Shown: positions 1 to 64,000 of the stretch, piece after piece
How the letters are laid out: every line of letters begins with the position of its first letter
How positions within the stretch are numbered: the stretch's first letter is position 1
The notes under the pieces: model-generated
Told to the model about the DNA's origin: nothing
The model's database searches: none
What the model saw: only the letters and a program-made list of their open reading frames with translations
DNA from: Streptantibioticus ferralitis
GTDB taxonomy: Bacteria > Actinomycetota > Actinomycetes > Streptomycetales > Streptomycetaceae
Assembly: GCF_029223525.1 (NCBI RefSeq)
Contig: NZ_JARHTQ010000004.1
Span: 124,001 to 188,000 of the forward strand
Length of the DNA stretch: 64,000 bases
Direction: 5' to 3'
Program-made: the position numbers and the translations under genes

Positions 1-2168
1 AGGCGGACTGGGCGCTCTGCTCGCCCAAGATCTCCGAGTACACCGAGTGCACCAACTTCAACGGCACCGGCAGCCCGATCCAGCCGTTCGGCGGCACCAG
101 CCAGTCCGCGCCGCTGACCGCCGGTGCGGCGGCCCTGGTGATCCAGGCCTACCGGGACGGCCACCAGGGCAAGTCCCCGACGCCGGAACTGGTCAAGCAA
201 CTCCTCACCGGTACCGCCCAGGACCTCGGCCTGCCGGCCCAGGAGCAGGGCGCGGGCCTGCTGAACGTCCGCGGCGCCGTCGAGGCCGCCCGCGGCTACC
301 AGAACTCCTCGGGCGCGCGGCAGAGCGACACCCTCGCCGTCACCACCGGCCAGGTGGACATCACCGGCCACCCGGGCTCGGACCACACCGCGAACGTCAC
401 CGTGGTCAACACCGGCCACACCACCCAGACGGTGAACGGCGCCACCCGTACCTTCGCGCCGCTGGCGGACGCGCGGCAGACCGTGGCGCTGAACTCCTCC
501 ACCGACCAGCAGTTCGCGTACGCCACCAACGGCGCGCCGTGGGTACACCACGACGTGAAGTTCACCGTCCCGCCGGGTGCCGACCGACTCGCCGCGTCGA
601 TCGCCTGGAAGGGCGCCGCACAGCGCTCGGGCGCCAACACGGTGACCCCGGTGGTCCGGCTGACCCTGCTGGACCCCTCCGGCCGACTGGAGACCAACAC
701 CCGTCCGCAGGGCGGCCCGGTCTCGGCGAACTTCGGCATCGCCGATGTTCCGCACCCGGTCGCCGGTGAGTGGACCGCGATCCTCTACACCCCGGTCGGC
801 AGCAACGGCTTCACCGGCCCGGTGCAGTTGGACACCGCCACCCAGCGTGCGGTGCAGGCCGGTTCGGTGAGCCCGCAGGTGACGCAACTGGCGCCGGGCC
901 AGAGCAAGACCCTGCACGTCCACCTCACCACTCCGGCGACCAGCGGTGACAGCGCGGAGTCGATCACCGTCGCGGGCTCGAACGGCCACACCACCAGCGT
1001 TCCGGTGATCCTGCGCAGCCTCGTCGACCTGTCCGGCGGTCGCGGTGCCTTCAGCGGCGCGGTCACCGGCGGCAACGGCCGCGATGCCTCGCCCGCGCAG
1101 TCCTTCACCTATGCGTTCGACGTGCCGCGCGGCCACCGCGACGTCCGGGTCGGCGTCACGCTCAGCGATCCGAACGGGCTGGTGCAGGGCACACTGATCA
1201 GCCCCAACGGCACGCCGATCGACATCGAGAGCAACGCCCTCATCAACCCGGCCGGTGACCTCACCGGTACCACCCGGGGCGTCTCGGCCACCACGCTCAA
1301 CCCGGCCGCGGGCCGCTGGCGCTTCGTCCTGGTGGTGATCAACCCGGTCAGCGGTGCCGAGCTCAACGCGCCGTTCCACGGCACGATCGGCCTGGACCAG
1401 GACCGGGCGACCGCCACCGGCCTGCCGAACAACGCGGCCGCCAAACTGGCGGCGGGCAAGCCGACCACGGTGAACGTGACCTACACCAACAACACCGCGG
1501 CCACCCAGATGCTGCACGCCGACGGCCGGCTCGCCACCATGGTGGACCTGCCGCTGGTGCCGCAGGTCACCTCGGGCACCGTCGCACTGCCGCTGCACCC
1601 GACCTCGACGGTCCCCGGCTTCCTGGTGCCCCCCGGCACCGACAAGCTGACCGCCGTCGCGGCCTCCTCGGTTCCCGCGCAGCTGGAACTGGGCGCCACC
1701 AGCGGTTCGCCCGACGCGTTCGGCGATCTCAAGCAGGCGCAGGACGGCTCGACCGTCTCGGTAGTCAAGGACGAAGGCAGCACCTCGCAGCCGGTCGTCC
1801 CGGGCTTCTGGAGCAGCTACGTGCAGCAGATCGGCCCGTTCCCGGCCGCCGGGGCGCCGGCGGGCACCTCGACGATCACCGCGAGCGCTCACACCCAGGC
1901 GTTCGACCCGGCGATCACCTCCAGCACCAACGACCCGTTCGCCGCCGCCGCGAACGCCTCGGCACCGGCGCTCAAGCCGGTCGCCGTCAAGCCCGGCGCC
2001 ACCGGCACTCTGCAGGTCACCATCACCCCGCGCGGGCCCAAGGGCAGTACGGTGCACGGTGTGCTGTACCTGGTGTCCGCGCCGGGCGGGGTGGTCACCG
2101 CCAACAACCAGATCGGAACCACCGGTTCCGTGCTGGCGGCGATTCCCTACAGCTACACCGTCAACTGA
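1..2168 (+). CDS. Subtilisin-like (S8) secreted serine protease, C-terminal part
   Basis: The reading frame is open from the left edge, so the start, pro-region and the Asp and His of the triad lie outside the window. The first 45 codons contain the S8 serine motif GTSQSAPLTAG, with the nucleophile Ser codon at 99-101. About 620 residues follow that look like several beta-rich, Ig-like domains full of Thr, Val, Gly and Asn, as in large multidomain secreted streptomycete proteases. The protein is probably extracellular and degrades peptides, although the signal peptide cannot be seen. Starting at codon 138 would cut off the catalytic motif, so that internal start is wrong. The gene is followed by a strong hairpin. 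Confidence 0.9.
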   Translation, partial: ADWALCSPKISEYTECTNFNGTGSPIQPFGGTSQSAPLTAGAAALVIQAYRDGHQGKSPTPELVKQLLTGTAQDLGLPAQEQGAGLLNVRGAVEAARGYQNSSGARQSDTLAVTTGQVDITGHPGSDHTANVTVVNTGHTTQTVNGATRTFAPLADARQTVALNSSTDQQFAYATNGAPWVHHDVKFTVPPGADRLAASIAWKGAAQRSGANTVTPVVRLTLLDPSGRLETNTRPQGGPVSANFGIADVPHPVAGEWTAILYTPVGSNGFTGPVQLDTATQRAVQAGSVSPQVTQLAPGQSKTLHVHLTTPATSGDSAESITVAGSNGHTTSVPVILRSLVDLSGGRGAFSGAVTGGNGRDASPAQSFTYAFDVPRGHRDVRVGVTLSDPNGLVQGTLISPNGTPIDIESNALINPAGDLTGTTRGVSATTLNPAAGRWRFVLVVINPVSGAELNAPFHGTIGLDQDRATATGLPNNAAAKLAAGKPTTVNVTYTNNTAATQMLHADGRLATMVDLPLVPQVTSGTVALPLHPTSTVPGFLVPPGTDKLTAVAASSVPAQLELGATSGSPDAFGDLKQAQDGSTVSVVKDEGSTSQPVVPGFWSSYVQQIGPFPAAGAPAGTSTITASAHTQAFDPAITSSTNDPFAAAANASAPALKPVAVKPGATGTLQVTITPRGPKGSTVHGVLYLVSAPGGVVTANNQIGTTGSVLAAIPYSYTVN

Positions 2169-2186
2169 CGCACACCAGTTGAACCG

Positions 2187-2219
2187 GCCGAGGCCGCCCC
2201 GCGCTGGGGCGGCCTCGGC
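2187..2219 (+). terminator. Strong GC-rich terminator hairpin after the protease gene
   Basis: A perfect 14-bp inverted repeat (2187-2200 with 2206-2219) and a 5-nt loop lie 18 nt after the protease stop. There is no clear T tract, which is usual in actinomycetes. It could also stop transcription arriving on the minus strand from the ABC exporter operon. Confidence 0.8.
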
Positions 2220-2226
2220 TGCTTCG

Positions 2227-2505
2227 TCAGCGGGGTGCGGCGGCGCTGCGCGCGGCGGCCGTCCGCGCGGCGTCGAGCAGATCGTGGACGTCCTCGCGTT
2301 CGGGCGCCAACTCCGCGGCGTGGCGGGCCTGCTGTAGGGCATCCGCGGGGTGGTCCGATGCCGGCAGCAGGGATGCGGCGGCGTAACGCGACTCGGCCAG
2401 CATCTCGCCGGGCACCAGGCCCGCCTCCGCTTCCGCGACGCAGTACCGGACGGCCCTGCGCTGCAGCCGCGGCCACGGCGGCGCGCGGACTGCGAATGAG
2501 CACAT
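2227..2505 (-). CDS. Small TPR-like protein or remnant downstream of the exporter operon
   Basis: This is a frame of about 92 codons with GC-biased third positions. Its C-terminal half (ADALQQARHAAELAPE...) resembles the last helix pair of a TPR domain. ATG 2505 is chosen because it is the first ATG in the frame; a TTG at 2523 follows a G-rich stretch and is an alternative. No good ribosome binding site was found. The stretch between this frame and the upstream ABC gene also reads as coding in another frame, so this may be the tail of a larger decayed gene. Its position makes it the last possible member of the peptide-export operon. No function can be assigned. Confidence 0.35.
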   Translation of the reverse strand: MCSFAVRAPPWPRLQRRAVRYCVAEAEAGLVPGEMLAESRYAAASLLPASDHPADALQQARHAAELAPEREDVHDLLDAARTAAARSAAAPR

Positions 2506-2569
2506 CGTCCGATGGCACGGCAACCCCCCTGGCTGCGGTCATGCTACTCGGCCGGCCCACCGCGAGCGG

Positions 2570-5452
2570 TCAGTGGATCTGGCGGCGGACCAGCTCATGG
2601 AACAGGCCGCCGGTGTCGGCCAGCAGTTCGGCGGGCGGCCCCTGCTGGACGACCCGGCCGTCGGACATGACGACCACCCGGTCGGCGTCCATGATGGTGG
2701 ACAGCCGGTGGGCGATCACCACGCGGGTGGCTCGCAGCTTGCGGGTGCTCTCGATCACCACCCGCTGAGCCTCGTTGTCCAGTGCGCTGGTGGCCTCGTC
2801 GAAGAACAGCACCCGCGGGCGGCGGATCAACGCCTGGGCGATCATCAGGCGTTGGCGCTGGCCGCCGGAAACCGTGCCACCGCCGTCGGAGAGCACGGTG
2901 TGCATGCCCATCGGCATCCGCTTGATGTCCTCGGCCAGCCCCGCCAGCTCGGCGGCCTCCCAGGCCTCCTCCAGGGAGAACATCTCGGCACCGCAGATGC
3001 AGTCCAGGATCGAGCCGGTGAACGGCTGGGCGTTCTGCAGGACGACCCCGCACTGGCGGCGTACGGCTGCCTGGTCGAGGGCCGCCAGGTCCTGGCCGTC
3101 GTAGAGCACGCTGCCAAAGACCGGTCGGTCGAAGCCGATCAGCAGGCGCAGCAGGGTCGACTTGCCGCAGCCGCTGGCCCCCACGATGGCGACGAACTCG
3201 CCCGGTGAGACCCGGAACGTCACGTTGTCGAGCACCAGCGGCCCGTCCTCGGCGTACCTGAAGGACAGGTCCCTGGCCTCGATCTCGCCGGACAGCGGGC
3301 CGGGTGCCGTGCTGCCCCCGCGTACCTCGGGCACCTCGTCGAGCACCGGCTTGATCTGCTCGTACAGCGGGAGGACGGAGGCGGCAGAGATGAGCGCACC
3401 GGTGAGCTGCGTCACCGAGGTCAGCAGCATCGTCACGGCGGTGTTGAAGGTGAGGAAGCTGCTCGCCGAGAGGGAACCGCGGGCTGGACCGGCGAGCAAC
3501 ATGAACATGATGAGCGTGCAGAACGGCAGATAGACCGCGTTGAACACGGTGATCAGGTTCTTGATCCGGCCCACCCGCCGCTGCAGTTCGCGACTGCGGG
3601 CGAACTCGCGTGCCCAGGCCGCGTAGGCGAAGCTCTCCGCCGCGGCGACGCGCAGTTTGGGCAGTCCGCGCAGTGTCTGGAACGCCTGGTTGTTGAGCCG
3701 GTTGTTGAGCACGGTCAACCGGCGCTGCCACCGCAACTGCCACAGGCCGAGAGTGAGGAACACCGCGCCGATGACGACGAGCATCGCCAGCGCCGTCAGT
3801 GCCAGCGAAAGGCTGTACCACAGCAGCAGAACCAGGTTCACCGCACCGACCGTGCAGGCCTGTACGGCCACCGAGCTGATGCCGGACAGTACGCGGCGTA
3901 TCGCGCTGATGCCCATGGCCGCGGTGGCCAGCTCTCCGGTGGAGCGCTCGGCGAAGAACTTCGTCGGCAGCCGCAGCAGCCGGTCCCAGACGGCCGGTTG
4001 CAGCGTGGCCTCGATCCGCCCTTCCATCCGGAGGATGGAGATGTTCTCCAGCAGCATGAACACGGCGGACACGATGGCGGTGGCCACGATCGCCAGTGAG
4101 GTCTGGACGATCAGGCTGTTCTCGGCGTTCGGCACGTAGGTGCCCAGAACCTGCCCGGTCGCGATCGGCACCACCGCCCCGAGGACGACCGCGACCAGTC
4201 CGCCGAGGACCAGGTTGCGCAGGTCCATCCGGGTTCCGCGCAGACTGAAGCGGAGCAACCGCCAGACGGGCAGCGGCTGTTCCGGCAGCGGCCGGTAGAA
4301 CATCACCGCGTGCGACTCGAACTCGTCGGCGTTGGCCGAGCCGATCCTCGTCCGGGCGCCGGTGTCGTCCACCGCCTCGTACCGGCCTCGGCGCCACAGC
4401 AGTGCGACGGGGGCCGCGGTGCCGGCCCGGTAGCCCACCAGCGGGCCGGTGTTCTCCCGCCACCAGCGTCCGGCGAGCTTGACCACCCGGGTACGGAACC
4501 GCGAACTCAACGCGATTCGCTCGACCGGGTTCAGCCGGTCGTTCATGGCGCCGCCCTGCGCGGGTGCCGTGACCGTGATTCCGGCCGCGGCGGCGACCCT
4601 GCGGCAGACGGCGAGTGTGGCGTCGTCAGCCTCCGTGACCGGACCCGCCGAGGTGCGTCCCGACCTGTCGATGGACGCCAGCAGCGCCTGATCCGCCTGC
4701 GCGCGAACGGCCTCGCCGGCCTTGATGCCCGCCGCCGTCCGGTCCTCGTGAGCGCGCTCCAGCTGTTCGATCCAGCGGTCCAGCGCGAACAGCAGCCGGG
4801 CCTGCTGGTCGACCAGGCGCTGCCACAGCGCGCCGTCGATGAGCAGGTCCTTGGCCGCCTCCATGCTGTACGCGGCGCCGTACTGCAGGCTGCCGGGGTC
4901 AACCGACATCCACAGGATGCCGTCGTCGCCCGACTCGTAGTCGCCCGTCGGCCGCCACTCGCTCGGCGGCGCCGCCAACTGCTGGTGCTCGCTGGCCGGT
5001 TGGCCGTTCAGCGGCGTTTCGAACAGGACTCGCAGGCCGCGTCCGATACCGCGGGTGAACGCGTCCTCCAGCGGGCTGAGCCCCCCCTCGGGGACGTGGT
5101 ACGACCAGGTGTCGCCGTACTCCGGCCGGAACAGCTCCCTCAGTTGGATCCGGCGCAGCACGCAACCGCTCAACGGCCTGCCGATGAGGGTGTGTTGCGG
5201 GCCCTCGACCGGTCCGAGCAGTAGAGTTCCGGCTTCCAGCCGGCCGAGGAAATGCCATCGCCCCTGTAGCACGGCGTCCGCCGCGAACAGGTCCATCGCG
5301 CCGTCCGCGACCAGCCACAGCACATGCGGCCCCTCCAGCGGCAGACTGCGCGAGCTCGTGCAGTCCACCGCATCGCCCAGGCCGCCCATGGCGTGCAGCA
5401 CCACGTCGCCCGGCGCGGCGCCGGTGGCCGCCAAGTGGTGAACGGATGTCAC
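2570..5452 (-). CDS. NHLM/NHLP-type bacteriocin export ABC transporter, permease/ATPase subunit (second subunit)
   Basis: About 960 aa. The first ~400 residues form a regulatory-looking region with a cupin or cyclic-nucleotide-binding-like fold, as in the second ABC subunit of NHLM bacteriocin systems. About six membrane helices follow, then an ATPase with Walker A GASGCGKST, signature VSGGQRQR, Walker B VLFFDEATSALD and H-loop IAHRLST. It has no C39 peptidase domain. GTG 5452 is chosen because the upstream ABC gene stops at 5454; earlier starts would lie inside that gene. It probably works with the peptidase ABC protein to export the double-glycine peptide encoded at 8718-8933. Whether it moves peptide itself or powers the complex is unknown. 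Confidence 0.88.
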   Translation of the reverse strand: MTSVHHLAATGAAPGDVVLHAMGGLGDAVDCTSSRSLPLEGPHVLWLVADGAMDLFAADAVLQGRWHFLGRLEAGTLLLGPVEGPQHTLIGRPLSGCVLRRIQLRELFRPEYGDTWSYHVPEGGLSPLEDAFTRGIGRGLRVLFETPLNGQPASEHQQLAAPPSEWRPTGDYESGDDGILWMSVDPGSLQYGAAYSMEAAKDLLIDGALWQRLVDQQARLLFALDRWIEQLERAHEDRTAAGIKAGEAVRAQADQALLASIDRSGRTSAGPVTEADDATLAVCRRVAAAAGITVTAPAQGGAMNDRLNPVERIALSSRFRTRVVKLAGRWWRENTGPLVGYRAGTAAPVALLWRRGRYEAVDDTGARTRIGSANADEFESHAVMFYRPLPEQPLPVWRLLRFSLRGTRMDLRNLVLGGLVAVVLGAVVPIATGQVLGTYVPNAENSLIVQTSLAIVATAIVSAVFMLLENISILRMEGRIEATLQPAVWDRLLRLPTKFFAERSTGELATAAMGISAIRRVLSGISSVAVQACTVGAVNLVLLLWYSLSLALTALAMLVVIGAVFLTLGLWQLRWQRRLTVLNNRLNNQAFQTLRGLPKLRVAAAESFAYAAWAREFARSRELQRRVGRIKNLITVFNAVYLPFCTLIMFMLLAGPARGSLSASSFLTFNTAVTMLLTSVTQLTGALISAASVLPLYEQIKPVLDEVPEVRGGSTAPGPLSGEIEARDLSFRYAEDGPLVLDNVTFRVSPGEFVAIVGASGCGKSTLLRLLIGFDRPVFGSVLYDGQDLAALDQAAVRRQCGVVLQNAQPFTGSILDCICGAEMFSLEEAWEAAELAGLAEDIKRMPMGMHTVLSDGGGTVSGGQRQRLMIAQALIRRPRVLFFDEATSALDNEAQRVVIESTRKLRATRVVIAHRLSTIMDADRVVVMSDGRVVQQGPPAELLADTGGLFHELVRRQIH

Positions 5453-5453
5453 G

Positions 5454-7739
5454 TCAACGCTCCCTGACCAACTCGGCGTACGGCCCCCCGGCGGCGACCA
5501 GCTCCTCGTGCCGCCCCCGCTCCACCACCGTTCCGTGGTCCAGCACCACGATCTCGTCGCTGTCACGCACCGTGCTCAGCCGGTGGGCGATCACCACACA
5601 CGCACACCCGCGCCGCCGCAGATTGTCGATGATCACCTGCTCGGTCTCCGCGTCCAGCGCACTGGTCACCTCGTCGAGCACCAGGATGCTGGGCTGCCGT
5701 ACCAGCGCCCGCGCTATCTCCAGCCGCTGCCGCTGGCCGCCGGAGAAGTTGCGGCCGTCCTGCTCCACCCGGCTGTGGATGCCGCCGGGGCGCCTGGCGA
5801 CCGTGTCATGGACGGCGGCGTCCTTGAGGGCGGCGATGACGGCCTCGTCCGGTATCGACGGATCCCACAGTGCCACGTTGTCGCGGACGGTGCCCTCGAA
5901 GAGGAAGACGTCCTGATCGACGAACGAGACCGAGGCGGACAGCGAACTGCGCGAGATGTCCGCCAACCGCTGTCCATCGATGCGGATCTCACCCTGCCAG
6001 GGCTGGTACAGACCCGAAATCAGCCGGGACACGGTGGACTTGCCGCTGCCGGAGCCACCGACCAGCGCCACCTGCCGGCCCGGGCCCACCGACAGCGAGA
6101 AGTCGGTGAGCAGGGGTTTGTCGAGCGGGCTGTAACCGAAGGTGATGTTCTCCAACGTCACATGTCCGCTGAGCCTGCGGGTGCTCGCGGCCGGTTCGCT
6201 GCGCTGGTACAGCGGGTCCGCGGGAAAGCTCTCGACGTCCCCCAGCCGCGCCACGTCGGCCGTGAAGTCCTGGACCCGTCCCGCCACTCCGTTCAGCCGG
6301 GTGACCGGTGCGGTGAAGCTGGTCACCAGCGCCTGGAAGGCCACCAGCAGACCGATCGAGATATGGCCGTCCACCGCTCGCAGCCCGCCGATCAGCAGGA
6401 TCAGCGCGCTGTTGAACGCCGCGAGGGTGGGCGCCACGACGGCCAGGGCCGCACTCGGCACGCCGAGCCGCTGCTGGCCGTCCAGCGTGGTCGCATGCTG
6501 ACCGGCCCAGCGGCGGAAGTACCCGTTCTCGCCGCCGGTGGCCTTCATGGTCTCGATCAACTGCAGCCCGCTGTAGGAGGTGTTGGTCAGCCGGGCGCTG
6601 TCCGCGCGCAGCCTCTGCACACCGGTGCCCCGGATCCGCACCACCAGCCGTAGCGCCACCACGTTGAGCAGTGCGATCAGCACCCCGATGACGGTCAGCT
6701 GCGGGTCGTACGTCCACAGCAGGACCGCGTAGAGGATCACGACCACGGCGTCCACGCCCGCGGCGGCCAGGTCCCTGGCCAGCGTCTCGGCGACCGCGTC
6801 GTTGGACTGCAGCCGCTGGACGAGGTCGGCCGGGTTGCGCTGGGCGAAGAAGGTGACCGGCAGCCTGAGCAGATGCCGCAGGAACCGGGCGCTGCTCAGG
6901 GTGGACGAGATGATGCGCCCGCGCAGCAGATTCGCCTGCTGCAGCGCGGTCAGCACGGCGGTCAGCGCGACCATGGCCGCCATCGACGCGAACAGCACAG
7001 GCAGCAGGGACGTCTGGTTGCCGAGCAGGAACATGTCGATGTACGTACGGCTCAGGGCGGGTACCGCCGCACCCACCACGACGAGCAGGAAGCTGGCGAG
7101 CACCGCGGCCAGCATCGTGCCCGAGGTGCCGCGCAGCCGCGCGGGCAGCGCGTCGGTGATCCCGGGCTTGCGGCCGCCTCGGCGGAAGTCCTCGCCGGGT
7201 TCGAAGGTCAGCACGACGCCGGTGAAACTGGTGTCGAAATCCTCCAGCGACACGAAGCGGCGGCCCCGGGCAGGGTCGTTGATGTGCACTCCAGCGCGGC
7301 CGAAGCGCCGACTCATCCCGTCGTACACGACGAAGTGGTTGAACTCCCAGAACAGGATGGCGGGCGCCCGCACCTCGGCCAGAGCGGCCGGTTCCATCTG
7401 CATGCCCTTGGCCGTCAGGCCGTATCCGCGGGCCGCCCTGAGCAGGTTGCTGGCCTTGGAGCCGTCGCGGGAGACGCCGCAGGCGATCCGGAGTTCCTCG
7501 AGCGGCACATGCCGCCCGTAGTGGCCGAGAACCATGGCCAGTGAGGCGGCACCGCACTCCACGGCCTCCATCTGAAGGATGGTGGGAGTGCGGACGGTCT
7601 TCTGGCGCCTCGCCCGCGGCGGCGGCTTGAGCGCCGCCCGGCTCGGACGGTGCCGTCCGCCGCCCTGCTGGTTCGGGCGGTGCCGTCCGCGCTCGGAGAG
7701 CGGCGGCGCCTGCGGCGCGGGGTCGTGCTGTGCGGTCAC
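5454..7739 (-). CDS. NHLM/NHLP-type bacteriocin exporter: C39 peptidase-permease-ATPase
   Basis: About 761 aa. The N-terminal C39 peptidase has a Cys at ~62 in ECGAASLAMVLGHYG, a His at ~135 in FNHFVVYDG and an Asp at ~155 in INDPARG, so the catalytic triad is intact. A six-helix permease and an ATPase follow, with Walker A GGSGSGKST, signature FSGGQRQR and Walker B ILVLDEVTSALD. Enzymes of this type cut leader peptides after Gly-Gly and export the core. GTG 7739 overlaps the HlyD stop as GTGA, indicating translational coupling; longer readings upstream run through the HlyD gene in the wrong frame. The ~50 residues before the peptidase are rich in Arg, Pro and Gln and look disordered. Confidence 0.92.
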   Translation of the reverse strand: MTAQHDPAPQAPPLSERGRHRPNQQGGGRHRPSRAALKPPPRARRQKTVRTPTILQMEAVECGAASLAMVLGHYGRHVPLEELRIACGVSRDGSKASNLLRAARGYGLTAKGMQMEPAALAEVRAPAILFWEFNHFVVYDGMSRRFGRAGVHINDPARGRRFVSLEDFDTSFTGVVLTFEPGEDFRRGGRKPGITDALPARLRGTSGTMLAAVLASFLLVVVGAAVPALSRTYIDMFLLGNQTSLLPVLFASMAAMVALTAVLTALQQANLLRGRIISSTLSSARFLRHLLRLPVTFFAQRNPADLVQRLQSNDAVAETLARDLAAAGVDAVVVILYAVLLWTYDPQLTVIGVLIALLNVVALRLVVRIRGTGVQRLRADSARLTNTSYSGLQLIETMKATGGENGYFRRWAGQHATTLDGQQRLGVPSAALAVVAPTLAAFNSALILLIGGLRAVDGHISIGLLVAFQALVTSFTAPVTRLNGVAGRVQDFTADVARLGDVESFPADPLYQRSEPAASTRRLSGHVTLENITFGYSPLDKPLLTDFSLSVGPGRQVALVGGSGSGKSTVSRLISGLYQPWQGEIRIDGQRLADISRSSLSASVSFVDQDVFLFEGTVRDNVALWDPSIPDEAVIAALKDAAVHDTVARRPGGIHSRVEQDGRNFSGGQRQRLEIARALVRQPSILVLDEVTSALDAETEQVIIDNLRRRGCACVVIAHRLSTVRDSDEIVVLDHGTVVERGRHEELVAAGGPYAELVRER

Positions 7740-8542
7740 GGCAGGAGCCAATCGATCGGGCGCTGCGCGGCGAGGTGGATGGCGCCGCTGACCAGCGTCG
7801 TGGAGTCGATCGCATACGGCGGGCCGCCAGCCGACGACCAGGTGTACCCGGACCTCGTGCTCGTCGAGCGGTCCAGTTGGACCATGACCGCCACCGGTTG
7901 GCCCTGCGCCGAGAACTGGTCGCCCAACTGGCTGTCCCCGAGGAAGCTGGTGATCTGCTGCCGGGTCTCGGGAACCCGGCCGACCGCCAGCACCCGGCCG
8001 CGCAGCACACCGAACCGCTGCGCCGGGACCGACTGGACGGTCAGGTCCACCGGTGAGCCCACCGGGACCGTCGGTGCGCCGCTGGCCGGCGCGTACAACA
8101 CGGCCACCAGGGGGTCGTTGGCGTTGTCGATGCGCTCCACCGTCGCCAGATCCGCGCCGGTGGTCACCACCGCACCGATCTTGGCCGCCAGTGCGGTCAC
8201 CCGGCCCGCGGCCACCGTACGTACGGTCACGACCTTCTGGTCCGTGCGCACGCTCAACAACCGTGCGCCGCTGGGCAACACGTCGCCTTCGTTGGCGAAT
8301 ACGGCGGTGATCTGGCCGGCTACCGGGCTCTGCAGTACGTAACTGCCCTCCGCATGGGTCAGGATCCCCGGTGCGCTCAGCTCGGGTGAAACGGAGCCGG
8401 TCACCGACCAGAATCCCGCGACGGCCATAACGAGCACCGTGACAGTAAGCACGAGCCAGCCCTGCGGCCGGGCGAAACGCACCGGTACGTCGAGCTCCTC
8501 GGGCGATTGCAGCTTGGCAAGCGCTTTTTGCCGGAACTGCAC
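7736..8542 (-). CDS. HlyD-like periplasmic-adaptor-type secretion protein (NHLM system)
   Basis: 268 aa. A cytosolic segment of ~30 residues is followed by one membrane helix (WLVLTVTVLVMAVAGFWSV) and then a biotinyl-lipoyl-like domain (GSYVLQSPVAGQITAVF, EGDVLPSGARLL) and a beta-barrel region, the layout of HlyD-type proteins of NHLM bacteriocin loci. The GTG start at 8542 follows GAAGGA at good spacing. The 3' end overlaps the peptidase ABC gene. In a Gram-positive host it would span membrane and wall and help move the peptide out. It lies between the precursor gene and the two ABC genes, so it is the first export gene of the operon. Confidence 0.87.
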   Translation of the reverse strand: MQFRQKALAKLQSPEELDVPVRFARPQGWLVLTVTVLVMAVAGFWSVTGSVSPELSAPGILTHAEGSYVLQSPVAGQITAVFANEGDVLPSGARLLSVRTDQKVVTVRTVAAGRVTALAAKIGAVVTTGADLATVERIDNANDPLVAVLYAPASGAPTVPVGSPVDLTVQSVPAQRFGVLRGRVLAVGRVPETRQQITSFLGDSQLGDQFSAQGQPVAVMVQLDRSTSTRSGYTWSSAGGPPYAIDSTTLVSGAIHLAAQRPIDWLLP

Positions 8543-8604
8543 GGACTATTCCTTCAACTGCATTCGTATCGGTTTGCCGACGACTGTCTGCCAACGGCAT
8601 CCAA

Positions 8605-8632
8605 GGGCCCCGGAACAAAGCTTCCGAGGCCC
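8605..8632 (-). terminator. Hairpin between precursor and export genes (likely partial terminator)
   Basis: GGGCCcCGGAA and TTCCGaGGCCC form a 10-bp stem with one mismatch and a 6-nt loop. It lies after the precursor stop and before the HlyD start. In peptide bacteriocin operons such hairpins keep precursor mRNA in excess over transporter mRNA; that role is inferred here. Confidence 0.5.
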
Positions 8633-8717
8633 ATGGCCAACTCTACGGGAATTCAGATGTACCGGTAGGTTGAGGGGTGATGCATCGGGCTATGACGTCT
8701 TGCGACGATCGTCCCCG

Positions 8718-8933
8718 TCAGAGACCGGCGAGACCGGTGACGCCCGGGACCAGGCCGGTGACCTGCCCGACCGTCGGGCCGACGCCCGGCACGACGGAGT
8801 CAACGGTGCCGACGACGGACCCGACCACACCCGAAACGTTGAGGCCGAGGGCGCCGACGCCACCGGACACGTTGTCCAGCTCGGTGTCGTCGATCTCACG
8901 GGTCTCGACCTGGGGCGTGAAGTCCTTACGCAT
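8718..8933 (-). CDS. Double-glycine leader peptide, Cys-free Gly/Val-rich core (putative bacteriocin or signal precursor)
   Basis: 71 aa. ATG 8933 follows GAAGGGAAG. The leader is ~25 acidic residues ending in the motif ELDNVSGG, a classic double-glycine site for a C39 peptidase. The predicted 46-residue core has 14 Val, 12 Gly and 5 Leu, a few Thr, Ser and Pro, one Asp, and no Cys, Lys, Arg or aromatic residue. Core glycines at 27, 31, 35 and 39 form a GxxxGxxxGxxxG ladder, typical of tightly packed transmembrane helices. The export genes lie directly downstream on the same strand. No lanthionine, YcaO or radical-SAM enzyme is visible, so I favour an unmodified class II bacteriocin or signal. 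A lanthipeptide is unlikely without Cys. The mature function is unknown. Confidence 0.75.
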   Translation of the reverse strand: MRKDFTPQVETREIDDTELDNVSGGVGALGLNVSGVVGSVVGTVDSVVPGVGPTVGQVTGLVPGVTGLAGL

Positions 8934-9634
8934 GACTTGCGCTTCCCTTCGTTGTTCTGGAAGTTCTGAATGGGTGTCGGCCAACTCGACGTCAAGCCGA
9001 GCCGGCCGGTGCAACGGTCGTCTGATGCCCGAAACCGGGAACCTCTTTTTACAACTCCCGTATGTCGCAGAATGCAATCACGTCGGCGGGCCGCCGGGCC
9101 AGCTGAGGGTCGGGGTTTTCCGTGAACGTTTCGGCAGCTCATTACGTTGGCGTGCAGCATCGTCCACCGGATGGTGACGACTTCTTCACATGCACATTTG
9201 CCCAATTCCCGTGGTTTGGTCCGACAGTTGGGCCCTGCCGTACGTGCCTCTGTCCGGGTTTGCCGGTGCTCCGCGCCGCCAGGTCACTCCTGGTCGTGTG
9301 TGCCTTCTGCGGACACGGTGTGCAGGGGTGCCTCGGCGGATCACGGCCTCGGACGCTCCACCGGCTGACGGCAGTTGGCGGAACCTGGCTCCGCATGCGG
9401 TCGTCGTCCGCCCCCCTGCGCGACCCTGGTGATGATGTGAAGCGCCGACGCGCGCACGCGTGCGTTGCGCACCGAGCGCCGTTGCCGCACACCCCTCACA
9501 CTGGGTAGCAAATTGGAGTCACATGTATACAGTGAGTGATGTTCTGGTGGCTCGGAACGGAAGTTGGCGATGGAACGGAAGTCGACTGGCCGTAACTGGT
9601 CGCGTACCGGCATGGATCGACTAAGGAGGCATGG
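8934..9634. other. 700-bp intergenic region between the peptide operon and a divergent small gene
   Basis: It must hold the promoter of the peptide operon (minus strand) and that of the 101-aa gene (plus strand). Open frames here have poor codon bias. I saw no clear -35/-10 pair or operator. A GC-rich alternating stretch with a self-complementary ACGCGT core lies near 9450. Confidence 0.5.
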
Positions 9635-9940
9635 ATGCTGCTGAACGAGTTGACACCTGCGCAGGTCAGCATGCTCCTTGAGGTGGAGTGCACCGCCGCC
9701 GAGAAGGCCGAGTTGAGGGCGGCGGTGTCGCAGTTCAACGACTCGGCCCTCGGATGCCTGAAGCGGTGCACGGGGCAAGGGTTGGTGGAGGGGCTGTTAC
9801 TGGCCAGCGAGCTCCAGAAGGTCCGCGCCCGTTTCGCCGGCCGGATCAACCAGATCGTCGGCCCGGCGAGGCGGCGCTACCTGGAACGGACCGTCCACCG
9901 GGGCCAGGAGCCGGACCGTGCGGACCGTGCGGACGGCTGA
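9635..9940 (+). CDS. Small protein of unknown function (101 aa), divergent from the peptide operon
   Basis: ATG 9635 has a near-perfect Shine-Dalgarno sequence (TAAGGAGG at 9622-9629). The first ~80 residues look helical and amphipathic (LNELTPAQVSMLLEVE, AAEKAELRAAVSQF), with two Cys in GCLKRC; the tail is charged and rich in Arg and Asp. There is no membrane helix and no domain I recognise. Its position opposite the double-glycine peptide makes an immunity or regulatory role possible, but nothing in the sequence proves it. Confidence 0.6.
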   Translation: MLLNELTPAQVSMLLEVECTAAEKAELRAAVSQFNDSALGCLKRCTGQGLVEGLLLASELQKVRARFAGRINQIVGPARRRYLERTVHRGQEPDRADRADG

Positions 9941-10399
9941 CCCCCGGCGCGCCCTGCTGGTGCGGGGCGTTCCGGCGCTGGCGGCGGAACAGCACGGCGG
10001 CTGCGCCGAGTTGGGAACGCCCGCGCGGTGATTCGGGCGGCGCTGGTGCGGGCGAATTCCGCGCGGCGATGCCCGCGAGTCCGTCATTCGGCCGGAGTTG
10101 GCGATTGCGGAACAAGGTATAGGTGGCCGGTACCGATTAGCGGCTTGCGGTAATCAGTGCGAGGAGGTGTGCGGGGCGCACGGGGGTATCGTGGGGAGCG
10201 CGCAGGAGCCAGGCGTGAATCGCCCGCTCCCCGTCAACCCTCTTCGCGCTGACTGCGATGCAAATTCTTGGGGGATTCCGTACGCTCTATTGGCATATGC
10301 CTGCATAATCGCCAGGTACCGATGTGTGCGGGTGCACGCGTGCGCGTGGGATGAGGGACACCCGACGGATACAGATGCTTCCTTGAAAGGGAAACTACC
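9941..10399. other. Intergenic region upstream of the HTH-TPR regulator
   Basis: No convincing gene. It contains the 10-bp palindrome GGCATATGCC at 10292-10301, about 100 nt before the regulator start, and the regulator's ribosome binding site (AAAGGG) just before 10400. It probably carries the regulator's promoter. Confidence 0.45.
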
Positions 10400-11869
10400 A
10401 TGGCGGCCCGTCCACTCGTCGCACGCCAGCCGAATGAGCGGCTGCAAACGCTGATTCAGGAAGCGGGAGTATCCAATGCCGGATTGGCCCGGCGGGTCAA
10501 TTTGTGCGGGGCCGAGTACGGACTGGACCTGCGCTACGACAAGACGTCCGTGGGCCGTTGGCTGCGCGGCCAGCAGCCGCGCGGCAGGGTGCCCACGATC
10601 ATCGCCGAGGCGCTGGGCCGCAAGCTCGCCCGCAAGGTGTCGATCGAGGAGATCGGCATGGGAAGCGGCAAGAACCCGGCCTCCGAAGTCGGCCTGCACT
10701 TCGCGTCCACCGTGCCGGGCACGGTGGACCAGGTGTGCGAACTGTGGCTGAACGACGCCAGCGGCAGCAACTTCCTGACCGGAGCGACACTCCCGGTGTC
10801 CGCGCTGGTCGAACCCAGCCGCGACTGGCTGATCACCGACCCGGACCCCATGGTCGCGCGCAGCGGCGGACTGCGGGTCGGCGCGTCGGACGTGACCGCG
10901 GTGCGTTCGGCGACGCAGGCGATGGTGGACCTGGACCACCGGTTCGGTAGCGGGCATGTGCGCCCGATCGTGGTGCACTACCTCAACAGCGTCGTCTCCC
11001 CGCTGCTCGCGGGCTCGTATCCGGAGGCGACCGGTCGGCAACTCTTCGCCGCCGCCGCCCGGTTGACCGAGCTCGCCGGATACATGGCGGTGGACACCGG
11101 ACGGCCGGGTCTGGCCCAGCGGTACTACATCCAGGCACTCAGACTCGCCCAGGCCGCGGGCGACCGCGGCTACGGCGGGTACGTACTGGCCGCCGGGATG
11201 AGCCATCTCGCCGCGTCCCTGGGCAACCCCCGGGAGATCGCACAGCTGGCCAGGGTCGCCCAGGAGGGCGCGCGCGGCCATGTCACGCCCACCTGCCAGG
11301 CGATGTTCTACGCCGCCGAGGCGCGCGGGCACGCGCTGCTCGGGGACGCGCGGGCGTGCGGTGTGATGGCGGGCAAGGCGGTGGAATCGCTGGAACGCGG
11401 TCACCCCGAGGATGATCCGGAGTGGATCGCCCATTTCGGCGCGGCCTATCTGGCCGATGAGTTGGCGCACTGCCATCGCGATCTGGAACAGCCGGAACCG
11501 GCCGTACGACGCGCCGAGGAGGCACTCGCCGGACACCCGGACACCCGGGTTCGGCGGCGTGTCATCGACATATTGCTGCTGGCCGCCGTCCAGGTCGCGA
11601 CGCGTGAGGTGGAACAGGCCTGTCATACGGCGACACAGGCGGTGGAACTGCTGTGCGGGCTGCGATCCAACATCGGCGCCGAGTACCTGGGCGACTTCCG
11701 GCGCCGGCTGGAGCCGTTCGCAATGGTGGCGGAGGTAAGGGAGTTCGAGACCCGGCTCCAGGAACGCGAGCGGGAGGGGTATCAGATCCGCTGCCGCGAT
11801 CGCGATGCCTACGAGGAGCAGGGTCTGCTGCCGGGCCAGCGCTTGGAGCCGTGGCTCGGCGGGCTCTGA
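10400..11869 (+). CDS. HTH-TPR transcriptional regulator of the NsdA/NsdB type
   Basis: 489 aa. The N-terminus (ERLQTLIQEAGVSNAGLARRVN ... TSVGRWLRGQQPRG) is a Cro/XRE-like helix-turn-helix. Residues ~190-460 are TPR-like helix repeats (GRPGLAQRYYIQALRLAQAAGDRG, GNPREIAQLARVAQEGA, VEQACHTATQAVELL). Streptomycetes carry several such proteins, and NsdA and NsdB members repress sporulation and antibiotic production in S. coelicolor. The target here is unknown; the peptide operon and PKS are nearby candidates. ATG 10400 follows AAAGGG. It is a single-gene unit, convergent with the ATPase gene downstream. Confidence 0.75.
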   Translation: MAARPLVARQPNERLQTLIQEAGVSNAGLARRVNLCGAEYGLDLRYDKTSVGRWLRGQQPRGRVPTIIAEALGRKLARKVSIEEIGMGSGKNPASEVGLHFASTVPGTVDQVCELWLNDASGSNFLTGATLPVSALVEPSRDWLITDPDPMVARSGGLRVGASDVTAVRSATQAMVDLDHRFGSGHVRPIVVHYLNSVVSPLLAGSYPEATGRQLFAAAARLTELAGYMAVDTGRPGLAQRYYIQALRLAQAAGDRGYGGYVLAAGMSHLAASLGNPREIAQLARVAQEGARGHVTPTCQAMFYAAEARGHALLGDARACGVMAGKAVESLERGHPEDDPEWIAHFGAAYLADELAHCHRDLEQPEPAVRRAEEALAGHPDTRVRRRVIDILLLAAVQVATREVEQACHTATQAVELLCGLRSNIGAEYLGDFRRRLEPFAMVAEVREFETRLQEREREGYQIRCRDRDAYEEQGLLPGQRLEPWLGGL

Positions 11870-11993
11870 CCGGAGCGGCACCACGGTCCGCGGCACACCG
11901 CCGAGCCGCGATCCGCGGCCGTCCGGGGGCGTGACAACGCGCCGACGGCCAGCCGTCCTGGTCGCCCTGGGGGGTGTGGCGACGTGGACGAGA

Positions 11994-12034
11994 CTGACCG
12001 TCGGCTGTCCTGGCCCGCTCGCGGGGCCGGTCAG
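11994..12034. terminator. Nested inverted repeat between convergent genes
   Basis: An outer CTGACCG/CGGTCAG pair encloses an inner GGCCC/GGGCC pair. It sits between the regulator and the ATPase gene, whose stop it overlaps, and could end transcription from both sides. Confidence 0.4.
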
Positions 12035-12561
12035 CGTCGGCAGCGGAACTCCTGCCGTCCGTCGTGGGGAACGGGCACCGCGGCCCACACGGCGCAGCTG
12101 CCGTCCGCGCCGAAGCGCCGACCCCAGCCCCGCGCCAAACTCGCGACCAGGGTGAGCCCGCGGCCGTGGTCCCTGGCGTCCCCGGCCGGGTTCACCTGGG
12201 GTGTGGACCATCTCCCGCCCTGGTCGCGGACCTCCACGAAGAGCACATCACCCGATGTCCACAACCGGCAGATGACGCGGGAACTCTCGGAGTGGCGGAT
12301 CGCGTTGGTGGTGAGCTCCGACAGCACCAGCTGGACGGTGTACCGGGTGTCCTCATCAAGGATCCGCGCCGCGTCCAGCCACAGCAGCGCGAGTCTTCGG
12401 CAGACGGGTACCGCCCGGTCCAACGGCGGTGTGGAGAACACGAGCGGGTCGCCCGTCGGCCACTGGCCCAGCCAGGCCAGCGTCTCCCTCGCCTTGGGCC
12501 ACTCTTCGATCTCCTGGGTCGTCAGCTCGATCTCGATGCCGCATGTGGTGGTTGGCAACAT
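12031..12561 (-). CDS. Anti-sigma-type ATP-binding protein (HATPase_c_2, RsbW-like)
   Basis: 176 aa. It has the GHKL motifs of the short streptomycete ATP-binding family: N-box ELTTNAIRHS, G1 box VRDQGG and G2 box HGRGLTLV. Proteins of this type act as serine kinases or binders of anti-anti-sigma factors or regulate sigma factors. No partner gene is adjacent. ATG 12561 follows GGGAG at ~7 nt. Streptomycetes encode dozens of these, so a specific role cannot be given. Confidence 0.85.
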   Translation of the reverse strand: MLPTTTCGIEIELTTQEIEEWPKARETLAWLGQWPTGDPLVFSTPPLDRAVPVCRRLALLWLDAARILDEDTRYTVQLVLSELTTNAIRHSESSRVICRLWTSGDVLFVEVRDQGGRWSTPQVNPAGDARDHGRGLTLVASLARGWGRRFGADGSCAVWAAVPVPHDGRQEFRCRR

Positions 12562-12811
12562 GGTGACTTCTCCCGTGGGTGGGGTATCGGAAAAGAAGCC
12601 GCCTGCTACCTCTGGGGCGGTTTACCCCTGAAGGTCGCAGAAGGTCTGGGTGCGACTTCATGTGGGGGTTGGTGGGTGTGCCTGTTCCCCTGCGGACCGT
12701 TCACCTGTCGGTGCGGCTTCTCCGGCCGGATCGGTTGCGACGTCGGCGGGAAGCGCGAGGGCTCCGGCCGGCCAGCCTCCCGGGCCTGCCGGAGAAGCGC
12801 GTCACGCGACG

Positions 12812-13720
12812 TCAGCCGAAGCAGCCGGGGACCGGGGTGGGACTGCCCGCGCAGTTGGTCGGAGCGTTGTTGAACACCCCCGTGAGCGCCAGCGCGACGG
12901 TGCCGCCGTTGTTGAGGATGCCGCCGGGGGCGTTGGTGGAGTGGTTGTTCTCGACGGAGTCCACGTTCAGTGTCACCAGGCCGCCGATGGTGGCGATGCC
13001 GCCGCCCGAAGAGCCGGTTCCGGTGGCCGAGTTGGAGCCGACGCTGCTCAGGTCGCCGGTGACCGTACCGCCGTTGTTGAGCAGGCCGCCGCCTTGTGAG
13101 TTGGTGCCGGTGGCGCTGTTGCCGTCCACGCTGGTGCCGCGCAGTCTCAGGGTGCCCGAGGCGCTGTTGGAGACACCGCCGCCGCCTTGGACCGCGGTGT
13201 TGGCGGTGACGCGGCTGGTATTGGCGCTCATCGTGCCGGTGTTGGCGACGCCGCCGCCCTGGCCGCCGGAGGAGTTGTCCATGACCGTCACGACGTTGAG
13301 CGTGAGGGTGCCCGCGTTGCTGATGCCGCCTCCGTCCGTGGTGGGGTTGCCGCCGCTCACGGTGAGGGAGGTGAGACTGAGCTTGCCGCCCGCGGCGACG
13401 TCGAAGAGGCGGAAGGCGGGCGCGGTGGAGTTACGGGTGATGGTGTCGCCGACGCCCAGGATGCGGATGTCTCCGGTGACCTGCGGGAGACCGTCCTCAC
13501 CGCTCGCCGCGGAGGTCAGCGAGTAGGTACAGCCGGGGGCCAGCAGCAGGTCCCCGCTGCCGACCGTGTTGGCCGCTGTGATCGCGGCGCTGAGCGCCGT
13601 GGCCGAGCACGGGACGAACGTGATCGGCTGTGCGGCGGCTGGCGTGGCCGTCATCAGCGCCGCCATCACCAGGCCGGCTGAACCAAGGCCGATCAACTGG
13701 AATTTCCTGCGAGGATTCAT
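12812..13720 (-). CDS. Secreted right-handed beta-helix repeat protein
   Basis: 302 aa. A signal peptide (NPRRKF, hydrophobic stretch, then TPAAAQP) is followed by a Cys-containing domain and at least six ~25-residue repeats of the kind GGGISNAGTLTLNVVTVMDNS, typical of a parallel beta-helix. The C-terminus ends in a short Cys tail (PTNCAG ... PGCFG). ATG 13720 is chosen for its AGGAGG Shine-Dalgarno sequence 5 nt upstream; a start at 13738 is weaker. The gene at 24706-25244 encodes a related protein with the same N-terminal layout and Cys tail. No catalytic residues of a polysaccharide lyase are evident, so a structural or adhesive surface role is more likely. Confidence 0.8.
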   Translation of the reverse strand: MNPRRKFQLIGLGSAGLVMAALMTATPAAAQPITFVPCSATALSAAITAANTVGSGDLLLAPGCTYSLTSAASGEDGLPQVTGDIRILGVGDTITRNSTAPAFRLFDVAAGGKLSLTSLTVSGGNPTTDGGGISNAGTLTLNVVTVMDNSSGGQGGGVANTGTMSANTSRVTANTAVQGGGGVSNSASGTLRLRGTSVDGNSATGTNSQGGGLLNNGGTVTGDLSSVGSNSATGTGSSGGGIATIGGLVTLNVDSVENNHSTNAPGGILNNGGTVALALTGVFNNAPTNCAGSPTPVPGCFG

Positions 13721-14053
13721 GACCCCTCCTGTACGCACGCATTCAGCGTGGCTCGGGCGAGACTCTTCTGCCTCTTTTCCGAAATGCCTTGGGTGTCTCT
13801 TCGGAAGGTCGAGGTGATGACCGCCGAGGGCCTATCCGTCCCGCTTTCCTTTATTGAACCAGGAGGTCGATTCACCCGGAAGTCGTAAAGTGGCCCGAAT
13901 GGTGGGGGGAAGGGTTTTTCCGGAGCCAAAACATATTAACCAAAGAATACGATGGTGAATTGTCTGTGGCGGCCCCGGAACGCGGCGGATCGTTTCTCTG
14001 CCGGATTGTCGACTCCCCGGCTCGCTGAATTGCCGGTGGACTCCGGCCGGGGG
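13721..14053. other. Intergenic region between the beta-helix gene and the PKS 3' end
   Basis: Both neighbours are on the minus strand, so this should hold the beta-helix promoter. It is less GC-rich near 13920-13960. I see no clear gene, terminator or operator. Confidence 0.4.
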
Positions 14054-17000
14054 CTAGTTCGCGGCCAGCTCAAGACCCATGCGCTCGGCCAGGCCGTCTG
14101 CCAGTGCCGCCAGTGTCGGGTGCTGCCATACGAAGTTGCTGGCGAGCTTCACGCCGAAGGCGGATTCCAGGCGGACGCGCAGTTCCATGGCCAGTAGGGA
14201 GTCGAAGCCGAGCGCCTTCAGCGGTGTTTGCGGGTCGAGGGTGTTGCTCCCCAGTCGCAGGACGGCCCGGATGTGCTCGGAAAGGAAGCCCTCCAGCGCG
14301 GTGCGGCGGGTCAGCCCGGCGGGCATGGCGGCAAGCCGGACGCGGATGTCGTCGGTGTTTTCCTGCTGGGCGTCCGTGGCGTCATCGCCGGGGCGCAGCA
14401 GCCGGAAAAGCGATGAATTGCGCCCGGCGTGTGGGAGCCAGGTGTCCGGTTCGCCGGGAATCACGCCGGTCTGCACCCGTCGGTGCACCAACAGAGCGTC
14501 CAGGGCTTGCAGCCCCTTTTCGGTGGGAATCGTGTGGTAGCCGCGGGCGGCGAAATCCGTGGCGGCACCGATTTCGCCCCACGGACCCCAGTTGACGGCC
14601 AGCGTGGGCAGTCCGCGGGCCGAGCGCCAGGCGGCGAATCCGTCCAGCCAGGCATTCGCTGCGGCGTAGGCGCCCTGGCCGGGGTTGCCCAGCAGTGAGG
14701 CCATCGACGAGAACACGGCGAACCAGTCGAGCGAGTACCCCGCGGTGGCGTGGTGCAGCTGCCATGCGCCGGTCACCTTGGGAGCCCACACCCGCCGCAA
14801 CTGGTCATCGCGGATGTTGGTGATCGCGGCGTCGTCGAGGGTCATGGCGCAGTGCACCACGCCCCGCAGCGACAGGTCGTCGACCGTGGCCGCGGCCACC
14901 AGACGCTCGGCGGTGGCCGGTTCGGCGATGTCGCCCAGCGACACCGTGATCTTGGTGCCGCCGGCGGCCAACTCACCCAGCGTCTGCGAGGCCGCGGGGG
15001 AGGGCGGCGTACGGCCGTTGAGCACCAGGTGCCCCGCTCCCCGACCGGCCAGCCAACACGCGGTCGCCAGACCGAGACCGCGCAGGCCGCCGGTGACGAT
15101 GTACGCGCCGCCGCGCTGCACGGCCAGCGGGCCGTCCGGGAGCACCGCGGCGGTCTCGCCGCGGTCCGGGACCGTCAGCACCAGTTTGCCGATGTGGCCC
15201 GCACCCGCCATCAGCCGGAACGCGTCGGTGGCCGCGGACAGCGGGAACGTCGTGCAGTACAGCGGTTTGAGCCGCCCCCTGGCGAACTCGGTGAGTACCT
15301 CCCGCAGTACCGTGGCGAACACCTCGGGCCGGGTCCTCTGCAGTCCGATGAGGTCGACCGCCCTCATGGTGATGTTGTGGCGGAACGGCGACAACCCCAG
15401 CGGCACATCGGAGATGATGTCGCGAACCCCCAGTTCGACGAAGCGGCCGAAGGGGCGCAGGGACTCCAGGCCCGCCCGGATCGCCGCACCGGACAGGGAG
15501 TTGAGGACCACGTCGACGCCTTCGCCTCCGGTGGCCTCCCGGACCCCGTCGCGGAAGTCCAGCGTCCGGGAGTCCATCACATGGGAGACGCCCATCGCGT
15601 GCAGATAGCGCCGCTTCTCCTCGCTGCCCGCGGTGGCCAGCACCTCGGCGCCCAGCAGCCGGGCGACGGCGATCGCGGCCAGGCCGGTTCCGCCGGTGGC
15701 CGAGTGGATCAGGACCCGTTCGCCTTCGGCGAGTTGGCCGATGTGGCGCAGGGCGTACCAGGCGGTGAGGAACGCGGTCGGCAGCCCGGCCGCGGCGACC
15801 GGTTCCAGCCCGGCGGGGATCGGTGCCACCGCTTCCGCGGGTACGGTGGCGAACGAGCCGAAGGCGCCGCCCCGCAGGTCGGCGGCGAGCACCTGGTCAC
15901 CGACCCTGACATGGTCGACGCCCCGCCCCACCGCGGTGACCACCCCCGCGCACTCGAAGCCGATCCGGTAGCGGACCTCCTGGCCGCCGGGGAGCAGCCC
16001 CATGGCGGTCAGCACATCACGGAAGTTCAGTCCCGCCGCCACCACGCGCAGTTCGACCTCACCGGCTTCGGGCGAACGCCGTCCCGTCACGGCCAGTTCC
16101 AGGCTCTCCAGGTCGCCGGGGCGGCCCACCCGCAGCCGGAACCCGTCCACGCCGTAGTGCACCGTGCAGGCCGCGGCCCGGCCGCGCTCCTCGTCCGACA
16201 GCGGGGCGTAAGCCAGTTGGGCCACGTAGCGCCCGCCGCCGCGCAGCGCGACCTCGTCCTCGGCACCGCCCGCGAGCAGTTCCTCACTCACCGCCACCAG
16301 CTCGGCGTCATCCGGGTCGGCGTCCACCAGGGTCGCCCTCATGTCCGGGTGCTCGAACGCCAACACCCGTACCAGCCCGCGCACGGAGCTCTGCCCGAGG
16401 CACGGGGTGTCCCCGGGCTCCACACCATGGGCACCGCGGACCACCGCGTACAGCCGTGCCGGTTCCACCGAGTGGGCGGCGAGGGCCTGGGCGACGCCGA
16501 GCAGCCGCCGGGTGCGCCGCAGCGATTCGTCCGGGTCCTCACCCGACCGCGCCCCGCACACCAGCACCACGGCCCCGGGGGGTGTCGGGCGATCCATCAG
16601 CCGACCGGCGACCGACTCCCTGAAGGACTCCAGCCCCTCGTCGTCCAGCCCGGCATCCCAGACCTCGGTCTGCGCCCCGGCCCGCTCCATGGCGGCCGCG
16701 AGGGTCTGCGCGGAGCCGTCCGTCTCACCGATGATCAGCCAGTTTCCCGGCCGCCGCACCGGCTTGGACTCCGAGCGCGCGGTGCGCTGCCAGCCGACCT
16801 CCAGGAACCACTGGTCGACCTCGGAACCGTGCTGCGCGGTCCGGCGGGTGAACAGCAGCCCGTCGATGGCTAGCACGGGTCTGCCGACCTCGTCGAGCAG
16901 CCGAACGTGCCCGATGACGGCGTCATCGGTGACGTCGACGAGGCGGGCGTGGCAGTAGACGGCGGTGGTGGGATCGCCGAGGAGCCGCACCGCCTGCATC

Positions 17001-20000
17001 CGAACCGGCAGGATCAGGCCGCGATCGCCGTCCTCCTGGATCAGCTGCGCGACGACGAGTTGTGCGCACTGGTCGACGAGCACCGGATGGATCCGCAGTG
17101 CCACCTCCGGCGTCCGAGCGGCGGCGGGCACTTGCACCCGGGCCCAGAAGCTCTCGCCCTGACGGGACGCCCGCAGTTCCCTGACCCCGCTGAACGCCTG
17201 GCCGTGCTCAAGGCCCCTGGCCCGCAGGCTGCGGTACAGATCGGCGGGGTCGAGCGCCACCGGATGCCGAAGGGCCAGCGTGACCACGGAGGCGGCGTGC
17301 GGCTGCGGCGGCATGTACAGGCAGCGCAGCATGGCGGTGGCGTGCAGCACCCACGTGCCGTCGTGACCGCGGCCGAAGACCTCGCACCTGGCACGGTCCG
17401 CGGCGGCCAGGGTCACGGTCGTGCTGACCTCGGTCCGCTCCGCTAGCCGCAGCAGCTCGTGGAACCGCAGGTCGGTGACCTCCACCTGCTCGGGTTCGAC
17501 ATCGAACGCCTCGCACGCCGCGGTCAACGCCAGGGCGTAGTAGGCGGAACCGGGCAGGACCGGCTCGCCGTGCACCCGGTGGTCCGCCAGCCAGGGCAGC
17601 AGCGCCGTTCCGGCGTCGCCGTGCCAGCAGTGGCGTACCGGTTCACCGGGTACCTCCGTGTGACCGCCGGGCAGCGGGCCGCGCGTGCCGTCGGACGCGG
17701 TGTCGGTGCGGGGCGCGGAGACGTCGATCCAGTGGTGCTTCCGGTCGAACATGATGGTGGGCACGTCCGCGAGGTGCGCGTCCCCGTACAGCGTCGACCA
17801 GTCCACGGTCACGCCCGCGCAGTGCAGCGCGGCCAACTGGTGGCGGAATGTGGCCGGTTCGTGCTCACCGCGGCGCAGCGTGGGCAGTACCACCGGCTCG
17901 TCGACCAGGTCGATCAGGCACCGGTTGACGGAGTGGGTGACGACCGGATGCGGGGAGACCTCCACGAACACCAGGTGCCGGTCGGCCGCCGCGGCGGCCA
18001 CCGCCGTGGTGAACCGGACCGGGCGCCGCAGGTTCGCGCACCAGTAGTCGGCGTCGAACGCGGGGACATCGCGTGGATCGTCCAGCACGGTCGAGTAGAA
18101 GGGGATGCTCGGGCGACCCGGCGTCAGATCGGCGCACGCCGCCCGTAGTTCGGCCAGCAGCGGTTCCACCTGGACGGAGTGCGAGGCGACGTCCACGGCG
18201 ATCAGGGAGGCCGGGACGCCTCGCCGCTCCCAGGCGGCGACCAGCCGTTCCACCTCGTCGTTGTCGCCCGCCACGACGGTGGAGTCCGGTGCGGCGAGCA
18301 CCGCCACCGTGACCGAGTCGGTGGCGGCGAGTTCGGCCTCCACCGCGTCGGCCGCCAGCCCCACCGTCGCCATGGCACCGAGACCGGCGATCCGGCCCAG
18401 CAGCGCGGACCGTCGGCAGATCACCCGTGCGCCGTCGGCCAGCGAGAGCGCCCCGGCCACCACGGCGGCCGCCACCTCGCCCATCGAGTGGCCGATGACC
18501 CCGGCCGGTTCGACGCCGTGCGCGCACCAGGCGGCGGCCAGCGCGGTCTGTACGGCGAACAGCACCGGTTGCACGGTGCCGCAGCCGTTCACCGGCTCGC
18601 CGCCGCGCACGATGTCCAGTACCGAGAAACCGGCCTCGGCGGCGATCAGCGCATCGGCCTCGGCGAGGGTGGCGGCGAAGGCCGGTTCGCTGTCCAGCAG
18701 GCCGCGTCCCATCCCCGCCCACTGTGAGCCCTGCCCGGAGAAGACCCACACCGGCCGCCGGGAGACCTCGGCGCCCACGGCCCCCGACACCACACCCGGA
18801 TGTTCGCGCCCGGCGGCGAACGACCGCAGGGCGCGCACGAGTTCGCGACGGTAGGCGGTCGTCACGCCCAGTCGGCCGCGGCCCGGGCTGCGGCGCAGGG
18901 CCAGGGTGTGGGCGATGTCGCGCAGCGGCACCAGGGCGCCGTCGCCCTCGACCCAGTCGGCCAGACGGCACGCGGCGGCCGGTAGCGCGGCCGAAGACCC
19001 CGCCGGTACCAGGAAGACCTCCGGCGGTGTCGGCGTGGTCTGCCGGGGGCGCGGCACCTGCCGGTGCACCGACAGGTGAGATGCCTGTTCCAGTACGACA
19101 TGGGCGTTGGTCCCGGAGAACCCGAAGGAGGAGACCGCGGCCTGCCGGGACGCGGTGCGTACCGGCCAGCGGGTGAGCTCGGTGGGGACGAAGAAGCGCG
19201 TTCCCTCGGCGTTGATGGCCGGATTCCACCGGCTGAAGTGCGCGTTGGGCGGGATCAGTCCATGGCGCAGACAGCTGACGGCCTTGATCAGACCGGTGAT
19301 TCCGGCGGCCGGTTCCAGATGGCCCAGGTTGGTCTTGACCGACGTCAGGGCGCACCGGTCAGGACCGACGCCGTACACCTCGGCCAGGCTGGCGAACTCC
19401 ATCGGGTCACCCACCGGGGTGCCCGTGCCATGCGCCTCGATCATGCCGACGTCGCGCGGGTCCACACCGGCCCGGCTGAGCGCCTCCTTGAACAGCGCCT
19501 GCTGGGCGGCGCCGGACGGCGCGGCCAGACCGTCGGACCGGCCGTCCTGGTTCACCGCGGAGCCGCGCACCACGGCCAGTACACGGTCCCGGTCCCGTAC
19601 CGCGTCGGCCAGGCGCTTGAGCACCACGACGCCGCATCCCTCACCGCGGACGAAGCCGTCGGCGGCGGCGTCGAAGGTGTGGCAGCGACCCGTCGGCGAC
19701 AGCATGCCCATCCTGGCGAACGACAGCGTGGTCCTGGAGTCGAACATCAAGGTGACGCCCCCGGCCAGCGCGAGGTCGCATTCGCCCGCGCGCAGCGCCT
19801 GGCAGGCCAGATGGACGGCGACCAGCGAGGACGAGCAGGCGGTGTCCAGGGCCACACAGGGACCGCGCAGCCCCAGCAGATAGGAGATCCGGCCCGCGGC
19901 GACGCAGTGCCCGTTCGTCAGGATCGAGCCTTCGAGTTCCTGGGGCTGCCCGGCCAGGCGGTCCATGTAGTCGGTGTAGCTGAGCCCGGTGAAAACCCCC

Positions 20001-20380
20001 GTCGGAGTGTCGTTCAGCCGGTCCGGCACCAACCCGGCGTGCTCCAGAGCCTCCCAGGTGACCTCCAGCAGTAACCGGTGCTGCGGGTCGAGCACATCGG
20101 CCTCGCGACCGGACACACCGAAGAAGTCCGCGTCGAAGCCCGCCACCTCCCGCAGGTATCCGCCCCGGGAGGGCACGGTGCGCTCGCCCCGTGCCGGACC
20201 GGGCCGCGGTGGCCACAGGTCCGCCCGCTCGCGCGGCGGCAGCCCCACCGCGTCGCGCCCCTCGGTCAGCAGCCGCCACAGCGCGGCGGGCGAGTCGACG
20301 TCGCCCGGCAGCCTGCACCCCATGCCGAGGACGGCGATCCGCTCCGGCCGTTCGCTGGTTGCGGGTGTCTGCTGGCGCAT
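14054..20380 (-). CDS. Single-module, fully reducing type I polyketide synthase (KS-AT-DH-ER-KR-ACP)
   Basis: 2108 aa. KS ~14-435: Cys182 in DTACSSS, His317 in EAHGTG, His354 in NLGHLEP. AT ~545-840: Ser632 in GHSMGE; VASH at ~731 leans to methylmalonyl-CoA, but the loading choice is uncertain. DH ~915-1180: HxxxGxxxxP at His934 and Asp1103. A structural KR half spans ~1195-1420. ER ~1430-1735 has a nucleotide loop near SATGGTGLA. KR ~1755-1945 has VTGGLRGLG, Ser~1892 and Tyr1905, and an LDD motif suggesting B-type stereochemistry. ACP ~2030-2100 has Ser2061 in LGFDSLL. All domains look active. Domain order and single-module size resemble mycocerosic-acid-synthase-like iterative PKSs. There is no thioesterase domain, so release must use another enzyme. 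It shares an operon with the KS and DUF5988 genes. Confidence 0.93.
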   Translation of the reverse strand: MRQQTPATSERPERIAVLGMGCRLPGDVDSPAALWRLLTEGRDAVGLPPRERADLWPPRPGPARGERTVPSRGGYLREVAGFDADFFGVSGREADVLDPQHRLLLEVTWEALEHAGLVPDRLNDTPTGVFTGLSYTDYMDRLAGQPQELEGSILTNGHCVAAGRISYLLGLRGPCVALDTACSSSLVAVHLACQALRAGECDLALAGGVTLMFDSRTTLSFARMGMLSPTGRCHTFDAAADGFVRGEGCGVVVLKRLADAVRDRDRVLAVVRGSAVNQDGRSDGLAAPSGAAQQALFKEALSRAGVDPRDVGMIEAHGTGTPVGDPMEFASLAEVYGVGPDRCALTSVKTNLGHLEPAAGITGLIKAVSCLRHGLIPPNAHFSRWNPAINAEGTRFFVPTELTRWPVRTASRQAAVSSFGFSGTNAHVVLEQASHLSVHRQVPRPRQTTPTPPEVFLVPAGSSAALPAAACRLADWVEGDGALVPLRDIAHTLALRRSPGRGRLGVTTAYRRELVRALRSFAAGREHPGVVSGAVGAEVSRRPVWVFSGQGSQWAGMGRGLLDSEPAFAATLAEADALIAAEAGFSVLDIVRGGEPVNGCGTVQPVLFAVQTALAAAWCAHGVEPAGVIGHSMGEVAAAVVAGALSLADGARVICRRSALLGRIAGLGAMATVGLAADAVEAELAATDSVTVAVLAAPDSTVVAGDNDEVERLVAAWERRGVPASLIAVDVASHSVQVEPLLAELRAACADLTPGRPSIPFYSTVLDDPRDVPAFDADYWCANLRRPVRFTTAVAAAAADRHLVFVEVSPHPVVTHSVNRCLIDLVDEPVVLPTLRRGEHEPATFRHQLAALHCAGVTVDWSTLYGDAHLADVPTIMFDRKHHWIDVSAPRTDTASDGTRGPLPGGHTEVPGEPVRHCWHGDAGTALLPWLADHRVHGEPVLPGSAYYALALTAACEAFDVEPEQVEVTDLRFHELLRLAERTEVSTTVTLAAADRARCEVFGRGHDGTWVLHATAMLRCLYMPPQPHAASVVTLALRHPVALDPADLYRSLRARGLEHGQAFSGVRELRASRQGESFWARVQVPAAARTPEVALRIHPVLVDQCAQLVVAQLIQEDGDRGLILPVRMQAVRLLGDPTTAVYCHARLVDVTDDAVIGHVRLLDEVGRPVLAIDGLLFTRRTAQHGSEVDQWFLEVGWQRTARSESKPVRRPGNWLIIGETDGSAQTLAAAMERAGAQTEVWDAGLDDEGLESFRESVAGRLMDRPTPPGAVVLVCGARSGEDPDESLRRTRRLLGVAQALAAHSVEPARLYAVVRGAHGVEPGDTPCLGQSSVRGLVRVLAFEHPDMRATLVDADPDDAELVAVSEELLAGGAEDEVALRGGGRYVAQLAYAPLSDEERGRAAACTVHYGVDGFRLRVGRPGDLESLELAVTGRRSPEAGEVELRVVAAGLNFRDVLTAMGLLPGGQEVRYRIGFECAGVVTAVGRGVDHVRVGDQVLAADLRGGAFGSFATVPAEAVAPIPAGLEPVAAAGLPTAFLTAWYALRHIGQLAEGERVLIHSATGGTGLAAIAVARLLGAEVLATAGSEEKRRYLHAMGVSHVMDSRTLDFRDGVREATGGEGVDVVLNSLSGAAIRAGLESLRPFGRFVELGVRDIISDVPLGLSPFRHNITMRAVDLIGLQRTRPEVFATVLREVLTEFARGRLKPLYCTTFPLSAATDAFRLMAGAGHIGKLVLTVPDRGETAAVLPDGPLAVQRGGAYIVTGGLRGLGLATACWLAGRGAGHLVLNGRTPPSPAASQTLGELAAGGTKITVSLGDIAEPATAERLVAAATVDDLSLRGVVHCAMTLDDAAITNIRDDQLRRVWAPKVTGAWQLHHATAGYSLDWFAVFSSMASLLGNPGQGAYAAANAWLDGFAAWRSARGLPTLAVNWGPWGEIGAATDFAARGYHTIPTEKGLQALDALLVHRRVQTGVIPGEPDTWLPHAGRNSSLFRLLRPGDDATDAQQENTDDIRVRLAAMPAGLTRRTALEGFLSEHIRAVLRLGSNTLDPQTPLKALGFDSLLAMELRVRLESAFGVKLASNFVWQHPTLAALADGLAERMGLELAAN

Positions 20381-20437
20381 CGGGCTCTCCGTACGTTGTT
20401 CTGCGGCCCCACGCGGGCCGGGTGTGTCGAATCGGGG

Positions 20438-21772
20438 CTAGGCGGCATCCGGGGTGCCCAGCAGGATCGCGTTCTTCACGCCGCCGACCTGGTAGTTGAA
20501 GGTCAGCGCGTAGTCGAAGTCGAGCGGCCGGGTGTAGGCGCCCGGGACCGGGTCGAACGTCAGCCCGTCCGCGGGCTGTTCGCAGTTGGCGGTGGGGCAC
20601 ACCTCGCCCTGCTCCAGCATCAGCAAGGTCAGTGCGACACCGAGGCAGCCGGCCGGAGCCCCGTTGTGACCGAAGCAGCCTTCCTGGGAGGTCATCAGGA
20701 CATCGGCGCCGGGCCCGTACAACTCCCGGATCGCGTTGGTCTCGAAGGCGGTCACCACGGGGTTGCCGTCGCTGCCGCCGTGCACGTACGGCACCTGCTC
20801 GATCCGCCAGCGTTCCCCGAGGCACCTGCGGACCGCGGTGACCAGTTCGGTGCCGGAGTCATCGCTGGCCAGCGGGTTCGCCAGGCCGTCCCGGCCCATG
20901 GCGCTGGCGAGCACCCGGCCGTACACCCGCGCGCCGCGCCGCTCCGCGTGCCGTCGGCTCTCCAGGATCACGGTCGCCGAACCCTCGCCGTGGTTGATGC
21001 AGTCGGCACGCCGGTCGTACGGCCGCATCAGGGAGTCGAACGACGGCAGCAGGTCGGGCATGCCGTCCGATCGGATGGTCTCGTACGTCTGCTGCGCACC
21101 CCGCAGCAGGCGCTGGATGTTCTGGATCAGACCGATGTTGAAGACGTCGACTCCGGTCACCACCGCGATGTCGACGTCCCCGCCCGCGATCATGCGCTGG
21201 GCGTTGCCGACCTGCACGGCGGAGGAGGCGCAGCCGCACGACACCGTGAAGACGGGGCCGGTGGAGCGGGTCAGCGCTCCCTGCACCAGTGCGACATCGG
21301 ATGGGGTCACGGCCTGCTCGGCCGCGACGAACAACTCCATCGCCTCCAGCGCGGTGGTCTTCTCGGGGTCGGCCCGCTGCACCGAGAGATAGCTTTCGAT
21401 GTTGGCGTCCACTCCGCCGCGTCCGACCAGCAGCGCGGCCTCGCTCAAGTCACCGGCGCGGAAGTCGAGTTCGGCGTCCGCGCAGGCTTCCGCCATGGAC
21501 ACCAGACCGAAGCGGTGTGCGGTGGTGTAGTGCCGGGAGAAGAACGACGGAATGTCCGGAAGCCGTTCTTCGAACATCGCGGGGGACAGGTTCACCGCGC
21601 CGTAGTAGATCTCGTCCCGCACCAGGCAGGTGCTGCCGCGGGAGGCGATGTGCCACACCTCTCCCGGGGTGAACACGGGCTCGAGGGGGCCGGGCAGGCA
21701 GAAGCCCATTCCGGTGACCACGGCATCCCGTGCGCCGCCGCCGTCTCCGGCGGTCCCTGCTGAAGTGCTCAC
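20438..21772 (-). CDS. Divergent beta-ketoacyl synthase-like protein
   Basis: 444 aa with a thiolase/KAS fold. Three catalytic positions are kept: Cys181 in GCASSA (beside a second Cys at 179), His331 in VHGGSDGN and His369 in FGHNGAPAG. The usual HGTGT becomes HGGSD, and the usual Lys five residues before the third catalytic residue appears to be Glu364. GTG 21772 is preferred: it follows AGGAG, whereas codons up to the ATG at 21853 use unusual AT-ending codons. That ATG lies 4 nt after the DUF5988 stop, so coupling from it cannot be excluded. It may prime, extend or release chains for the PKS downstream. It could also be a chain-length-factor-like partner. Confidence 0.75.
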   Translation of the reverse strand: MSTSAGTAGDGGGARDAVVTGMGFCLPGPLEPVFTPGEVWHIASRGSTCLVRDEIYYGAVNLSPAMFEERLPDIPSFFSRHYTTAHRFGLVSMAEACADAELDFRAGDLSEAALLVGRGGVDANIESYLSVQRADPEKTTALEAMELFVAAEQAVTPSDVALVQGALTRSTGPVFTVSCGCASSAVQVGNAQRMIAGGDVDIAVVTGVDVFNIGLIQNIQRLLRGAQQTYETIRSDGMPDLLPSFDSLMRPYDRRADCINHGEGSATVILESRRHAERRGARVYGRVLASAMGRDGLANPLASDDSGTELVTAVRRCLGERWRIEQVPYVHGGSDGNPVVTAFETNAIRELYGPGADVLMTSQEGCFGHNGAPAGCLGVALTLLMLEQGEVCPTANCEQPADGLTFDPVPGAYTRPLDFDYALTFNYQVGGVKNAILLGTPDAA

Positions 21773-21856
21773 GGCGCGCTCCTGAGGCAGAGGGGATTCA
21801 TCATCGTGGCTCCTGCGAGTTTTCGATCTACGGCGTTGTTGGAATGTGGACATGTC

Positions 21857-22066
21857 CTACTCTGCGATGAAGGTGCGGTAGCACCATCGGTAGACGGGGA
21901 CCTGCTCGCCAGCTAATTCGGAGTATTCGCCCGCGAATTCGTAGTGCTCGTACCCGTTGCCTGCCGGTACCTTGATCTGGTCACGGCACTCTTCTGCTGG
22001 GGCTGCCCATACCCGTGGAGTCCCGGCCGGACCGCCGGCGAGCACCACATATTTGTATCGAGACAT
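21857..22066 (-). CDS. DUF5988 family small protein
   Basis: 69 aa. The pattern VVLAGGPAG ... IKVPAGNGYEHYEFAGEY ... YRWCYRTFIAE matches my recollection of DUF5988 proteins, small proteins often found in actinobacterial natural-product clusters; their role is unknown. ATG 22066 follows GAGAGG. It is the first gene of the PKS operon and ends 4 nt before a possible start of the KS gene. Confidence 0.72.
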   Translation of the reverse strand: MSRYKYVVLAGGPAGTPRVWAAPAEECRDQIKVPAGNGYEHYEFAGEYSELAGEQVPVYRWCYRTFIAE

Positions 22067-22213
22067 GGCGTGCGCCTCTCGGTGGATCGGGTAGCAGCCC
22101 CCATGCACCGACCCGGATTTTGACATAAATAACGTTACCGCCCTGGAGTATTGACCGGAAGGTTGTGCGGGAGGTGTTTCCGGTGGCCCGGGGTGTGCGG
22201 GTGGTGAATTCGG

Positions 22214-22242
22214 TACATGATGTCTGTAGAGCTTCCTGTCAA
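22214..22242 (-). promoter_or_regulatory. Possible promoter of the DUF5988-KS-PKS operon
   Basis: A perfect TTGACA (-35) lies on the minus strand at 22242-22237. A weak -10-like CATGTA follows 17 nt later, about 150 nt before the first gene. The -10 match is poor, so this is tentative. Confidence 0.3.
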
Positions 22243-22339
22243 GTTTTCGTTGGCCCATGAAAGTAATTGGTGGAAAGAAATAAGGGTGCCCTCCCTCGGA
22301 GAAGAGCACCGTCGATGTGAACGAGGCCGTCCCGCGATG

Positions 22340-23659
22340 TCAGATCGTGGGGGGCGCGACGCGGGCGTAGGCCACCGCGGGACTCGTGCCGCCCGGGGTG
22401 ACCACGCTCACGCCGACCGGTCCGGCAGTGCCTGACGGGGCGGTGGCGACGATGTGCGTGTCCGATACGACGGTGAACGCGGCGCGCACCGCGCCGAAGA
22501 GGACGGCGGTGGTCTGGGTGAGGTTGGTGCCGGTCAGGGTGGCCGAGTCGCCACCGGCCAGCGACCCTTGGGTGGGGCTGACAGCACTGAGGGTGGGCGC
22601 TACGAGGTAGCCGTAGGGGATCGGGTTGCTCGTGCCGCCCGCGGTGGTGACGGTGATCCGGGTGGATCCGGCGCTGCCGGGCGGCGCCTGCGCGGTGAGT
22701 CGGGTGTCCGAGACGGCCGTGAACGAAGCGGCCGACGTGGCGCCGAACCGTACGGCCGTGGCCTCGATGAGGTGACTACCCGTCAGGGTAGCGGTGTTCC
22801 CGCCCGCCAACGGTCCGGAGCTCGGGCTGACGCCGCTGAGGACCGGTGCGTTGACGTAGAAGTAGCTGGGCCCCGCGGCGCTGATGCCGGCCGGAGCCGT
22901 GACGTTGACACTGGCGGGACCGGCGGATCCCGGCGGTGCCACGGCGGTGATCTGGGTCGCGGAGACCACGGTGAAGGAGAGCGCCGCGGTGGCACCGAAG
23001 AGCACCGCGGTGGCGCCGGTGAACCCGGTGCCGGTCAGGGCGACGGTGTTCCCGCCGGAGGTCGGCCCCTGGTCGGGGCTCACGCCGCTCGCCACGGGCA
23101 GCGCGGCGTACGCGTAGGAGATCCCGTCGCCGGCGCCGCCGCGGGTGGCGACGGTGATCTGGACGGTACCGGTACCAGCGGGCGCGACGGCCGTGATGTG
23201 GATGTCGGAGACAACCGTGAACGATGTCGCCGCCGTGCCGCCGAAGCGCACCGCGGTGGCGTTGGTCAGACCCGAACCGGTGAGGGTGACGGTGTTTCCG
23301 CCCGCCACCGGACCGGAGGTGGGGCTGACAGAGGTGAGCGTGGGTGCGGGCACGGTCGCATAGCCGTAGACGACGAACTGGGCGCTGGTGCCGCCGGGGG
23401 TGGTGACGGTGACCTGGACGGCGCCGGTCCCAGCGGGAGCGACGGCGGTGATCCGCGTGTCGGAGTTGACGGTGCAGCCGCTCGCCGCCGTGGCACCGAA
23501 GCGGACGGCGGTGGCGCCGGTGAATCCCGTGCCGGTGATGGTCACACCCGTGCCACCCGCGGTGGATCCCGACGAGGGCGAGACTGAGCTGACCGTGGGG
23601 GCGGGTCCGGCCAAGGGCGAAGTGGCGGCGGAAATCGGCGAGTTCGGGCTGGGATTCAC
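22340..23659 (-). CDS. IPT/TIG-repeat protein with five domains
   Basis: 439 aa. Five tandem immunoglobulin-like IPT/TIG repeats of ~80 residues each begin with a motif such as APTLTSVSPTSGPVAGGNTV and continue with LTGSGLTNATAVRFGG. The GTG at 23659 follows AAGGGAG; a longer reading to 23800 has no ribosome site. There is no signal peptide, anchor or catalytic domain, only a short Ser/Pro-rich N-terminus. Such modules bind proteins or glycans or act as spacers. It lies 174 nt downstream of a second, shorter IPT protein and upstream of the PKS operon on the same strand. How it leaves the cell, if it does, is unclear. Confidence 0.8.
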   Translation of the reverse strand: MNPSPNSPISAATSPLAGPAPTVSSVSPSSGSTAGGTGVTITGTGFTGATAVRFGATAASGCTVNSDTRITAVAPAGTGAVQVTVTTPGGTSAQFVVYGYATVPAPTLTSVSPTSGPVAGGNTVTLTGSGLTNATAVRFGGTAATSFTVVSDIHITAVAPAGTGTVQITVATRGGAGDGISYAYAALPVASGVSPDQGPTSGGNTVALTGTGFTGATAVLFGATAALSFTVVSATQITAVAPPGSAGPASVNVTAPAGISAAGPSYFYVNAPVLSGVSPSSGPLAGGNTATLTGSHLIEATAVRFGATSAASFTAVSDTRLTAQAPPGSAGSTRITVTTAGGTSNPIPYGYLVAPTLSAVSPTQGSLAGGDSATLTGTNLTQTTAVLFGAVRAAFTVVSDTHIVATAPSGTAGPVGVSVVTPGGTSPAVAYARVAPPTI

Positions 23660-23833
23660 GGCCGTCTCCCTTCGAGCAGGGTGCGCCCCGATCGGCTGGG
23701 AGAGCCGGACCGGACTCCAGCCGAGGGGAGCGATGGGACCTGCCCGGGCGGGGGAGAGGGATACCCCGCCCGGGCAGGTGGTTCCGCGGGCCTTGTGCAC
23801 CGCTGCCGGACCGTCAGCGGCCTGGACGCCGGC

Positions 23834-24580
23834 TCAGATGCCGGGCCCGGCGACGTAGGCGAAGCCGGCGGCCGCGGAGGCGGTGCCACCGGTGGTGACG
23901 ACGCTGACGGTCTGGTCACCGGCGGTCCCGGGCGGGGTGACCGCGGCGATCTCCGTGTCGCTGATGACGCTGAACGGGGCCGCCGCGCCACCGATGATGA
24001 CCGACTGGGTGGTGGTCAGTCCGGTGCCGGGGATGGTCACCGCGGTACCGCCGGACGTCGGACCCGAGTTGGGGCTCAGCGTGCCGATGGTCGGCGTAGC
24101 GACGTATGTGTAGGTCAGGCCGTTGCCGCTGCCGCCCGCGGCGGTGACGGTGACGCCCACCGAGCCGGCCGCGGTCGCGGCCGGGACCGTGACGTTCAGC
24201 TGGCTGTCGGACACCACGGTGGGTACCGCGGTGTTGGCGCCGAACGAGACGCTGGTGGTCGTGGCCAGGCCGGTGCCGCTGATGGTGACGGTGTTGCCGC
24301 CCGCCGTGGGACCGGAGCTGACGCTCAGGCCGGCCTTGGACGGCGCTCCGACGTAGTAGAACGACACCGGGTTGCTGGTACCGCCGGGGGTGGTCACGGT
24401 CACCCCGACGGTACCGGTGGCGGCCGGCGACACGACGTTGACATGGGTGTCGTCCGGATTGCTCACGATGGTGGCCGGCTTGGTGCCGAAGTGCACCGCG
24501 GTGGTGCCGGCGAGGCCGGTGCCGGTGATGGCGACCGTCGTACCGCCACCGGTGGAGCCCTGGTTGGGTGAGATAGGCAT
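23834..24580 (-). CDS. IPT/TIG-repeat protein with three domains
   Basis: 248 aa. It starts directly in the first repeat (MPISPNQGSTGGGTTVAITG), and three IPT/TIG domains fill the whole chain. ATG 24580 has an excellent AGGAGG six nt upstream, which rules out the longer frame. No signal peptide. It forms a pair with the five-domain protein and probably shares a transcript with it, and perhaps with the beta-helix gene upstream. The role is unknown; the domain type suggests binding or assembly outside or at the surface of the cell. Confidence 0.8.
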   Translation of the reverse strand: MPISPNQGSTGGGTTVAITGTGLAGTTAVHFGTKPATIVSNPDDTHVNVVSPAATGTVGVTVTTPGGTSNPVSFYYVGAPSKAGLSVSSGPTAGGNTVTISGTGLATTTSVSFGANTAVPTVVSDSQLNVTVPAATAAGSVGVTVTAAGGSGNGLTYTYVATPTIGTLSPNSGPTSGGTAVTIPGTGLTTTQSVIIGGAAAPFSVISDTEIAAVTPPGTAGDQTVSVVTTGGTASAAAGFAYVAGPGI

Positions 24581-24705
24581 GGGAGGCCTCCTACGTTGAC
24601 CGGGGTGAGTGGGGGACGAGGCGCCGACAGGCCGTCGCCGCCCGCGGTGGGTGCCAGCGGATGGGCGGTGCATCCCACGACCCCTGCGGTACGGCGTCGG
24701 ATTCG

Positions 24706-25244
24706 TCAGCCGGGGCAGCCGGGGACGCTGCCTGCTGGTGTGCAGTCGTCCGGGGTGTTGCCGCTGACCGTGCTCGCCGGCAGGCTCACCGCTCCGGAGT
24801 TCTGGTAGGTGCCGCCGCCGGTGAAGGTGGTGGTGTTGCCGGTGACGCTGCTGGCCGCCAGGGTGACGGTGCCGTTGTCCGTGTAGATGCCGCCCCGGCG
24901 ACGGCGGAGTTGCCGGTCACCGAACCGGAGACCAGCGACACCGCGCCGCCCCGGTTGGGGATGGTGGTGTTCAGCCCCACCATGTTGATCGGGGTGGTGA
25001 TCGGCGGCAGTCCGTCCGGTCCGTCCGTCCCGCTGCCATGGGCGCTGGTCGGTGTGTAGGTGCAGAACGGAGCCAGCGCCAGGGTGTCTCCGCCGTTCGC
25101 GTTCGCCATGCTGATCGAGGTCACCAAGGACGTCTCGTCGCACAGCACCGGAATCTGCGCGTGGGCGGTGGTCGGAATCGCGGCCGGTCCTGCGGCCAGG
25201 GAAGCGGCGCCGATCACAGACCGGAGGTTGCGGACGGTTGGCAT
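24706..25244 (-). pseudogene. Beta-helix secreted protein with a frameshift (paralogue of 12812-13720)
   Basis: ATG 25244 starts a signal-peptide-like N-terminus (SVIGAASLAAGPAA ... TAHAQ) and a Cys-containing domain like the one in the paralogue (FCTYTPTSAHGSG versus GCTYSLTSAASGE). The frame shifts at a run of four C at 24893-24896. Adding one base restores a continuous beta-helix reading (AGGGIYTDNGTV) down to the stop at 24706 and the shared tail PDDCTPAGSVPGCPG. The gene is therefore either recently broken, phase variable at the homopolymer, or hit by a sequencing error. Read through, it would be ~179 aa, much shorter than its paralogue, with two or three repeats. Confidence 0.65.
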
Positions 25245-25887
25245 AACCCCCCCAAATGAGGTTTGCGGGTGCCGCCGCATCAGCCGGTGCCGACGAACGA
25301 CACCGGCTGATGGATCCAAGTCCTCTACCGAGGGTGCCCATAGCGGCAACATGGCCGCACCGCCGCCAGGCTCCTGGTCGGGTCAGCGGGTAGGCCGGCT
25401 GCCACTCCCCCCGGAGAGGATGGGCGGCCCACCGGTTTGGATGTGTCCAGTAATTCACCGGAGCGAATTGCCAGCAATGGCCTCGACGTGAAGTCACCCG
25501 AATGGAAGAGCGTGTGGCGTCCGAGAATTCCGCGTACCACCATACGCACCACGGTAGTGAGCCCCGCCACCGGCGCTTCCGGCGGATAGGGCGGAGCGCG
25601 GCAACTGCATTGCCCTATAAGGGAATTATGGACTATCGGCGAAGAGGAAGGGGGCCGGACTCGGGCAGGGCCGCCAGTTCTTTGCCGAGTGGATTCCACG
25701 AGTCGCCGTAGAACGGGCCCTTCCCGCTCCGGCGGCGACCGCCGCCCACTGGGTGCCGACGAAGTCCGTCACCGCCGCCCTCGCTACGGGCGGTGTAGCG
25801 CCTGGGCCGCTGTCCCAGGGGTGAGCCGCGTCTCACCCGGGGTGGCCGCTCTTGTCTATGCAACGAGTTGCATAGCAGGATGCCGTC
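25245..25887. other. 640-bp intergenic region upstream of padR
   Basis: It separates the minus-strand beta-helix gene from padR. It holds the PadR palindrome near its right end and the short inverted repeat CCCTATAAGGG at ~25612. A 27-codon frame starting near 25628 has no supporting features. I see no further gene. Confidence 0.45.
25856..25875. promoter_or_regulatory. PadR operator: perfect 9-bp inverted repeat
   Basis: CTATGCAAC and GTTGCATAG are separated by 2 nt, ending 12 nt before the padR ATG. The half-site ATGCAAC is close to known PadR boxes. Its place over the start region implies autorepression. Confidence 0.75.
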
Positions 25888-26448
25888 ATGGCACTAGAGC
25901 ACGCCATCCTCGTCTCGCTGCTGGAGCAACCGGGGTCCGGCTACGAGCTGGCCCGGCGGTTCGACCGTTCCATCGGGTACTTCTGGACCGCCAGCCACCA
26001 GCAGATCTACCGCGTCCTGGGGCGCATGGAGCGGGACGGATGGATCGAGGTCCGCGAGGTGCGCCAGGACGGGCGGCCGGACAAGAAGGTGTACTCCGTT
26101 GCCGCGCCCGGCCGGAGCGCGCTGTCCGCCTGGCTGGCCGAGCCGGTGGAACCGGAGAGCGTCCGCCACAGCTTGGCGGTGAAGATCCGGGGTGCCGCGT
26201 TCGGTGATCCGGCCGGGCTGATCGCCGAGACCGAGCGCCATCGCGCGGTGCACGCCGAGCGGCTCGCCCACTACCTCGCGGGGGAGCGACGGGACTTTCC
26301 GGACTCCGCCCTGCTGGACGCGGGCCAGGAACTCCAGCACGTCGTGCTCCGTGGCGGCATCGCCTACGAGCGGATGACCCTCGCCTGGCTCGACGACGTG
26401 CTCGCCACGCTGCGCCGCCTCGGCGGCGCCGATCCCGACACGCACTGA
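25888..26448 (+). CDS. PadR family transcriptional regulator
   Basis: 186 aa. The winged helix lies in residues ~1-75 (ILVSLLEQPGSGYELARRFDRSIGYFW ... IYRVLGRMERDGWIEVR), followed by a C-terminal dimerisation domain of the Vir_act_alpha_C type. It probably represses itself and the acyl-CoA dehydrogenase gene 52 nt downstream, and releases DNA on binding a small, perhaps aromatic or lipophilic, ligand. A perfect palindrome directly in front supports autoregulation. Confidence 0.9.
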   Translation: MALEHAILVSLLEQPGSGYELARRFDRSIGYFWTASHQQIYRVLGRMERDGWIEVREVRQDGRPDKKVYSVAAPGRSALSAWLAEPVEPESVRHSLAVKIRGAAFGDPAGLIAETERHRAVHAERLAHYLAGERRDFPDSALLDAGQELQHVVLRGGIAYERMTLAWLDDVLATLRRLGGADPDTH

Positions 26449-26500
26449 GACCCGCGCGGAGACACCCCTCCCGCCCCTCGTACCGAAAGGCGCCCAACTG

Positions 26501-28222
26501 ATGGCCGACGCCCTGCTGTTCAACCCGCGCACCTACGACCCGACCCACTTCGACGCGGAAACGCGCCGACTGCTGCGCGCCACCGTCGAGTGGTTCGAGG
26601 AGCGCGGCAAGCGCAAGCTCGTCGAGGACTACCGCAGCCGTGCCTGGCTGGAGGACTTCCTGCGGTTCTCCGCCAAGGAGGGGCTGTTCGCCACCTTCCT
26701 CACCCCCGCCACCGATGGCGGCGGTCAGCCGGACAAGCGCTGGGACACGGCGCGAATCGCCGCGCTGAACGAGATCTTCGGCTTCTACGGCCTGGACTAC
26801 TGGTACGCCTGGCAGGTCACCATCCTCGGCCTGGGACCGGTCTGGCAGAGCGACAACGCCGACGCCCGCGCCCGGGCCGCCGAACTCCTCGACCAAGGCG
26901 AGGTGTTCGCCTTCGGACTCTCCGAGAAGGCGCACGGCGCGGACATCTACTCCACCGACATGGTGCTCACCCCCAACGCCGACGGCGGCTTCCACGCCAC
27001 CGGCTCCAAGTACTACATCGGCAACGGCAATGCCGCGGGACTCGTCTCCGTCTTCGGCCGCCGCTCCGACATCGAGGGCCCCGACGGCTATGTCTTCTTC
27101 GCCGCGGACAGCCGCCACCCGGCGTACCACCTGGTCAAGAACGTCGTCGACTCCTCCAAGTACGTCAGCGAGTTCCGGCTGGAGCGCTACCCCGTACGCG
27201 CCGAGGACGTGCTGCACACCGGACGCGCCGCCTTCGACGCCGCCCTCAACACGGTCAACGTCGGCAAGTTCAACCTGTGCACCGCCTCCATAGGCATCTG
27301 CGAGCACGCGATGTACGAGGCCGTCACCCACGCCCACAACCGGGTGCTCTACGGCCGCCGGGTCACCGAGTTCCCCCATGTGCGCCGCGAGTTGACCGAT
27401 GCCTACGCCCGGCTCATCGGCATGAAGCTGTTCAGCGACCGAGCCGTCGACTACTTCCGCAGTGCCGGCCCGGACGACCGCCGCTACCTCCTGTTCAACC
27501 CCATGACCAAGATGAAGGTGACCACCGAGGGCGAGAAGGTCATCGACTTGATGTGGGACGTGATCGCCGCCAAGGGCTTCGAGAAGGACACCTACTTCGC
27601 ACAGGCCGCCACCGAGATCCGCGGCCTGCCGAAGCTGGAGGGCACGGTCCACGTCAACCTCGCCCTGATCCTCAAGTTCATGGGCAACTACCTGCTCGCT
27701 CCCGCCGAGTACGCTCCCGTCCCCAGCCGCCTCGACGCGGCCGACGACACCTTCCTCTTCCACCAGGGCCCGGCCCGTGGGCTCGGCGCCATCCGCTTCC
27801 ACGACTGGCGCACCGCCTACGACGCCCACGCGGGCCTGGCCAACGTGGCGCGATTCCGTGAACAGGCCGACGCGCTCTGCGCCTTCGTCACCACCGCCGC
27901 TCCCGACGAGAACCAGAGCAAGGACCTCGATCTGCTGCTCGCCGTCGGGCAGCTCTTCGCGCTGGTCGTCCACGGCCAGTTGATCCTGGAGCAGGCACAG
28001 CTGACCGGACTCGACCACGATGTGCTGGACGAGCTGTTCGGCATCCTCGTGCGCGACTTCTCCGCCTACGCGGTGGAACTGCACGGCAAGGAGTCCGCCA
28101 CCGGGGCCCAGCAGCAGTGGGCGCTCGGCGCGGTCCGCCGCCCGGTGGCCGATCAGGACCGTACCGCCCGTGTCTGGGCCCAGGTCGAGGCCCTGTCGGG
28201 CGCCTACGAGATGAGGCCGTAG
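26501..28222 (+). CDS. Acyl-CoA dehydrogenase family flavoprotein
   Basis: 573 aa, longer than the usual ~380-400. It has an N-terminal helical domain, a middle beta domain (FAFGLSEKAHGADIYST, GSKYYIGNGNAAG), C-terminal helices and an extra ~130-residue helical extension. The segment RGLPKLEGTVHVN aligns with the region near the catalytic Glu of the family. It should oxidise an acyl-CoA or related substrate with FAD; the substrate is unknown. ATG 26501 follows AAAGG. It is cotranscribed with padR, which suggests substrate-induced expression, and is followed by a terminator. Confidence 0.85.
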   Translation: MADALLFNPRTYDPTHFDAETRRLLRATVEWFEERGKRKLVEDYRSRAWLEDFLRFSAKEGLFATFLTPATDGGGQPDKRWDTARIAALNEIFGFYGLDYWYAWQVTILGLGPVWQSDNADARARAAELLDQGEVFAFGLSEKAHGADIYSTDMVLTPNADGGFHATGSKYYIGNGNAAGLVSVFGRRSDIEGPDGYVFFAADSRHPAYHLVKNVVDSSKYVSEFRLERYPVRAEDVLHTGRAAFDAALNTVNVGKFNLCTASIGICEHAMYEAVTHAHNRVLYGRRVTEFPHVRRELTDAYARLIGMKLFSDRAVDYFRSAGPDDRRYLLFNPMTKMKVTTEGEKVIDLMWDVIAAKGFEKDTYFAQAATEIRGLPKLEGTVHVNLALILKFMGNYLLAPAEYAPVPSRLDAADDTFLFHQGPARGLGAIRFHDWRTAYDAHAGLANVARFREQADALCAFVTTAAPDENQSKDLDLLLAVGQLFALVVHGQLILEQAQLTGLDHDVLDELFGILVRDFSAYAVELHGKESATGAQQQWALGAVRRPVADQDRTARVWAQVEALSGAYEMRP

Positions 28223-28232
28223 CGCCGCTGTT

Positions 28233-28261
28233 CCGGCCCGGGCGTTCAGCGTCCGGGCCGG
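28233..28261 (+). terminator. Terminator after the acyl-CoA dehydrogenase gene
   Basis: A perfect 9-bp stem (CCGGCCCGG/CCGGGCCGG) with an 11-nt loop, 11 nt after the stop codon. Confidence 0.65.
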
Positions 28262-28367
28262 GTGCCGGTGAACCGAGCGGGGCCGAATGCCGTACCACTG
28301 TTCGCAAGGTCGCACGTGTGACGCACGACGCCCGCACCGTTAGCCGGATACCGCGAAGGATCACCCG

Positions 28368-28796
28368 ATGAGCGATCAGAGCAGCCTTCCGATCTCGACC
28401 CTCCCCGACGGCGGCGCCGAACTGCATGTGGTGCTCCACCTCCGCTGGGAGGACATCGCCGCCCTCGGCCGTGAGGCGGGTCGACTGGCCGCCCAGTTGA
28501 AGCGCCCGGTCAGCCTGGACGAGGCGGCCAGCCAGAAGCTGAGTACCCGGCGGACCTCCACGGCCGCGTCGAAGGAGCGCACGGAGCCCGCCGCGACCGC
28601 GTCCCGGATGGCCCTGGCGTCCACTGCGCCCGCGGAACCGGCCAGGGAGTGGGCAACCGGGGCCGCCGCCACCGCTTCGGCGGCCACCCGTTCGACCGGC
28701 GGGACCACCAGTGAGGTACGGGGGCCGTTCGACCCTCCCGCCAAGCTCTCCTCCCTGGCCGCAACGGCCGTCGACCCGGGGCGCGCGACCGGTTGA
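28368..28796 (+). CDS. Small hypothetical protein (142 aa)
   Basis: ATG 28368 follows AAGGA. The first ~55 residues look folded (LPDGGAELHVVLHLRWEDIAALGREAGRLAAQLKRPVSLDEA) and resemble short uncharacterised streptomycete proteins. The remaining ~85 residues are low-complexity Ala/Thr/Ser/Pro, probably disordered. Third-position GC is high throughout, supporting this strand over the antisense frame. No function can be assigned. Confidence 0.55.
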   Translation: MSDQSSLPISTLPDGGAELHVVLHLRWEDIAALGREAGRLAAQLKRPVSLDEAASQKLSTRRTSTAASKERTEPAATASRMALASTAPAEPAREWATGAAATASAATRSTGGTTSEVRGPFDPPAKLSSLAATAVDPGRATG

Positions 28797-28837
28797 GAGC
28801 GACCGATGGAGCGGTTAGCCCATTAGTGTGATGTGCG

Positions 28838-28849
28838 TAAAATTTTACT
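28838..28849. promoter_or_regulatory. AT-rich perfect palindrome, possible operator
   Basis: GTAAAATTTTAC stands out in a very GC-rich region, 42 nt after the stop of the 142-aa gene and ~380 nt before the acyltransferase. A repressor site is possible; no regulator is assigned. Confidence 0.3.
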
Positions 28850-28873
28850 GACGGTGCGCCAGGCAAGTTCCGC

Positions 28874-28894
28874 GGGGGCGTCCCCATCGCCCCC
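28874..28894 (+). terminator. Probable terminator after the 142-aa gene
   Basis: A 7-bp stem GGGGGCG/CGCCCCC with a 7-nt loop, 78 nt beyond the stop codon. Confidence 0.45.
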
Positions 28895-29225
28895 ACCGGC
28901 GGTTCACCCTGTGGAAACCATCGGTTGTCGAGGGCCGTTCAAACTGACACCATGATGCTCAGCCGCCACCCGGACACCGGGGCCTGGAGACGGGCCGAGA
29001 TGGCGGTGACAGGCAGCGACCCCAATTTGTAACGCTAGGTAACGGTATGCGCTTGTTGGCCCCCCCAAGGCCACGCGCTCTGGCGAGTTGTGTCTGGAGT
29101 CCTGCTCCGCGCGGCATCGGCGTTACCCGCGGTTGTTCCCCGGCGGTCGTGGTCGAGAACCCCCCACGAAGCGGACCGATAGGTTTTTCCATGTATTTCG
29201 CTCGCTCGGATCGGCAGGTGCGGCA

Positions 29226-30371
29226 GTGACCGCGGTGATGACGCGGCCGCGCACCGCTGACCAGTCCCCACAGCGCGAACAGCCGCTCCCGAGGACCGCG
29301 CTCCCGTCCCTCACCGGGATGCGGTGGATGGCCGCGCTGCTGGTTTTCGGACTGCATGTGCACAATTTCGGCTACTTCGGAGGCGAGGGCCAGGGATTTA
29401 TTTCCTGGGGATTCGACGCGGGTGACACCGGTGTGTCCTTCTTCTTCGTCCTGTCCGGTTTCGTGCTCATGTGGTCGGCGCGCCCGCGGGACAAGGTCAC
29501 CAGCTTCTGGCGGCGGCGTTTCGCCCGCATCTACCCGGTGCACCTGGTGACCGTCGTGATCGCGCTGCTGATGGCGTACACCATGGCGCCGAAGATGCAG
29601 CCGACCGGTGCGGAGGCCGCGGCGAACCTGCTGCTGGTGCACTCCTGGACGTATGCCTGGTGGCAGGCCCTCGACCCGGTCAGCTGGTCGCTCGCCTGCG
29701 AGGCGTTCTTCTACGCGCTCTTCCCCGCCCTGGCGTGGGCGCTGCGGCGGCTGTCGCCGCGCGGTCTGGCGGTGCTGGTGGTCGGCTGCGTCATCACCGT
29801 GATGGCCCTGCCCTGGGTGAACACCCACTTCGAGCTGGGCTGGCACATCTACTCCTTCCCGCTCGCGCGGGTGCCGGAGTTCATCCTCGGCGCGGCCAGC
29901 GCCCGCCTGGTGCTCCTCGGGCGCTGGCGCGGACCGGGGCTCGACGCTTCCCTGGCCCTCACGATCACCGGGTACTTCCTGGCCGCTCGGCTCGGCGGTG
30001 CTTCCGAGCACGTGGCCGGGACCATCATCGGCTTCACCCTGCTGCTGCCGGCCGCCGCGATCGCCGATGTGAAGGGCGAGCCCTCGATGTGGCGGCGCCC
30101 GCTCCTGGTCCGGCTCGGTGAGCTGTCCTTCGCCTTCTACATGATCCACCTGCTGGTGCTGTACGCCGGTGCGCGCCTGTTCGCCTCCTCGCCACACCTT
30201 CCGGCGCTTGAGGCGGTACCCGCCGCGGCGGTCGCGTTCACGGTGTCGCTGGCCCTCGCGTGGGTACTGTACGAGGGCGTGGAGCGCCCTGGGCGGCGAC
30301 TGCTGCTGACTCCGCTGACTTCGGTGTCCGCCGCCCGCAAGGCCGCCACCGCCGGAGCCAAGGAGGCCTGA
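29226..30371 (+). CDS. Membrane acyltransferase, acyltransferase-3 (OafA/YrhL) family
   Basis: 381 aa with about ten membrane helices. The family motifs are present: LTGMRWMAALLVFGLHVHNFG near the N-terminus and GVSFFFVLSGFVLMW followed by RRFARIYPVH. Such proteins O-acylate extracellular glycans, lipids or antibiotics using acyl groups from inside the cell. GTG 29226 is chosen as the first start with an upstream GGCAGGTG; GTG 29235 and ATG 29238 are alternatives. The SGNH hydrolase gene starts one nucleotide after the stop, so the pair is coupled. Confidence 0.85.
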   Translation: MTAVMTRPRTADQSPQREQPLPRTALPSLTGMRWMAALLVFGLHVHNFGYFGGEGQGFISWGFDAGDTGVSFFFVLSGFVLMWSARPRDKVTSFWRRRFARIYPVHLVTVVIALLMAYTMAPKMQPTGAEAAANLLLVHSWTYAWWQALDPVSWSLACEAFFYALFPALAWALRRLSPRGLAVLVVGCVITVMALPWVNTHFELGWHIYSFPLARVPEFILGAASARLVLLGRWRGPGLDASLALTITGYFLAARLGGASEHVAGTIIGFTLLLPAAAIADVKGEPSMWRRPLLVRLGELSFAFYMIHLLVLYAGARLFASSPHLPALEAVPAAAVAFTVSLALAWVLYEGVERPGRRLLLTPLTSVSAARKAATAGAKEA

Positions 30372-30372
30372 G

Positions 30373-31158
30373 GTGGGCAGAGCAGGTGTGCGGGCGGGCG
30401 TCACGGGGGTGGCGATCATCGCCCTGACGCTGCCGTTGACCAGCAGCGGAGCTACGCAGCCCACGGGGCCCGCCGCCTCCGCCCGCCGGGGCTGCCCCCC
30501 GGTGCCGCCCCCGCCGCGTGTTCCGGCGGGGGGAACCACGGTGGTCGTCGGAGCCTCGATCGCGGTGGGGTTCCATACCTCGGGGGGAGAGCGGACCGCC
30601 TGGCCGCATCTGATCGTTGCCCGGCTACGGCACGACCATGTGCCGGTGGCCGTCGTCAACGACAGCATCAGCGCCGCCCGCCTGCTGGCCGACACCCCCG
30701 GTCATCCCTGCACCAGCGCACTGCATCGCGAGGGACGCGCGTTGGCGGTCCGCGGCGTCGGCACTCTGGTCCTGACCGACCTGATCAACGACATCCAGCA
30801 GACCCCGCACGTCTACGACCCGCACGAGATCACCGCGGGGCTCAGGGAGTTCGTGGCCAAGGCGCACGCCCGCCATGTACGCGTGGTGGCGGGCACGATC
30901 GCACCGTACGGCGGCTTCCCGGCCTATGAGCCGGCGGGCGAGCGGACACGGCGCGCGGTGAACGAGTTCATCAGGCACAGCGGCCTATTCGACGGAGTCT
31001 TCGACTTCGACGCCATTGTCCGGGATCCGCGTCAACCCACCAGAATGCGCCCGGAATACGATTCGGGGGACCATCTGCACCCCGATGACGCGGGCCAACG
31101 GGCCATGGCCCGCAGCATTCCGCTGGGTCTGCTGAGGCCTCCCGCCGCCCACGGATAA
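30373..31158 (+). CDS. Secreted SGNH/GDSL-type esterase or O-acetyltransferase
   Basis: 261 aa. An N-terminal signal peptide or anchor (TGVAIIALTLPLTSSGA) precedes a Pro-rich linker and an SGNH domain. Block I is GASIAVG, with the usual Asp after Gly replaced by Ala; block III contains LINDI; block V is DHLHPDD, giving the Asp-His pair. GTG 30373 has AAGGAGG at ideal spacing and overlaps closely with the upstream gene. It probably transfers or removes acyl groups delivered by the membrane acyltransferase, as in OafA-SGNH fusions that are split here into two proteins. Confidence 0.82.
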   Translation: MGRAGVRAGVTGVAIIALTLPLTSSGATQPTGPAASARRGCPPVPPPPRVPAGGTTVVVGASIAVGFHTSGGERTAWPHLIVARLRHDHVPVAVVNDSISAARLLADTPGHPCTSALHREGRALAVRGVGTLVLTDLINDIQQTPHVYDPHEITAGLREFVAKAHARHVRVVAGTIAPYGGFPAYEPAGERTRRAVNEFIRHSGLFDGVFDFDAIVRDPRQPTRMRPEYDSGDHLHPDDAGQRAMARSIPLGLLRPPAAHG

Positions 31159-31540
31159 TCGCCGATGCTGGGCAACTTCCCCCGGGAGTACGCCACTTCG
31201 CGCTCCGCGTCGCCATGCCCCGGCGGTCACGCGAGCGTCGCAGCTCACGGGGGCGCCGCCGGTGGTGGCGATGCACTCCGGGAAGTGCGCCGGATCGCGG
31301 ACGGCGAGTATTCGTCGGGCTCGCACGCGGCCTCATCTCGTGCTGCAAATAAGGCAACATGAACACCTCATCAGGTGTATTGGCCGTTGAGTGACATGGA
31401 AAACCGTCGATAGACGGACTTTCCCGCCGAGCGATAGGACTTCACGGCCGGGTGGGAGTCGGAGTCGTATTCCTGTGCGCTTGGCCCGGTTCCGCGGGCC
31501 GGATCCGGACCATCGCCGACCTGGCCGCTCAAGTGAGTGG
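31159..31540. other. Intergenic region between convergent genes
   Basis: No gene with good codon bias. A small hairpin ACACCT/AGGTGT lies at 31363-31378. It may act as a terminator region for both neighbours. Confidence 0.4.
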
Positions 31541-32935
31541 TCAGGCGTGGGCGGGGGTGAAGGTGATCCGCCGGTCGGTGGGCGAGTAGCCGCTCACGGT
31601 GACGGTGGGCCCATGGGTGGGCAGCGAGGGGTCGGGGAACCCCGCCGCGACCGGCTCAAGCCCCTCCGCCCGGCGGTCGACCGTACGGAACGACGGCGGG
31701 AACGGCGCCGCTGACTCGATCAACCGCTGGTAGAACTCAAGCCACTTGGTCTGGTCGAAGGTGACGGCGGCGATGACCCGGCCCTGGCACCCGTACACCC
31801 CGGTGAAGCGCCGCTCGGTGAGCGATCCCTGGGCGACCAGGAGCTGCTCGCCCATCGGCGGCACGCCGACGGACTTGATGTTGACGCCGAACTGGGAGGA
31901 CCAGAAGGCCGGTACCCACAGATGCGGGCGGCGGTCCGCGCTGGCACTGATCATGTTGTGGGCGGCGATCTCCGCCTGGGCGACGGCGTTCCCCCAGTGT
32001 TCGAGCGAGAGGAACTGGTACCCGAAGAGCGGATGCGGGGAACGGGCGACGTCGCCCGCCACGAAGACGTCGTCGGTGACGATGCCCCGTACGTCGAAGG
32101 CCCGGCACCCGGCGTCGCAGGCGATGCCCCGCGGCCCCGCGCCCAGGCCGGATCCGGCCAGCCACTCGGTGTTGCGGGTGGCCCCGAGGCAGATCACCGC
32201 CACGTCCGTGTCGACCGTGCTGCCGTCGGACAGGTGGGCGCACCGCAGCCGTCCGGCGGGGTCGCCCTCCAACCCGGTCACCATGACGCCGCAGCGCAGG
32301 TCCACGCCGTGATCGCGGTGCAGCGTCGCGGCCACCTCGCCGACCACGCTGCCGAGAGCGCCCACCAGCGGAGCCGCCCCGCGTTCTGCGACGGTGACCG
32401 GCAGGTCCCGCTCACGGCAGGCGGAGGCGATCTCGGAGCCGGTGAAGCCCGCACCGATCACCAGCACCCGGCGGGGCCCGGCCGCCAGCCGCCGGTACAG
32501 CTGGGCCGTGTCGTCGCGGGTGCGCAGCGTGAAGACCCCGTCCAGCTCGACTTCCTGTGGGTGCGGCCACGGCCGGGCGCGGACACCGGTGGTGATCAGC
32601 AGCCGGTCGTACTCGACCTCCTCGCCGTCGGCCAGCCGCACCCGCTTGGCGGACATGTCCAGCCCGGTGGCCGCCACACCGAGCCGCCACTGTGCGTTGA
32701 GCGCGCTGTGCCGGGGCAGTGCGGTGTGCTCCGCTGCCGCCCGGCCGAGCAGGACCTGCTTGGACAGCGGCGGACGGTCGTACGGCTGGTACCGCTCATC
32801 GCCGATCAGCGTGAGCGAACCGGTGAAGCCCTGCTCCCGCAGTGTCTCCGCGGCGCGCAGACCGGCCAGTGACGCGCCCACGATAACGATCCGGCCCTTC
32901 CGCCTGAGCGCCTCCAAGTACCCGTCAGCGGACAT
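31541..32935 (-). CDS. FAD-dependent NAD(P)H ferredoxin reductase
   Basis: 464 aa. It has the fold of putidaredoxin-reductase-type enzymes: FAD Rossmann motif IVIVGASLAGLRAAE, NAD(P)H motif VLVIGAGFTGSEIAS and FAD motif GIVTDDVFVAGDVA. A C-terminal reductase domain includes a segment WVPAFWSSQFGVNIKSVG. The last ~50 residues extend beyond usual family length. ATG 32935 overlaps the ferredoxin stop by 11 nt, so translation is coupled. It passes electrons from NAD(P)H to the ferredoxin, and on to a P450 or oxygenase; none is adjacent. Confidence 0.88.
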   Translation of the reverse strand: MSADGYLEALRRKGRIVIVGASLAGLRAAETLREQGFTGSLTLIGDERYQPYDRPPLSKQVLLGRAAAEHTALPRHSALNAQWRLGVAATGLDMSAKRVRLADGEEVEYDRLLITTGVRARPWPHPQEVELDGVFTLRTRDDTAQLYRRLAAGPRRVLVIGAGFTGSEIASACRERDLPVTVAERGAAPLVGALGSVVGEVAATLHRDHGVDLRCGVMVTGLEGDPAGRLRCAHLSDGSTVDTDVAVICLGATRNTEWLAGSGLGAGPRGIACDAGCRAFDVRGIVTDDVFVAGDVARSPHPLFGYQFLSLEHWGNAVAQAEIAAHNMISASADRRPHLWVPAFWSSQFGVNIKSVGVPPMGEQLLVAQGSLTERRFTGVYGCQGRVIAAVTFDQTKWLEFYQRLIESAAPFPPSFRTVDRRAEGLEPVAAGFPDPSLPTHGPTVTVSGYSPTDRRITFTPAHA

Positions 32936-33158
32936 CTCGGGCACCCTTCGCCGACGCCGGGGCTGCGTCCTGGTCCTCCACCAGGATGGCCTGGACCGGA
33001 CAGGCCGTGGCGGCACGCCGCACCTGCTCCCGCTGTGTGTCGTCGGCGTGCGGGTCGTACAGCAGAGCCTCGTCGCCGTGCATGGTGAACACGTCCGGCG
33101 CGAGGAAGGCGCACTGCGCGTACCCCTGGCATCGGTTGAGGTCGACGACAAGCCTCAT
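32925..33158 (-). CDS. P450-type 3Fe-4S ferredoxin
   Basis: 77 aa. Three cluster cysteines (CQGYAQC and a later CP) and no fourth Cys, as in the 3Fe-4S ferredoxins that serve actinobacterial P450s. It is coupled to its reductase. The gene is divergent from the ScbR-like regulator, 219 nt away. The nearest P450 is ~11 kb off and has its own ferredoxin. Confidence 0.88.
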   Translation of the reverse strand: MRLVVDLNRCQGYAQCAFLAPDVFTMHGDEALLYDPHADDTQREQVRRAATACPVQAILVEDQDAAPASAKGARDVR

Positions 33159-33377
33159 GGGGTCTCCGCTCCTTCAGCAGCTCGGTCCGTCAGGGCCCGT
33201 CAGGCCCGCCCGCGAGACGACCGGGGCGGCGGACAGTCCTCGATCCAGGATGGAAGATCCGTTCCGGCTCCGCGCGCACAGCTGAGCCAAACGGAGTGCG
33301 CCAGGAGCGGCGGATTTCCCCGATCGGCCTTGGGCTAGGGTGATGGCGTGCCAGTTCGTGGGAGTCGGGAGACGGAA

Positions 33378-34061
33378 ATGGCGCAGCAGGCGCGAGCGAT
33401 CCGGACCAAGCGGACGATTCTGGAGGCCGCGGCGGAGGTCTTCGACGAGTTTGGCTACGAGGGCGCCAGTACGACCGAGATCATCGCCCGAGGGGGATTC
33501 ACCCGGGGCGCGCTGTACTTTCACTTCCCCTCCAAGGAAGCGCTCGCCGACGCGGTGATGTCGGCCCAGTCCGAGTGGCTCGTGCCCCCGGTCCGGAAGC
33601 TCAAGTTGCAGACCGTCATCGACCTCACGCTGCATTTCGCCGAACGGCTGCGTACCGATGTGGTGCTGCGGGCGGCTGTTCGGCTCAGTGTTGAGCAGGC
33701 ATCCAACAAGAACCCGAACCGGGCGCCGTACCAGGAACCGATGAACCTCATCGAGGAACTCCTGAAGGAGGCCCGGGACACCGGTGAGCTGCTGCCCGGA
33801 GTGGAGCCGGAGGAGGTGGCCAGGGTACTGGTGGGCGCGTTCACCGGCATTCAGATCATGTCCCAGGTGTACGACCGGCGGCAGGGGCTGCCGGGCAGGA
33901 TCTCCGTGTTGTGGAAGTACCTGCTGCCGTCCTTGGCGGTGCCCGACCTGGTGCCCCATCTCAGTGCCGACCCCGAGCGCGGGGTGGGGGACGCGCCGGA
34001 CGCGCCGCTGCTGGAGGGCGCGGTCGGCACCGCTTACGGCCGTGCGCCGACGCGGGCCTAG
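33378..34061 (+). CDS. TetR regulator of the gamma-butyrolactone receptor (ArpA/ScbR) type
   Basis: 227 aa. The N-terminal HTH (RAIRTKRTILEAAAEVFDEFG ... TTEIIARGGFTRGALYFHFPSKE) closely resembles ScbR-like receptors. The C-terminal domain would bind a signalling lactone or another ligand. ATG 33378 matches the family start and follows GGGAG; the GTG at 33348 is less likely. No lactone synthase (AfsA-type) gene is present, so this may be a pseudo-receptor. It is divergent from the ferredoxin pair, which it may control. Confidence 0.85.
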   Translation: MAQQARAIRTKRTILEAAAEVFDEFGYEGASTTEIIARGGFTRGALYFHFPSKEALADAVMSAQSEWLVPPVRKLKLQTVIDLTLHFAERLRTDVVLRAAVRLSVEQASNKNPNRAPYQEPMNLIEELLKEARDTGELLPGVEPEEVARVLVGAFTGIQIMSQVYDRRQGLPGRISVLWKYLLPSLAVPDLVPHLSADPERGVGDAPDAPLLEGAVGTAYGRAPTRA

Positions 34062-34108
34062 CCGCCGCTCGGGACCGATCGGTAACGAGAGGTCGGCTCG
34101 GACACACC

Positions 34109-34506
34109 GTGGTTCACACAACGAGGGAGACCAAGCGCGGTTCGCACAGGGACCAGCGGCCCATTGCGAGGTTCTCGTCGAGGCGGCTCCGTCCCGGGTC
34201 TGGGAGCTGGTCACCGACATCGGCCTGGCTGCCCGGCTGAGTCCCGAACTGCGGCGAGTGGAATGGCTTGACGACGCCACCGCCCCCGCGCTGGGCGCGC
34301 GCTTCGCGGGGTTCAACCACCACCCGATGCTGGGTGACTGGCGGACCGTCTCGCAGATCGTCGAGCTCAGCCCGCAGCGCGTCTTCGGCTGGGTCGTCAT
34401 GGACGCGCACGGCCGCCACGGGGAGCCCGCCCAGGACCCGTCGAAGCCGCTGGCGACCTGGCGGGGCGATGCCCGCCCCGGTCTGCGAAGTGTGCGGCAG
34501 GGATGA
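34109..34506 (+). pseudogene. Decayed SRPBCC (START-like) gene
   Basis: Codons 34165-34455 read as an SRPBCC protein (CEVLVEAAPSRVWELVTD ... LSPELRRVEW ... PKPLATWR-like end). The preceding part, from a GTG at 34109, lies in another frame; losing one base near 34163 explains the break. The C-terminal third of the family fold is missing and replaced by an unrelated short tail. Probably non-functional. It may once have been cotranscribed with the TetR gene. Confidence 0.5.
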
Positions 34507-34603
34507 CCGGATAGGGCCGGTCCGGCCGCGCTGGAACCCGGACGAAGTGGTCTTTCTGTGTAAGACCTGCTCGCCGTGGGCGGGCGCCGCTTCTCCCCGG
34601 TAG
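34469..34603 (+). CDS. Possible zinc-ribbon microprotein (44 aa)
   Basis: ATG 34469 opens a short frame with CEVC and LCKTC, two CxxC pairs spaced as in a zinc ribbon. It overlaps the end of the SRPBCC remnant in a different frame, and its ribosome site is weak. It may instead be the tail of a gene brought in by the rearrangement that truncated the SRPBCC gene. Confidence 0.35.
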   Translation: MPAPVCEVCGRDDRIGPVRPRWNPDEVVFLCKTCSPWAGAASPR

Positions 34604-34781
34604 TCAACGGCTCGCGGACGGCCCGCGGGTGTTCGGCGTGCCACGCTGGCGGCAAATTCGAACACACTCTTCTCCAGGCGACATGAACATGCCATCATGC
34701 GAATGGTTTTGACGTGTGCGCGGCAAGCGGGCTTCGCTCGTCGCCCGCACACGCGACCCTCCCCCCACGGAAGGCCATCGC

Positions 34782-36203
34782 ATGTCCCGGAAACGCCTGG
34801 CGGGCATAGCCGCCGGGGCGGTGGTCGCGGTTGCCGCGGCCACGCTCCCACAAGCCTCATTAGCCGCCGCCCGCACCAACTCCCCGCAGACCGCCGACAG
34901 CACCGCTCAGGACAACGTCGTCGTCTACCGCGTCCCCACCCACCGTCCGCAGGACGCCCAGACGCTGATGAGCAGAGGGTACGACCTCATGGAGCGCCGC
35001 CAGGGCAACGACCTGTTCGTGCTGGGCGACTCCACGACGGGCATTCAACTGAGCCGCCTCGGCTTCGCATCGACGGCCGTCAAGACGATGAAGCGGCCAA
35101 CCGCCCACAAAACGACCGGAGCTCGCGGCCCGGCGGACACGAACGGCACGTACGACGGCGGCTACCACACCGTCGACGCCCAGTACGCACACATGGACCA
35201 GGTTGCCTCGCAGCACCCGGACATGGCCACCGTCGTGACGTACGGGCAGTCCTGGCTCAAGCAGAGCGGAAGCGGCGGCCATGACCTCAAGGCCATCTGT
35301 GTCACCAAGATGAACCAGGGCGACTGCCGGCTAAATCCGAACTCGCCCAAGCCCCGCTTCTTCCTGATGAGCCAGATCCACGCCCGGGAGATCACCACCG
35401 GAGAGGTCTCCTGGCGCTGGATCGACGAGCTGACGAACGGCTACGGCAAGGACCCGGACATCACCAAGCTCATGGACTCCACCGAGATGTGGGTGGTACC
35501 GATCGCCAACCCGGACGGCGTCGACATGGTCGCGCAGGGCGGCGACAACCCCGTACTGCAGCGCAAGAACGCCGACGACTCCAACGGTTCGTCCTGCGGT
35601 TTCGGCGGCCAGGTCGGCGTCGACCTCAACCGCAACGCGGGTACCCACTGGGGCGGCCTGGGCACCTCGAACCAGCCCTGCGACGAGGTCTACCTCGGCC
35701 CGGCCGCGGACTCCGAGGTGGAGAACACCGCACTGGAGGGCCTGTTCCGCCAGCTCTACCCGGCGGTTCGCACCGGCAGCGGCGAGAGCGACCCGGCGCC
35801 GGCCGACGCCCGGGGCATGATGATCACTCTGCACAGCGACGCCAGCATGGTCCTCTTCCCGTGGGAGTACGACCACACCGTCCACACGGGGAACGACGCC
35901 GCGCTGCGCGGGCTGGCCGGCCGGCTGGGGTCCATCACCGGATACCAGTCAGGACAGGCCGGCGAGATCCTCTACGACGCGTCCGGCGGCACCGACGACT
36001 GGACCTACGACAAGCTCGGCCTGGCCAGCTTCACCATCGAGATCGGCGATGTCGACGGCCGTGGCTGCGACGGGTTCACACCGCCGTACTCCTGTCAGGA
36101 CAGCTACTTCTGGCCCAAGATGAAGCCCGCTTTGATGTACGCGGCGCAGCACGCCACCGCGCCGTACCAGACGGCGGCCAACGCCGCACCGCACAGGCGC
36201 TGA
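34782..36203 (+). CDS. Secreted zinc carboxypeptidase, M14 family
   Basis: 473 aa. Signal peptide (RKRLAGIAAGAVVAVAAATLP ... LAAA), a short pro-region, then an M14 catalytic domain. Zinc ligands are in QIHAREITTGE (HxxE) and ITLHSDAS; the Arg/Asn pair is in DLNRNAGTHW; the general base is Glu in FTIEIGD. It should remove C-terminal residues from peptides outside the cell. ATG 34782 follows GGAAGG; the frame to 34716 lacks a signal peptide layout. It is a single transcription unit followed by a hairpin. Confidence 0.93.
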   Translation: MSRKRLAGIAAGAVVAVAAATLPQASLAAARTNSPQTADSTAQDNVVVYRVPTHRPQDAQTLMSRGYDLMERRQGNDLFVLGDSTTGIQLSRLGFASTAVKTMKRPTAHKTTGARGPADTNGTYDGGYHTVDAQYAHMDQVASQHPDMATVVTYGQSWLKQSGSGGHDLKAICVTKMNQGDCRLNPNSPKPRFFLMSQIHAREITTGEVSWRWIDELTNGYGKDPDITKLMDSTEMWVVPIANPDGVDMVAQGGDNPVLQRKNADDSNGSSCGFGGQVGVDLNRNAGTHWGGLGTSNQPCDEVYLGPAADSEVENTALEGLFRQLYPAVRTGSGESDPAPADARGMMITLHSDASMVLFPWEYDHTVHTGNDAALRGLAGRLGSITGYQSGQAGEILYDASGGTDDWTYDKLGLASFTIEIGDVDGRGCDGFTPPYSCQDSYFWPKMKPALMYAAQHATAPYQTAANAAPHRR

Positions 36204-36212
36204 ACGGCACCT

Positions 36213-36249
36213 GGACCGGAGCGGGGCCTGCACGGCTCCGCTCCGGACC
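36213..36249. terminator. Bidirectional terminator between convergent genes
   Basis: A 9-bp perfect core stem (36216-36224 with 36238-36246) plus outer pairs with one mismatch. It lies between the carboxypeptidase stop and the stop of the exported protein gene. Confidence 0.6.
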
Positions 36250-36263
36250 GCGGGTGGCGACTG

Positions 36264-37718
36264 TCAGGACGCGGCGAGCCTTCCCTGGCCGAAGAGCCGG
36301 CGCTCGTCATGCAGGGCGAACGGGGTGGTCCGCAGGTCCACGATCTGGATGCCGAAGATCTTCAGCTGCAGCATCAGTTCGGTCTTCAGGTCGTACCCGG
36401 CGGACAGCGCCCAGGCGGGCTTGCCGTCGGTGGCCCCGGCCCCGCCCTTGAGGTAGACGGAAAGATCGCCGCCGACGCCCGCCGTGCCGTACAGGAACAC
36501 CTTGGCCTGGGCCCCGACGCGGGCCGTCGCGGTGGCCGCCCCGTCGATCCGCGGTCGGCCGCCCTCGGTGCGCTGCCGCGCCTCATGCAACGGCTGCCAC
36601 CCCTGCGCCCGGCTGTACTGCGCCCCGATGGTGAACGAGCCGATGGTGTGCTGCTCGGCGTCGAGCACGATACGGCCGTCCGCGGTGAACCGGTAGGAGA
36701 AGGTCACCTCGGCGCTGACCACCACCGGTACCGGCCCCACCCAGAAGGTGTGTTGACCGGTCACCGCGGCGAGCGGTATCGCGACGGTCCCGGTGTCCGC
36801 GGACCCCGGGACCTTGCCGTGCACACTCCAGCCGTACGAGTACGAGCCGCCGATCCCGACCGCGGCCCGCTCCGGAAGGATGTCCTGGGCACTGCGCCTG
36901 TCGTACCGGAAGGTCAGCTCGGGGCTGAAGTCCACCTCTCCGGCCAGCCGTGCCGCAGACCGATCCGTCGCCTCCACCCCCTTGGGCAGCGGCACGTTCA
37001 ACCCCAGGCGCAGCGTGGCCAGTTGCTTCACGGTGTCCAGCGACGGACCGGACGGGGTCGGCGCGCTCTCCTTCGGCGTACCGGCCTCGGCCGGTGTGGC
37101 GGCACGGCTCGGTGTCGGTGTTCCGCTGGCGGTGGGAGCCTGCGGTGTGTCGGACCCCGTCACCTTCGCGGTGACGCCGGGCGACAGCGTCCTGACCCGC
37201 AGCTGGCGGGCGGTCAGCGAAGTCCGCTTGTCCACCTCCTGGTTGCCGAGCAGTTCGGAGATGGTCGCCGGGGCTGTGGTCACCTCCACCTGGCCCTTGG
37301 CGGATCTGACGACCTTCGCCACCTTGAACAGTGCTCCGGACGGCGCGTGGCCGTTGGGCGCCGAGGCGACGACGTCACCGGTGCGCACGGACTCGGTCCT
37401 GGACGCCTTGAGCACCGCCCGGTGGTTCTGGACGTCGTACGAGGCGAGCCGTACGGGCGCCGAACTTCCGTCGGCGGCGGGCCTGTTGGCGGGGGACTCG
37501 GCGACGGCCGCGTCGGAGTCGGCGCTGTCCACCGGGGCGTCCAAGGGGGCGTCCAAGGGGGCGTCCAACGAAGCGGACGCGGAAGGACTGACATCTGCCG
37601 CCGTGCTCCTGCCGGGAGCGTCTGAGGACGGTAGGAGCGCTTGGACGCCCAGAGCGGCGGGGACGAACACGCCGAGCGCTGCGGCGGGCACCGCGATGCG
37701 GCGCCAGGGAACGGCCAT
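36264..37718 (-). CDS. Exported protein of unknown function with a Leu-Asp-Ala-Pro repeat
   Basis: 484 aa. N-terminal signal or anchor (RIAVPAAALGVFVPAALGVQALL), then a disordered Ser/Ala/Asp-rich stretch with a short tandem LDAP repeat, a beta-rich domain (residues ~85-165), a Thr/Pro-rich linker and a ~230-residue beta-rich C-terminal domain. No family or catalytic motif recognised. It probably sits outside the membrane. It is convergent with the carboxypeptidase and divergent from the PucR gene, 158 nt away. Confidence 0.75.
   Translation of the reverse strand: MAVPWRRIAVPAAALGVFVPAALGVQALLPSSDAPGRSTAADVSPSASASLDAPLDAPLDAPVDSADSDAAVAESPANRPAADGSSAPVRLASYDVQNHRAVLKASRTESVRTGDVVASAPNGHAPSGALFKVAKVVRSAKGQVEVTTAPATISELLGNQEVDKRTSLTARQLRVRTLSPGVTAKVTGSDTPQAPTASGTPTPSRAATPAEAGTPKESAPTPSGPSLDTVKQLATLRLGLNVPLPKGVEATDRSAARLAGEVDFSPELTFRYDRRSAQDILPERAAVGIGGSYSYGWSVHGKVPGSADTGTVAIPLAAVTGQHTFWVGPVPVVVSAEVTFSYRFTADGRIVLDAEQHTIGSFTIGAQYSRAQGWQPLHEARQRTEGGRPRIDGAATATARVGAQAKVFLYGTAGVGGDLSVYLKGGAGATDGKPAWALSAGYDLKTELMLQLKIFGIQIVDLRTTPFALHDERRLFGQGRLAAS
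37534..37568. repeat. 12-bp tandem repeat (about 2.7 copies) in a coding region
   Basis: The unit GCGTCCAAGGGG (plus strand) repeats almost exactly and encodes Leu-Asp-Ala-Pro on the minus strand. The copy number is a whole number of codons, so changes would keep the frame. Confidence 0.8.
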
Positions 37719-37876
37719 GGAGAAGTCCTCGGTGTCGTGTCAACGGGGGGACGACGAGTCGGCCGGTGGTCTGGCGCGACCAGCCCGTCGCCTGAGGTTC
37801 CGCCACCCTCGGCAGTACATGCGTTCGGAGGGCTGGCGGACTCCCATAGCATGACGGCGAGTGATCAATTGTCTCC

Positions 37877-39073
37877 ATGGAGAAGGACAGCGAGTTGAGT
37901 CAGGACGGCGTGGAGGTTTCCACAACGGTGCACGAGGTCCTCGCCGCGCTCCACGCCGATCTCGACCAGCTGGTCGACCTGGTGTCGGAGCGCCTCAGGT
38001 CGCGGTTGCCCTCGTACGCGGCCGTACCGCCGGGGCTGCTCAGGGTCCGGGTGGAGAAGGAGCTCCTCAACGGTCTGTCGGCGGTGCGGCGGTTGTCAGA
38101 ACACCGTGGCGGCAAAGGGGTTGCCGGGCCTCGGGATGCCTCATTGCCGCGGCCCGAGGACATGCGCCCTGTCGGCCACGCGGCACCGGTGGAGGATGTC
38201 ATCTCGGCGTACCGGATAGGTGTGGACGCCGTATGGTCGCGCTTCCAGGCCGAGATGACACAACGGCGGGCGCCCGCCGAGGAGTTGCTGTCGATCGGGG
38301 AGAGCCTGTGGTCCTGGGCGGGTGCGATCACCGTGAACGTGCTTCGCAGCCGCCGCGCCGACACCGGGGGGCAGCACGCGGCGGACCGGCGGCGCGAAGC
38401 CCACGTCCGCAGCCTGCTGCTCGATCCGGCCGCCCGTTCGGACTCCGGCGACGTGCTTGACGAGACGGCCATCCGGCTTCCGTTCCGGGCCCGTTCGGTC
38501 TCCGGCGGCACCGTTCTGGCCGAGGCCGTGGAGTTGCTGCGGCCCTGGCTCGCCGTCGACGCGGCGGGCGAACCACTGGTCGCCGTGGTGGACGGCGATG
38601 CGGCCGGACTGCTGGTCGCACGGCCCTGCGGACTGCGCCGCCACCTTGTCGTCGGACTGGGCGCGGCGGTGCGCCCGTACCGGCTTGCCGTGGAGTTCAC
38701 ACAGGCCACGCAGGCGCTCAGGACCGCCGTGTGCTTCGGGCTCGTCGGCGTGTTCACCCGCGAGGAGCTGGGCCTGCGAGCGGCGGTCGTCACCGCGCCC
38801 GCACTGGGCGAGCAACTGGTGGAGCAGCGGCTCGCACCGCTGCACGAGCGAGGTGAGGAGGGCGCGCAGCTTGAGGAGGCTGTGGCCGCCTACCTCCAGT
38901 ACGGGATGCGGGTGGAGACGGCCGCCAGGTCCCTGTATGTGCACCCGAACACGCTGCGCAACCGGCTGCGGCGCTTCGAGGAGACGACGGGCACCAGCCT
39001 GCGCGATCCGGCCGACCTGGCGGAGGTGTGGTGGGCGCTGGCGCATCGACGGGTCCACGGGCAGGTGTCCTGA
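37877..39073 (+). CDS. PucR/CdaR family transcriptional regulator
   Basis: 398 aa. A helical N-terminal domain (~1-170) and a GGDEF-like middle part lead to the C-terminal PucR HTH (LQYGMRVETAARSLYVHPNTLRNRLRRFEE). Such regulators often control uptake or use of purines, amino acids or osmolytes. ATG 37877 opens the frame. No adjacent operon identifies its target; the exported-protein gene it faces is one candidate. Confidence 0.88.
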   Translation: MEKDSELSQDGVEVSTTVHEVLAALHADLDQLVDLVSERLRSRLPSYAAVPPGLLRVRVEKELLNGLSAVRRLSEHRGGKGVAGPRDASLPRPEDMRPVGHAAPVEDVISAYRIGVDAVWSRFQAEMTQRRAPAEELLSIGESLWSWAGAITVNVLRSRRADTGGQHAADRRREAHVRSLLLDPAARSDSGDVLDETAIRLPFRARSVSGGTVLAEAVELLRPWLAVDAAGEPLVAVVDGDAAGLLVARPCGLRRHLVVGLGAAVRPYRLAVEFTQATQALRTAVCFGLVGVFTREELGLRAAVVTAPALGEQLVEQRLAPLHERGEEGAQLEEAVAAYLQYGMRVETAARSLYVHPNTLRNRLRRFEETTGTSLRDPADLAEVWWALAHRRVHGQVS

Positions 39074-39115
39074 CGGGCCCCGGTCGTCCGGCGCACGGCG
39101 TCGGTCGCCAGGCCG

Positions 39116-39709
39116 CTACGTTCCCGGGGTGTGCCGCGGAGGGCTCAGCAGCATGGTTTCTCCGCAGGCCTTGAACTTGGCCGTCTTGTGCCGGGTGTCG
39201 GTGATGGGGACGGCAGCGCGGGCGGCGTCCTGCGGTGCCCGGACCACGGCTTCGCTCTCACTCACGCACAGATCGCTGGCGCCCTTCGTGCCGCGGGGTG
39301 TGTACCGCACGTCGACCGTCACGCCCTCGCCCTTGGGCAGGGTGACGGGTGCGGGCCGTCCGCGCCCGACGCCGTCGACGGAGTTCGCCTTGCCGTTGTG
39401 GACGTCGACCCCTGGATAGCCGCCGAACACACAACGGTCCTTGCCCCTGTTGACCGCGGACAGCCGGGCGTTGGGCTGCTGGCCCGGGCCCTCCGCGTTG
39501 AGCAGGGTGAACGTCCACTTCAGGGCGTGTGTCCGGCAGGTGGGGAGGGAACCGTGCGAGACGGCCGGGGCGGCAGGACGGCTGGACCGCACGCTGTGCG
39601 GAGGTGGGGGGCCGCCGGTGCCGTGCGCGGCTGTGGGGCCGCAGGCGGCCACTGCCAGACCGGCGGTGAACACCGCAACGGCGCCGACCAAGCGAAGCTT
39701 CGCTCGCAT
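39116..39709 (-). CDS. DUF4232 lipoprotein
   Basis: 197 aa. Lipobox LAVAAC at residues 18-23, a Pro/Ser-rich linker, then a ~130-residue beta domain with four Cys in pairs (LPTCRTHALKW, DRCVFGGYPG, SDLCVSES, KACGETM), matching the DUF4232 family common in streptomycetes. It is membrane-anchored outside the cell; function unknown. It is convergent with the PucR gene. Confidence 0.82.
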   Translation of the reverse strand: MRAKLRLVGAVAVFTAGLAVAACGPTAAHGTGGPPPPHSVRSSRPAAPAVSHGSLPTCRTHALKWTFTLLNAEGPGQQPNARLSAVNRGKDRCVFGGYPGVDVHNGKANSVDGVGRGRPAPVTLPKGEGVTVDVRYTPRGTKGASDLCVSESEAVVRAPQDAARAAVPITDTRHKTAKFKACGETMLLSPPRHTPGT

Positions 39710-40172
39710 GGATTACCCCCACCTATTCGGCTCTGCTCGTTCCGCGGAACGGATGGTCGCGGACGGCACGGCCTTGGCGTCCGGCCATCCGCCCTCGAAG
39801 GATCATTACAGACCGCTGCCCGGCACACGGCGTCCCGGGTCCGATCCGTAGGCCGCAACGGCGAGTTGCCGACGGTCGCGGGGCACTCCGGCGGACCCCG
39901 CCGATCCGGTGCGGCATCGCGCTCCGACTCGTCCGGCACCGAGCTCTCATCAAACTGACAGTGCTCGCCGATGGCCTTCCTTGACTGTTCGGGCCTGGGT
40001 CGCGCAGGTGCGGCGGAAGGTGCGATGAGCGGGCTCCGCGGCGAGTCGCCACCCCGATTTGCCTTCGAGTGCACTCCAGGGCCGACACTGGTCGAATGGC
40101 CGAAGCCCTCGCCACGGCCTGCAGGGCCGTCGAGCGGGCGGCACAGGTACCACTGCTAGGACGTGTGAACGC
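39710..40172. other. 460-bp intergenic region
   Basis: It separates the DUF4232 gene (minus strand) from the maleylpyruvate isomerase-family gene (plus strand) and should contain both promoters. No gene, hairpin or operator stands out. Confidence 0.4.
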
Positions 40173-40997
40173 GTGAACATGGTGAACCACCCAGGGCATC
40201 CGCTGCCGTACGACGACTACCGCGCGGCGATCGAGCGGGAGACCGACCGATTCGCGGCGACGGTCGAGGGCGCGGACCCCGCCACCTTGGTCCCCTCCTG
40301 CCCGGGCTGGACGCTGGCCGACCTGACCAGGCACGTCGGAGCCGTGCAGCGCTGGTTCAGCGTCCTGCTGACGCGGAACGTGCAGGAGCCGCCGCGCGGC
40401 CGCGAGATCGAGTTGGGGCTGCCGGAGCGTGCGGACCAGTTCGCCGAGTGGCTGCGCGCCGGTCTGCCCGAGACCGCGGCCGTGCTGCGCACCATCGATC
40501 CCGACGCCCCCATGTGGGCCTGGGGCGCTGACCAGCACGCGCGCTTCTGGGCGCGGCGGATGCTCTTCGAAACGCTGGTGCATCGGGTGGACGCGGAACA
40601 CGCCGTGGGCCGGACGCCGGACATCGACCCCGCCCTGGCAGCGGACGGCGTCGACGAGTTCCTGGTCAACCTGCCGTACGCGGAGTTCTTCGCGCCCGAC
40701 GTGGCGAACCTGCGCGGGAACGGTGAGGCGCTCGCGTTCCAGTGCACCGACCCGGGACCGGGCAGCGGCGAGTGGCTCGTCCGGCTGCGCCCCGACACCT
40801 TCGGCGTCGAGTCCTTCGACGCCGAACCGCCCACCGGGCAGCGGACGGTGCCGGGCCAGGAGCGGGCGAGGGTCCGCGGGCGCGCCGCGGACATGCTGCT
40901 GCTGATGTACGGGCGGCTGCGGTACGACGACGCCGCCTTCGAGGCGACCGGGGACGAGGAGACGCTCACCCGCTGGTCCACCCACTCGAAGTTCTAG
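40173..40997 (+). CDS. Maleylpyruvate isomerase family (mycothiol-dependent, DinB-like) protein
   Basis: About 274 aa. The N-terminal four-helix bundle has the family motif PSCPGWTLADLTRHVGAVQRW with the metal-binding His; later HRVDAEH adds ligands. The C-terminal part matches the MDMPI C domain. These enzymes use mycothiol in isomerisation or transfer reactions, or act in stress responses; the real substrate is unknown. GTG 40173 lies at better distance from AGGACG than the ATG at 40179. Single-gene unit. Confidence 0.82.
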   Translation: MNMVNHPGHPLPYDDYRAAIERETDRFAATVEGADPATLVPSCPGWTLADLTRHVGAVQRWFSVLLTRNVQEPPRGREIELGLPERADQFAEWLRAGLPETAAVLRTIDPDAPMWAWGADQHARFWARRMLFETLVHRVDAEHAVGRTPDIDPALAADGVDEFLVNLPYAEFFAPDVANLRGNGEALAFQCTDPGPGSGEWLVRLRPDTFGVESFDAEPPTGQRTVPGQERARVRGRAADMLLLMYGRLRYDDAAFEATGDEETLTRWSTHSKF

Positions 40998-41086
40998 TCC
41001 GGTAGGCGTTCCAGCCGTCCGTACCCCAATGCGCCGCAACCGTAAGGACGTTGCGTATCGCGCGGGCACTGGGGGAACGTCCGCCG

Positions 41087-41956
41087 TCACGCCTTGCGTT
41101 GGGACGCCGCGGCCTCAGGGCGCAGGTCGTCGATGGCCAGTTGGTGGGCGGGCGGCTGGGGCAGCACATGGCGGGTGGTGGCCCGCGGGCCGGGGCCGAC
41201 GTGCAGGAGTTCACCGGAGCGCAGCGGGCGCCAGTCCGGGTTGTCGTCGAGCCGTTCGCTGGCGACCACCACCGCCGGGACGTCGGCCAAGTCCTCTGAG
41301 CGCACGCGCAGTCGGCCACCGGTGCCGGTGTGGTCCAGGTGGCGGTCGCCGTGCTGTCCTCCGGTGTCCCGTTCCAGCACGTACAGCTCGTGGGTGTCGG
41401 GGTAGCGCAGCGCCCACAACTCGTCGGGGGTGATGAGGACCAGATTGAGGGCGTAGACCGGCAGATGCTCGGCGATCCAGCGGGCCGCACTTTCGATGCC
41501 CGCGCCGACATCGCCGCCGTGCGCCGCGGCCTCCCGGGTGATCAGCGCGAAGAAGCGTTCCGAGTCGGTGTCGCCCCGCACCAGTCCGAGGTCCTCGCCG
41601 AGATGGGCCTCCAGCCGGTCGAGTCCCTCGATGACGCCGTTGTGCGCGAACAGCCGGCCCTGCTGGAGGAACGGATGCGTATTGCGGTCCAGGAGCGCGC
41701 CGGTTGACGCGTAGCGCACATGGGCGACGAAGGTGGCCGACTCCACCCGTCGCGCCTCCTGGGCGAAGGCGCGGTCCTGGTAGGCGGCGAGCGGCGCCTT
41801 GTGCACCTGGGCCGTCCCGGACGGGTCGAAGAATCCCAGCCCGGTGCCGTCGGGGTCCCGGTGGCTCTGCGCACTGAGGCTGTCCGGGGCCTCCAGCAGC
41901 CAGAAGACGGCACGCACACGCTGTGGCGCGCTGCTCATTCCGAAGAGTCGGCACAT
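41087..41956 (-). CDS. Class II glutamine amidotransferase (Ntn hydrolase)
   Basis: 289 aa. ATG 41956 follows GGAGGA and puts Cys at position 2 (MCRLFGM), the N-terminal nucleophile after Met removal. Arg and Gly/Asn loop motifs (HVRYASTGALL, FAHNGVIEG, RGDTDSERFF) fit the YafJ/EgtC-like group. It should hydrolyse a glutamine or gamma-glutamyl amide bond. No ergothioneine genes are adjacent, so a specific role is not assigned. Confidence 0.87.
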   Translation of the reverse strand: MCRLFGMSSAPQRVRAVFWLLEAPDSLSAQSHRDPDGTGLGFFDPSGTAQVHKAPLAAYQDRAFAQEARRVESATFVAHVRYASTGALLDRNTHPFLQQGRLFAHNGVIEGLDRLEAHLGEDLGLVRGDTDSERFFALITREAAAHGGDVGAGIESAARWIAEHLPVYALNLVLITPDELWALRYPDTHELYVLERDTGGQHGDRHLDHTGTGGRLRVRSEDLADVPAVVVASERLDDNPDWRPLRSGELLHVGPGPRATTRHVLPQPPAHQLAIDDLRPEAAASQRKA

Positions 41957-42154
41957 CTCGTCGTCCTCCTCCGCCAGGGGCCGTCGGTACGAGGATGACA
42001 GCCTCACAGCCGGCGGATGTACCGTCTTGCGTCCCGGGCGAGTTGGGTCGCAACCGAATCGGCCGACCGGGTGTCTTTGGAGTTGTCGCGTTGTGCACAG
42101 GGTGATCGAGGGGCAGGGGCGTTGATTCGCACAGTTGGGGGTTTCAAGGGAACC

Positions 42155-43354
42155 GTGGCGAGCCGGAAGCGGGCGGCGGCCGCCGCGGTGTGGCTGTCGG
42201 CGCTGGCGCTCGGGGTGAGTGCCTGCTCGACTCCGGCGCACGGTCAGGGATCCGGGAGCACGGCCACCGCGGTGGACCCGGCCAAGATCACGGTGACGCT
42301 GGCCAAGGACTCGTCCGGTGATGTCGTACCGGACAAGCCCGTGAAGATCGGTGTCCAGGACGGCAAGCTCGCCTCGGTCACCGTGACCGACTCCAAGGGC
42401 GACGCGATACCCGGGGCCCTCGACGCGGCCAGCGGCGCCTGGACGCCCAGTTCACCGTTCGGTGTGGGCCTCAACTACACGCTGCGGGCCAGCGCCACCA
42501 CCCCGGGGCACAACGGCAGGCCCGCCACGCAGCAGGTCAACTTCACGGTGGAGACCCCCGGTAAGGCCATGGAACTGGACTCGATCACTCCGGGCAAGGG
42601 TGCCGTGGTCGGTGTCGCCATGCCGGTGTCGATCGTCTTCTCGCACCCGGTCGCCGACTCCGCGAAGGCGGCGGTGGAGAAGCAGCTGAAGGTCACCACC
42701 AGTCCCGCCGTGACCGGCTCCTGGCACTGGTTCGGCGACGAGCGGGTGGACTGGCGCCCCCAGCAGTTCTGGAAGTCCGGTACGCATGTGACCGTCGACG
42801 CCAACCTGAACGGCGTCAACGACGGCAACGGCAGGTACGGCACGCACAACTACGAGCACAGCTTCACCATCGGCACCGACGTCGAGGCCGTCTCCGACAC
42901 CGCCAGCCACAAGCTCAACGTCTACCAGGACGGCAAGCTGATCCGCTCGCTCGCCGCCGACAGCGGCAAGGCGGGCTTCTCCACCTGGGGCGGCACCATG
43001 GCGGTGATCGACAAGGAGCCGATGGTGGAGATGACGTCCTGCAGCGTCGGCATCCAGTGCGACAAGAACGGGCCGAACTACTATGACCTGAAGCTTCCGT
43101 GGGACGTGCACCTGACGGACTCCGGCACCTACGTGCACTACTCGACCGGAGACACCGACCCGGGAGTGGACAACAACTCGCACGGCTGCATCCACCTCTC
43201 CCTCGACGACGCGAAGTGGTTCTACAACCTCGTCAAGCAGGGTGACCCGGTGACCGTCAAGGGCGAGCCGAAGGACGCCGCGCCCGACAACGGCTATGCC
43301 GACTACAACCTCGGCTGGGCGCAGTGGACCGCGGGGAGCGCGCTGCACTCCTGA
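42155..43354 (+). CDS. L,D-transpeptidase lipoprotein with Ig-like domains
   Basis: 399 aa. Lipobox LGVSAC (Cys ~24), two Ig-like beta domains (~50-265), then a YkuD catalytic domain with SHGCIHLS (Cys345). It links meso-diaminopimelate residues in peptidoglycan (3-3 crosslinks) or attaches proteins to the wall. GTG 42155 with AAGGGA fits a lipoprotein signal; the frame to 42017 adds a non-signal-like segment. A terminator follows. Confidence 0.93.
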   Translation: MASRKRAAAAAVWLSALALGVSACSTPAHGQGSGSTATAVDPAKITVTLAKDSSGDVVPDKPVKIGVQDGKLASVTVTDSKGDAIPGALDAASGAWTPSSPFGVGLNYTLRASATTPGHNGRPATQQVNFTVETPGKAMELDSITPGKGAVVGVAMPVSIVFSHPVADSAKAAVEKQLKVTTSPAVTGSWHWFGDERVDWRPQQFWKSGTHVTVDANLNGVNDGNGRYGTHNYEHSFTIGTDVEAVSDTASHKLNVYQDGKLIRSLAADSGKAGFSTWGGTMAVIDKEPMVEMTSCSVGIQCDKNGPNYYDLKLPWDVHLTDSGTYVHYSTGDTDPGVDNNSHGCIHLSLDDAKWFYNLVKQGDPVTVKGEPKDAAPDNGYADYNLGWAQWTAGSALHS

Positions 43355-43389
43355 CGGCGGGCCGGCGCAGTCACCCCGCGGGCCCGCCG
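43355..43389. terminator. Bidirectional terminator between convergent genes
   Basis: A perfect 9-bp stem CGGCGGGCC/GGCCCGCCG with a 17-nt loop, between the L,D-transpeptidase stop and the ferredoxin 3' end, which it overlaps. Confidence 0.55.
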
Positions 43390-43604
43390 CGGCTCTGCTC
43401 GTCGTCGAGGACGCGGATGACGCTGTTCGGGCAGAGTCGCTCGGCCAGGCGGGCCCGCTCAAGCAGTTCGGGAGGCGGCTGGTCGTCCAGCACGACGACC
43501 ATGCCGTCCTCCTCGGACTGGTCGAAGAGCTCCGGTGCGTGCAGGGCGCACTGCCCGGCCCCGCGGCAGCGGCTGCGGTCGATCTCGATACGCACCGCGC
43601 TCAC
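43371..43604 (-). CDS. P450-linked 3Fe-4S ferredoxin
   Basis: 77 aa. CRGAGQC plus a later CP gives the three ligands of a 3Fe-4S cluster. The GTG start overlaps the P450 stop by 4 nt (GTGA), so it is translated together with the P450 and most likely donates its electrons to it. Confidence 0.9.
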   Translation of the reverse strand: MSAVRIEIDRSRCRGAGQCALHAPELFDQSEEDGMVVVLDDQPPPELLERARLAERLCPNSVIRVLDDEQSRGGPAG

Positions 43605-44821
43605 CCCTGCCAGGTGACGGGGAGCCGGTGGACCCCGTAGATGAACATGTCGTCGCGCAACGGCACCTGGTCAGCGGGCACCGCCAGCCGGAGCGCGGGG
43701 AAGCGCCCGAACAGGGCCGGGTAGGCCGTGCGCATCTCCATCCGGGCCAGTTGCTGTCCCAGGCACTGGTGGACGCCATGGCCGAAGGCGATGTGGTGTG
43801 CGGCGCTCCGGGTGATGTCCAGTTCGTCGGGCTCGGGGAACTGCGCGGGATCCCGGTTCGCCGCGGCGATCGACGCGACGACGGTCTCGCCCGCCCGTAC
43901 CCGCACCCCGGCGACCTCGACGTCCTCCCTGGCGACCCGGACGATGCCGAACTGCACAATGGTCAGGTACCGCAGCAGTTCCTCCACCGCGTTGTCCACC
44001 AGATCAGGCCGCTCGCGCAGGATCCGCGACTGCTCGGGATGGCAGAGCAGGGCGAAGGTGCCCAGCGCCAGCATGTTGGCCGTCGTCTCGTGTCCGGCGA
44101 TCAGCAGCAGCTGACCGACGCCCGTCAGCTCCTGGTCGGTCAGGCCCGCTGACGGGTCCTCGCTGTGGATCAGCTGGGACAGCAGTGCCTCGTCCGGTTG
44201 CCGCCGTTTGGCGACCACCAGTTCCCGTACGTACTCCCACAGCGCGTCCCTGGCGGCGAACACCGACTCTTTCGGCTCGTCGAGGCGGAACAGGGCGGCG
44301 GTCCAGCGCTGGAAGTCGGTCCGGTCGCCGTACGGCACTCCGAGCAGCTCGCAGATCACCAGTGACGGGATCGGCCGGGCGAACTCCCCTACCAGGTCGA
44401 CCGGTGGGCCGGTGCGATCCATCGCGGCCAGGTGGTCAGCGACGATCCGGTCGATCCTGGGGGCCAGCTCGCGCATCCGGCGGACGGTGAACCACCGCGT
44501 CACAAGACGCCGGTAGCGGGTGTGCTCGGGGGGATCCATGCCGATGAGCGAGCCCGGCACCCGCGGGTCGCCGATCCGGATCGGGAACGCGCGCACCGGC
44601 GACGAAGCCCGGCGGCGGTCCGAACTGAACCGGACGTCCGCGAGCAGACCGCGGACGTCCTCGTACCGGGTGAACAGCCAGCCGGTCTTCCCGTCCGGGA
44701 AGGCGAGCCTGCTGATCGGCTGGCGCTGCCGCAGCACGCCGTACTCGTCGGGCGGGTCGAACGGGCAGCCGCGGCGGGTGGGCAGGGGGACGGCGGACGG
44801 CGTGGGCGAGGTGACAGACAC
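43601..44821 (-). CDS. Cytochrome P450
   Basis: 406 aa. I-helix AGHETT, K-helix ExxR (EELLR) and heme loop FGHGVHQCLG with thiolate Cys353. Overall it resembles bacterial class I P450s of the CYP105/CYP107 type. It is soluble and needs a ferredoxin and reductase; the ferredoxin is next to it, and a reductase lies at 31541-32935. The substrate is unknown. It starts at 44821 and has a short upstream region shared with a possible small gene. Confidence 0.92.
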   Translation of the reverse strand: MSVTSPTPSAVPLPTRRGCPFDPPDEYGVLRQRQPISRLAFPDGKTGWLFTRYEDVRGLLADVRFSSDRRRASSPVRAFPIRIGDPRVPGSLIGMDPPEHTRYRRLVTRWFTVRRMRELAPRIDRIVADHLAAMDRTGPPVDLVGEFARPIPSLVICELLGVPYGDRTDFQRWTAALFRLDEPKESVFAARDALWEYVRELVVAKRRQPDEALLSQLIHSEDPSAGLTDQELTGVGQLLLIAGHETTANMLALGTFALLCHPEQSRILRERPDLVDNAVEELLRYLTIVQFGIVRVAREDVEVAGVRVRAGETVVASIAAANRDPAQFPEPDELDITRSAAHHIAFGHGVHQCLGQQLARMEMRTAYPALFGRFPALRLAVPADQVPLRDDMFIYGVHRLPVTWQG

Positions 44822-44941
44822 GGGCAGCGCTCCTTTCCGCTGCGGGTCGGCTCACCGCCCCCGAGTCGCCGACCACGGGCAAGGCCTCCACCAGCGAGGG
44901 TAGTGCGTCGCGCGGCCCGACGAGTACGACGGGTAGGTCAT

Positions 44942-45220
44942 GTGTTCGATTTAAGGTGGTGGTCCCGGGTCCTGTGCGACCCTACGAAGATCGACCGCAC
45001 AGGAGCCTCGCGCCTACAACTGCTGGGCGTTGCCCAACTGGGCACCTGCGGAGGGCGGGCCCCGCAGGCCGGTCTGCTCCTGGTGCCGGTCGTCGACTGG
45101 CTGGTGGGCGCGGACTCCTCCGCGAGTCCACCGGAGGACAAGGCGGCCGCACTGCAGCGGGATCCCTACGACCGGTGGTGCCTGGCCCACACGGCTCCAC
45201 GGCCTCGCCGCGACGGCTGA
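44942..45220 (+). CDS. Uncertain small protein (92 aa)
   Basis: A GTG at 44942 opens a frame with high third-position GC over its later part (LLGVAQLGTCGG ... LLLVPVVDWLVG ... LQRDPYDRWCLAH). No domain or clear start signal. It could be a gene fragment. Confidence 0.3.
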   Translation: MFDLRWWSRVLCDPTKIDRTGASRLQLLGVAQLGTCGGRAPQAGLLLVPVVDWLVGADSSASPPEDKAAALQRDPYDRWCLAHTAPRPRRDG

Positions 45221-45280
45221 CTCCGCACCGCGCGGCGGCCGATCGGCCCGTCGGGTGCCCGAAGTTCAGTGACGGGGCGT

Positions 45281-46357
45281 TCAGTAAAGGAGCCGGTGGT
45301 CGTCCGGGTCCCAGCCGAGGACGGCGTAGATCTGGACCATCGCGGCCTGTTGGAGCGTTTCCGTCTGTCCACCCGTGTCGAAACGGAACAGTCCGGTGCC
45401 CGGGTCGCGGTAGCGCTCCCAGACGGTGTCGGCGTACTCGGCCATGGCCTCGCGGTAGGTGCGCCCGCCGGTCACCGCCTCAAGCAGCAGCAGGTTCTTG
45501 AAGTAGATCGAGTTGAAGTAGGGCGGTTGGCCGAGGAGCCTGCCACCGGTGACGAAGTGGGCATGGGCGGCCGCGGCGATCCGCCGGGCGCGGTCGAGGT
45601 ACTCCTGGTCGCCGGTGATCTCGTACAGCAGGACGTTGACGCCCACCGGAACGCCCTGGTTGTACGACCAGATCGTGGTCTCCACGGTGCCGGTGAGGTT
45701 GACGTGGTCCCAGTACAGGCCGTCGGGGCTCAGCAGATAGCGGTTGGTCCAGTCGTACATCCTGCGGGCCCACGTCAGATACGTCTGCTGACCGGTGATC
45801 TGGTGCAGACGCAGGCCCAGTTCGGCGCCGGGCATGTCGGAGACGGTGTTGCGGTCCTGGCTCCAGGTCGCCTGGGTCCAGAACACACCGCCCGGGTCGG
45901 CGTGCGAGGGGTCGGAATCCCAGCCGGAGACGACCAGTTGGAAGATCTGCTCGGCGCGGGCCAGCACCGCGCGATCGCCCCGCATCAGGTACTGCTGGAT
46001 GTCGAGCAGCCCGACCCATTCGTTGTCGTCGTAGAAGAAATCGCCGCCGGAGCCATAGGGCGGCTCCGGGTACGAGGCGTAGCCCGGTACGCCGGTGGTG
46101 CCGCCGGAGGCCTTCCAGTACCGCTCCTGGCCGACCGAACGCCGCGCCAGATCGGGCAGGTACGCGTCTCCCTGCTCGCCGGGGAGCCCGGTCAGGTCCA
46201 GTGTGGCGGCATGCGCCTGGGAGAACGGCCACTCGTACGAGTACGCGTTGTCACCGGCTACGACGGGGTATCGCTCATGGTAGAGACCGGAGCCGTCGTT
46301 GACGGCGAGATACTTCTGCAGTGCCTGGTAGGCGGCGATGGCACGGGCTGCGCTCAA
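45281..46357 (-). CDS. Glycoside hydrolase family 76 (alpha-1,6-mannanase-like), apparently cytosolic
   Basis: 358 aa, an (alpha/alpha)6 barrel. It has the GH76 double-Asp motif (FFYDDNEW) near residue 110 and family segments GGVFWTQATWSQDRNTVSD and IWSYNQGVPVG. The TTG at 46357 is chosen because a GGGAGGA site sits ~8 nt before it and the family domain starts right after. There is no signal peptide, unlike secreted family members. It may process mannose-containing oligosaccharides taken up by the cell, or act on cytosolic glycans. It is divergent from the flavin monooxygenase gene, 187 nt away. Confidence 0.82.
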   Translation of the reverse strand: MSAARAIAAYQALQKYLAVNDGSGLYHERYPVVAGDNAYSYEWPFSQAHAATLDLTGLPGEQGDAYLPDLARRSVGQERYWKASGGTTGVPGYASYPEPPYGSGGDFFYDDNEWVGLLDIQQYLMRGDRAVLARAEQIFQLVVSGWDSDPSHADPGGVFWTQATWSQDRNTVSDMPGAELGLRLHQITGQQTYLTWARRMYDWTNRYLLSPDGLYWDHVNLTGTVETTIWSYNQGVPVGVNVLLYEITGDQEYLDRARRIAAAAHAHFVTGGRLLGQPPYFNSIYFKNLLLLEAVTGGRTYREAMAEYADTVWERYRDPGTGLFRFDTGGQTETLQQAAMVQIYAVLGWDPDDHRLLY

Positions 46358-46544
46358 CGGAGCGTCCTCCCTCGGGGTGGTGCGGACGCCGGGGCGGCCG
46401 CACGCCTTCTCTGAGGCCGCGTCAAGGCTAGCGGAACGCGCCGAGCGGAGGGGCGGGCCCGCGGCCAGCGGGTGCGCGGCGCCCGGGCGCGTCGCAGGCT
46501 GGGAGGGGAAGGCGTCGGCACGACGTGGACGAGGAGCAGGGCTG

Positions 46545-47777
46545 ATGGAACGGACCGCGTGCTGCGTGGTGGGTGGCGGCCCCGCGGGCATGGTGCTCGG
46601 TCTGCTGCTGGCCCGGGCCGGGGTGGATGTCACCGTTCTGGAGAAGCACGGGGACTTCCTGCGCGACTTCCGCGGGGACACCGTGCACCCGTCCACGCTG
46701 TCGCTCCTTGACGACCTGGGCCTGGGCGACCGGTTCGCCGGTCTGCCGCAGCGGCGCCTGAACTCTGTGCAACTGCCGATCGGGCCGGGCGGCACGCTGT
46801 TCACCGTCGGAGACCTCAGCACGCTGCGGTCGAAGTACAACTACATCGCGATGGTGCCGCAATGGGACCTGCTGAACCTGCTGGCAGAAGAGGCCCGGCG
46901 GGAGCCGTCCTTCCGGTTGCGGATGGACACCGAGGCGACCGGGTTCCTGCACGAGCGGGGCCGGGTCGCCGGGGTGCGCTACCGCACCTCGGAAGGACCC
47001 GGCGGCGAGCTGCGGGCCGCTTTGACGGTGGCCTGCGACGGCCGCGGCTCGCTGGCCCGGACCTTGCCGGAGCTGCGGCTGCGGCGGTTCCGCTGCCCGA
47101 TGGACGCCTGGTGGTTCCGGTTGCCCCGGCGGGAGGGCGACCCGCACGGGTTGGTCGGCAACGCCGGCGACCGGTTCCTGACCGCCATGATCGACCGCGG
47201 AGAGTACTGGCAGTGCGCCGTGCTCATCCACAAGGGCACCGACGCCCAGCGACGGGCCGCCGGACTGGACCTGTTCGCGGCCCAGTTCGCGGCCGCCGCA
47301 CCCTGGCTGGCGGACCGGCTGCCGACACTGCGGTCCTGGGACCAGGTGAAGCTGCTGGACGTGCGGCTCGACCGGCTCCGGCGCTGGCACCGGCCCGGGC
47401 TGCTGTGCATCGGCGACGCGGCGCACGCGATGTCGCCCGTGTTCGGGATCGGCATCAACCTCGCCGTCGAGGACGCCGTCGCCGCCGCACGCTACCTGGC
47501 CGGGCCGCTGTGCGAGGGCACCGTCGCGGGGCGCGACCTACGACGTGTCCAGCGCCGCCGGTGGCCGACCGCGGCGGCCACCCAGACGCTGCAGCGGATC
47601 GCCCACGCACGGGTCATCGAACCGCTGCTCGCGGGGCGCCTCCCGCGCACCGACCGGACACGGTCACCACGACTGGTCCAAGTCCTCACTGCCGCACCGT
47701 GGTTGAAGCGGGCGCCCGCGTACTTCTTCGCCTACGGCGCGTTGCGCGAGCGGCCGCCGACCGCGTCGTTGCGGTAG
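46545..47777 (+). CDS. FAD-dependent aromatic hydroxylase-type monooxygenase
   Basis: 410 aa. FAD motif CVVGGGPAGMVLGLLLARAG, the DG-like motif region and GDAAHAMSPVFGIGINLAVEDA place it in the FAD_binding_3 class of hydroxylases. ATG 46545 follows GAGGAG. The substrate is unknown; these enzymes hydroxylate aromatic or polyketide-like molecules. Single-gene unit, convergent with ychJ-like downstream. Confidence 0.88.
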   Translation: MERTACCVVGGGPAGMVLGLLLARAGVDVTVLEKHGDFLRDFRGDTVHPSTLSLLDDLGLGDRFAGLPQRRLNSVQLPIGPGGTLFTVGDLSTLRSKYNYIAMVPQWDLLNLLAEEARREPSFRLRMDTEATGFLHERGRVAGVRYRTSEGPGGELRAALTVACDGRGSLARTLPELRLRRFRCPMDAWWFRLPRREGDPHGLVGNAGDRFLTAMIDRGEYWQCAVLIHKGTDAQRRAAGLDLFAAQFAAAAPWLADRLPTLRSWDQVKLLDVRLDRLRRWHRPGLLCIGDAAHAMSPVFGIGINLAVEDAVAAARYLAGPLCEGTVAGRDLRRVQRRRWPTAAATQTLQRIAHARVIEPLLAGRLPRTDRTRSPRLVQVLTAAPWLKRAPAYFFAYGALRERPPTASLR

Positions 47778-47814
47778 CGCACCGACCGGAGGCCCCGCGG
47801 CGCGGAACCGCCGA

Positions 47815-48234
47815 TCAGCCGCTGACGACGCCGTCCAGATAGACCCAGTCACCGTCGTGGCGCACGAAGCGGCTGTTCTCATGGAGCTGGCCCGCTTGGC
47901 CGCGCTCGGTGTAGTGGGCGCGGAACTCGACGGTGGCCTCGCTGTGGAACGGGCTGCCACCGGTGCTGCCGAGGAGCTCCAGGCGCAGCCAGCGCACCGC
48001 GGGATCGAGGTCCACACCGGGCGGCCTGGTGCTGGGGTGCCAGCTGTGCAGCAGGTACGCCTCGTCGTGGACGGCGAAGGCGCTGAAGCGGGAACGCATC
48101 AGCTGCTCCGCGGTCGCCGCCCGGGCCGCTCCGCGGTGCAGTCGGCCGCAGCAGTCGTCGTAGGCCGAGGGAAGCCCGCAGGGGCAGGTCGTCCCGGCGG
48201 GGCGGCCGGCCGGGGGTGTGGTACGTCGGGACAT
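47815..48234 (-). CDS. YchJ-family protein with SEC-C-like zinc motif
   Basis: 139 aa. N-terminal zinc motif CPCGLPSAYDDCCGRLH and the helix MRSRFSAFAVHDEAYLLHSWH are diagnostic of the YchJ/UPF0225 family. No catalytic role is known. Single gene, convergent with the monooxygenase. Confidence 0.9.
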   Translation of the reverse strand: MSRRTTPPAGRPAGTTCPCGLPSAYDDCCGRLHRGAARAATAEQLMRSRFSAFAVHDEAYLLHSWHPSTRPPGVDLDPAVRWLRLELLGSTGGSPFHSEATVEFRAHYTERGQAGQLHENSRFVRHDGDWVYLDGVVSG

Positions 48235-48312
48235 GGCTCCAAGGTGACTGTGCGTGCCGGAAACCTGATGCGTGCCACAGCGTAGGGCACCCGGCGCGGG
48301 CGGGCCGCCAGG

Positions 48313-48933
48313 TCAGCCGCTGGCCACCGCCCGCAGGGCCCGCGCGGCGGCCCGCGCCGCCGCCCGCTCGCGGCGGCGCTGGAGGTAGCGCCGGATGCGC
48401 GACACCGCCAGCACCACCAGGACCACTCCGGCCACCAGCAGGACCGCAGCGACCGAGGCCGCCGCCCACGGGTGGAAGATCGCCAGGGTGACCACGGCGG
48501 CGACCGCCAGATCTTCCAGCAGACTGACCGTGATGTTGCTGGCCGGTTCGGGCGAGGTGTTGACCGCCATCCGCAGCGACGCCTTGACGGCATGGCTGAC
48601 CAGCGCGGTCGCACCGCCCATCGCACCGGCCGCCACCTCACCGAGTGACCCCGGGTGGTGGCTGGCGAGCAGCGCGGCGACCGTGGCGCCGGCGATCGGC
48701 CGGATGATCGTGTGGATCCCGTCCCAGAAGGTGTCCAGGTACGGGATCTTGTCAGCCACCGCTTCGCACACGAACAGCGCGGTCGCCGCGATCAGCACAT
48801 CGGTGCGTTCCAGCACCGGCGGCACCGCGGCCGCGCCGCCGTACCGTCCGAACAGTCCGAGCAGCATCACCACGCCGTAGGCATTGATCCCACTGGCCCA
48901 GCCGCTGGTGAAGACCAACGGGACAATCGTCAA
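48313..48933 (-). CDS. DUF4126 integral membrane protein
   Basis: 206 aa with about six membrane helices. Motifs VFTSGWASGINAYGVVMLLGL and PYLDTFWDGIHTIIRPIAGA fit DUF4126. The C-terminus is Arg/Ala-rich and cytosolic. TTG 48933 is used, with AGGAAAGG upstream, because no ATG or GTG lies in frame near the first helix. Function unknown. Confidence 0.8.
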   Translation of the reverse strand: MTIVPLVFTSGWASGINAYGVVMLLGLFGRYGGAAAVPPVLERTDVLIAATALFVCEAVADKIPYLDTFWDGIHTIIRPIAGATVAALLASHHPGSLGEVAAGAMGGATALVSHAVKASLRMAVNTSPEPASNITVSLLEDLAVAAVVTLAIFHPWAAASVAAVLLVAGVVLVVLAVSRIRRYLQRRRERAAARAAARALRAVASG

Positions 48934-49051
48934 CTCACTCGCCTTTCCTGTCCGCTTCGCGGGCCGCGGCCGATCGGTACGCACCGCCGCCCGCGCCCAG
49001 CATGTCAGGACCGGAGACGGGGACGACCGGTTCCCCCCACCCAGAAGCCGC

Positions 49052-49684
49052 TCACTGCGAGGCGGAGCACCCCTGGGCCGCGTACCCCGGGGCCGTGTAC
49101 TCAGAGGATGCGTCGAGCAGCCACTGCGCCAGATACCCGGCGAACGACGAACGCACCAACACCCAGAACCCCGGCCCTCGTTCATCACGGGCGGTCAGGA
49201 TCACCTGTGCACGGGCGAGCATGGTCTGCGCACACCGGCCCGCGCCGAAGGACCGCGGATGCAGATCGAGCGCGATGCCGTGCGACAGCAGGTCGCGGGA
49301 GCGCGGACCGCTGACGAGCAGCGTGCTGCGCTGCGCCGACACATCGGTGACGGCCGCGTGATAGGCGCCGACCGCACCGCGCAGCCGCGATTCCAGATCG
49401 CCCGCCGTCCCGGCCGGGCCCACCACCAGCCATTCGTCGGGCCCCAGCCACAGCGCGGCCAGGCCGCCGCCGCGCACCGCGGTGTTGGGCTCCACCGGCA
49501 GCGCGATCCCCAGTGCCAGCCGGACGGCGTCCGCCGCCGGGCCCTTGGGGTCGAGCCGTACGTTGATCTGGGCCGGATACGGCAGTTCGGCCAGGCGCAC
49601 CGCCCCGCCCGAGCCTCGGGTGGCGGCCGCGAAGCGGGCGGCGAAGCCGCCCAACGGGCTGTGGCGGGCGATGTGTTCAGCCAT
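49052..49684 (-). CDS. soxG: Sarcosine oxidase gamma subunit
   Basis: About 210 aa. GcvT/SoxG-like fold (ALWLGPDEWLVVGP, YHAAVTDVSAQRSTLLVSGPRSRDLL). It is the structural subunit of the heterotetrameric sarcosine oxidase. ATG 49684 lies inside the end of soxA, a 4-codon-scale overlap typical of coupled sox genes; GTG 49687 is equivalent. Last gene of the dimethylglycine-glyA-sox operon. Confidence 0.9.
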   Translation of the reverse strand: MAEHIARHSPLGGFAARFAAATRGSGGAVRLAELPYPAQINVRLDPKGPAADAVRLALGIALPVEPNTAVRGGGLAALWLGPDEWLVVGPAGTAGDLESRLRGAVGAYHAAVTDVSAQRSTLLVSGPRSRDLLSHGIALDLHPRSFGAGRCAQTMLARAQVILTARDERGPGFWVLVRSSFAGYLAQWLLDASSEYTAPGYAAQGCSASQ

Positions 49685-52517
49685 CACGGCGGGCCCCCTC
49701 GGGGTCGTAGAGAACCGGGCCGGTGACCGTCACCGGGATCAACTCCTCGCCGACCGGTACGTACAGGCGCTCGCCGACCCGCTCGCGGCCGGAGCGGACC
49801 AGGGCCAGCGCGAAGGTCCGGCCGAGGGCGACGCTGCGGTAACTGGAGGTGATGTGGCCCAGCATGGGCACCGGGGGATCGGCCAGCCGGTCGCCGGCGA
49901 CGAGTTGGGCGCCTTCGGGGAGCAGTACGTCGTCCTGCGGCAGCAGGGCGACCAGCTGCTTGCGGTCGGCCCTGCCAGTGTCCGCGCGCAGGTGCGAGCG
50001 CTTGCCGATGAAGTCCCGCTTCTTCTTCGACACCACCCACCCCATGCCCAGGTCCTGCGGCGTCACCGTGCCGTCGGTGTCCTGACCGACGATCGGGTAC
50101 CCCTTCTCGGCCCGCAGTACATGCATGGTCTCGGTGCCGTACGGGGTGATGCCGAGCGGACGCCCCGCCTCGTACAGCGCCTCCCACAACGCGGTCGCGT
50201 ACCAGGGCAGGACGTTGATCTCGTAGGCCAGCTCGCCGGAGAAGCTGATCCGGCAGACCCTGGCCGGGATCCCGGCGACGGCCGTCTCCCGCCAGGCCAT
50301 GAACGGGAAGCTGCAGGCGTCGACGGCGAGCTGCGGCGCCAGCCCGGCCAGTACCTCGCGTGACCGCGGGCCGACGAGCGCGACGGTGGCCCACTGCTCG
50401 GTGACCGAGGTGCAGTGCGCCCGCAGGTCGGGCCACTCCGTCTGCAGCCACTCCTCCATCCAGTCCAGTACGGCGGCCGCGTTGCCGGTCGTGGTGGTGA
50501 GCAGGAAGCGGTCCTCGGCGAGCCGGATGACGGTGCCGTCGTCGAAGACCATGCCGTCGGCCCGGCACATCACGCCGTACCGGATCATGCCGACCCGCAA
50601 CGTGCTGATCATGTTGGTGTAGAGGCGGTCGAGGAAGTCGCCCGCGTCCGGGCCCTGGACGTCGATCTTGCCGAGCGTGCTGGCGTCCATGAACGCGACG
50701 CCCTCGCGGGCGGCCCGGCATTCGCGGGCCACCGCCGCCGCCATGTCCTCGCCGTCCCGCGGGTAGTACCAAGGGCGGTGCCACTGGCCGACGTTCTCGA
50801 AGCGCGCGCCGTGCGCGAGGTGCCAGTCGTGCAGTGCGGTCACCCGTACCGGATCGTGCAGTACCCCCCGGTTCCGGCCGGCCAGCGCGGCGAAGCTCAC
50901 CGGTGTGTACGGCGGGCGGAACGTCGTCGTGCCCAGCTCGGCCACCTCGACGCCGAGGAGTTGGGCGATCACGCCGCTGGTCAGCACGCCCGATGTCTTG
51001 CCCTGGTCGTGCGCTGTGCCCGCGGTGGTGTAGCGCTTGAGGTGCTCCACCGATCGCAGGCCCGCGCCGGTGGCCCGGGCCAGATCGGCGACGGTGACAT
51101 CGCGCTGGAGGTCCACGAAGTGCGTTCCGAAGCCGTCCGGACCCGGCACGACCCACAGGTGCGCGGACGGCGCGCTCCGCTCGGCGGACCCGGCCGCGGA
51201 CGTCGGCGGCAGCGGCCGGGCGGCCGTGAACCCCGCGTCCTCGGCCGCCCGGCGTCCCGCTTCGGCGCCATCGGCCAGACACCCCGGCAGGTCGAACACG
51301 CCCCGGGCGGCACCCGCCACCCGCACCGCCTGGCGACACCCGTCGGGGACGAACGCGCCGAGCCCCGCGTCGTACCGCAACTGCCCGCCCGCCTGGCTGA
51401 ACAGGTGCGCCACGGGGTTCCACCCGCCCGACACCAGCAGCAGATCGGCCGCGAACTCCCGGGCGGGACCGGTCAACTCCGCTGCGCACAACGCCCGTAC
51501 GGCCACCGAGGCGACCCGCGGCTCGCCCGACGTGCCGGTGACCGCGTGCCCGGCGAGCACCTCGATCCCGGCCCGTGCGGCCCGCTCGGCCGCGCCCCCC
51601 GGCTCCGGGCGGGCGTCCACCACCGCGGCGACGTCCACCCCCGCCGCCGCCAGATCGAGCGCCGCGCAGTACGCGCTGTCACCGGTGGTGAACACCACCG
51701 CCCGGCGGCCCGGGGCGACCGCGTAGCGGTTGACGTACGTCCGTGCCGCGGCGGCGAGCATGACGCCGGGTCGGTCATTGCCCGCGAAGGCGACCGAGCG
51801 CTCGTGCGCCCCGGTCGCCAACACCACCTGCCGGGCGCGGATGTGCCAGATTCGTTCACGCGAGAGGCGCGAAGGCGCCTGTGAGCCGAGGTGGTTGGTG
51901 CGGCGTTCGGCCGCCAGCAGGTAGTTGTCGTCGTAGTAGCCGAAGACCATGGTGCGGCGCAGCACCCGCGCCTCGGACGCAGCGTCGAGTTCGGAGCCGG
52001 TCTCGGCGGCCCAGTCCGGTATCTCGGCGGTGCCCAGCAGGCTTCCGCCGGGCTCGGGTTGGTCGTCGGCGAGGATCACCCGGGCTCCGGTGCGGGCGGC
52101 GGCCGCCGCAGCCGCGAGGCCCGCTGGTCCCGCGCCGACGACCAGCACATCGCAGTGCGCGTATCGGGCGTCGTAGCGTGCCGGATCGGGTTCCGTGGCA
52201 AGCCGTCCCTGACCGGGCAGACCGCCGGCCACCAGACCGTCGTACAGTTCGACGGTGGTCGCCGGCAGCATCGGCTCGGGGAACGGGGCCTCGATCTGGA
52301 CGATGGCGTTGGGCTCCTCGACGCCCGCGGTGAAGATGCCGCGCGGGCGGCCTAGTCTGACGCTGGTCGAGGTCTGGTGGACACCGGCCGCGAGCAGTGC
52401 GGAGGCCAGGGTGTCACCGCGGTAGCCCTGGTACGCCACGCCGTCGAAGCGGAAGGCCAGCGGCGCACCGCGGGAGATCCGGCCGCCGTCGGGCAGCCGG
52501 AACGGCTGGGGGGTCAT
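49677..52517 (-). CDS. soxA: Sarcosine oxidase alpha subunit
   Basis: 946 aa. The N-terminal ferredoxin-like domain lacks the cluster cysteines, as in other SoxA. An NAD-binding FAD/NAD domain (DVLVVGAGPAGLAAAAAAAR) follows, then a GcvT-like C-terminal half that transfers the oxidised methyl group to tetrahydrofolate. ATG 52517 overlaps the soxD stop as ATGA. With SoxB, D and G it converts sarcosine to glycine, H2O2 and methylene-THF. Confidence 0.95.
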   Translation of the reverse strand: MTPQPFRLPDGGRISRGAPLAFRFDGVAYQGYRGDTLASALLAAGVHQTSTSVRLGRPRGIFTAGVEEPNAIVQIEAPFPEPMLPATTVELYDGLVAGGLPGQGRLATEPDPARYDARYAHCDVLVVGAGPAGLAAAAAAARTGARVILADDQPEPGGSLLGTAEIPDWAAETGSELDAASEARVLRRTMVFGYYDDNYLLAAERRTNHLGSQAPSRLSRERIWHIRARQVVLATGAHERSVAFAGNDRPGVMLAAAARTYVNRYAVAPGRRAVVFTTGDSAYCAALDLAAAGVDVAAVVDARPEPGGAAERAARAGIEVLAGHAVTGTSGEPRVASVAVRALCAAELTGPAREFAADLLLVSGGWNPVAHLFSQAGGQLRYDAGLGAFVPDGCRQAVRVAGAARGVFDLPGCLADGAEAGRRAAEDAGFTAARPLPPTSAAGSAERSAPSAHLWVVPGPDGFGTHFVDLQRDVTVADLARATGAGLRSVEHLKRYTTAGTAHDQGKTSGVLTSGVIAQLLGVEVAELGTTTFRPPYTPVSFAALAGRNRGVLHDPVRVTALHDWHLAHGARFENVGQWHRPWYYPRDGEDMAAAVARECRAAREGVAFMDASTLGKIDVQGPDAGDFLDRLYTNMISTLRVGMIRYGVMCRADGMVFDDGTVIRLAEDRFLLTTTTGNAAAVLDWMEEWLQTEWPDLRAHCTSVTEQWATVALVGPRSREVLAGLAPQLAVDACSFPFMAWRETAVAGIPARVCRISFSGELAYEINVLPWYATALWEALYEAGRPLGITPYGTETMHVLRAEKGYPIVGQDTDGTVTPQDLGMGWVVSKKKRDFIGKRSHLRADTGRADRKQLVALLPQDDVLLPEGAQLVAGDRLADPPVPMLGHITSSYRSVALGRTFALALVRSGRERVGERLYVPVGEELIPVTVTGPVLYDPEGARRDG

Positions 52518-52792
52518 ACGATCACCGGCCTCGGCTCGCCGACCCGGTAGACGGCGAGGATCTCGTTGGTCGCCGTGTTCCGTACGGCGTTGAACCACCG
52601 GCGGCAACCGGCCGCATGGCACCACCGCTCGGGATGCGGCCCCTTGGGGTTGTTCCGGAAGAAGAGATAGCGTGCCCACTCCTCGTCGGTGAGGGCCGTC
52701 GGGTCCTCGGGGTACGGCACGTGTGCCTGGCCGCCGTAGCCGAACTCGGCCTCGTCACGCGGGCCGCACCAGGGGCAGGGGATGAGCAGCAT
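52514..52792 (-). CDS. soxD: Sarcosine oxidase delta subunit (zinc protein)
   Basis: 92 aa. CPWCG near the N-terminus and WCHAAGC further on supply the zinc ligands typical of SoxD, and the length is standard. It overlaps soxA (ATGA) and lies 52 nt after soxB. It is required for the stable SoxBDAG tetramer. Confidence 0.93.
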   Translation of the reverse strand: MLLIPCPWCGPRDEAEFGYGGQAHVPYPEDPTALTDEEWARYLFFRNNPKGPHPERWCHAAGCRRWFNAVRNTATNEILAVYRVGEPRPVIV

Positions 52793-52844
52793 CGTCGGGC
52801 TCCTCAGCGTCGTTCTTCGCTCGCCGTCGGGCGGTTGGGCCCGC

Positions 52845-54077
52845 TCAGTGGGCCACCGCGGCCGCGCCGTGCTCGTCGACGAGCGCGCCGGTGGTGAAGC
52901 GGTCCAGGCAGAAGGGTCTGGCCAGCGGATGGGGATCGTCGTGCGCGATGGTGTGTGCGTAGACCCAGCCGACACCGGGGGTGGCCTTGAAACCGCCGGT
53001 TCCCCAGCCGCAGTTGAGGTAGAGCTGGTCCACGGGGGCCAGCCCGGTGATCGGGGACGCGTCGGGGGTCACATCGACGATCCCGCCCCAGGTGCGCAGC
53101 ACGTGCGCGCGGGCGAACACCGGGAAGAGCTCCAGGGCGGCGGCCATCTGCCGTTCGATGACGTGGAACGCACCGCGCTGGGTGTACGCGGTGTAGGCGT
53201 CGACCCCGGCGCCCATCACCAGTTCGCCCTTGTGGGCCTGGCTGACGTACACATGCACCGCGTTCGACATCACGACGGTGGGGTGGACGGGTTCCAGGAG
53301 TTCGGAGACGAGCGCCTGCAACGGATGGCTCTGCAGCGGGAGTTCGAAACCGGCCATGGCGGCGAGTACCGAGGAGTGGCCCGCCGCGCACAGGGCCACC
53401 TTGCCCGCCGCGATCGGGCCGAGCGAGGTGCGTACTCCGGTCACCCGGCCGCCGGTCACGTCGATGCCCGTGACCTCGCAGTTCTGGATCAGGTCGATCC
53501 CGGCCGCGTCGGCGGAGCGGGCCAGACCCCAGGCGACGTGGTCGTGCTTGGCGATGCCCGCGCGCGGCTGGTACGTCGCGCCCATGACCGGGTAGCGCGC
53601 GTCCGGTGAGATGTTGACGATCGGGCAGACCTCCTTGACCTGCCGGGGATCGAGCCACTGCGCGTCCACCGCGTTGAGCCGGTTGGCCTCCACCCGGCGC
53701 ACGCTGTCCCGGACGTCCTGCAGGCTGTGGGCGAGGTTGAGCACACCGCGCTGGGAGAACAGCAGCGGATAGTCCAGCTCCTCTTCCAGGCCCTCCCACA
53801 GCCTGAGCGCGTGCTCGTAGATCCCGGCGCTCTCGTCCCACAGGTAGTTGGAGCGGATGATGGTGGTGTTGCGGGCCATGTTGCCCCCGGCGAGCCAGCC
53901 CCTTTCCAGCACCGCGACATCGGTGATGCCGTGGTTGCGGGCCAGGTAGTGCGCGGTGGCCAGGCCGTGTCCGCCGCCGCCCACGATCACCACGTCGTAC
54001 GAGCGCCTGGGGTCGGGCGTGCGCCAGAGCCAGTCGGGGTGTTCGGGCAGCTGAGCGCCCGGGGTGCGGGGGCTCAT
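52845..54077 (-). CDS. soxB: Sarcosine oxidase beta subunit (FAD/covalent FMN)
   Basis: 410 aa. FAD motif [23 protein letters not shown] and the conserved [15 protein letters not shown] with His178/His180; one of these should carry covalent FMN by analogy with SoxB enzymes. It oxidises sarcosine in the complex. ATG 54077 overlaps the glyA stop by 4 nt (ATGA), so translation is coupled. Confidence 0.94.
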
Positions 54078-55357
54078 CGCGCGGCTCCCGACAGGTGCGG
54101 GTAGAGCGGATGGCGGGCGGCGAGCGTCTCGGCCCGGGTGCGCAGCGCGGGCAGGTCGGCGCCGGGCCGCAGCGCCGCTGCGATCACCTCGGCGACCTCG
54201 GTGAAGTCCTCGGCGCCGAAGCCGCGGGTGGCGAGTGCCGGGGTGCCGATCCGCAGGCCGGAGGTGACCATGGGCGGGCGCGGGTCGAAGGGCACCGCGT
54301 TGCGGTTGACGGTGATGCCCACCTGGTGCAGCCGGTCCTCGGCCTGCTTGCCGTCGAGTTCGCTGCGCCGCAGGTCGACCAGGACCAGATGGACTTCGGT
54401 ACTGCCGGTCAGCACGGTGACGCCGGCCTCCGCCACGTCGTCGGCGAGCAGCCGTCTGGCGAGGATCCGCGCGCCCGCCAGCGTACGGCGCTGCCGCTCG
54501 TGGAACTCCGGTGTCGCGGCCAGCCGGAACGCCACCGCCTTCGCCGCGATGACATGTTCCAGCGGTCCGCCCTGCGTGCCGGGGAACACCGCCGAGTCGA
54601 CCTTCTTGGCCAGCTCGGCGTCATTGGTGAGCACCACCCCGCCGCGCGGTCCGCCCAGTGTCTTGTGCGTGGTCGTGGTGGTGATGTGCGCGTACGGCAC
54701 GGGGTTCGGGTGGAGCCCCGCGGCGACCAGCCCCGCGAAGTGGGCCATGTCGACCAGCAGATGGGCGCCCACCTCGTCGGCGATCCGGCGGAACGCCGCG
54801 AAGTCCAACCGCCGTGGATACGCCGACCACCCCGCGATGATCAGCTTCGGCCGGTGCTCCTTGGCCAGCCGCTCGACCTCGGCCATGTCGACCAGGCAGT
54901 CCGACTCGCGCACGTGGTACGGCACCACGCGGAACATCCGGCCCGAGTAGTTGATCCGCATGCCGTGCGTCAGATGGCCGCCATGCGCCAGGTCCAGACC
55001 CAGTATGGTGTCGCCGGGCTGCAGCAGCGCGAAGAACACCGCCGTGTTGGCCTGTGCCCCCGAGTGCGGCTGGACGTTGGCGAATCCGGCGCCGAACAGC
55101 GCCTTGGCCCGCTCGACGGCCAACCGCTCGGTCACGTCGACGTGTTCGCACCCGCCGTAGTAGCGGCGGCCCGGATAGCCCTCCGCGTACTTGTTGGTCA
55201 GTACCGATCCCTGCGCCTGGAGCACCGCCGTCGGGGCGAAGTTCTCCGACGCGATCATCTCCAACGTGCTCTGCTGGCGGGTGAGTTCGGCGGTCACCGC
55301 CGCGTGGACCTCCGGATCCAGCTCGGCGAGCGGCGCGTCGAGGATGTCTGCGCTCAC
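54074..55357 (-). CDS. glyA: Serine hydroxymethyltransferase
   Basis: 427 aa. PLP Lys232 in [13 protein letters not shown], and family motifs [15 protein letters not shown] and HGGHLTHG. It turns glycine and methylene-THF into serine, using both products of the demethylation steps upstream in the pathway. It is embedded between the dimethylglycine oxidase gene and soxB, so it is pathway-dedicated; a housekeeping copy is expected elsewhere. Confidence 0.95.
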
Positions 55358-55392
55358 AGTCTTCCCTTCGTGGACCAGCGGGTTTCACCGGG

Positions 55393-57921
<2,529 letters not shown>

Positions 57922-58012
57922 TCAGGCCGTACGGCGGGGGCCGTTCGGGCAGCGCCAACGGCCCCGCCGACGGACCGAGTTGACGGGGCGGGGCGCGTGG
58001 TGCGGGCGGCGG

Positions 58013-59479
58013 TCAGCCGCGGAACCAGTGCTGCGGCCGGGGCGCGATGTTCTGCCAGATGTGCTTGGGCTCGCGGTACTCCGCCAGGCCGGTCGGCCCC
58101 AGCTCCCGGCCGACGCCGGAGTGTCCGAAGCCGCCCCACTCCGCCTGCGGGACATAGGGGTGGTAGTCGTTGATCCACACGGTGCCGTGCCGCAGCCGGT
58201 GCGCGACCCGCTGGGCCCGGCCCGCGTCCTGTGTCCACACCGCACCCGCCAGCCCGAACTCGGTGTCGTTGGCGATCCTTACGGCATCGTCCTCGTCGTG
58301 GAACCGCTCGACGGTCAGCACCGGGCCGAACGACTCCTCGTGCACCACACGCATGCCCTGGTGGCACTCGCCGAGCACGGTGGGCAGGTAGTAGAAGCCG
58401 CCGTCCAGTACGGGGTCGGCGGGTCGCCGCCCGCCGCAGCGCAGCACCGCTCCCTCGGCCAGGCCCGCCGCGACGTACCGCTCGACCTTGGCGCGGTGCT
58501 CGGCGGAGATCAACGGCCCGGTCTCGGCCTCGTCGTCGAAGGGCCCGCCCAGCCGGATCCGCCGGGCGCGCCGCACCACCTCGTCGACGAAGGCGTCGTG
58601 CAGCGAGTCCTCGACGACCAGCCGCGCACCGGCCGAGCAGACCTGACCGGAGTGCAGGAAGACGGCCGTCAGCGCGAAGTCCACCGCCGCCTCGAAGTCG
58701 GCGTCGGCGAAGACGACATTGGGGTTCTTGCCGCCGAGTTCCAACGCCACCTTCTTCACGGTTGCGGCGGCCGCGGCCATGATCCGCTTGCCGGTCTGCA
58801 GACCGCCGGTGAACGAGACCATGTCGACCGCGGGGTGCTCCGCGAGCGGCGCGCCCACCTGTGGTCCGGTCCCGAGCACCAGGTTCGCGGCGCCCGGCGG
58901 CGCCCCGGCCTCGGTCAGCGCGCGCATCAGCAAGGCCGCGGTGGACGGGGTGAGTTCGCTGGGCTTGAGGACCAGCGTGTTGCCCGCCAGCAGGGCGGGC
59001 GCGACCTTCCACGCGGCCTGCAGCAGCGGATAGTTCCACGGGGTGATCAGGGCGCAGACCCCGACCGGCTCGTAGACGATCCGGCTGATGGCGTCCTCGC
59101 GCCCGGTGTCGGTGACCCGGCCCGCACTGGTGCCCGCGATGCCGCCGAAGTACCGGAAGCACGCCACGACATCGGCGATGTCGTACTCGCTCTCCACCAG
59201 CCGCTTGCCGGTGTCCAGCGACTCGGCGCGGGCGAACTCCTTGGTGTCCCGCTCGATCACCTCCGCCGTCCGCAGCAGCAGCGCACCACGTTCGCGTTCC
59301 GGGGTGCGCGGCCACGGCCCGTGGTCGAACGCCCGGCGCGCGGCGGCGATCGCGCGCTCGGCGTCGGCCCGGGTCCCCTCGGCCACCGTCGCCACCAGGG
59401 CGCCGTCGGCCGGGCAGCGGATCTCCCTGCGGCCGCCCGCTACGGCATCCCGCCACTCGCCGTCGACATACAGGTTCAC
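58013..59479 (-). CDS. betB: Betaine aldehyde dehydrogenase
   Basis: 488 aa aldehyde dehydrogenase. NAD-binding region [17 protein letters not shown], general base Glu247 in LELGGKNP and nucleophile Cys281 in GQVCSAG. GTG 59479 overlaps the betA stop (GTGA), so it is coupled. It oxidises betaine aldehyde to glycine betaine. The substrate follows from context; gene family alone would allow other aldehydes. Confidence 0.92.
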
Positions 59480-61152
59480 GCGCTCTGCTCCCGGGTGGCC
59501 TGGCGGTGCCGGTAGAACTCCTCCTTGTCGGGCGGCAGCGGCTCGTTGCCCAGGATGAGATCGGCCGCCTTCTCGGCGGTCATCATCACCGGGGCGTAGA
59601 TGTTGCCGTTGGTGATGTACGGCATCACCGACGCGTCCACCACGCGCAGCCCGTCGACTCCGTGCACCCGCATGCTGGCCGGGTCGACCACCGCCATCTC
59701 GTCGGTGCCCATCTTGCACGTGCACGACGGATGCAGCGCGGTCTCGCCCTCCTTCCGCACCCAGTCCAGGATCTGCTCGTCCGACTGGATCCGCGGGCCC
59801 GGTGAGATCTCCCCGTCGTTGTACGGGTCGAGGGCGGACTGGCCGAGGATGGTGCGGGCGGTGCGGATCGCCTCGACCCATTCGCGGCGGTCCTGGTCGG
59901 TGGACAGGTAGTTGAAGCGCAGCGCGGGTTTGACCCGTGGGTCGTTGCTCCGGATCTTCACCGAGCCGCGCGCGTCGGAGTACATCGGTCCGATGTGCAC
60001 CTGGTAGCCGTGGCCGCCCGCGGGCGCCGAGCCGTCGTAGCGCACCGCGATGGGCAGGAAGTGGAACATCAAGTTCGGGTAGTCCACCTGCTCGTTGCTG
60101 CGGGCGAAGCCACCCGCCTCGAAGTGGTTGGTCGCGCCCGGGCCGCCGCGCAGGAACAGCCACTGGAAGCCGATCCACGGCCGGTACCGCCACTTGAGAT
60201 ACGGCTGCACCGACACCGGCCGCTTGCAGGCGTACTGCACGTACACCTCCAGATGGTCCTGGAGGTTCTCGCCCACCCCGGGCAGCTGTTGTACGACGTC
60301 CACGCCCAGCGCGCGCAGTTCGTCCGCGTCGCCGACGCCGGACAGCTGGAGCAACTGGGGTGAGTTGACGGCCCCGCCACATAGGATCACCTCGCCCGCG
60401 TGGACGCGCTGCGGGGCCCCACGGCCGCGCCGGTACTCCACGCCGACGGCGCGTTCGCCCTCGAACAGCACCCGGGTCACCATGGCCCTGGTCCGCACCT
60501 CCAGATTGGGCCTGGCCATCACCGGATGCAGATAGGCACGGGCCGCGGACAACCGCCGCCCGCGGTGGACGTTGCGGTCGAACGCGGCGAAGCCCTCCTG
60601 CCGGTAGCCGTTGACGTCGTCGGTGAGGGGGAAGCCCGCTTGCCGCGCCGCGTCCAGGAAGGCGGTGAACAGCGGGTTGGCCGCGGGTCCCCGCTCCAGC
60701 ACCAGCGGTCCGCAATGGCCGCGGAACGCGTCGTCGTCCTCGGCGGCCAGGCAGTTCTCCATCCGTTTGAAGTACGGCAGACAGTGCGCGTAGTCCCAGG
60801 TCTCCATGCCGGGATCGGCGCCCCAGCGCTCGTAGTCCATGGGGTTGCCGCGCTGGAAGATCATCCCGTTGATGCTGCTCGACCCGCCGAGCACCTTGCC
60901 CCGGGCGTGGTAGACGCGGCGGCCGCCCATGTGCGGCTCCGGCTCGGACTCGTACTTCCAGTCGTAGAAGCGGCTGCCGATGGGGAAGGTGAGCGCCGCG
61001 GGCATGTGGATGAAGACGTCCCACGGGTAGTCGGACCGGCCGGCCTCCAGCACCAGGACTCGGTTGCCCGGATCCGCGGAGAGGCGGTTGGCCAGTGCGC
61101 TTCCGGCCGAGCCGCCGCCGACGATGACGAAGTCGTAACTCTGGAGCGCCAT
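59476..61152 (-). CDS. betA: Choline dehydrogenase (GMC oxidoreductase)
   Basis: 558 aa. FAD motif [22 protein letters not shown] signature [18 protein letters not shown], and the C-terminal block HPSCTCKMG ... [14 protein letters not shown] with the active-site His/Asn. It oxidises choline to betaine aldehyde. ATG 61152 opens the family N-terminus directly. It is divergent from iclR, with a shared operator in the 152-nt gap. Confidence 0.93.
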
Positions 61153-61220
61153 GGCTGCCTCGTCTCCTTCGAGCCGTCGATTGGCGGGCATGCTAGTACG
61201 GGTATCGCTATGCGCACCAG

Positions 61221-61237
61221 GTTGCGTTCAACGCAAC
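61221..61237. promoter_or_regulatory. Probable IclR operator between betA and iclR
   Basis: GTTGCGTT and AACGCAAC are perfect 8-bp inverted repeats with a 1-nt spacer, between the divergent genes, 69 nt from the betA start and 68 nt from the iclR start. The shape and size fit IclR-type sites. It shares half-sites with the site at 57855-57880. Confidence 0.7.
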
Positions 61238-61304
61238 TTTCCCAAGATCGGGCCACGGCGCACCGCTGCCGCACCGTGTTGTTGACAGCACTTATAGTTT
61301 CGCC

Positions 61305-62102
61305 ATGAGCAACCACAGTGGAGCCGCGGAGACCGCAGGCCAGCCTGCCGGTGGTGTCCAGTCCGTCGACCGCGCCGTCAGCGTGCTGGAGATCCTCGCC
61401 CAGCGTGGCGAGGCAGGCGTGAGCGAAGTGGCCGCGGAGATCGACGTGCACAAGTCCACCGCGTTCCGCCTGCTCGGCGCGTTGGAGGCGCGTGGTCTTG
61501 TCGAGCAGGCGGGGGAGCGCGGGAAGTACCGTCTCGGTTTCGGGATCGTACGGCTGGCCGGCGCCGTCACCGACCGGATCGACATCACCCAGCAGAGCCG
61601 TCCGATCTGCGAGCGGCTGGCCGAGGAACTGGGCGAGACCGTCAACATCGCGGTGCTGGAGTCGACTTACGCGATCAACCTCTACCAGGTGCGCGGCCCC
61701 GGCGCGGTGACCGCGCACAACTGGGTCGGCCAGCTGACCCCGCTGCACGCCACCTCCAGCGGCAAGATCCTGCTCGCCCAGCTGCCCGCCAAGCGGCGCG
61801 CCGAACTGCTGGCGGCGGCCGGTCTGGAGAAGCTGACGCCGGGCACCATCACCTCCAAGGCCCGGCTGGAGAAGAACCTCGCCGAGATCCGCGAGCGCGG
61901 ATACTCCACCACGCACGAGGAGTTCGAGGTCGGCCTGAACGCCATGGCCGCCCCGATCCGCTCCCGGGACGGCGAGGTCGTCGCGGCGGTCAGCGCGTCC
62001 GGCCCCGGCTACCGCTTCACCGACGAACGCATGCACGAGCTCGCACCACTGCTGCTCAAGGGCGCCGAGGAGATCAGCCACCGCCTGGGGTACCTGGGCT
62101 GA
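61305..62102 (+). CDS. IclR family regulator of choline/betaine catabolism
   Basis: 265 aa. HTH (SVDRAVSVLEILAQRGEAGVSEVAAEIDVHKSTAFRLLGALEARG) and C-terminal ligand domain (LHATSSGKILLAQLPAKRRAELL). It is divergent from betAB and surrounded by the pathway genes, so it most likely senses choline, betaine or an intermediate. Whether it represses or activates cannot be read from the sequence. Confidence 0.92.
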   Translation: MSNHSGAAETAGQPAGGVQSVDRAVSVLEILAQRGEAGVSEVAAEIDVHKSTAFRLLGALEARGLVEQAGERGKYRLGFGIVRLAGAVTDRIDITQQSRPICERLAEELGETVNIAVLESTYAINLYQVRGPGAVTAHNWVGQLTPLHATSSGKILLAQLPAKRRAELLAAAGLEKLTPGTITSKARLEKNLAEIRERGYSTTHEEFEVGLNAMAAPIRSRDGEVVAAVSASGPGYRFTDERMHELAPLLLKGAEEISHRLGYLG

Positions 62103-62110
62103 GGCCGGGG

Positions 62111-63235
62111 CTACCGGGTCCCCAACCGGTCGAGGACGAAGGCGTGGAACGCGCCGATGTGGTGCTCGCTGGGCACCAGCACACCGCCGCGCGCGTACAG
62201 ACGGGATCCCATCCCCGGCTGGCAGCGCTCGCAGGCCGCGAAGTCCTGCCGGTTGACCCGGTCGAAGAGCTCGACCGAGCGGCTGACGTCCGTGCCCGAC
62301 GCGACCACCTCCGGCAGGTAGAGCCAGTCGCACTCGATGACGGTGCGGTCGGCCGCCAGCGGGTACATCCGGTGGAAGATCACATGGTCCGGCACCAGGT
62401 TGACGAACACCTGCGGCTTGATGGTGATCGCGTAGTACCGGCGGTCCTGGTCCGCCGTGACCGTGGGGATCCGGTCGACACCCTCGGAGCCGTCCACGGT
62501 GAAGCCCTTGATGCCCGCCCCGAACTCGGCGCCGTGTCCGACGAAGTACTGCGCCGCGTAGCCGTCGGCGAACTCCGGTAGGACTTCGGTGAGTTCGGGG
62601 TGGATCGTGGCGCAGTGGTAGCACTCCATGAAGTTCTCGACGATGAGCTTCCAGTTCGCCCGTACGTCGTAGACGATCCGCCTGCCGACCGCGAGGCCGT
62701 CCACGCCGTACCGCTCGATCGCCCCGGCGTCACCGAGGCGGGCCACCACCTCGGCGACCACCTGCTCCTCGAACGAGGGCGGGTCGTCCGCCAGGCAGAC
62801 CCACACACAGCCCAGCCACTCCCGTACCGCGACGGTGGCCAGGCCGTACGCGGTGCGGTCGATGTCCGGCATCTTCGTCAGGTTGGGGGCGGCCACCAAC
62901 TTGCCCTCCAGACTGTACGTCCAGGCGTGGTACGGGCACTGGAACGCCCGCCTGACCTCACCCGACTCCTGTGTGCACAGCCGCGCGCCGCGGTGCCGGC
63001 ACACGTTGAGGAAGGCGCGCACGGCATCGTCCCGGGTACGGGTCAGCAGTACGCTCTCCCGCCCCACGGTGACGGTGCGGTACGCGCCCGGCGTACCGAG
63101 GTCCGAGGAGCGGGCCGCGCAGAACCACATCGACTCGAAGATCCGCTCCTGCTCCGCGGCGAAGATCTCCGGGGAGGTGTAATGGTCGCCGGGCAGCGTG
63201 GAGATGAGGCTTTCCGGCAGGCTTGTGGGTATCAC
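62111..63235 (-). CDS. gbcA: Rieske oxygenase alpha subunit, glycine betaine monooxygenase-like
   Basis: 374 aa. Rieske [2Fe-2S] site Cys79/His81 and Cys100/His103 (NVCRHRGARLC, CPYHAWTY) and mononuclear iron site His207/His212 (ECYHCATIH). Its place between IclR and the reductase, in a choline pathway, supports glycine betaine demethylation to dimethylglycine, as GbcA does in pseudomonads. It is convergent with iclR, only 8 nt apart, and 66 nt after the reductase gene, so those two likely share a transcript. Confidence 0.85.
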   Translation of the reverse strand: MIPTSLPESLISTLPGDHYTSPEIFAAEQERIFESMWFCAARSSDLGTPGAYRTVTVGRESVLLTRTRDDAVRAFLNVCRHRGARLCTQESGEVRRAFQCPYHAWTYSLEGKLVAAPNLTKMPDIDRTAYGLATVAVREWLGCVWVCLADDPPSFEEQVVAEVVARLGDAGAIERYGVDGLAVGRRIVYDVRANWKLIVENFMECYHCATIHPELTEVLPEFADGYAAQYFVGHGAEFGAGIKGFTVDGSEGVDRIPTVTADQDRRYYAITIKPQVFVNLVPDHVIFHRMYPLAADRTVIECDWLYLPEVVASGTDVSRSVELFDRVNRQDFAACERCQPGMGSRLYARGGVLVPSEHHIGAFHAFVLDRLGTR

Positions 63236-63301
63236 GGTGCACTCCTCGCGGGAGATGTCGTGGACCGGGGACAGGACACCCCGGTGTGCGGATTGCGTGC
63301 C

Positions 63302-64000
63302 TCAGGGCGCACCGGCCGCGGGGGTGGCCGCGGAGTCGGCGAGTTGGCGGCGCCAGCGGGTGAACGGCCGTGTCCGGTCCATCCCGAGCACCGCGACGGG
63401 CCGACCGCCGCACCGGTAGACCGCGACAAAGCTGCGGTCGGCCGGATCGCCCTCCTCCACCGTGACGCTGTCCGCCCCGCCGGCGTGCCCGGCGAACTGG
63501 ATGCGCACGCCGTACTGGTCCGACCAGAAGTACGGCGGCCTGGGCGGCTCCGGGGTGGCCAGGCCGCCGGACAGCAGCGCGGCCACCGCGGTCGCGGGCC
63601 GCTCCCGCGCCGCCGTCCAGTGCTCGACCCGGCGGTGGGCCCCGGCCGTGGGGTCGTACCAGGCGGCGCAGTCGCCCACCGCGACGACGCCGGGGATGCT
63701 CGTACCGCCCTTCGCGTCGCACTCGACACCGTCGCGCAGTGCGACGCCGGATCCCGCCAGCCACTCGACGCGGGGGCGCACACCAACCCCGACGACCACG
63801 GTGTCGGCGGGCAGTTGGCGGCCGTCGTCGAGCACCACCGCGTCCACCCGCCGTCCGCCGCTGAGTGCCGCCACGCCCACGCCGCACAACAGCCGGACGC
63901 CGTGGTCCGCGTGCAGTGCGGCGACGGCGGCGGCCATCGTCCCGCCGAGCGGCCCGGCCAGAGGTGTCGGTGCCGCCTCGACCACGGTCACGTCGAGACC
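63302..64000 (-). CDS. FAD-dependent ferredoxin/Rieske reductase, C-terminal part
   Basis: Reading stays open to the window edge, so the N-terminal FAD part is missing; the apparent start at 63991 is internal. About 233 residues remain: the end of the NAD domain, FAD motif TSIPGVVAVGDCA, and a reductase C-terminal domain (FWSDQYGVRIQFAGHA ... DRSFVAVYRCGG). It resembles putidaredoxin-reductase-type enzymes. As the gene upstream of gbcA it probably passes electrons to the Rieske oxygenase. Confidence 0.85.
   Translation of the reverse strand, partial: GLDVTVVEAAPTPLAGPLGGTMAAAVAALHADHGVRLLCGVGVAALSGGRRVDAVVLDDGRQLPADTVVVGVGVRPRVEWLAGSGVALRDGVECDAKGGTSIPGVVAVGDCAAWYDPTAGAHRRVEHWTAARERPATAVAALLSGGLATPEPPRPPYFWSDQYGVRIQFAGHAGGADSVTVEEGDPADRSFVAVYRCGGRPVAVLGMDRTRPFTRWRRQLADSAATPAAGAP

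What the first reader, a model, noticed from the sequence alone, without database searches (positions are those of the whole stretch)
8718..8933. Cys-free, glycine-zipper double-glycine peptide: a probable new bacteriocin or signal type
Seen: a 25-residue acidic leader ending in ELDNVSGG and a 46-residue core made mostly of Val and Gly, with glycines at core positions 27, 31, 35 and 39 (GxxxG ladder), no Cys, no aromatic and no basic residue. Known: C39 exporters cut after Gly-Gly, and GxxxG ladders pack membrane helices. Inference: the mature peptide inserts into membranes or self-assembles (pore, amyloid or surface film) and is not a lanthipeptide. I know of no described family with this composition and this export system.
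Basis: partly seen in the sequence, partly recalled or inferred. Interest (0 to 1): 0.82.

Follow-up and report, generated by a model that had tools for sequence, protein, structure and literature searches.

The report
Streptomycete glycine-faced helix export peptide
A short, acidic, cysteine-free peptide that many streptomycetes appear to make, cut and export with their own dedicated pump; it is a likely relative of a little-studied Streptomyces coelicolor gene (SCO0753), and its sequence pattern suggests a greasy helix that works at the cell surface.

Summary
In detail: a 71-aa double-glycine peptide is encoded on the minus strand (8933..8718). It is a gene: homologues occur in 229 of 394 sampled Streptomycetaceae genomes. 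It heads a four-gene cassette: peptide, HlyD, C39-peptidase ABC, second ABC; the three export proteins pass the curated cut-offs of the NHLM/NHLP export trio. 'No described family' is wrong: the gene order matches S. coelicolor SCO0753-SCO0757, whose Cys-free hydrophobic peptide is in print (PMC6629963). No maturase or immunity gene recurs in 34 loci (frames of 60 aa or more). The GxxxG ladder of this one peptide is not above chance (p 0.25). The family core does carry a strong alpha-helical hydrophobic periodicity (z 23.5 on 38 cores; this peptide p 0.0002): one face V/L/I, the other mostly glycine; no beta signal. Many copies, exporter-linked or orphan, share a promoter-like motif and a stem-loop after the stop codon, suggesting one regulon and one exporter serving several peptides. 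Best reading: an unmodified, exported, anionic amphipathic helix acting on the producer's own envelope or hyphal surface; bacteriocin and signal remain open. New variant of a known kind.

The parts
8718..8933 (-). precursor gene, 71 aa: leader 1-25 ending in VSGG, core 26-71
8942..8950 (-). likely ribosome-binding site GAAGGGAAG; similar GAAGGGAA stretches stand before the ATG of many homologues
   Evidence: sequence; by eye
9069..9084 (-). promoter-like motif GACGTGATTGCATTCT (family consensus gnCGTGcTTtgATC), found before many operon and orphan peptide genes
   Evidence: LLR 320 against 53-61 in five mononucleotide shuffles; CGTGNTTNNAT matches once in the window, 0.49 expected and 39 of 100 shuffles have at least one, so the single match is not evidence by itself
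8978..9008 (-). 13-bp stem-loop in the presumed 5' leader of the message; counterparts in a subset of homologues
   Evidence: whole segment z -1.4, so weak on its own
8601..8636 (-). stem-loop between peptide gene and hlyD; presumed attenuator or stabiliser; counterpart after the stop codon of most homologues examined
   Evidence: z>2 in 48 of 53
7736..8542 (-). HlyD-like protein, 268 aa, TIGR03794 over cut-off (168.6 v 156.2 bits)
5454..7739 (-). C39 peptidase-ABC transporter, TIGR03796 over cut-off (1026.6 v 853.3); start codon inferred (GTG overlapping the hlyD stop)
2570..5452 (-). second ABC transporter, no Peptidase_C39 hit, TIGR03797 over cut-off (890.4 v 709.4); start codon inferred

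Best explanation
The peptide is the precursor of an unmodified, exported, anionic amphipathic helix. Shown by sequence: leader with a conserved GG site; HlyD/C39-ABC/ABC trio next to the peptide in 34 distinct loci; no recurrent maturase or immunity gene there; cores without Cys and never net positive in the 54 analysed; strong alpha-helical periodicity with a V/L/I face and a glycine face. Inferred: the C39 domain cuts after GG, the two ABC proteins and HlyD export the 46-aa core, and the same exporter also takes the orphan paralogues encoded elsewhere in the genome. Inferred with less certainty: outside the cell the helices pack through their glycine faces or lie at interfaces, as a surface-active or membrane-associated coat of the producer's own hyphae, switched on with envelope genes. 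In S. [quoted passage not shown] Likelihoods as I see them: GG cleavage and export by this trio 0.9; helical glycine-faced core 0.75; function on the producer's own surface rather than against rivals 0.45.
For: Wide in Streptomycetaceae: 229 of 394 genomes. In 396 genomes across the phylum 19 hit: 11 Streptomycetaceae with leader matches, and 8 of one other family with only a 43-44-residue V/G-rich stretch inside frames of 459-477 residues, which I take for chance. Peptide and TIGR03796 exporter go together: 225 both, 4 peptide only, 21 exporter only, 144 neither of 394; the two mismatches that I opened, of 25, were not real ones (G091 has a divergent peptide, G233 has an ABC1 matched in two pieces). 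Trio beside the peptide in 36 of 47 loci examined, 34 after dropping L047 and L050; 11 loci are orphans (loci picked by me, so no frequency). Presumed catalytic Cys, His and Asp of C39 kept in 36 of 36 rows (role of these residues recalled). Only peptide, HlyD and ABC genes recur in more than 4 of 34 neighbourhoods. Cores: Cys 0 of 54, net charge -4 to 0 in 54 of 54 counting K, R, D, E. Helical periodicity: z up to 23.5 on 38 cores, z -0.7 to 0.9 at 160-180 degrees; p<0.05 in 42 of 54 cores, this peptide 3.85 v 1.04, p 0.0002, with 0 of 85 segments of four other window proteins as high. Face opposite V/L/I: 43% Gly.
Against: No function has been tested. Shuffle z-scores treat related cores as independent. 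12 of 54 cores lack significant periodicity, 8 of them among the 13 orphan peptides. AlphaFold2 gave helices but at pLDDT 55 (7 sequences). Gly-rich stretches are poor helix formers in water (recalled); a helix would need membrane or self-association. The surface role rests on expression data of one paper and its authors' own guess; in that strain many envelope genes changed. Pfam Bacteriocin_IIc is the best weak hit (E 3.2e-4, below gathering), which favours the bacteriocin rival.
Confidence: 0.5

Rival explanations
1. A class II type, unmodified bacteriocin: glycine-packed helices form a pore in membranes of related actinomycetes; immunity is built into the exporter or into the producer's envelope.
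For: Best weak hits of the peptide are Bacteriocin_IIc (E 3.2e-4), lactobin/cerein 7B class IIb (E 0.006) and bacteriocin_sig (E 0.05), all below cut-off; C39 exporter; GxxxG helix packing is typical of class IIb (recalled; papers seen in a search listing only); two loci carry two peptide genes side by side (L076, L078).
Against: No immunity-like small gene recurs in 34 loci (frames under 60 aa were not clustered); cores are anionic to neutral in 54 of 54, unlike the usual cationic class II peptide (recalled); carried by 229 of 394 genomes of the family, so close relatives as targets would often be carriers too.
Confidence: 0.25
2. A secreted signal: the core or fragments of it are sensed by a receptor and report on density or envelope state.
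For: Widespread; expression depends on a two-component system in S. coelicolor (PMC6629963, passages); no immunity gene recurs; variable cores (mean pairwise identity 0.35 against 0.71 for leaders); some genomes have two or more copies.
Against: No kinase or receptor gene recurs beside it (a family that I read by eye as a LuxR-type regulator is present in 4 of 34 loci); core length varies from 39 to 62 aa and composition and periodicity are kept rather than residues, which fits a physical role better than a receptor ligand.
Confidence: 0.12
3. A modified RiPP whose maturase is encoded elsewhere in the genome (dehydration, epimerisation or other changes of Thr/Ser/Val residues).
For: Thr and Ser make 18% of family cores; five of 25 members have weak L_biotic_typeA hits (best E 0.0057); unlinked modification genes are reported for related systems (nine lanM genes away from the other biosynthetic genes, PMC3140520, passages).
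Against: No maturase recurs in 34 loci; no Cys in 54 cores, so no lanthionine. Flanking genes of single loci were not all scanned for maturases, and whole genomes were not searched for them.
Confidence: 0.08

Closest known systems
SCO0753-SCO0756 of Streptomyces coelicolor (PMC6629963, passages seen)
   Same: Cys-free hydrophobic 77-aa peptide, then HlyD, ABC, ABC, then exopolyphosphatase SCO0757. Homologues of the window peptide stand in that order with a Ppx/GppA gene next in at least eight genomes; one of them (L113) reads 77 aa from its first Met in the pattern used.
   Different: The SCO0753 letters themselves could not be fetched, so the match rests on gene order, length and composition only. 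In the window the gene after the cassette (138-2168, other strand) has no Ppx hit.
NHLM/NHLP export systems (TIGR03794, TIGR03796, TIGR03797; PMC2887384, passages seen)
   Same: All three export proteins over the curated cut-offs.
   Different: The precursor has a 25-residue class II type leader, with no hit to the nitrile-hydratase (TIGR03793) or Nif11 (TIGR03798) leader models listed at E<=1, and no maturase gene recurs beside it.
Class II / IIb double-glycine bacteriocins (PF10439, TIGR03949)
   Same: GG leader, C39 export, no sign of modification genes, Cys-free core, Gly-spaced helix (family traits recalled).
   Different: Below the cut-offs; anionic; no immunity gene recurs; some paralogues stand alone in the genome under a similar promoter-like motif.
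Staphylococcal phenol-soluble modulins of the beta type (recalled, no call)
   Same: About 45 residues, anionic, amphipathic helix, ABC-exported, tied to dispersal of aggregates.
   Different: No leader and no C39 cleavage there; no sequence relation tested.

Membership tests
SCO0753 family | peptide gene directly before HlyD, C39-ABC and ABC genes | tested here: met
   34 distinct loci
SCO0753 family | exopolyphosphatase gene after the second ABC gene | tested here: inconclusive
   Met in relatives: a PF02541 match starts 2.9-3.1 kb after the ABC1 match, same strand, in G225, G280, G155, G275, G365, G267, G213 and G350 (44 genomes asked, the rest not counted). Not met in the window.
SCO0753 family | residue identity with SCO0753 itself | not testable with these tools
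NHLM/NHLP bacteriocin system | export trio TIGR03794/03796/03797 | tested here: met
   168.6, 1026.6, 890.4 bits, all over cut-off
NHLM/NHLP bacteriocin system | NHLP or Nif11 type leader on the precursor | tested here: not met
   no TIGR03793/TIGR03798 hit for P0002 at E<=1
Class II double-glycine bacteriocin (PF10439, TIGR03949) | match to the family model over cut-off | tested here: not met
   21.1 v 27.1 and 16.3 v 21.5 bits
Class II double-glycine bacteriocin (PF10439, TIGR03949) | neighbouring immunity gene | tested here: inconclusive
   none recurs in 34 loci among frames of 60 aa or more; shorter frames not clustered
Class II double-glycine bacteriocin (PF10439, TIGR03949) | antibacterial activity | not testable with these tools
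   needs the peptide
Lanthipeptide | Cys in the core | tested here: not met
   0 of 54 cores with Cys
Lanthipeptide | lanthionine synthetase in the cluster | tested here: not met
   none recurs in 34 loci; none among the window frames scanned

The most novel reading that the evidence does not exclude
Streptomycetes coat or disperse their own hyphae with a family of unmodified anionic helices that pack through glycine faces (a helical surfactant or cross-alpha assembly). The copies in a genome, scattered or not, are switched on through one promoter type by an envelope-sensing system and leave through one C39 pump: a third kind of hyphal surface peptide beside SapB and the chaplins.
Probability: 0.25. 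Interest if true: 0.75.

Novelty: new variant of a known kind. Interest (0 to 1): 0.5.

Why it matters
A small exported peptide kept by more than half of the sampled Streptomycetaceae (229 of 394 genomes) has, as far as my searches show, no tested function; in S. coelicolor its likely homologue tops the list of genes over-expressed when mycelium grows dispersed (PMC6629963). If it is a surface-active helix, it offers a handle on pellet formation, a known nuisance of Streptomyces fermentation, and it shows that the NHLM exporter also serves unmodified peptides. It also warns that labels such as 'bacteriocin' or 'lanthipeptide' for these clusters are unproven.

Tried and rejected
GxxxG ladder as a signal: not above shuffles for this peptide. 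Beta amyloid: no beta periodicity. Plasmid-borne spread: no match in the plasmid collection. Solved structures: nine sequences at E 0.09-0.43, eight of them GAPDH, read as chance. AlphaFold2: pLDDT 55, not used for fold search. Rfam on 8400-9600: one sub-threshold hit, on the plus strand. 5' stem-loop as an RNA element: consensus stem of 7 pairs, one with a double change, on 16 upstream pieces picked by eye; weak. Selection: 28 non-independent close pairs, pooled pN/pS 0.39 leader and 0.60 core, so no positive selection on average (includes L028, whose first residues do not fit the family). Stem pairing counts cover 37 of 54 downstream regions (30 distinct), those that fitted one register; as hairpins were chosen by pairing, only the z-scores are evidence. 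Shuffles keep single-base content only, and one search gave the shuffles 20 starts against 60 for the real set. One search read minus-strand loci in the wrong direction; redone. Dropped rows: one true member without an ATG start (L025 = L058) and identical peptides; L021 (contig end). Literature: ten searches; SCO0753 occurs in 2 papers and SCO0756 alone in 2 more (passages). GarR/GarS and two-component review papers say nothing on SCO0753 (passages).

Full report
What is there. The finding's coordinates hold, on the minus strand, a 71-codon gene for a 25-residue acidic leader ending in DNVSGG and a 46-residue core of V, G, L, T, S, P, A, N, D, Q. The stated features are correct. In 396 genomes across the phylum 19 hit: 11 are Streptomycetaceae; 8 are of one other family, where only profile positions 23-67 match inside frames of 459-477 residues, which I read as low-complexity chance. 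The plasmid collection gave none.

The cassette. Next on the same strand come HlyD (7736-8542), a C39-peptidase ABC protein (5454-7739) and a second ABC protein (2570-5452). They pass the curated cut-offs of TIGR03794, TIGR03796 and TIGR03797. In 47 loci examined (picked by me from the hit lists, orphans on purpose among them) the peptide has this trio next to it in 36 (34 distinct, as L047 and L050 repeat L013 and L012); in 11 it stands without one. The presumed catalytic Cys, His and Asp of C39 are kept in 36 of 36 rows. Over 394 genomes peptide and exporter co-occur: 225 both, 4 peptide only, 21 exporter only, 144 neither (exporter called at E<=1e-250, 246 genomes; the tool counts 245 over the family cut-off). 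I opened two of the 25 mismatches: the exporter-only G091 has a divergent 83-aa peptide in place, the peptide-only G233 has its ABC1 matched in two pieces.

No partner enzymes. Clustering the frames of 60 aa or more that a simple GC3-based caller gave around the 34 distinct cassettes returned the ABC proteins (34 loci), the peptide (28), HlyD (18), then one family in 4 loci and one in 3. The 28 and 18 reflect my crude caller; tblastn finds peptide and HlyD in all 34. By eye the last two are a LuxR-type regulator and a secreted protease (not scanned). In the window, scans of ten further frames showed an NsdA-type regulator, a histidine-kinase-like ATPase domain, polyketide synthase and ketosynthase domains, and no maturase. 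Single neighbours of other loci were not all scanned.

Already in print. PMC6629963 (passages) describes SCO0753: 77 aa, 57% hydrophobic, no cysteines, upstream of SCO0754 (HlyD) and SCO0755/0756 (ABC), with SCO0757 an exopolyphosphatase; conserved in many Streptomyces; the most over-expressed gene in the dispersed SCO5282-D125G strain and almost silent in the null mutant; the authors suggest a change of the hyphal surface. PMC5733086 (passages) reports SCO0753 up in an aor1 mutant. Here, of 44 Streptomycetaceae genomes asked for PF02541, eight that I checked by coordinates (G225, G280, G155, G275, G365, G267, G213, G350) have such a gene starting 2.9-3.1 kb after the ABC1 match on the same strand, that is, right behind the second ABC gene; in others it lies further off, and I did not count all. 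Twelve loci with a PF02541 gene within about 6 kb were fetched; the trio follows the peptide in 12 of 12, a family peptide was read by pattern in 11, in the twelfth (L109) found by tblastn only, and L113 reads 77 aa. SCO0753 letters were not available, so the link rests on order, length and composition.

What the core looks like. In 54 distinct peptides (one further member without an ATG start left out) no core has Cys, none is net positive, 11 have F, W or Y and 8 have K or R. Leaders agree to 71% on average, cores to 35%, yet composition stays: G 22, V 19, L 12, A 11, T 10, S 8%. The GxxxG count of the window peptide is not above shuffles (4 v 2.64, p 0.25); family total 177 v 115. The clear signal is hydrophobic periodicity. 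On 38 cores left after a 75% string-similarity filter, power at 100-110 degrees per residue exceeds shuffles by z 19.8-23.5, with nothing at 160-180 degrees; Gly-Gly and V/I/L pairs are in excess at spacings 3, 4 and 7. One by one, 42 of 54 cores reach p<0.05: 5 of the 13 orphan peptides and 37 of the other 41 (my tally; a few of the 41 were not checked for a neighbouring exporter). The window peptide is the strongest of the 54 (3.85 v 1.04); p 0.0002 on 5000 shuffles, and none of 85 segments of four other window proteins comes near (5 of 85 at p<0.05). One face is V/L/I/A, the opposite 43% Gly and 11% Pro. A Pro invariant in the 25 aligned members, in mid core, suggests a hinge. AlphaFold2 offers helices 16-28, 33-47 and 52-61 at pLDDT 55, which only agrees, no more.

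One regulon. Upstream of 49 peptide genes (5 near-identical dropped of 54) a motif gnCGTGcTTtgATC scores LLR 320 against 53-61 in five shuffles. Of the 12 orphan copies in that set 6 score above 15 bits (L010, L011, L056, L065, L072, L079), 4 between 10 and 15, and 2 lack it (L052, L066); of the other 37, 32 score above 15. Scores are in-sample. It resembles an extended -10 element (recalled). After the stop codon a stem-loop stands out in 48 of 53 genes (z>2; mean z 5.2), 12 of 13 orphans and 36 of 40 others; before hlyD it may keep exporter levels below peptide levels (inference). So orphans are probably co-expressed and use the exporter in trans (inference).

Verdict. Export and GG cleavage by the neighbouring trio is very likely on sequence. 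A glycine-faced helix is likely. What it does is open: I prefer action on the producer's own envelope or surface (breadth, no immunity gene seen, anionic cores, envelope-linked expression in S. coelicolor), with bacteriocin second and signal third. It is not a lanthipeptide. Novelty: a variant of known GG-peptide/NHLM export systems, previously noted under one gene name; the helix pattern and shared regulatory elements did not turn up in my ten searches, which were aimed at gene names and system terms rather than at those patterns.

Noticed in passing
L046 9026-9256 (- strand), same genome as the window: Orphan paralogue (76 aa, 51% identical) without an exporter gene within the 18.5-kb stretch, with the same upstream motif and a stem-loop after the stop.
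   Followed up: partly
L076 9161-9897 and L078 9037-9773: Two different family peptides encoded side by side, with no exporter trio in the fetched stretch: a possible two-peptide pair.
   Followed up: no
L065 9305-9526: Orphan family member with a histidine-rich core (seven His); metal binding would be worth a look.
   Followed up: no
L120 9947-12201 (G233): C39 ABC gene matched in two pieces beside an intact peptide gene; assembly error or decay not told apart.
   Followed up: partly
L028 1489-1725: Peptide whose first residues do not align with the family although its core is 91% like that of L020; looks like a change at the start.
   Followed up: no
window 8978-9008 (- strand): 13-bp stem-loop between promoter motif and start codon, with relatives in a subset of operon and orphan copies.
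   Followed up: partly
window 14054-21853 (- strand): Large polyketide synthase frame (ketosynthase, acyltransferase, dehydratase, enoyl- and ketoreductase, carrier domains) with a second ketosynthase-like frame next to it.
   Followed up: no
window 10400-11869 (+) and 12031-12561 (-): NsdA-family regulator and a histidine-kinase-like ATPase protein beside the cassette; neither formed a recurrent cluster in the other loci.
   Followed up: partly
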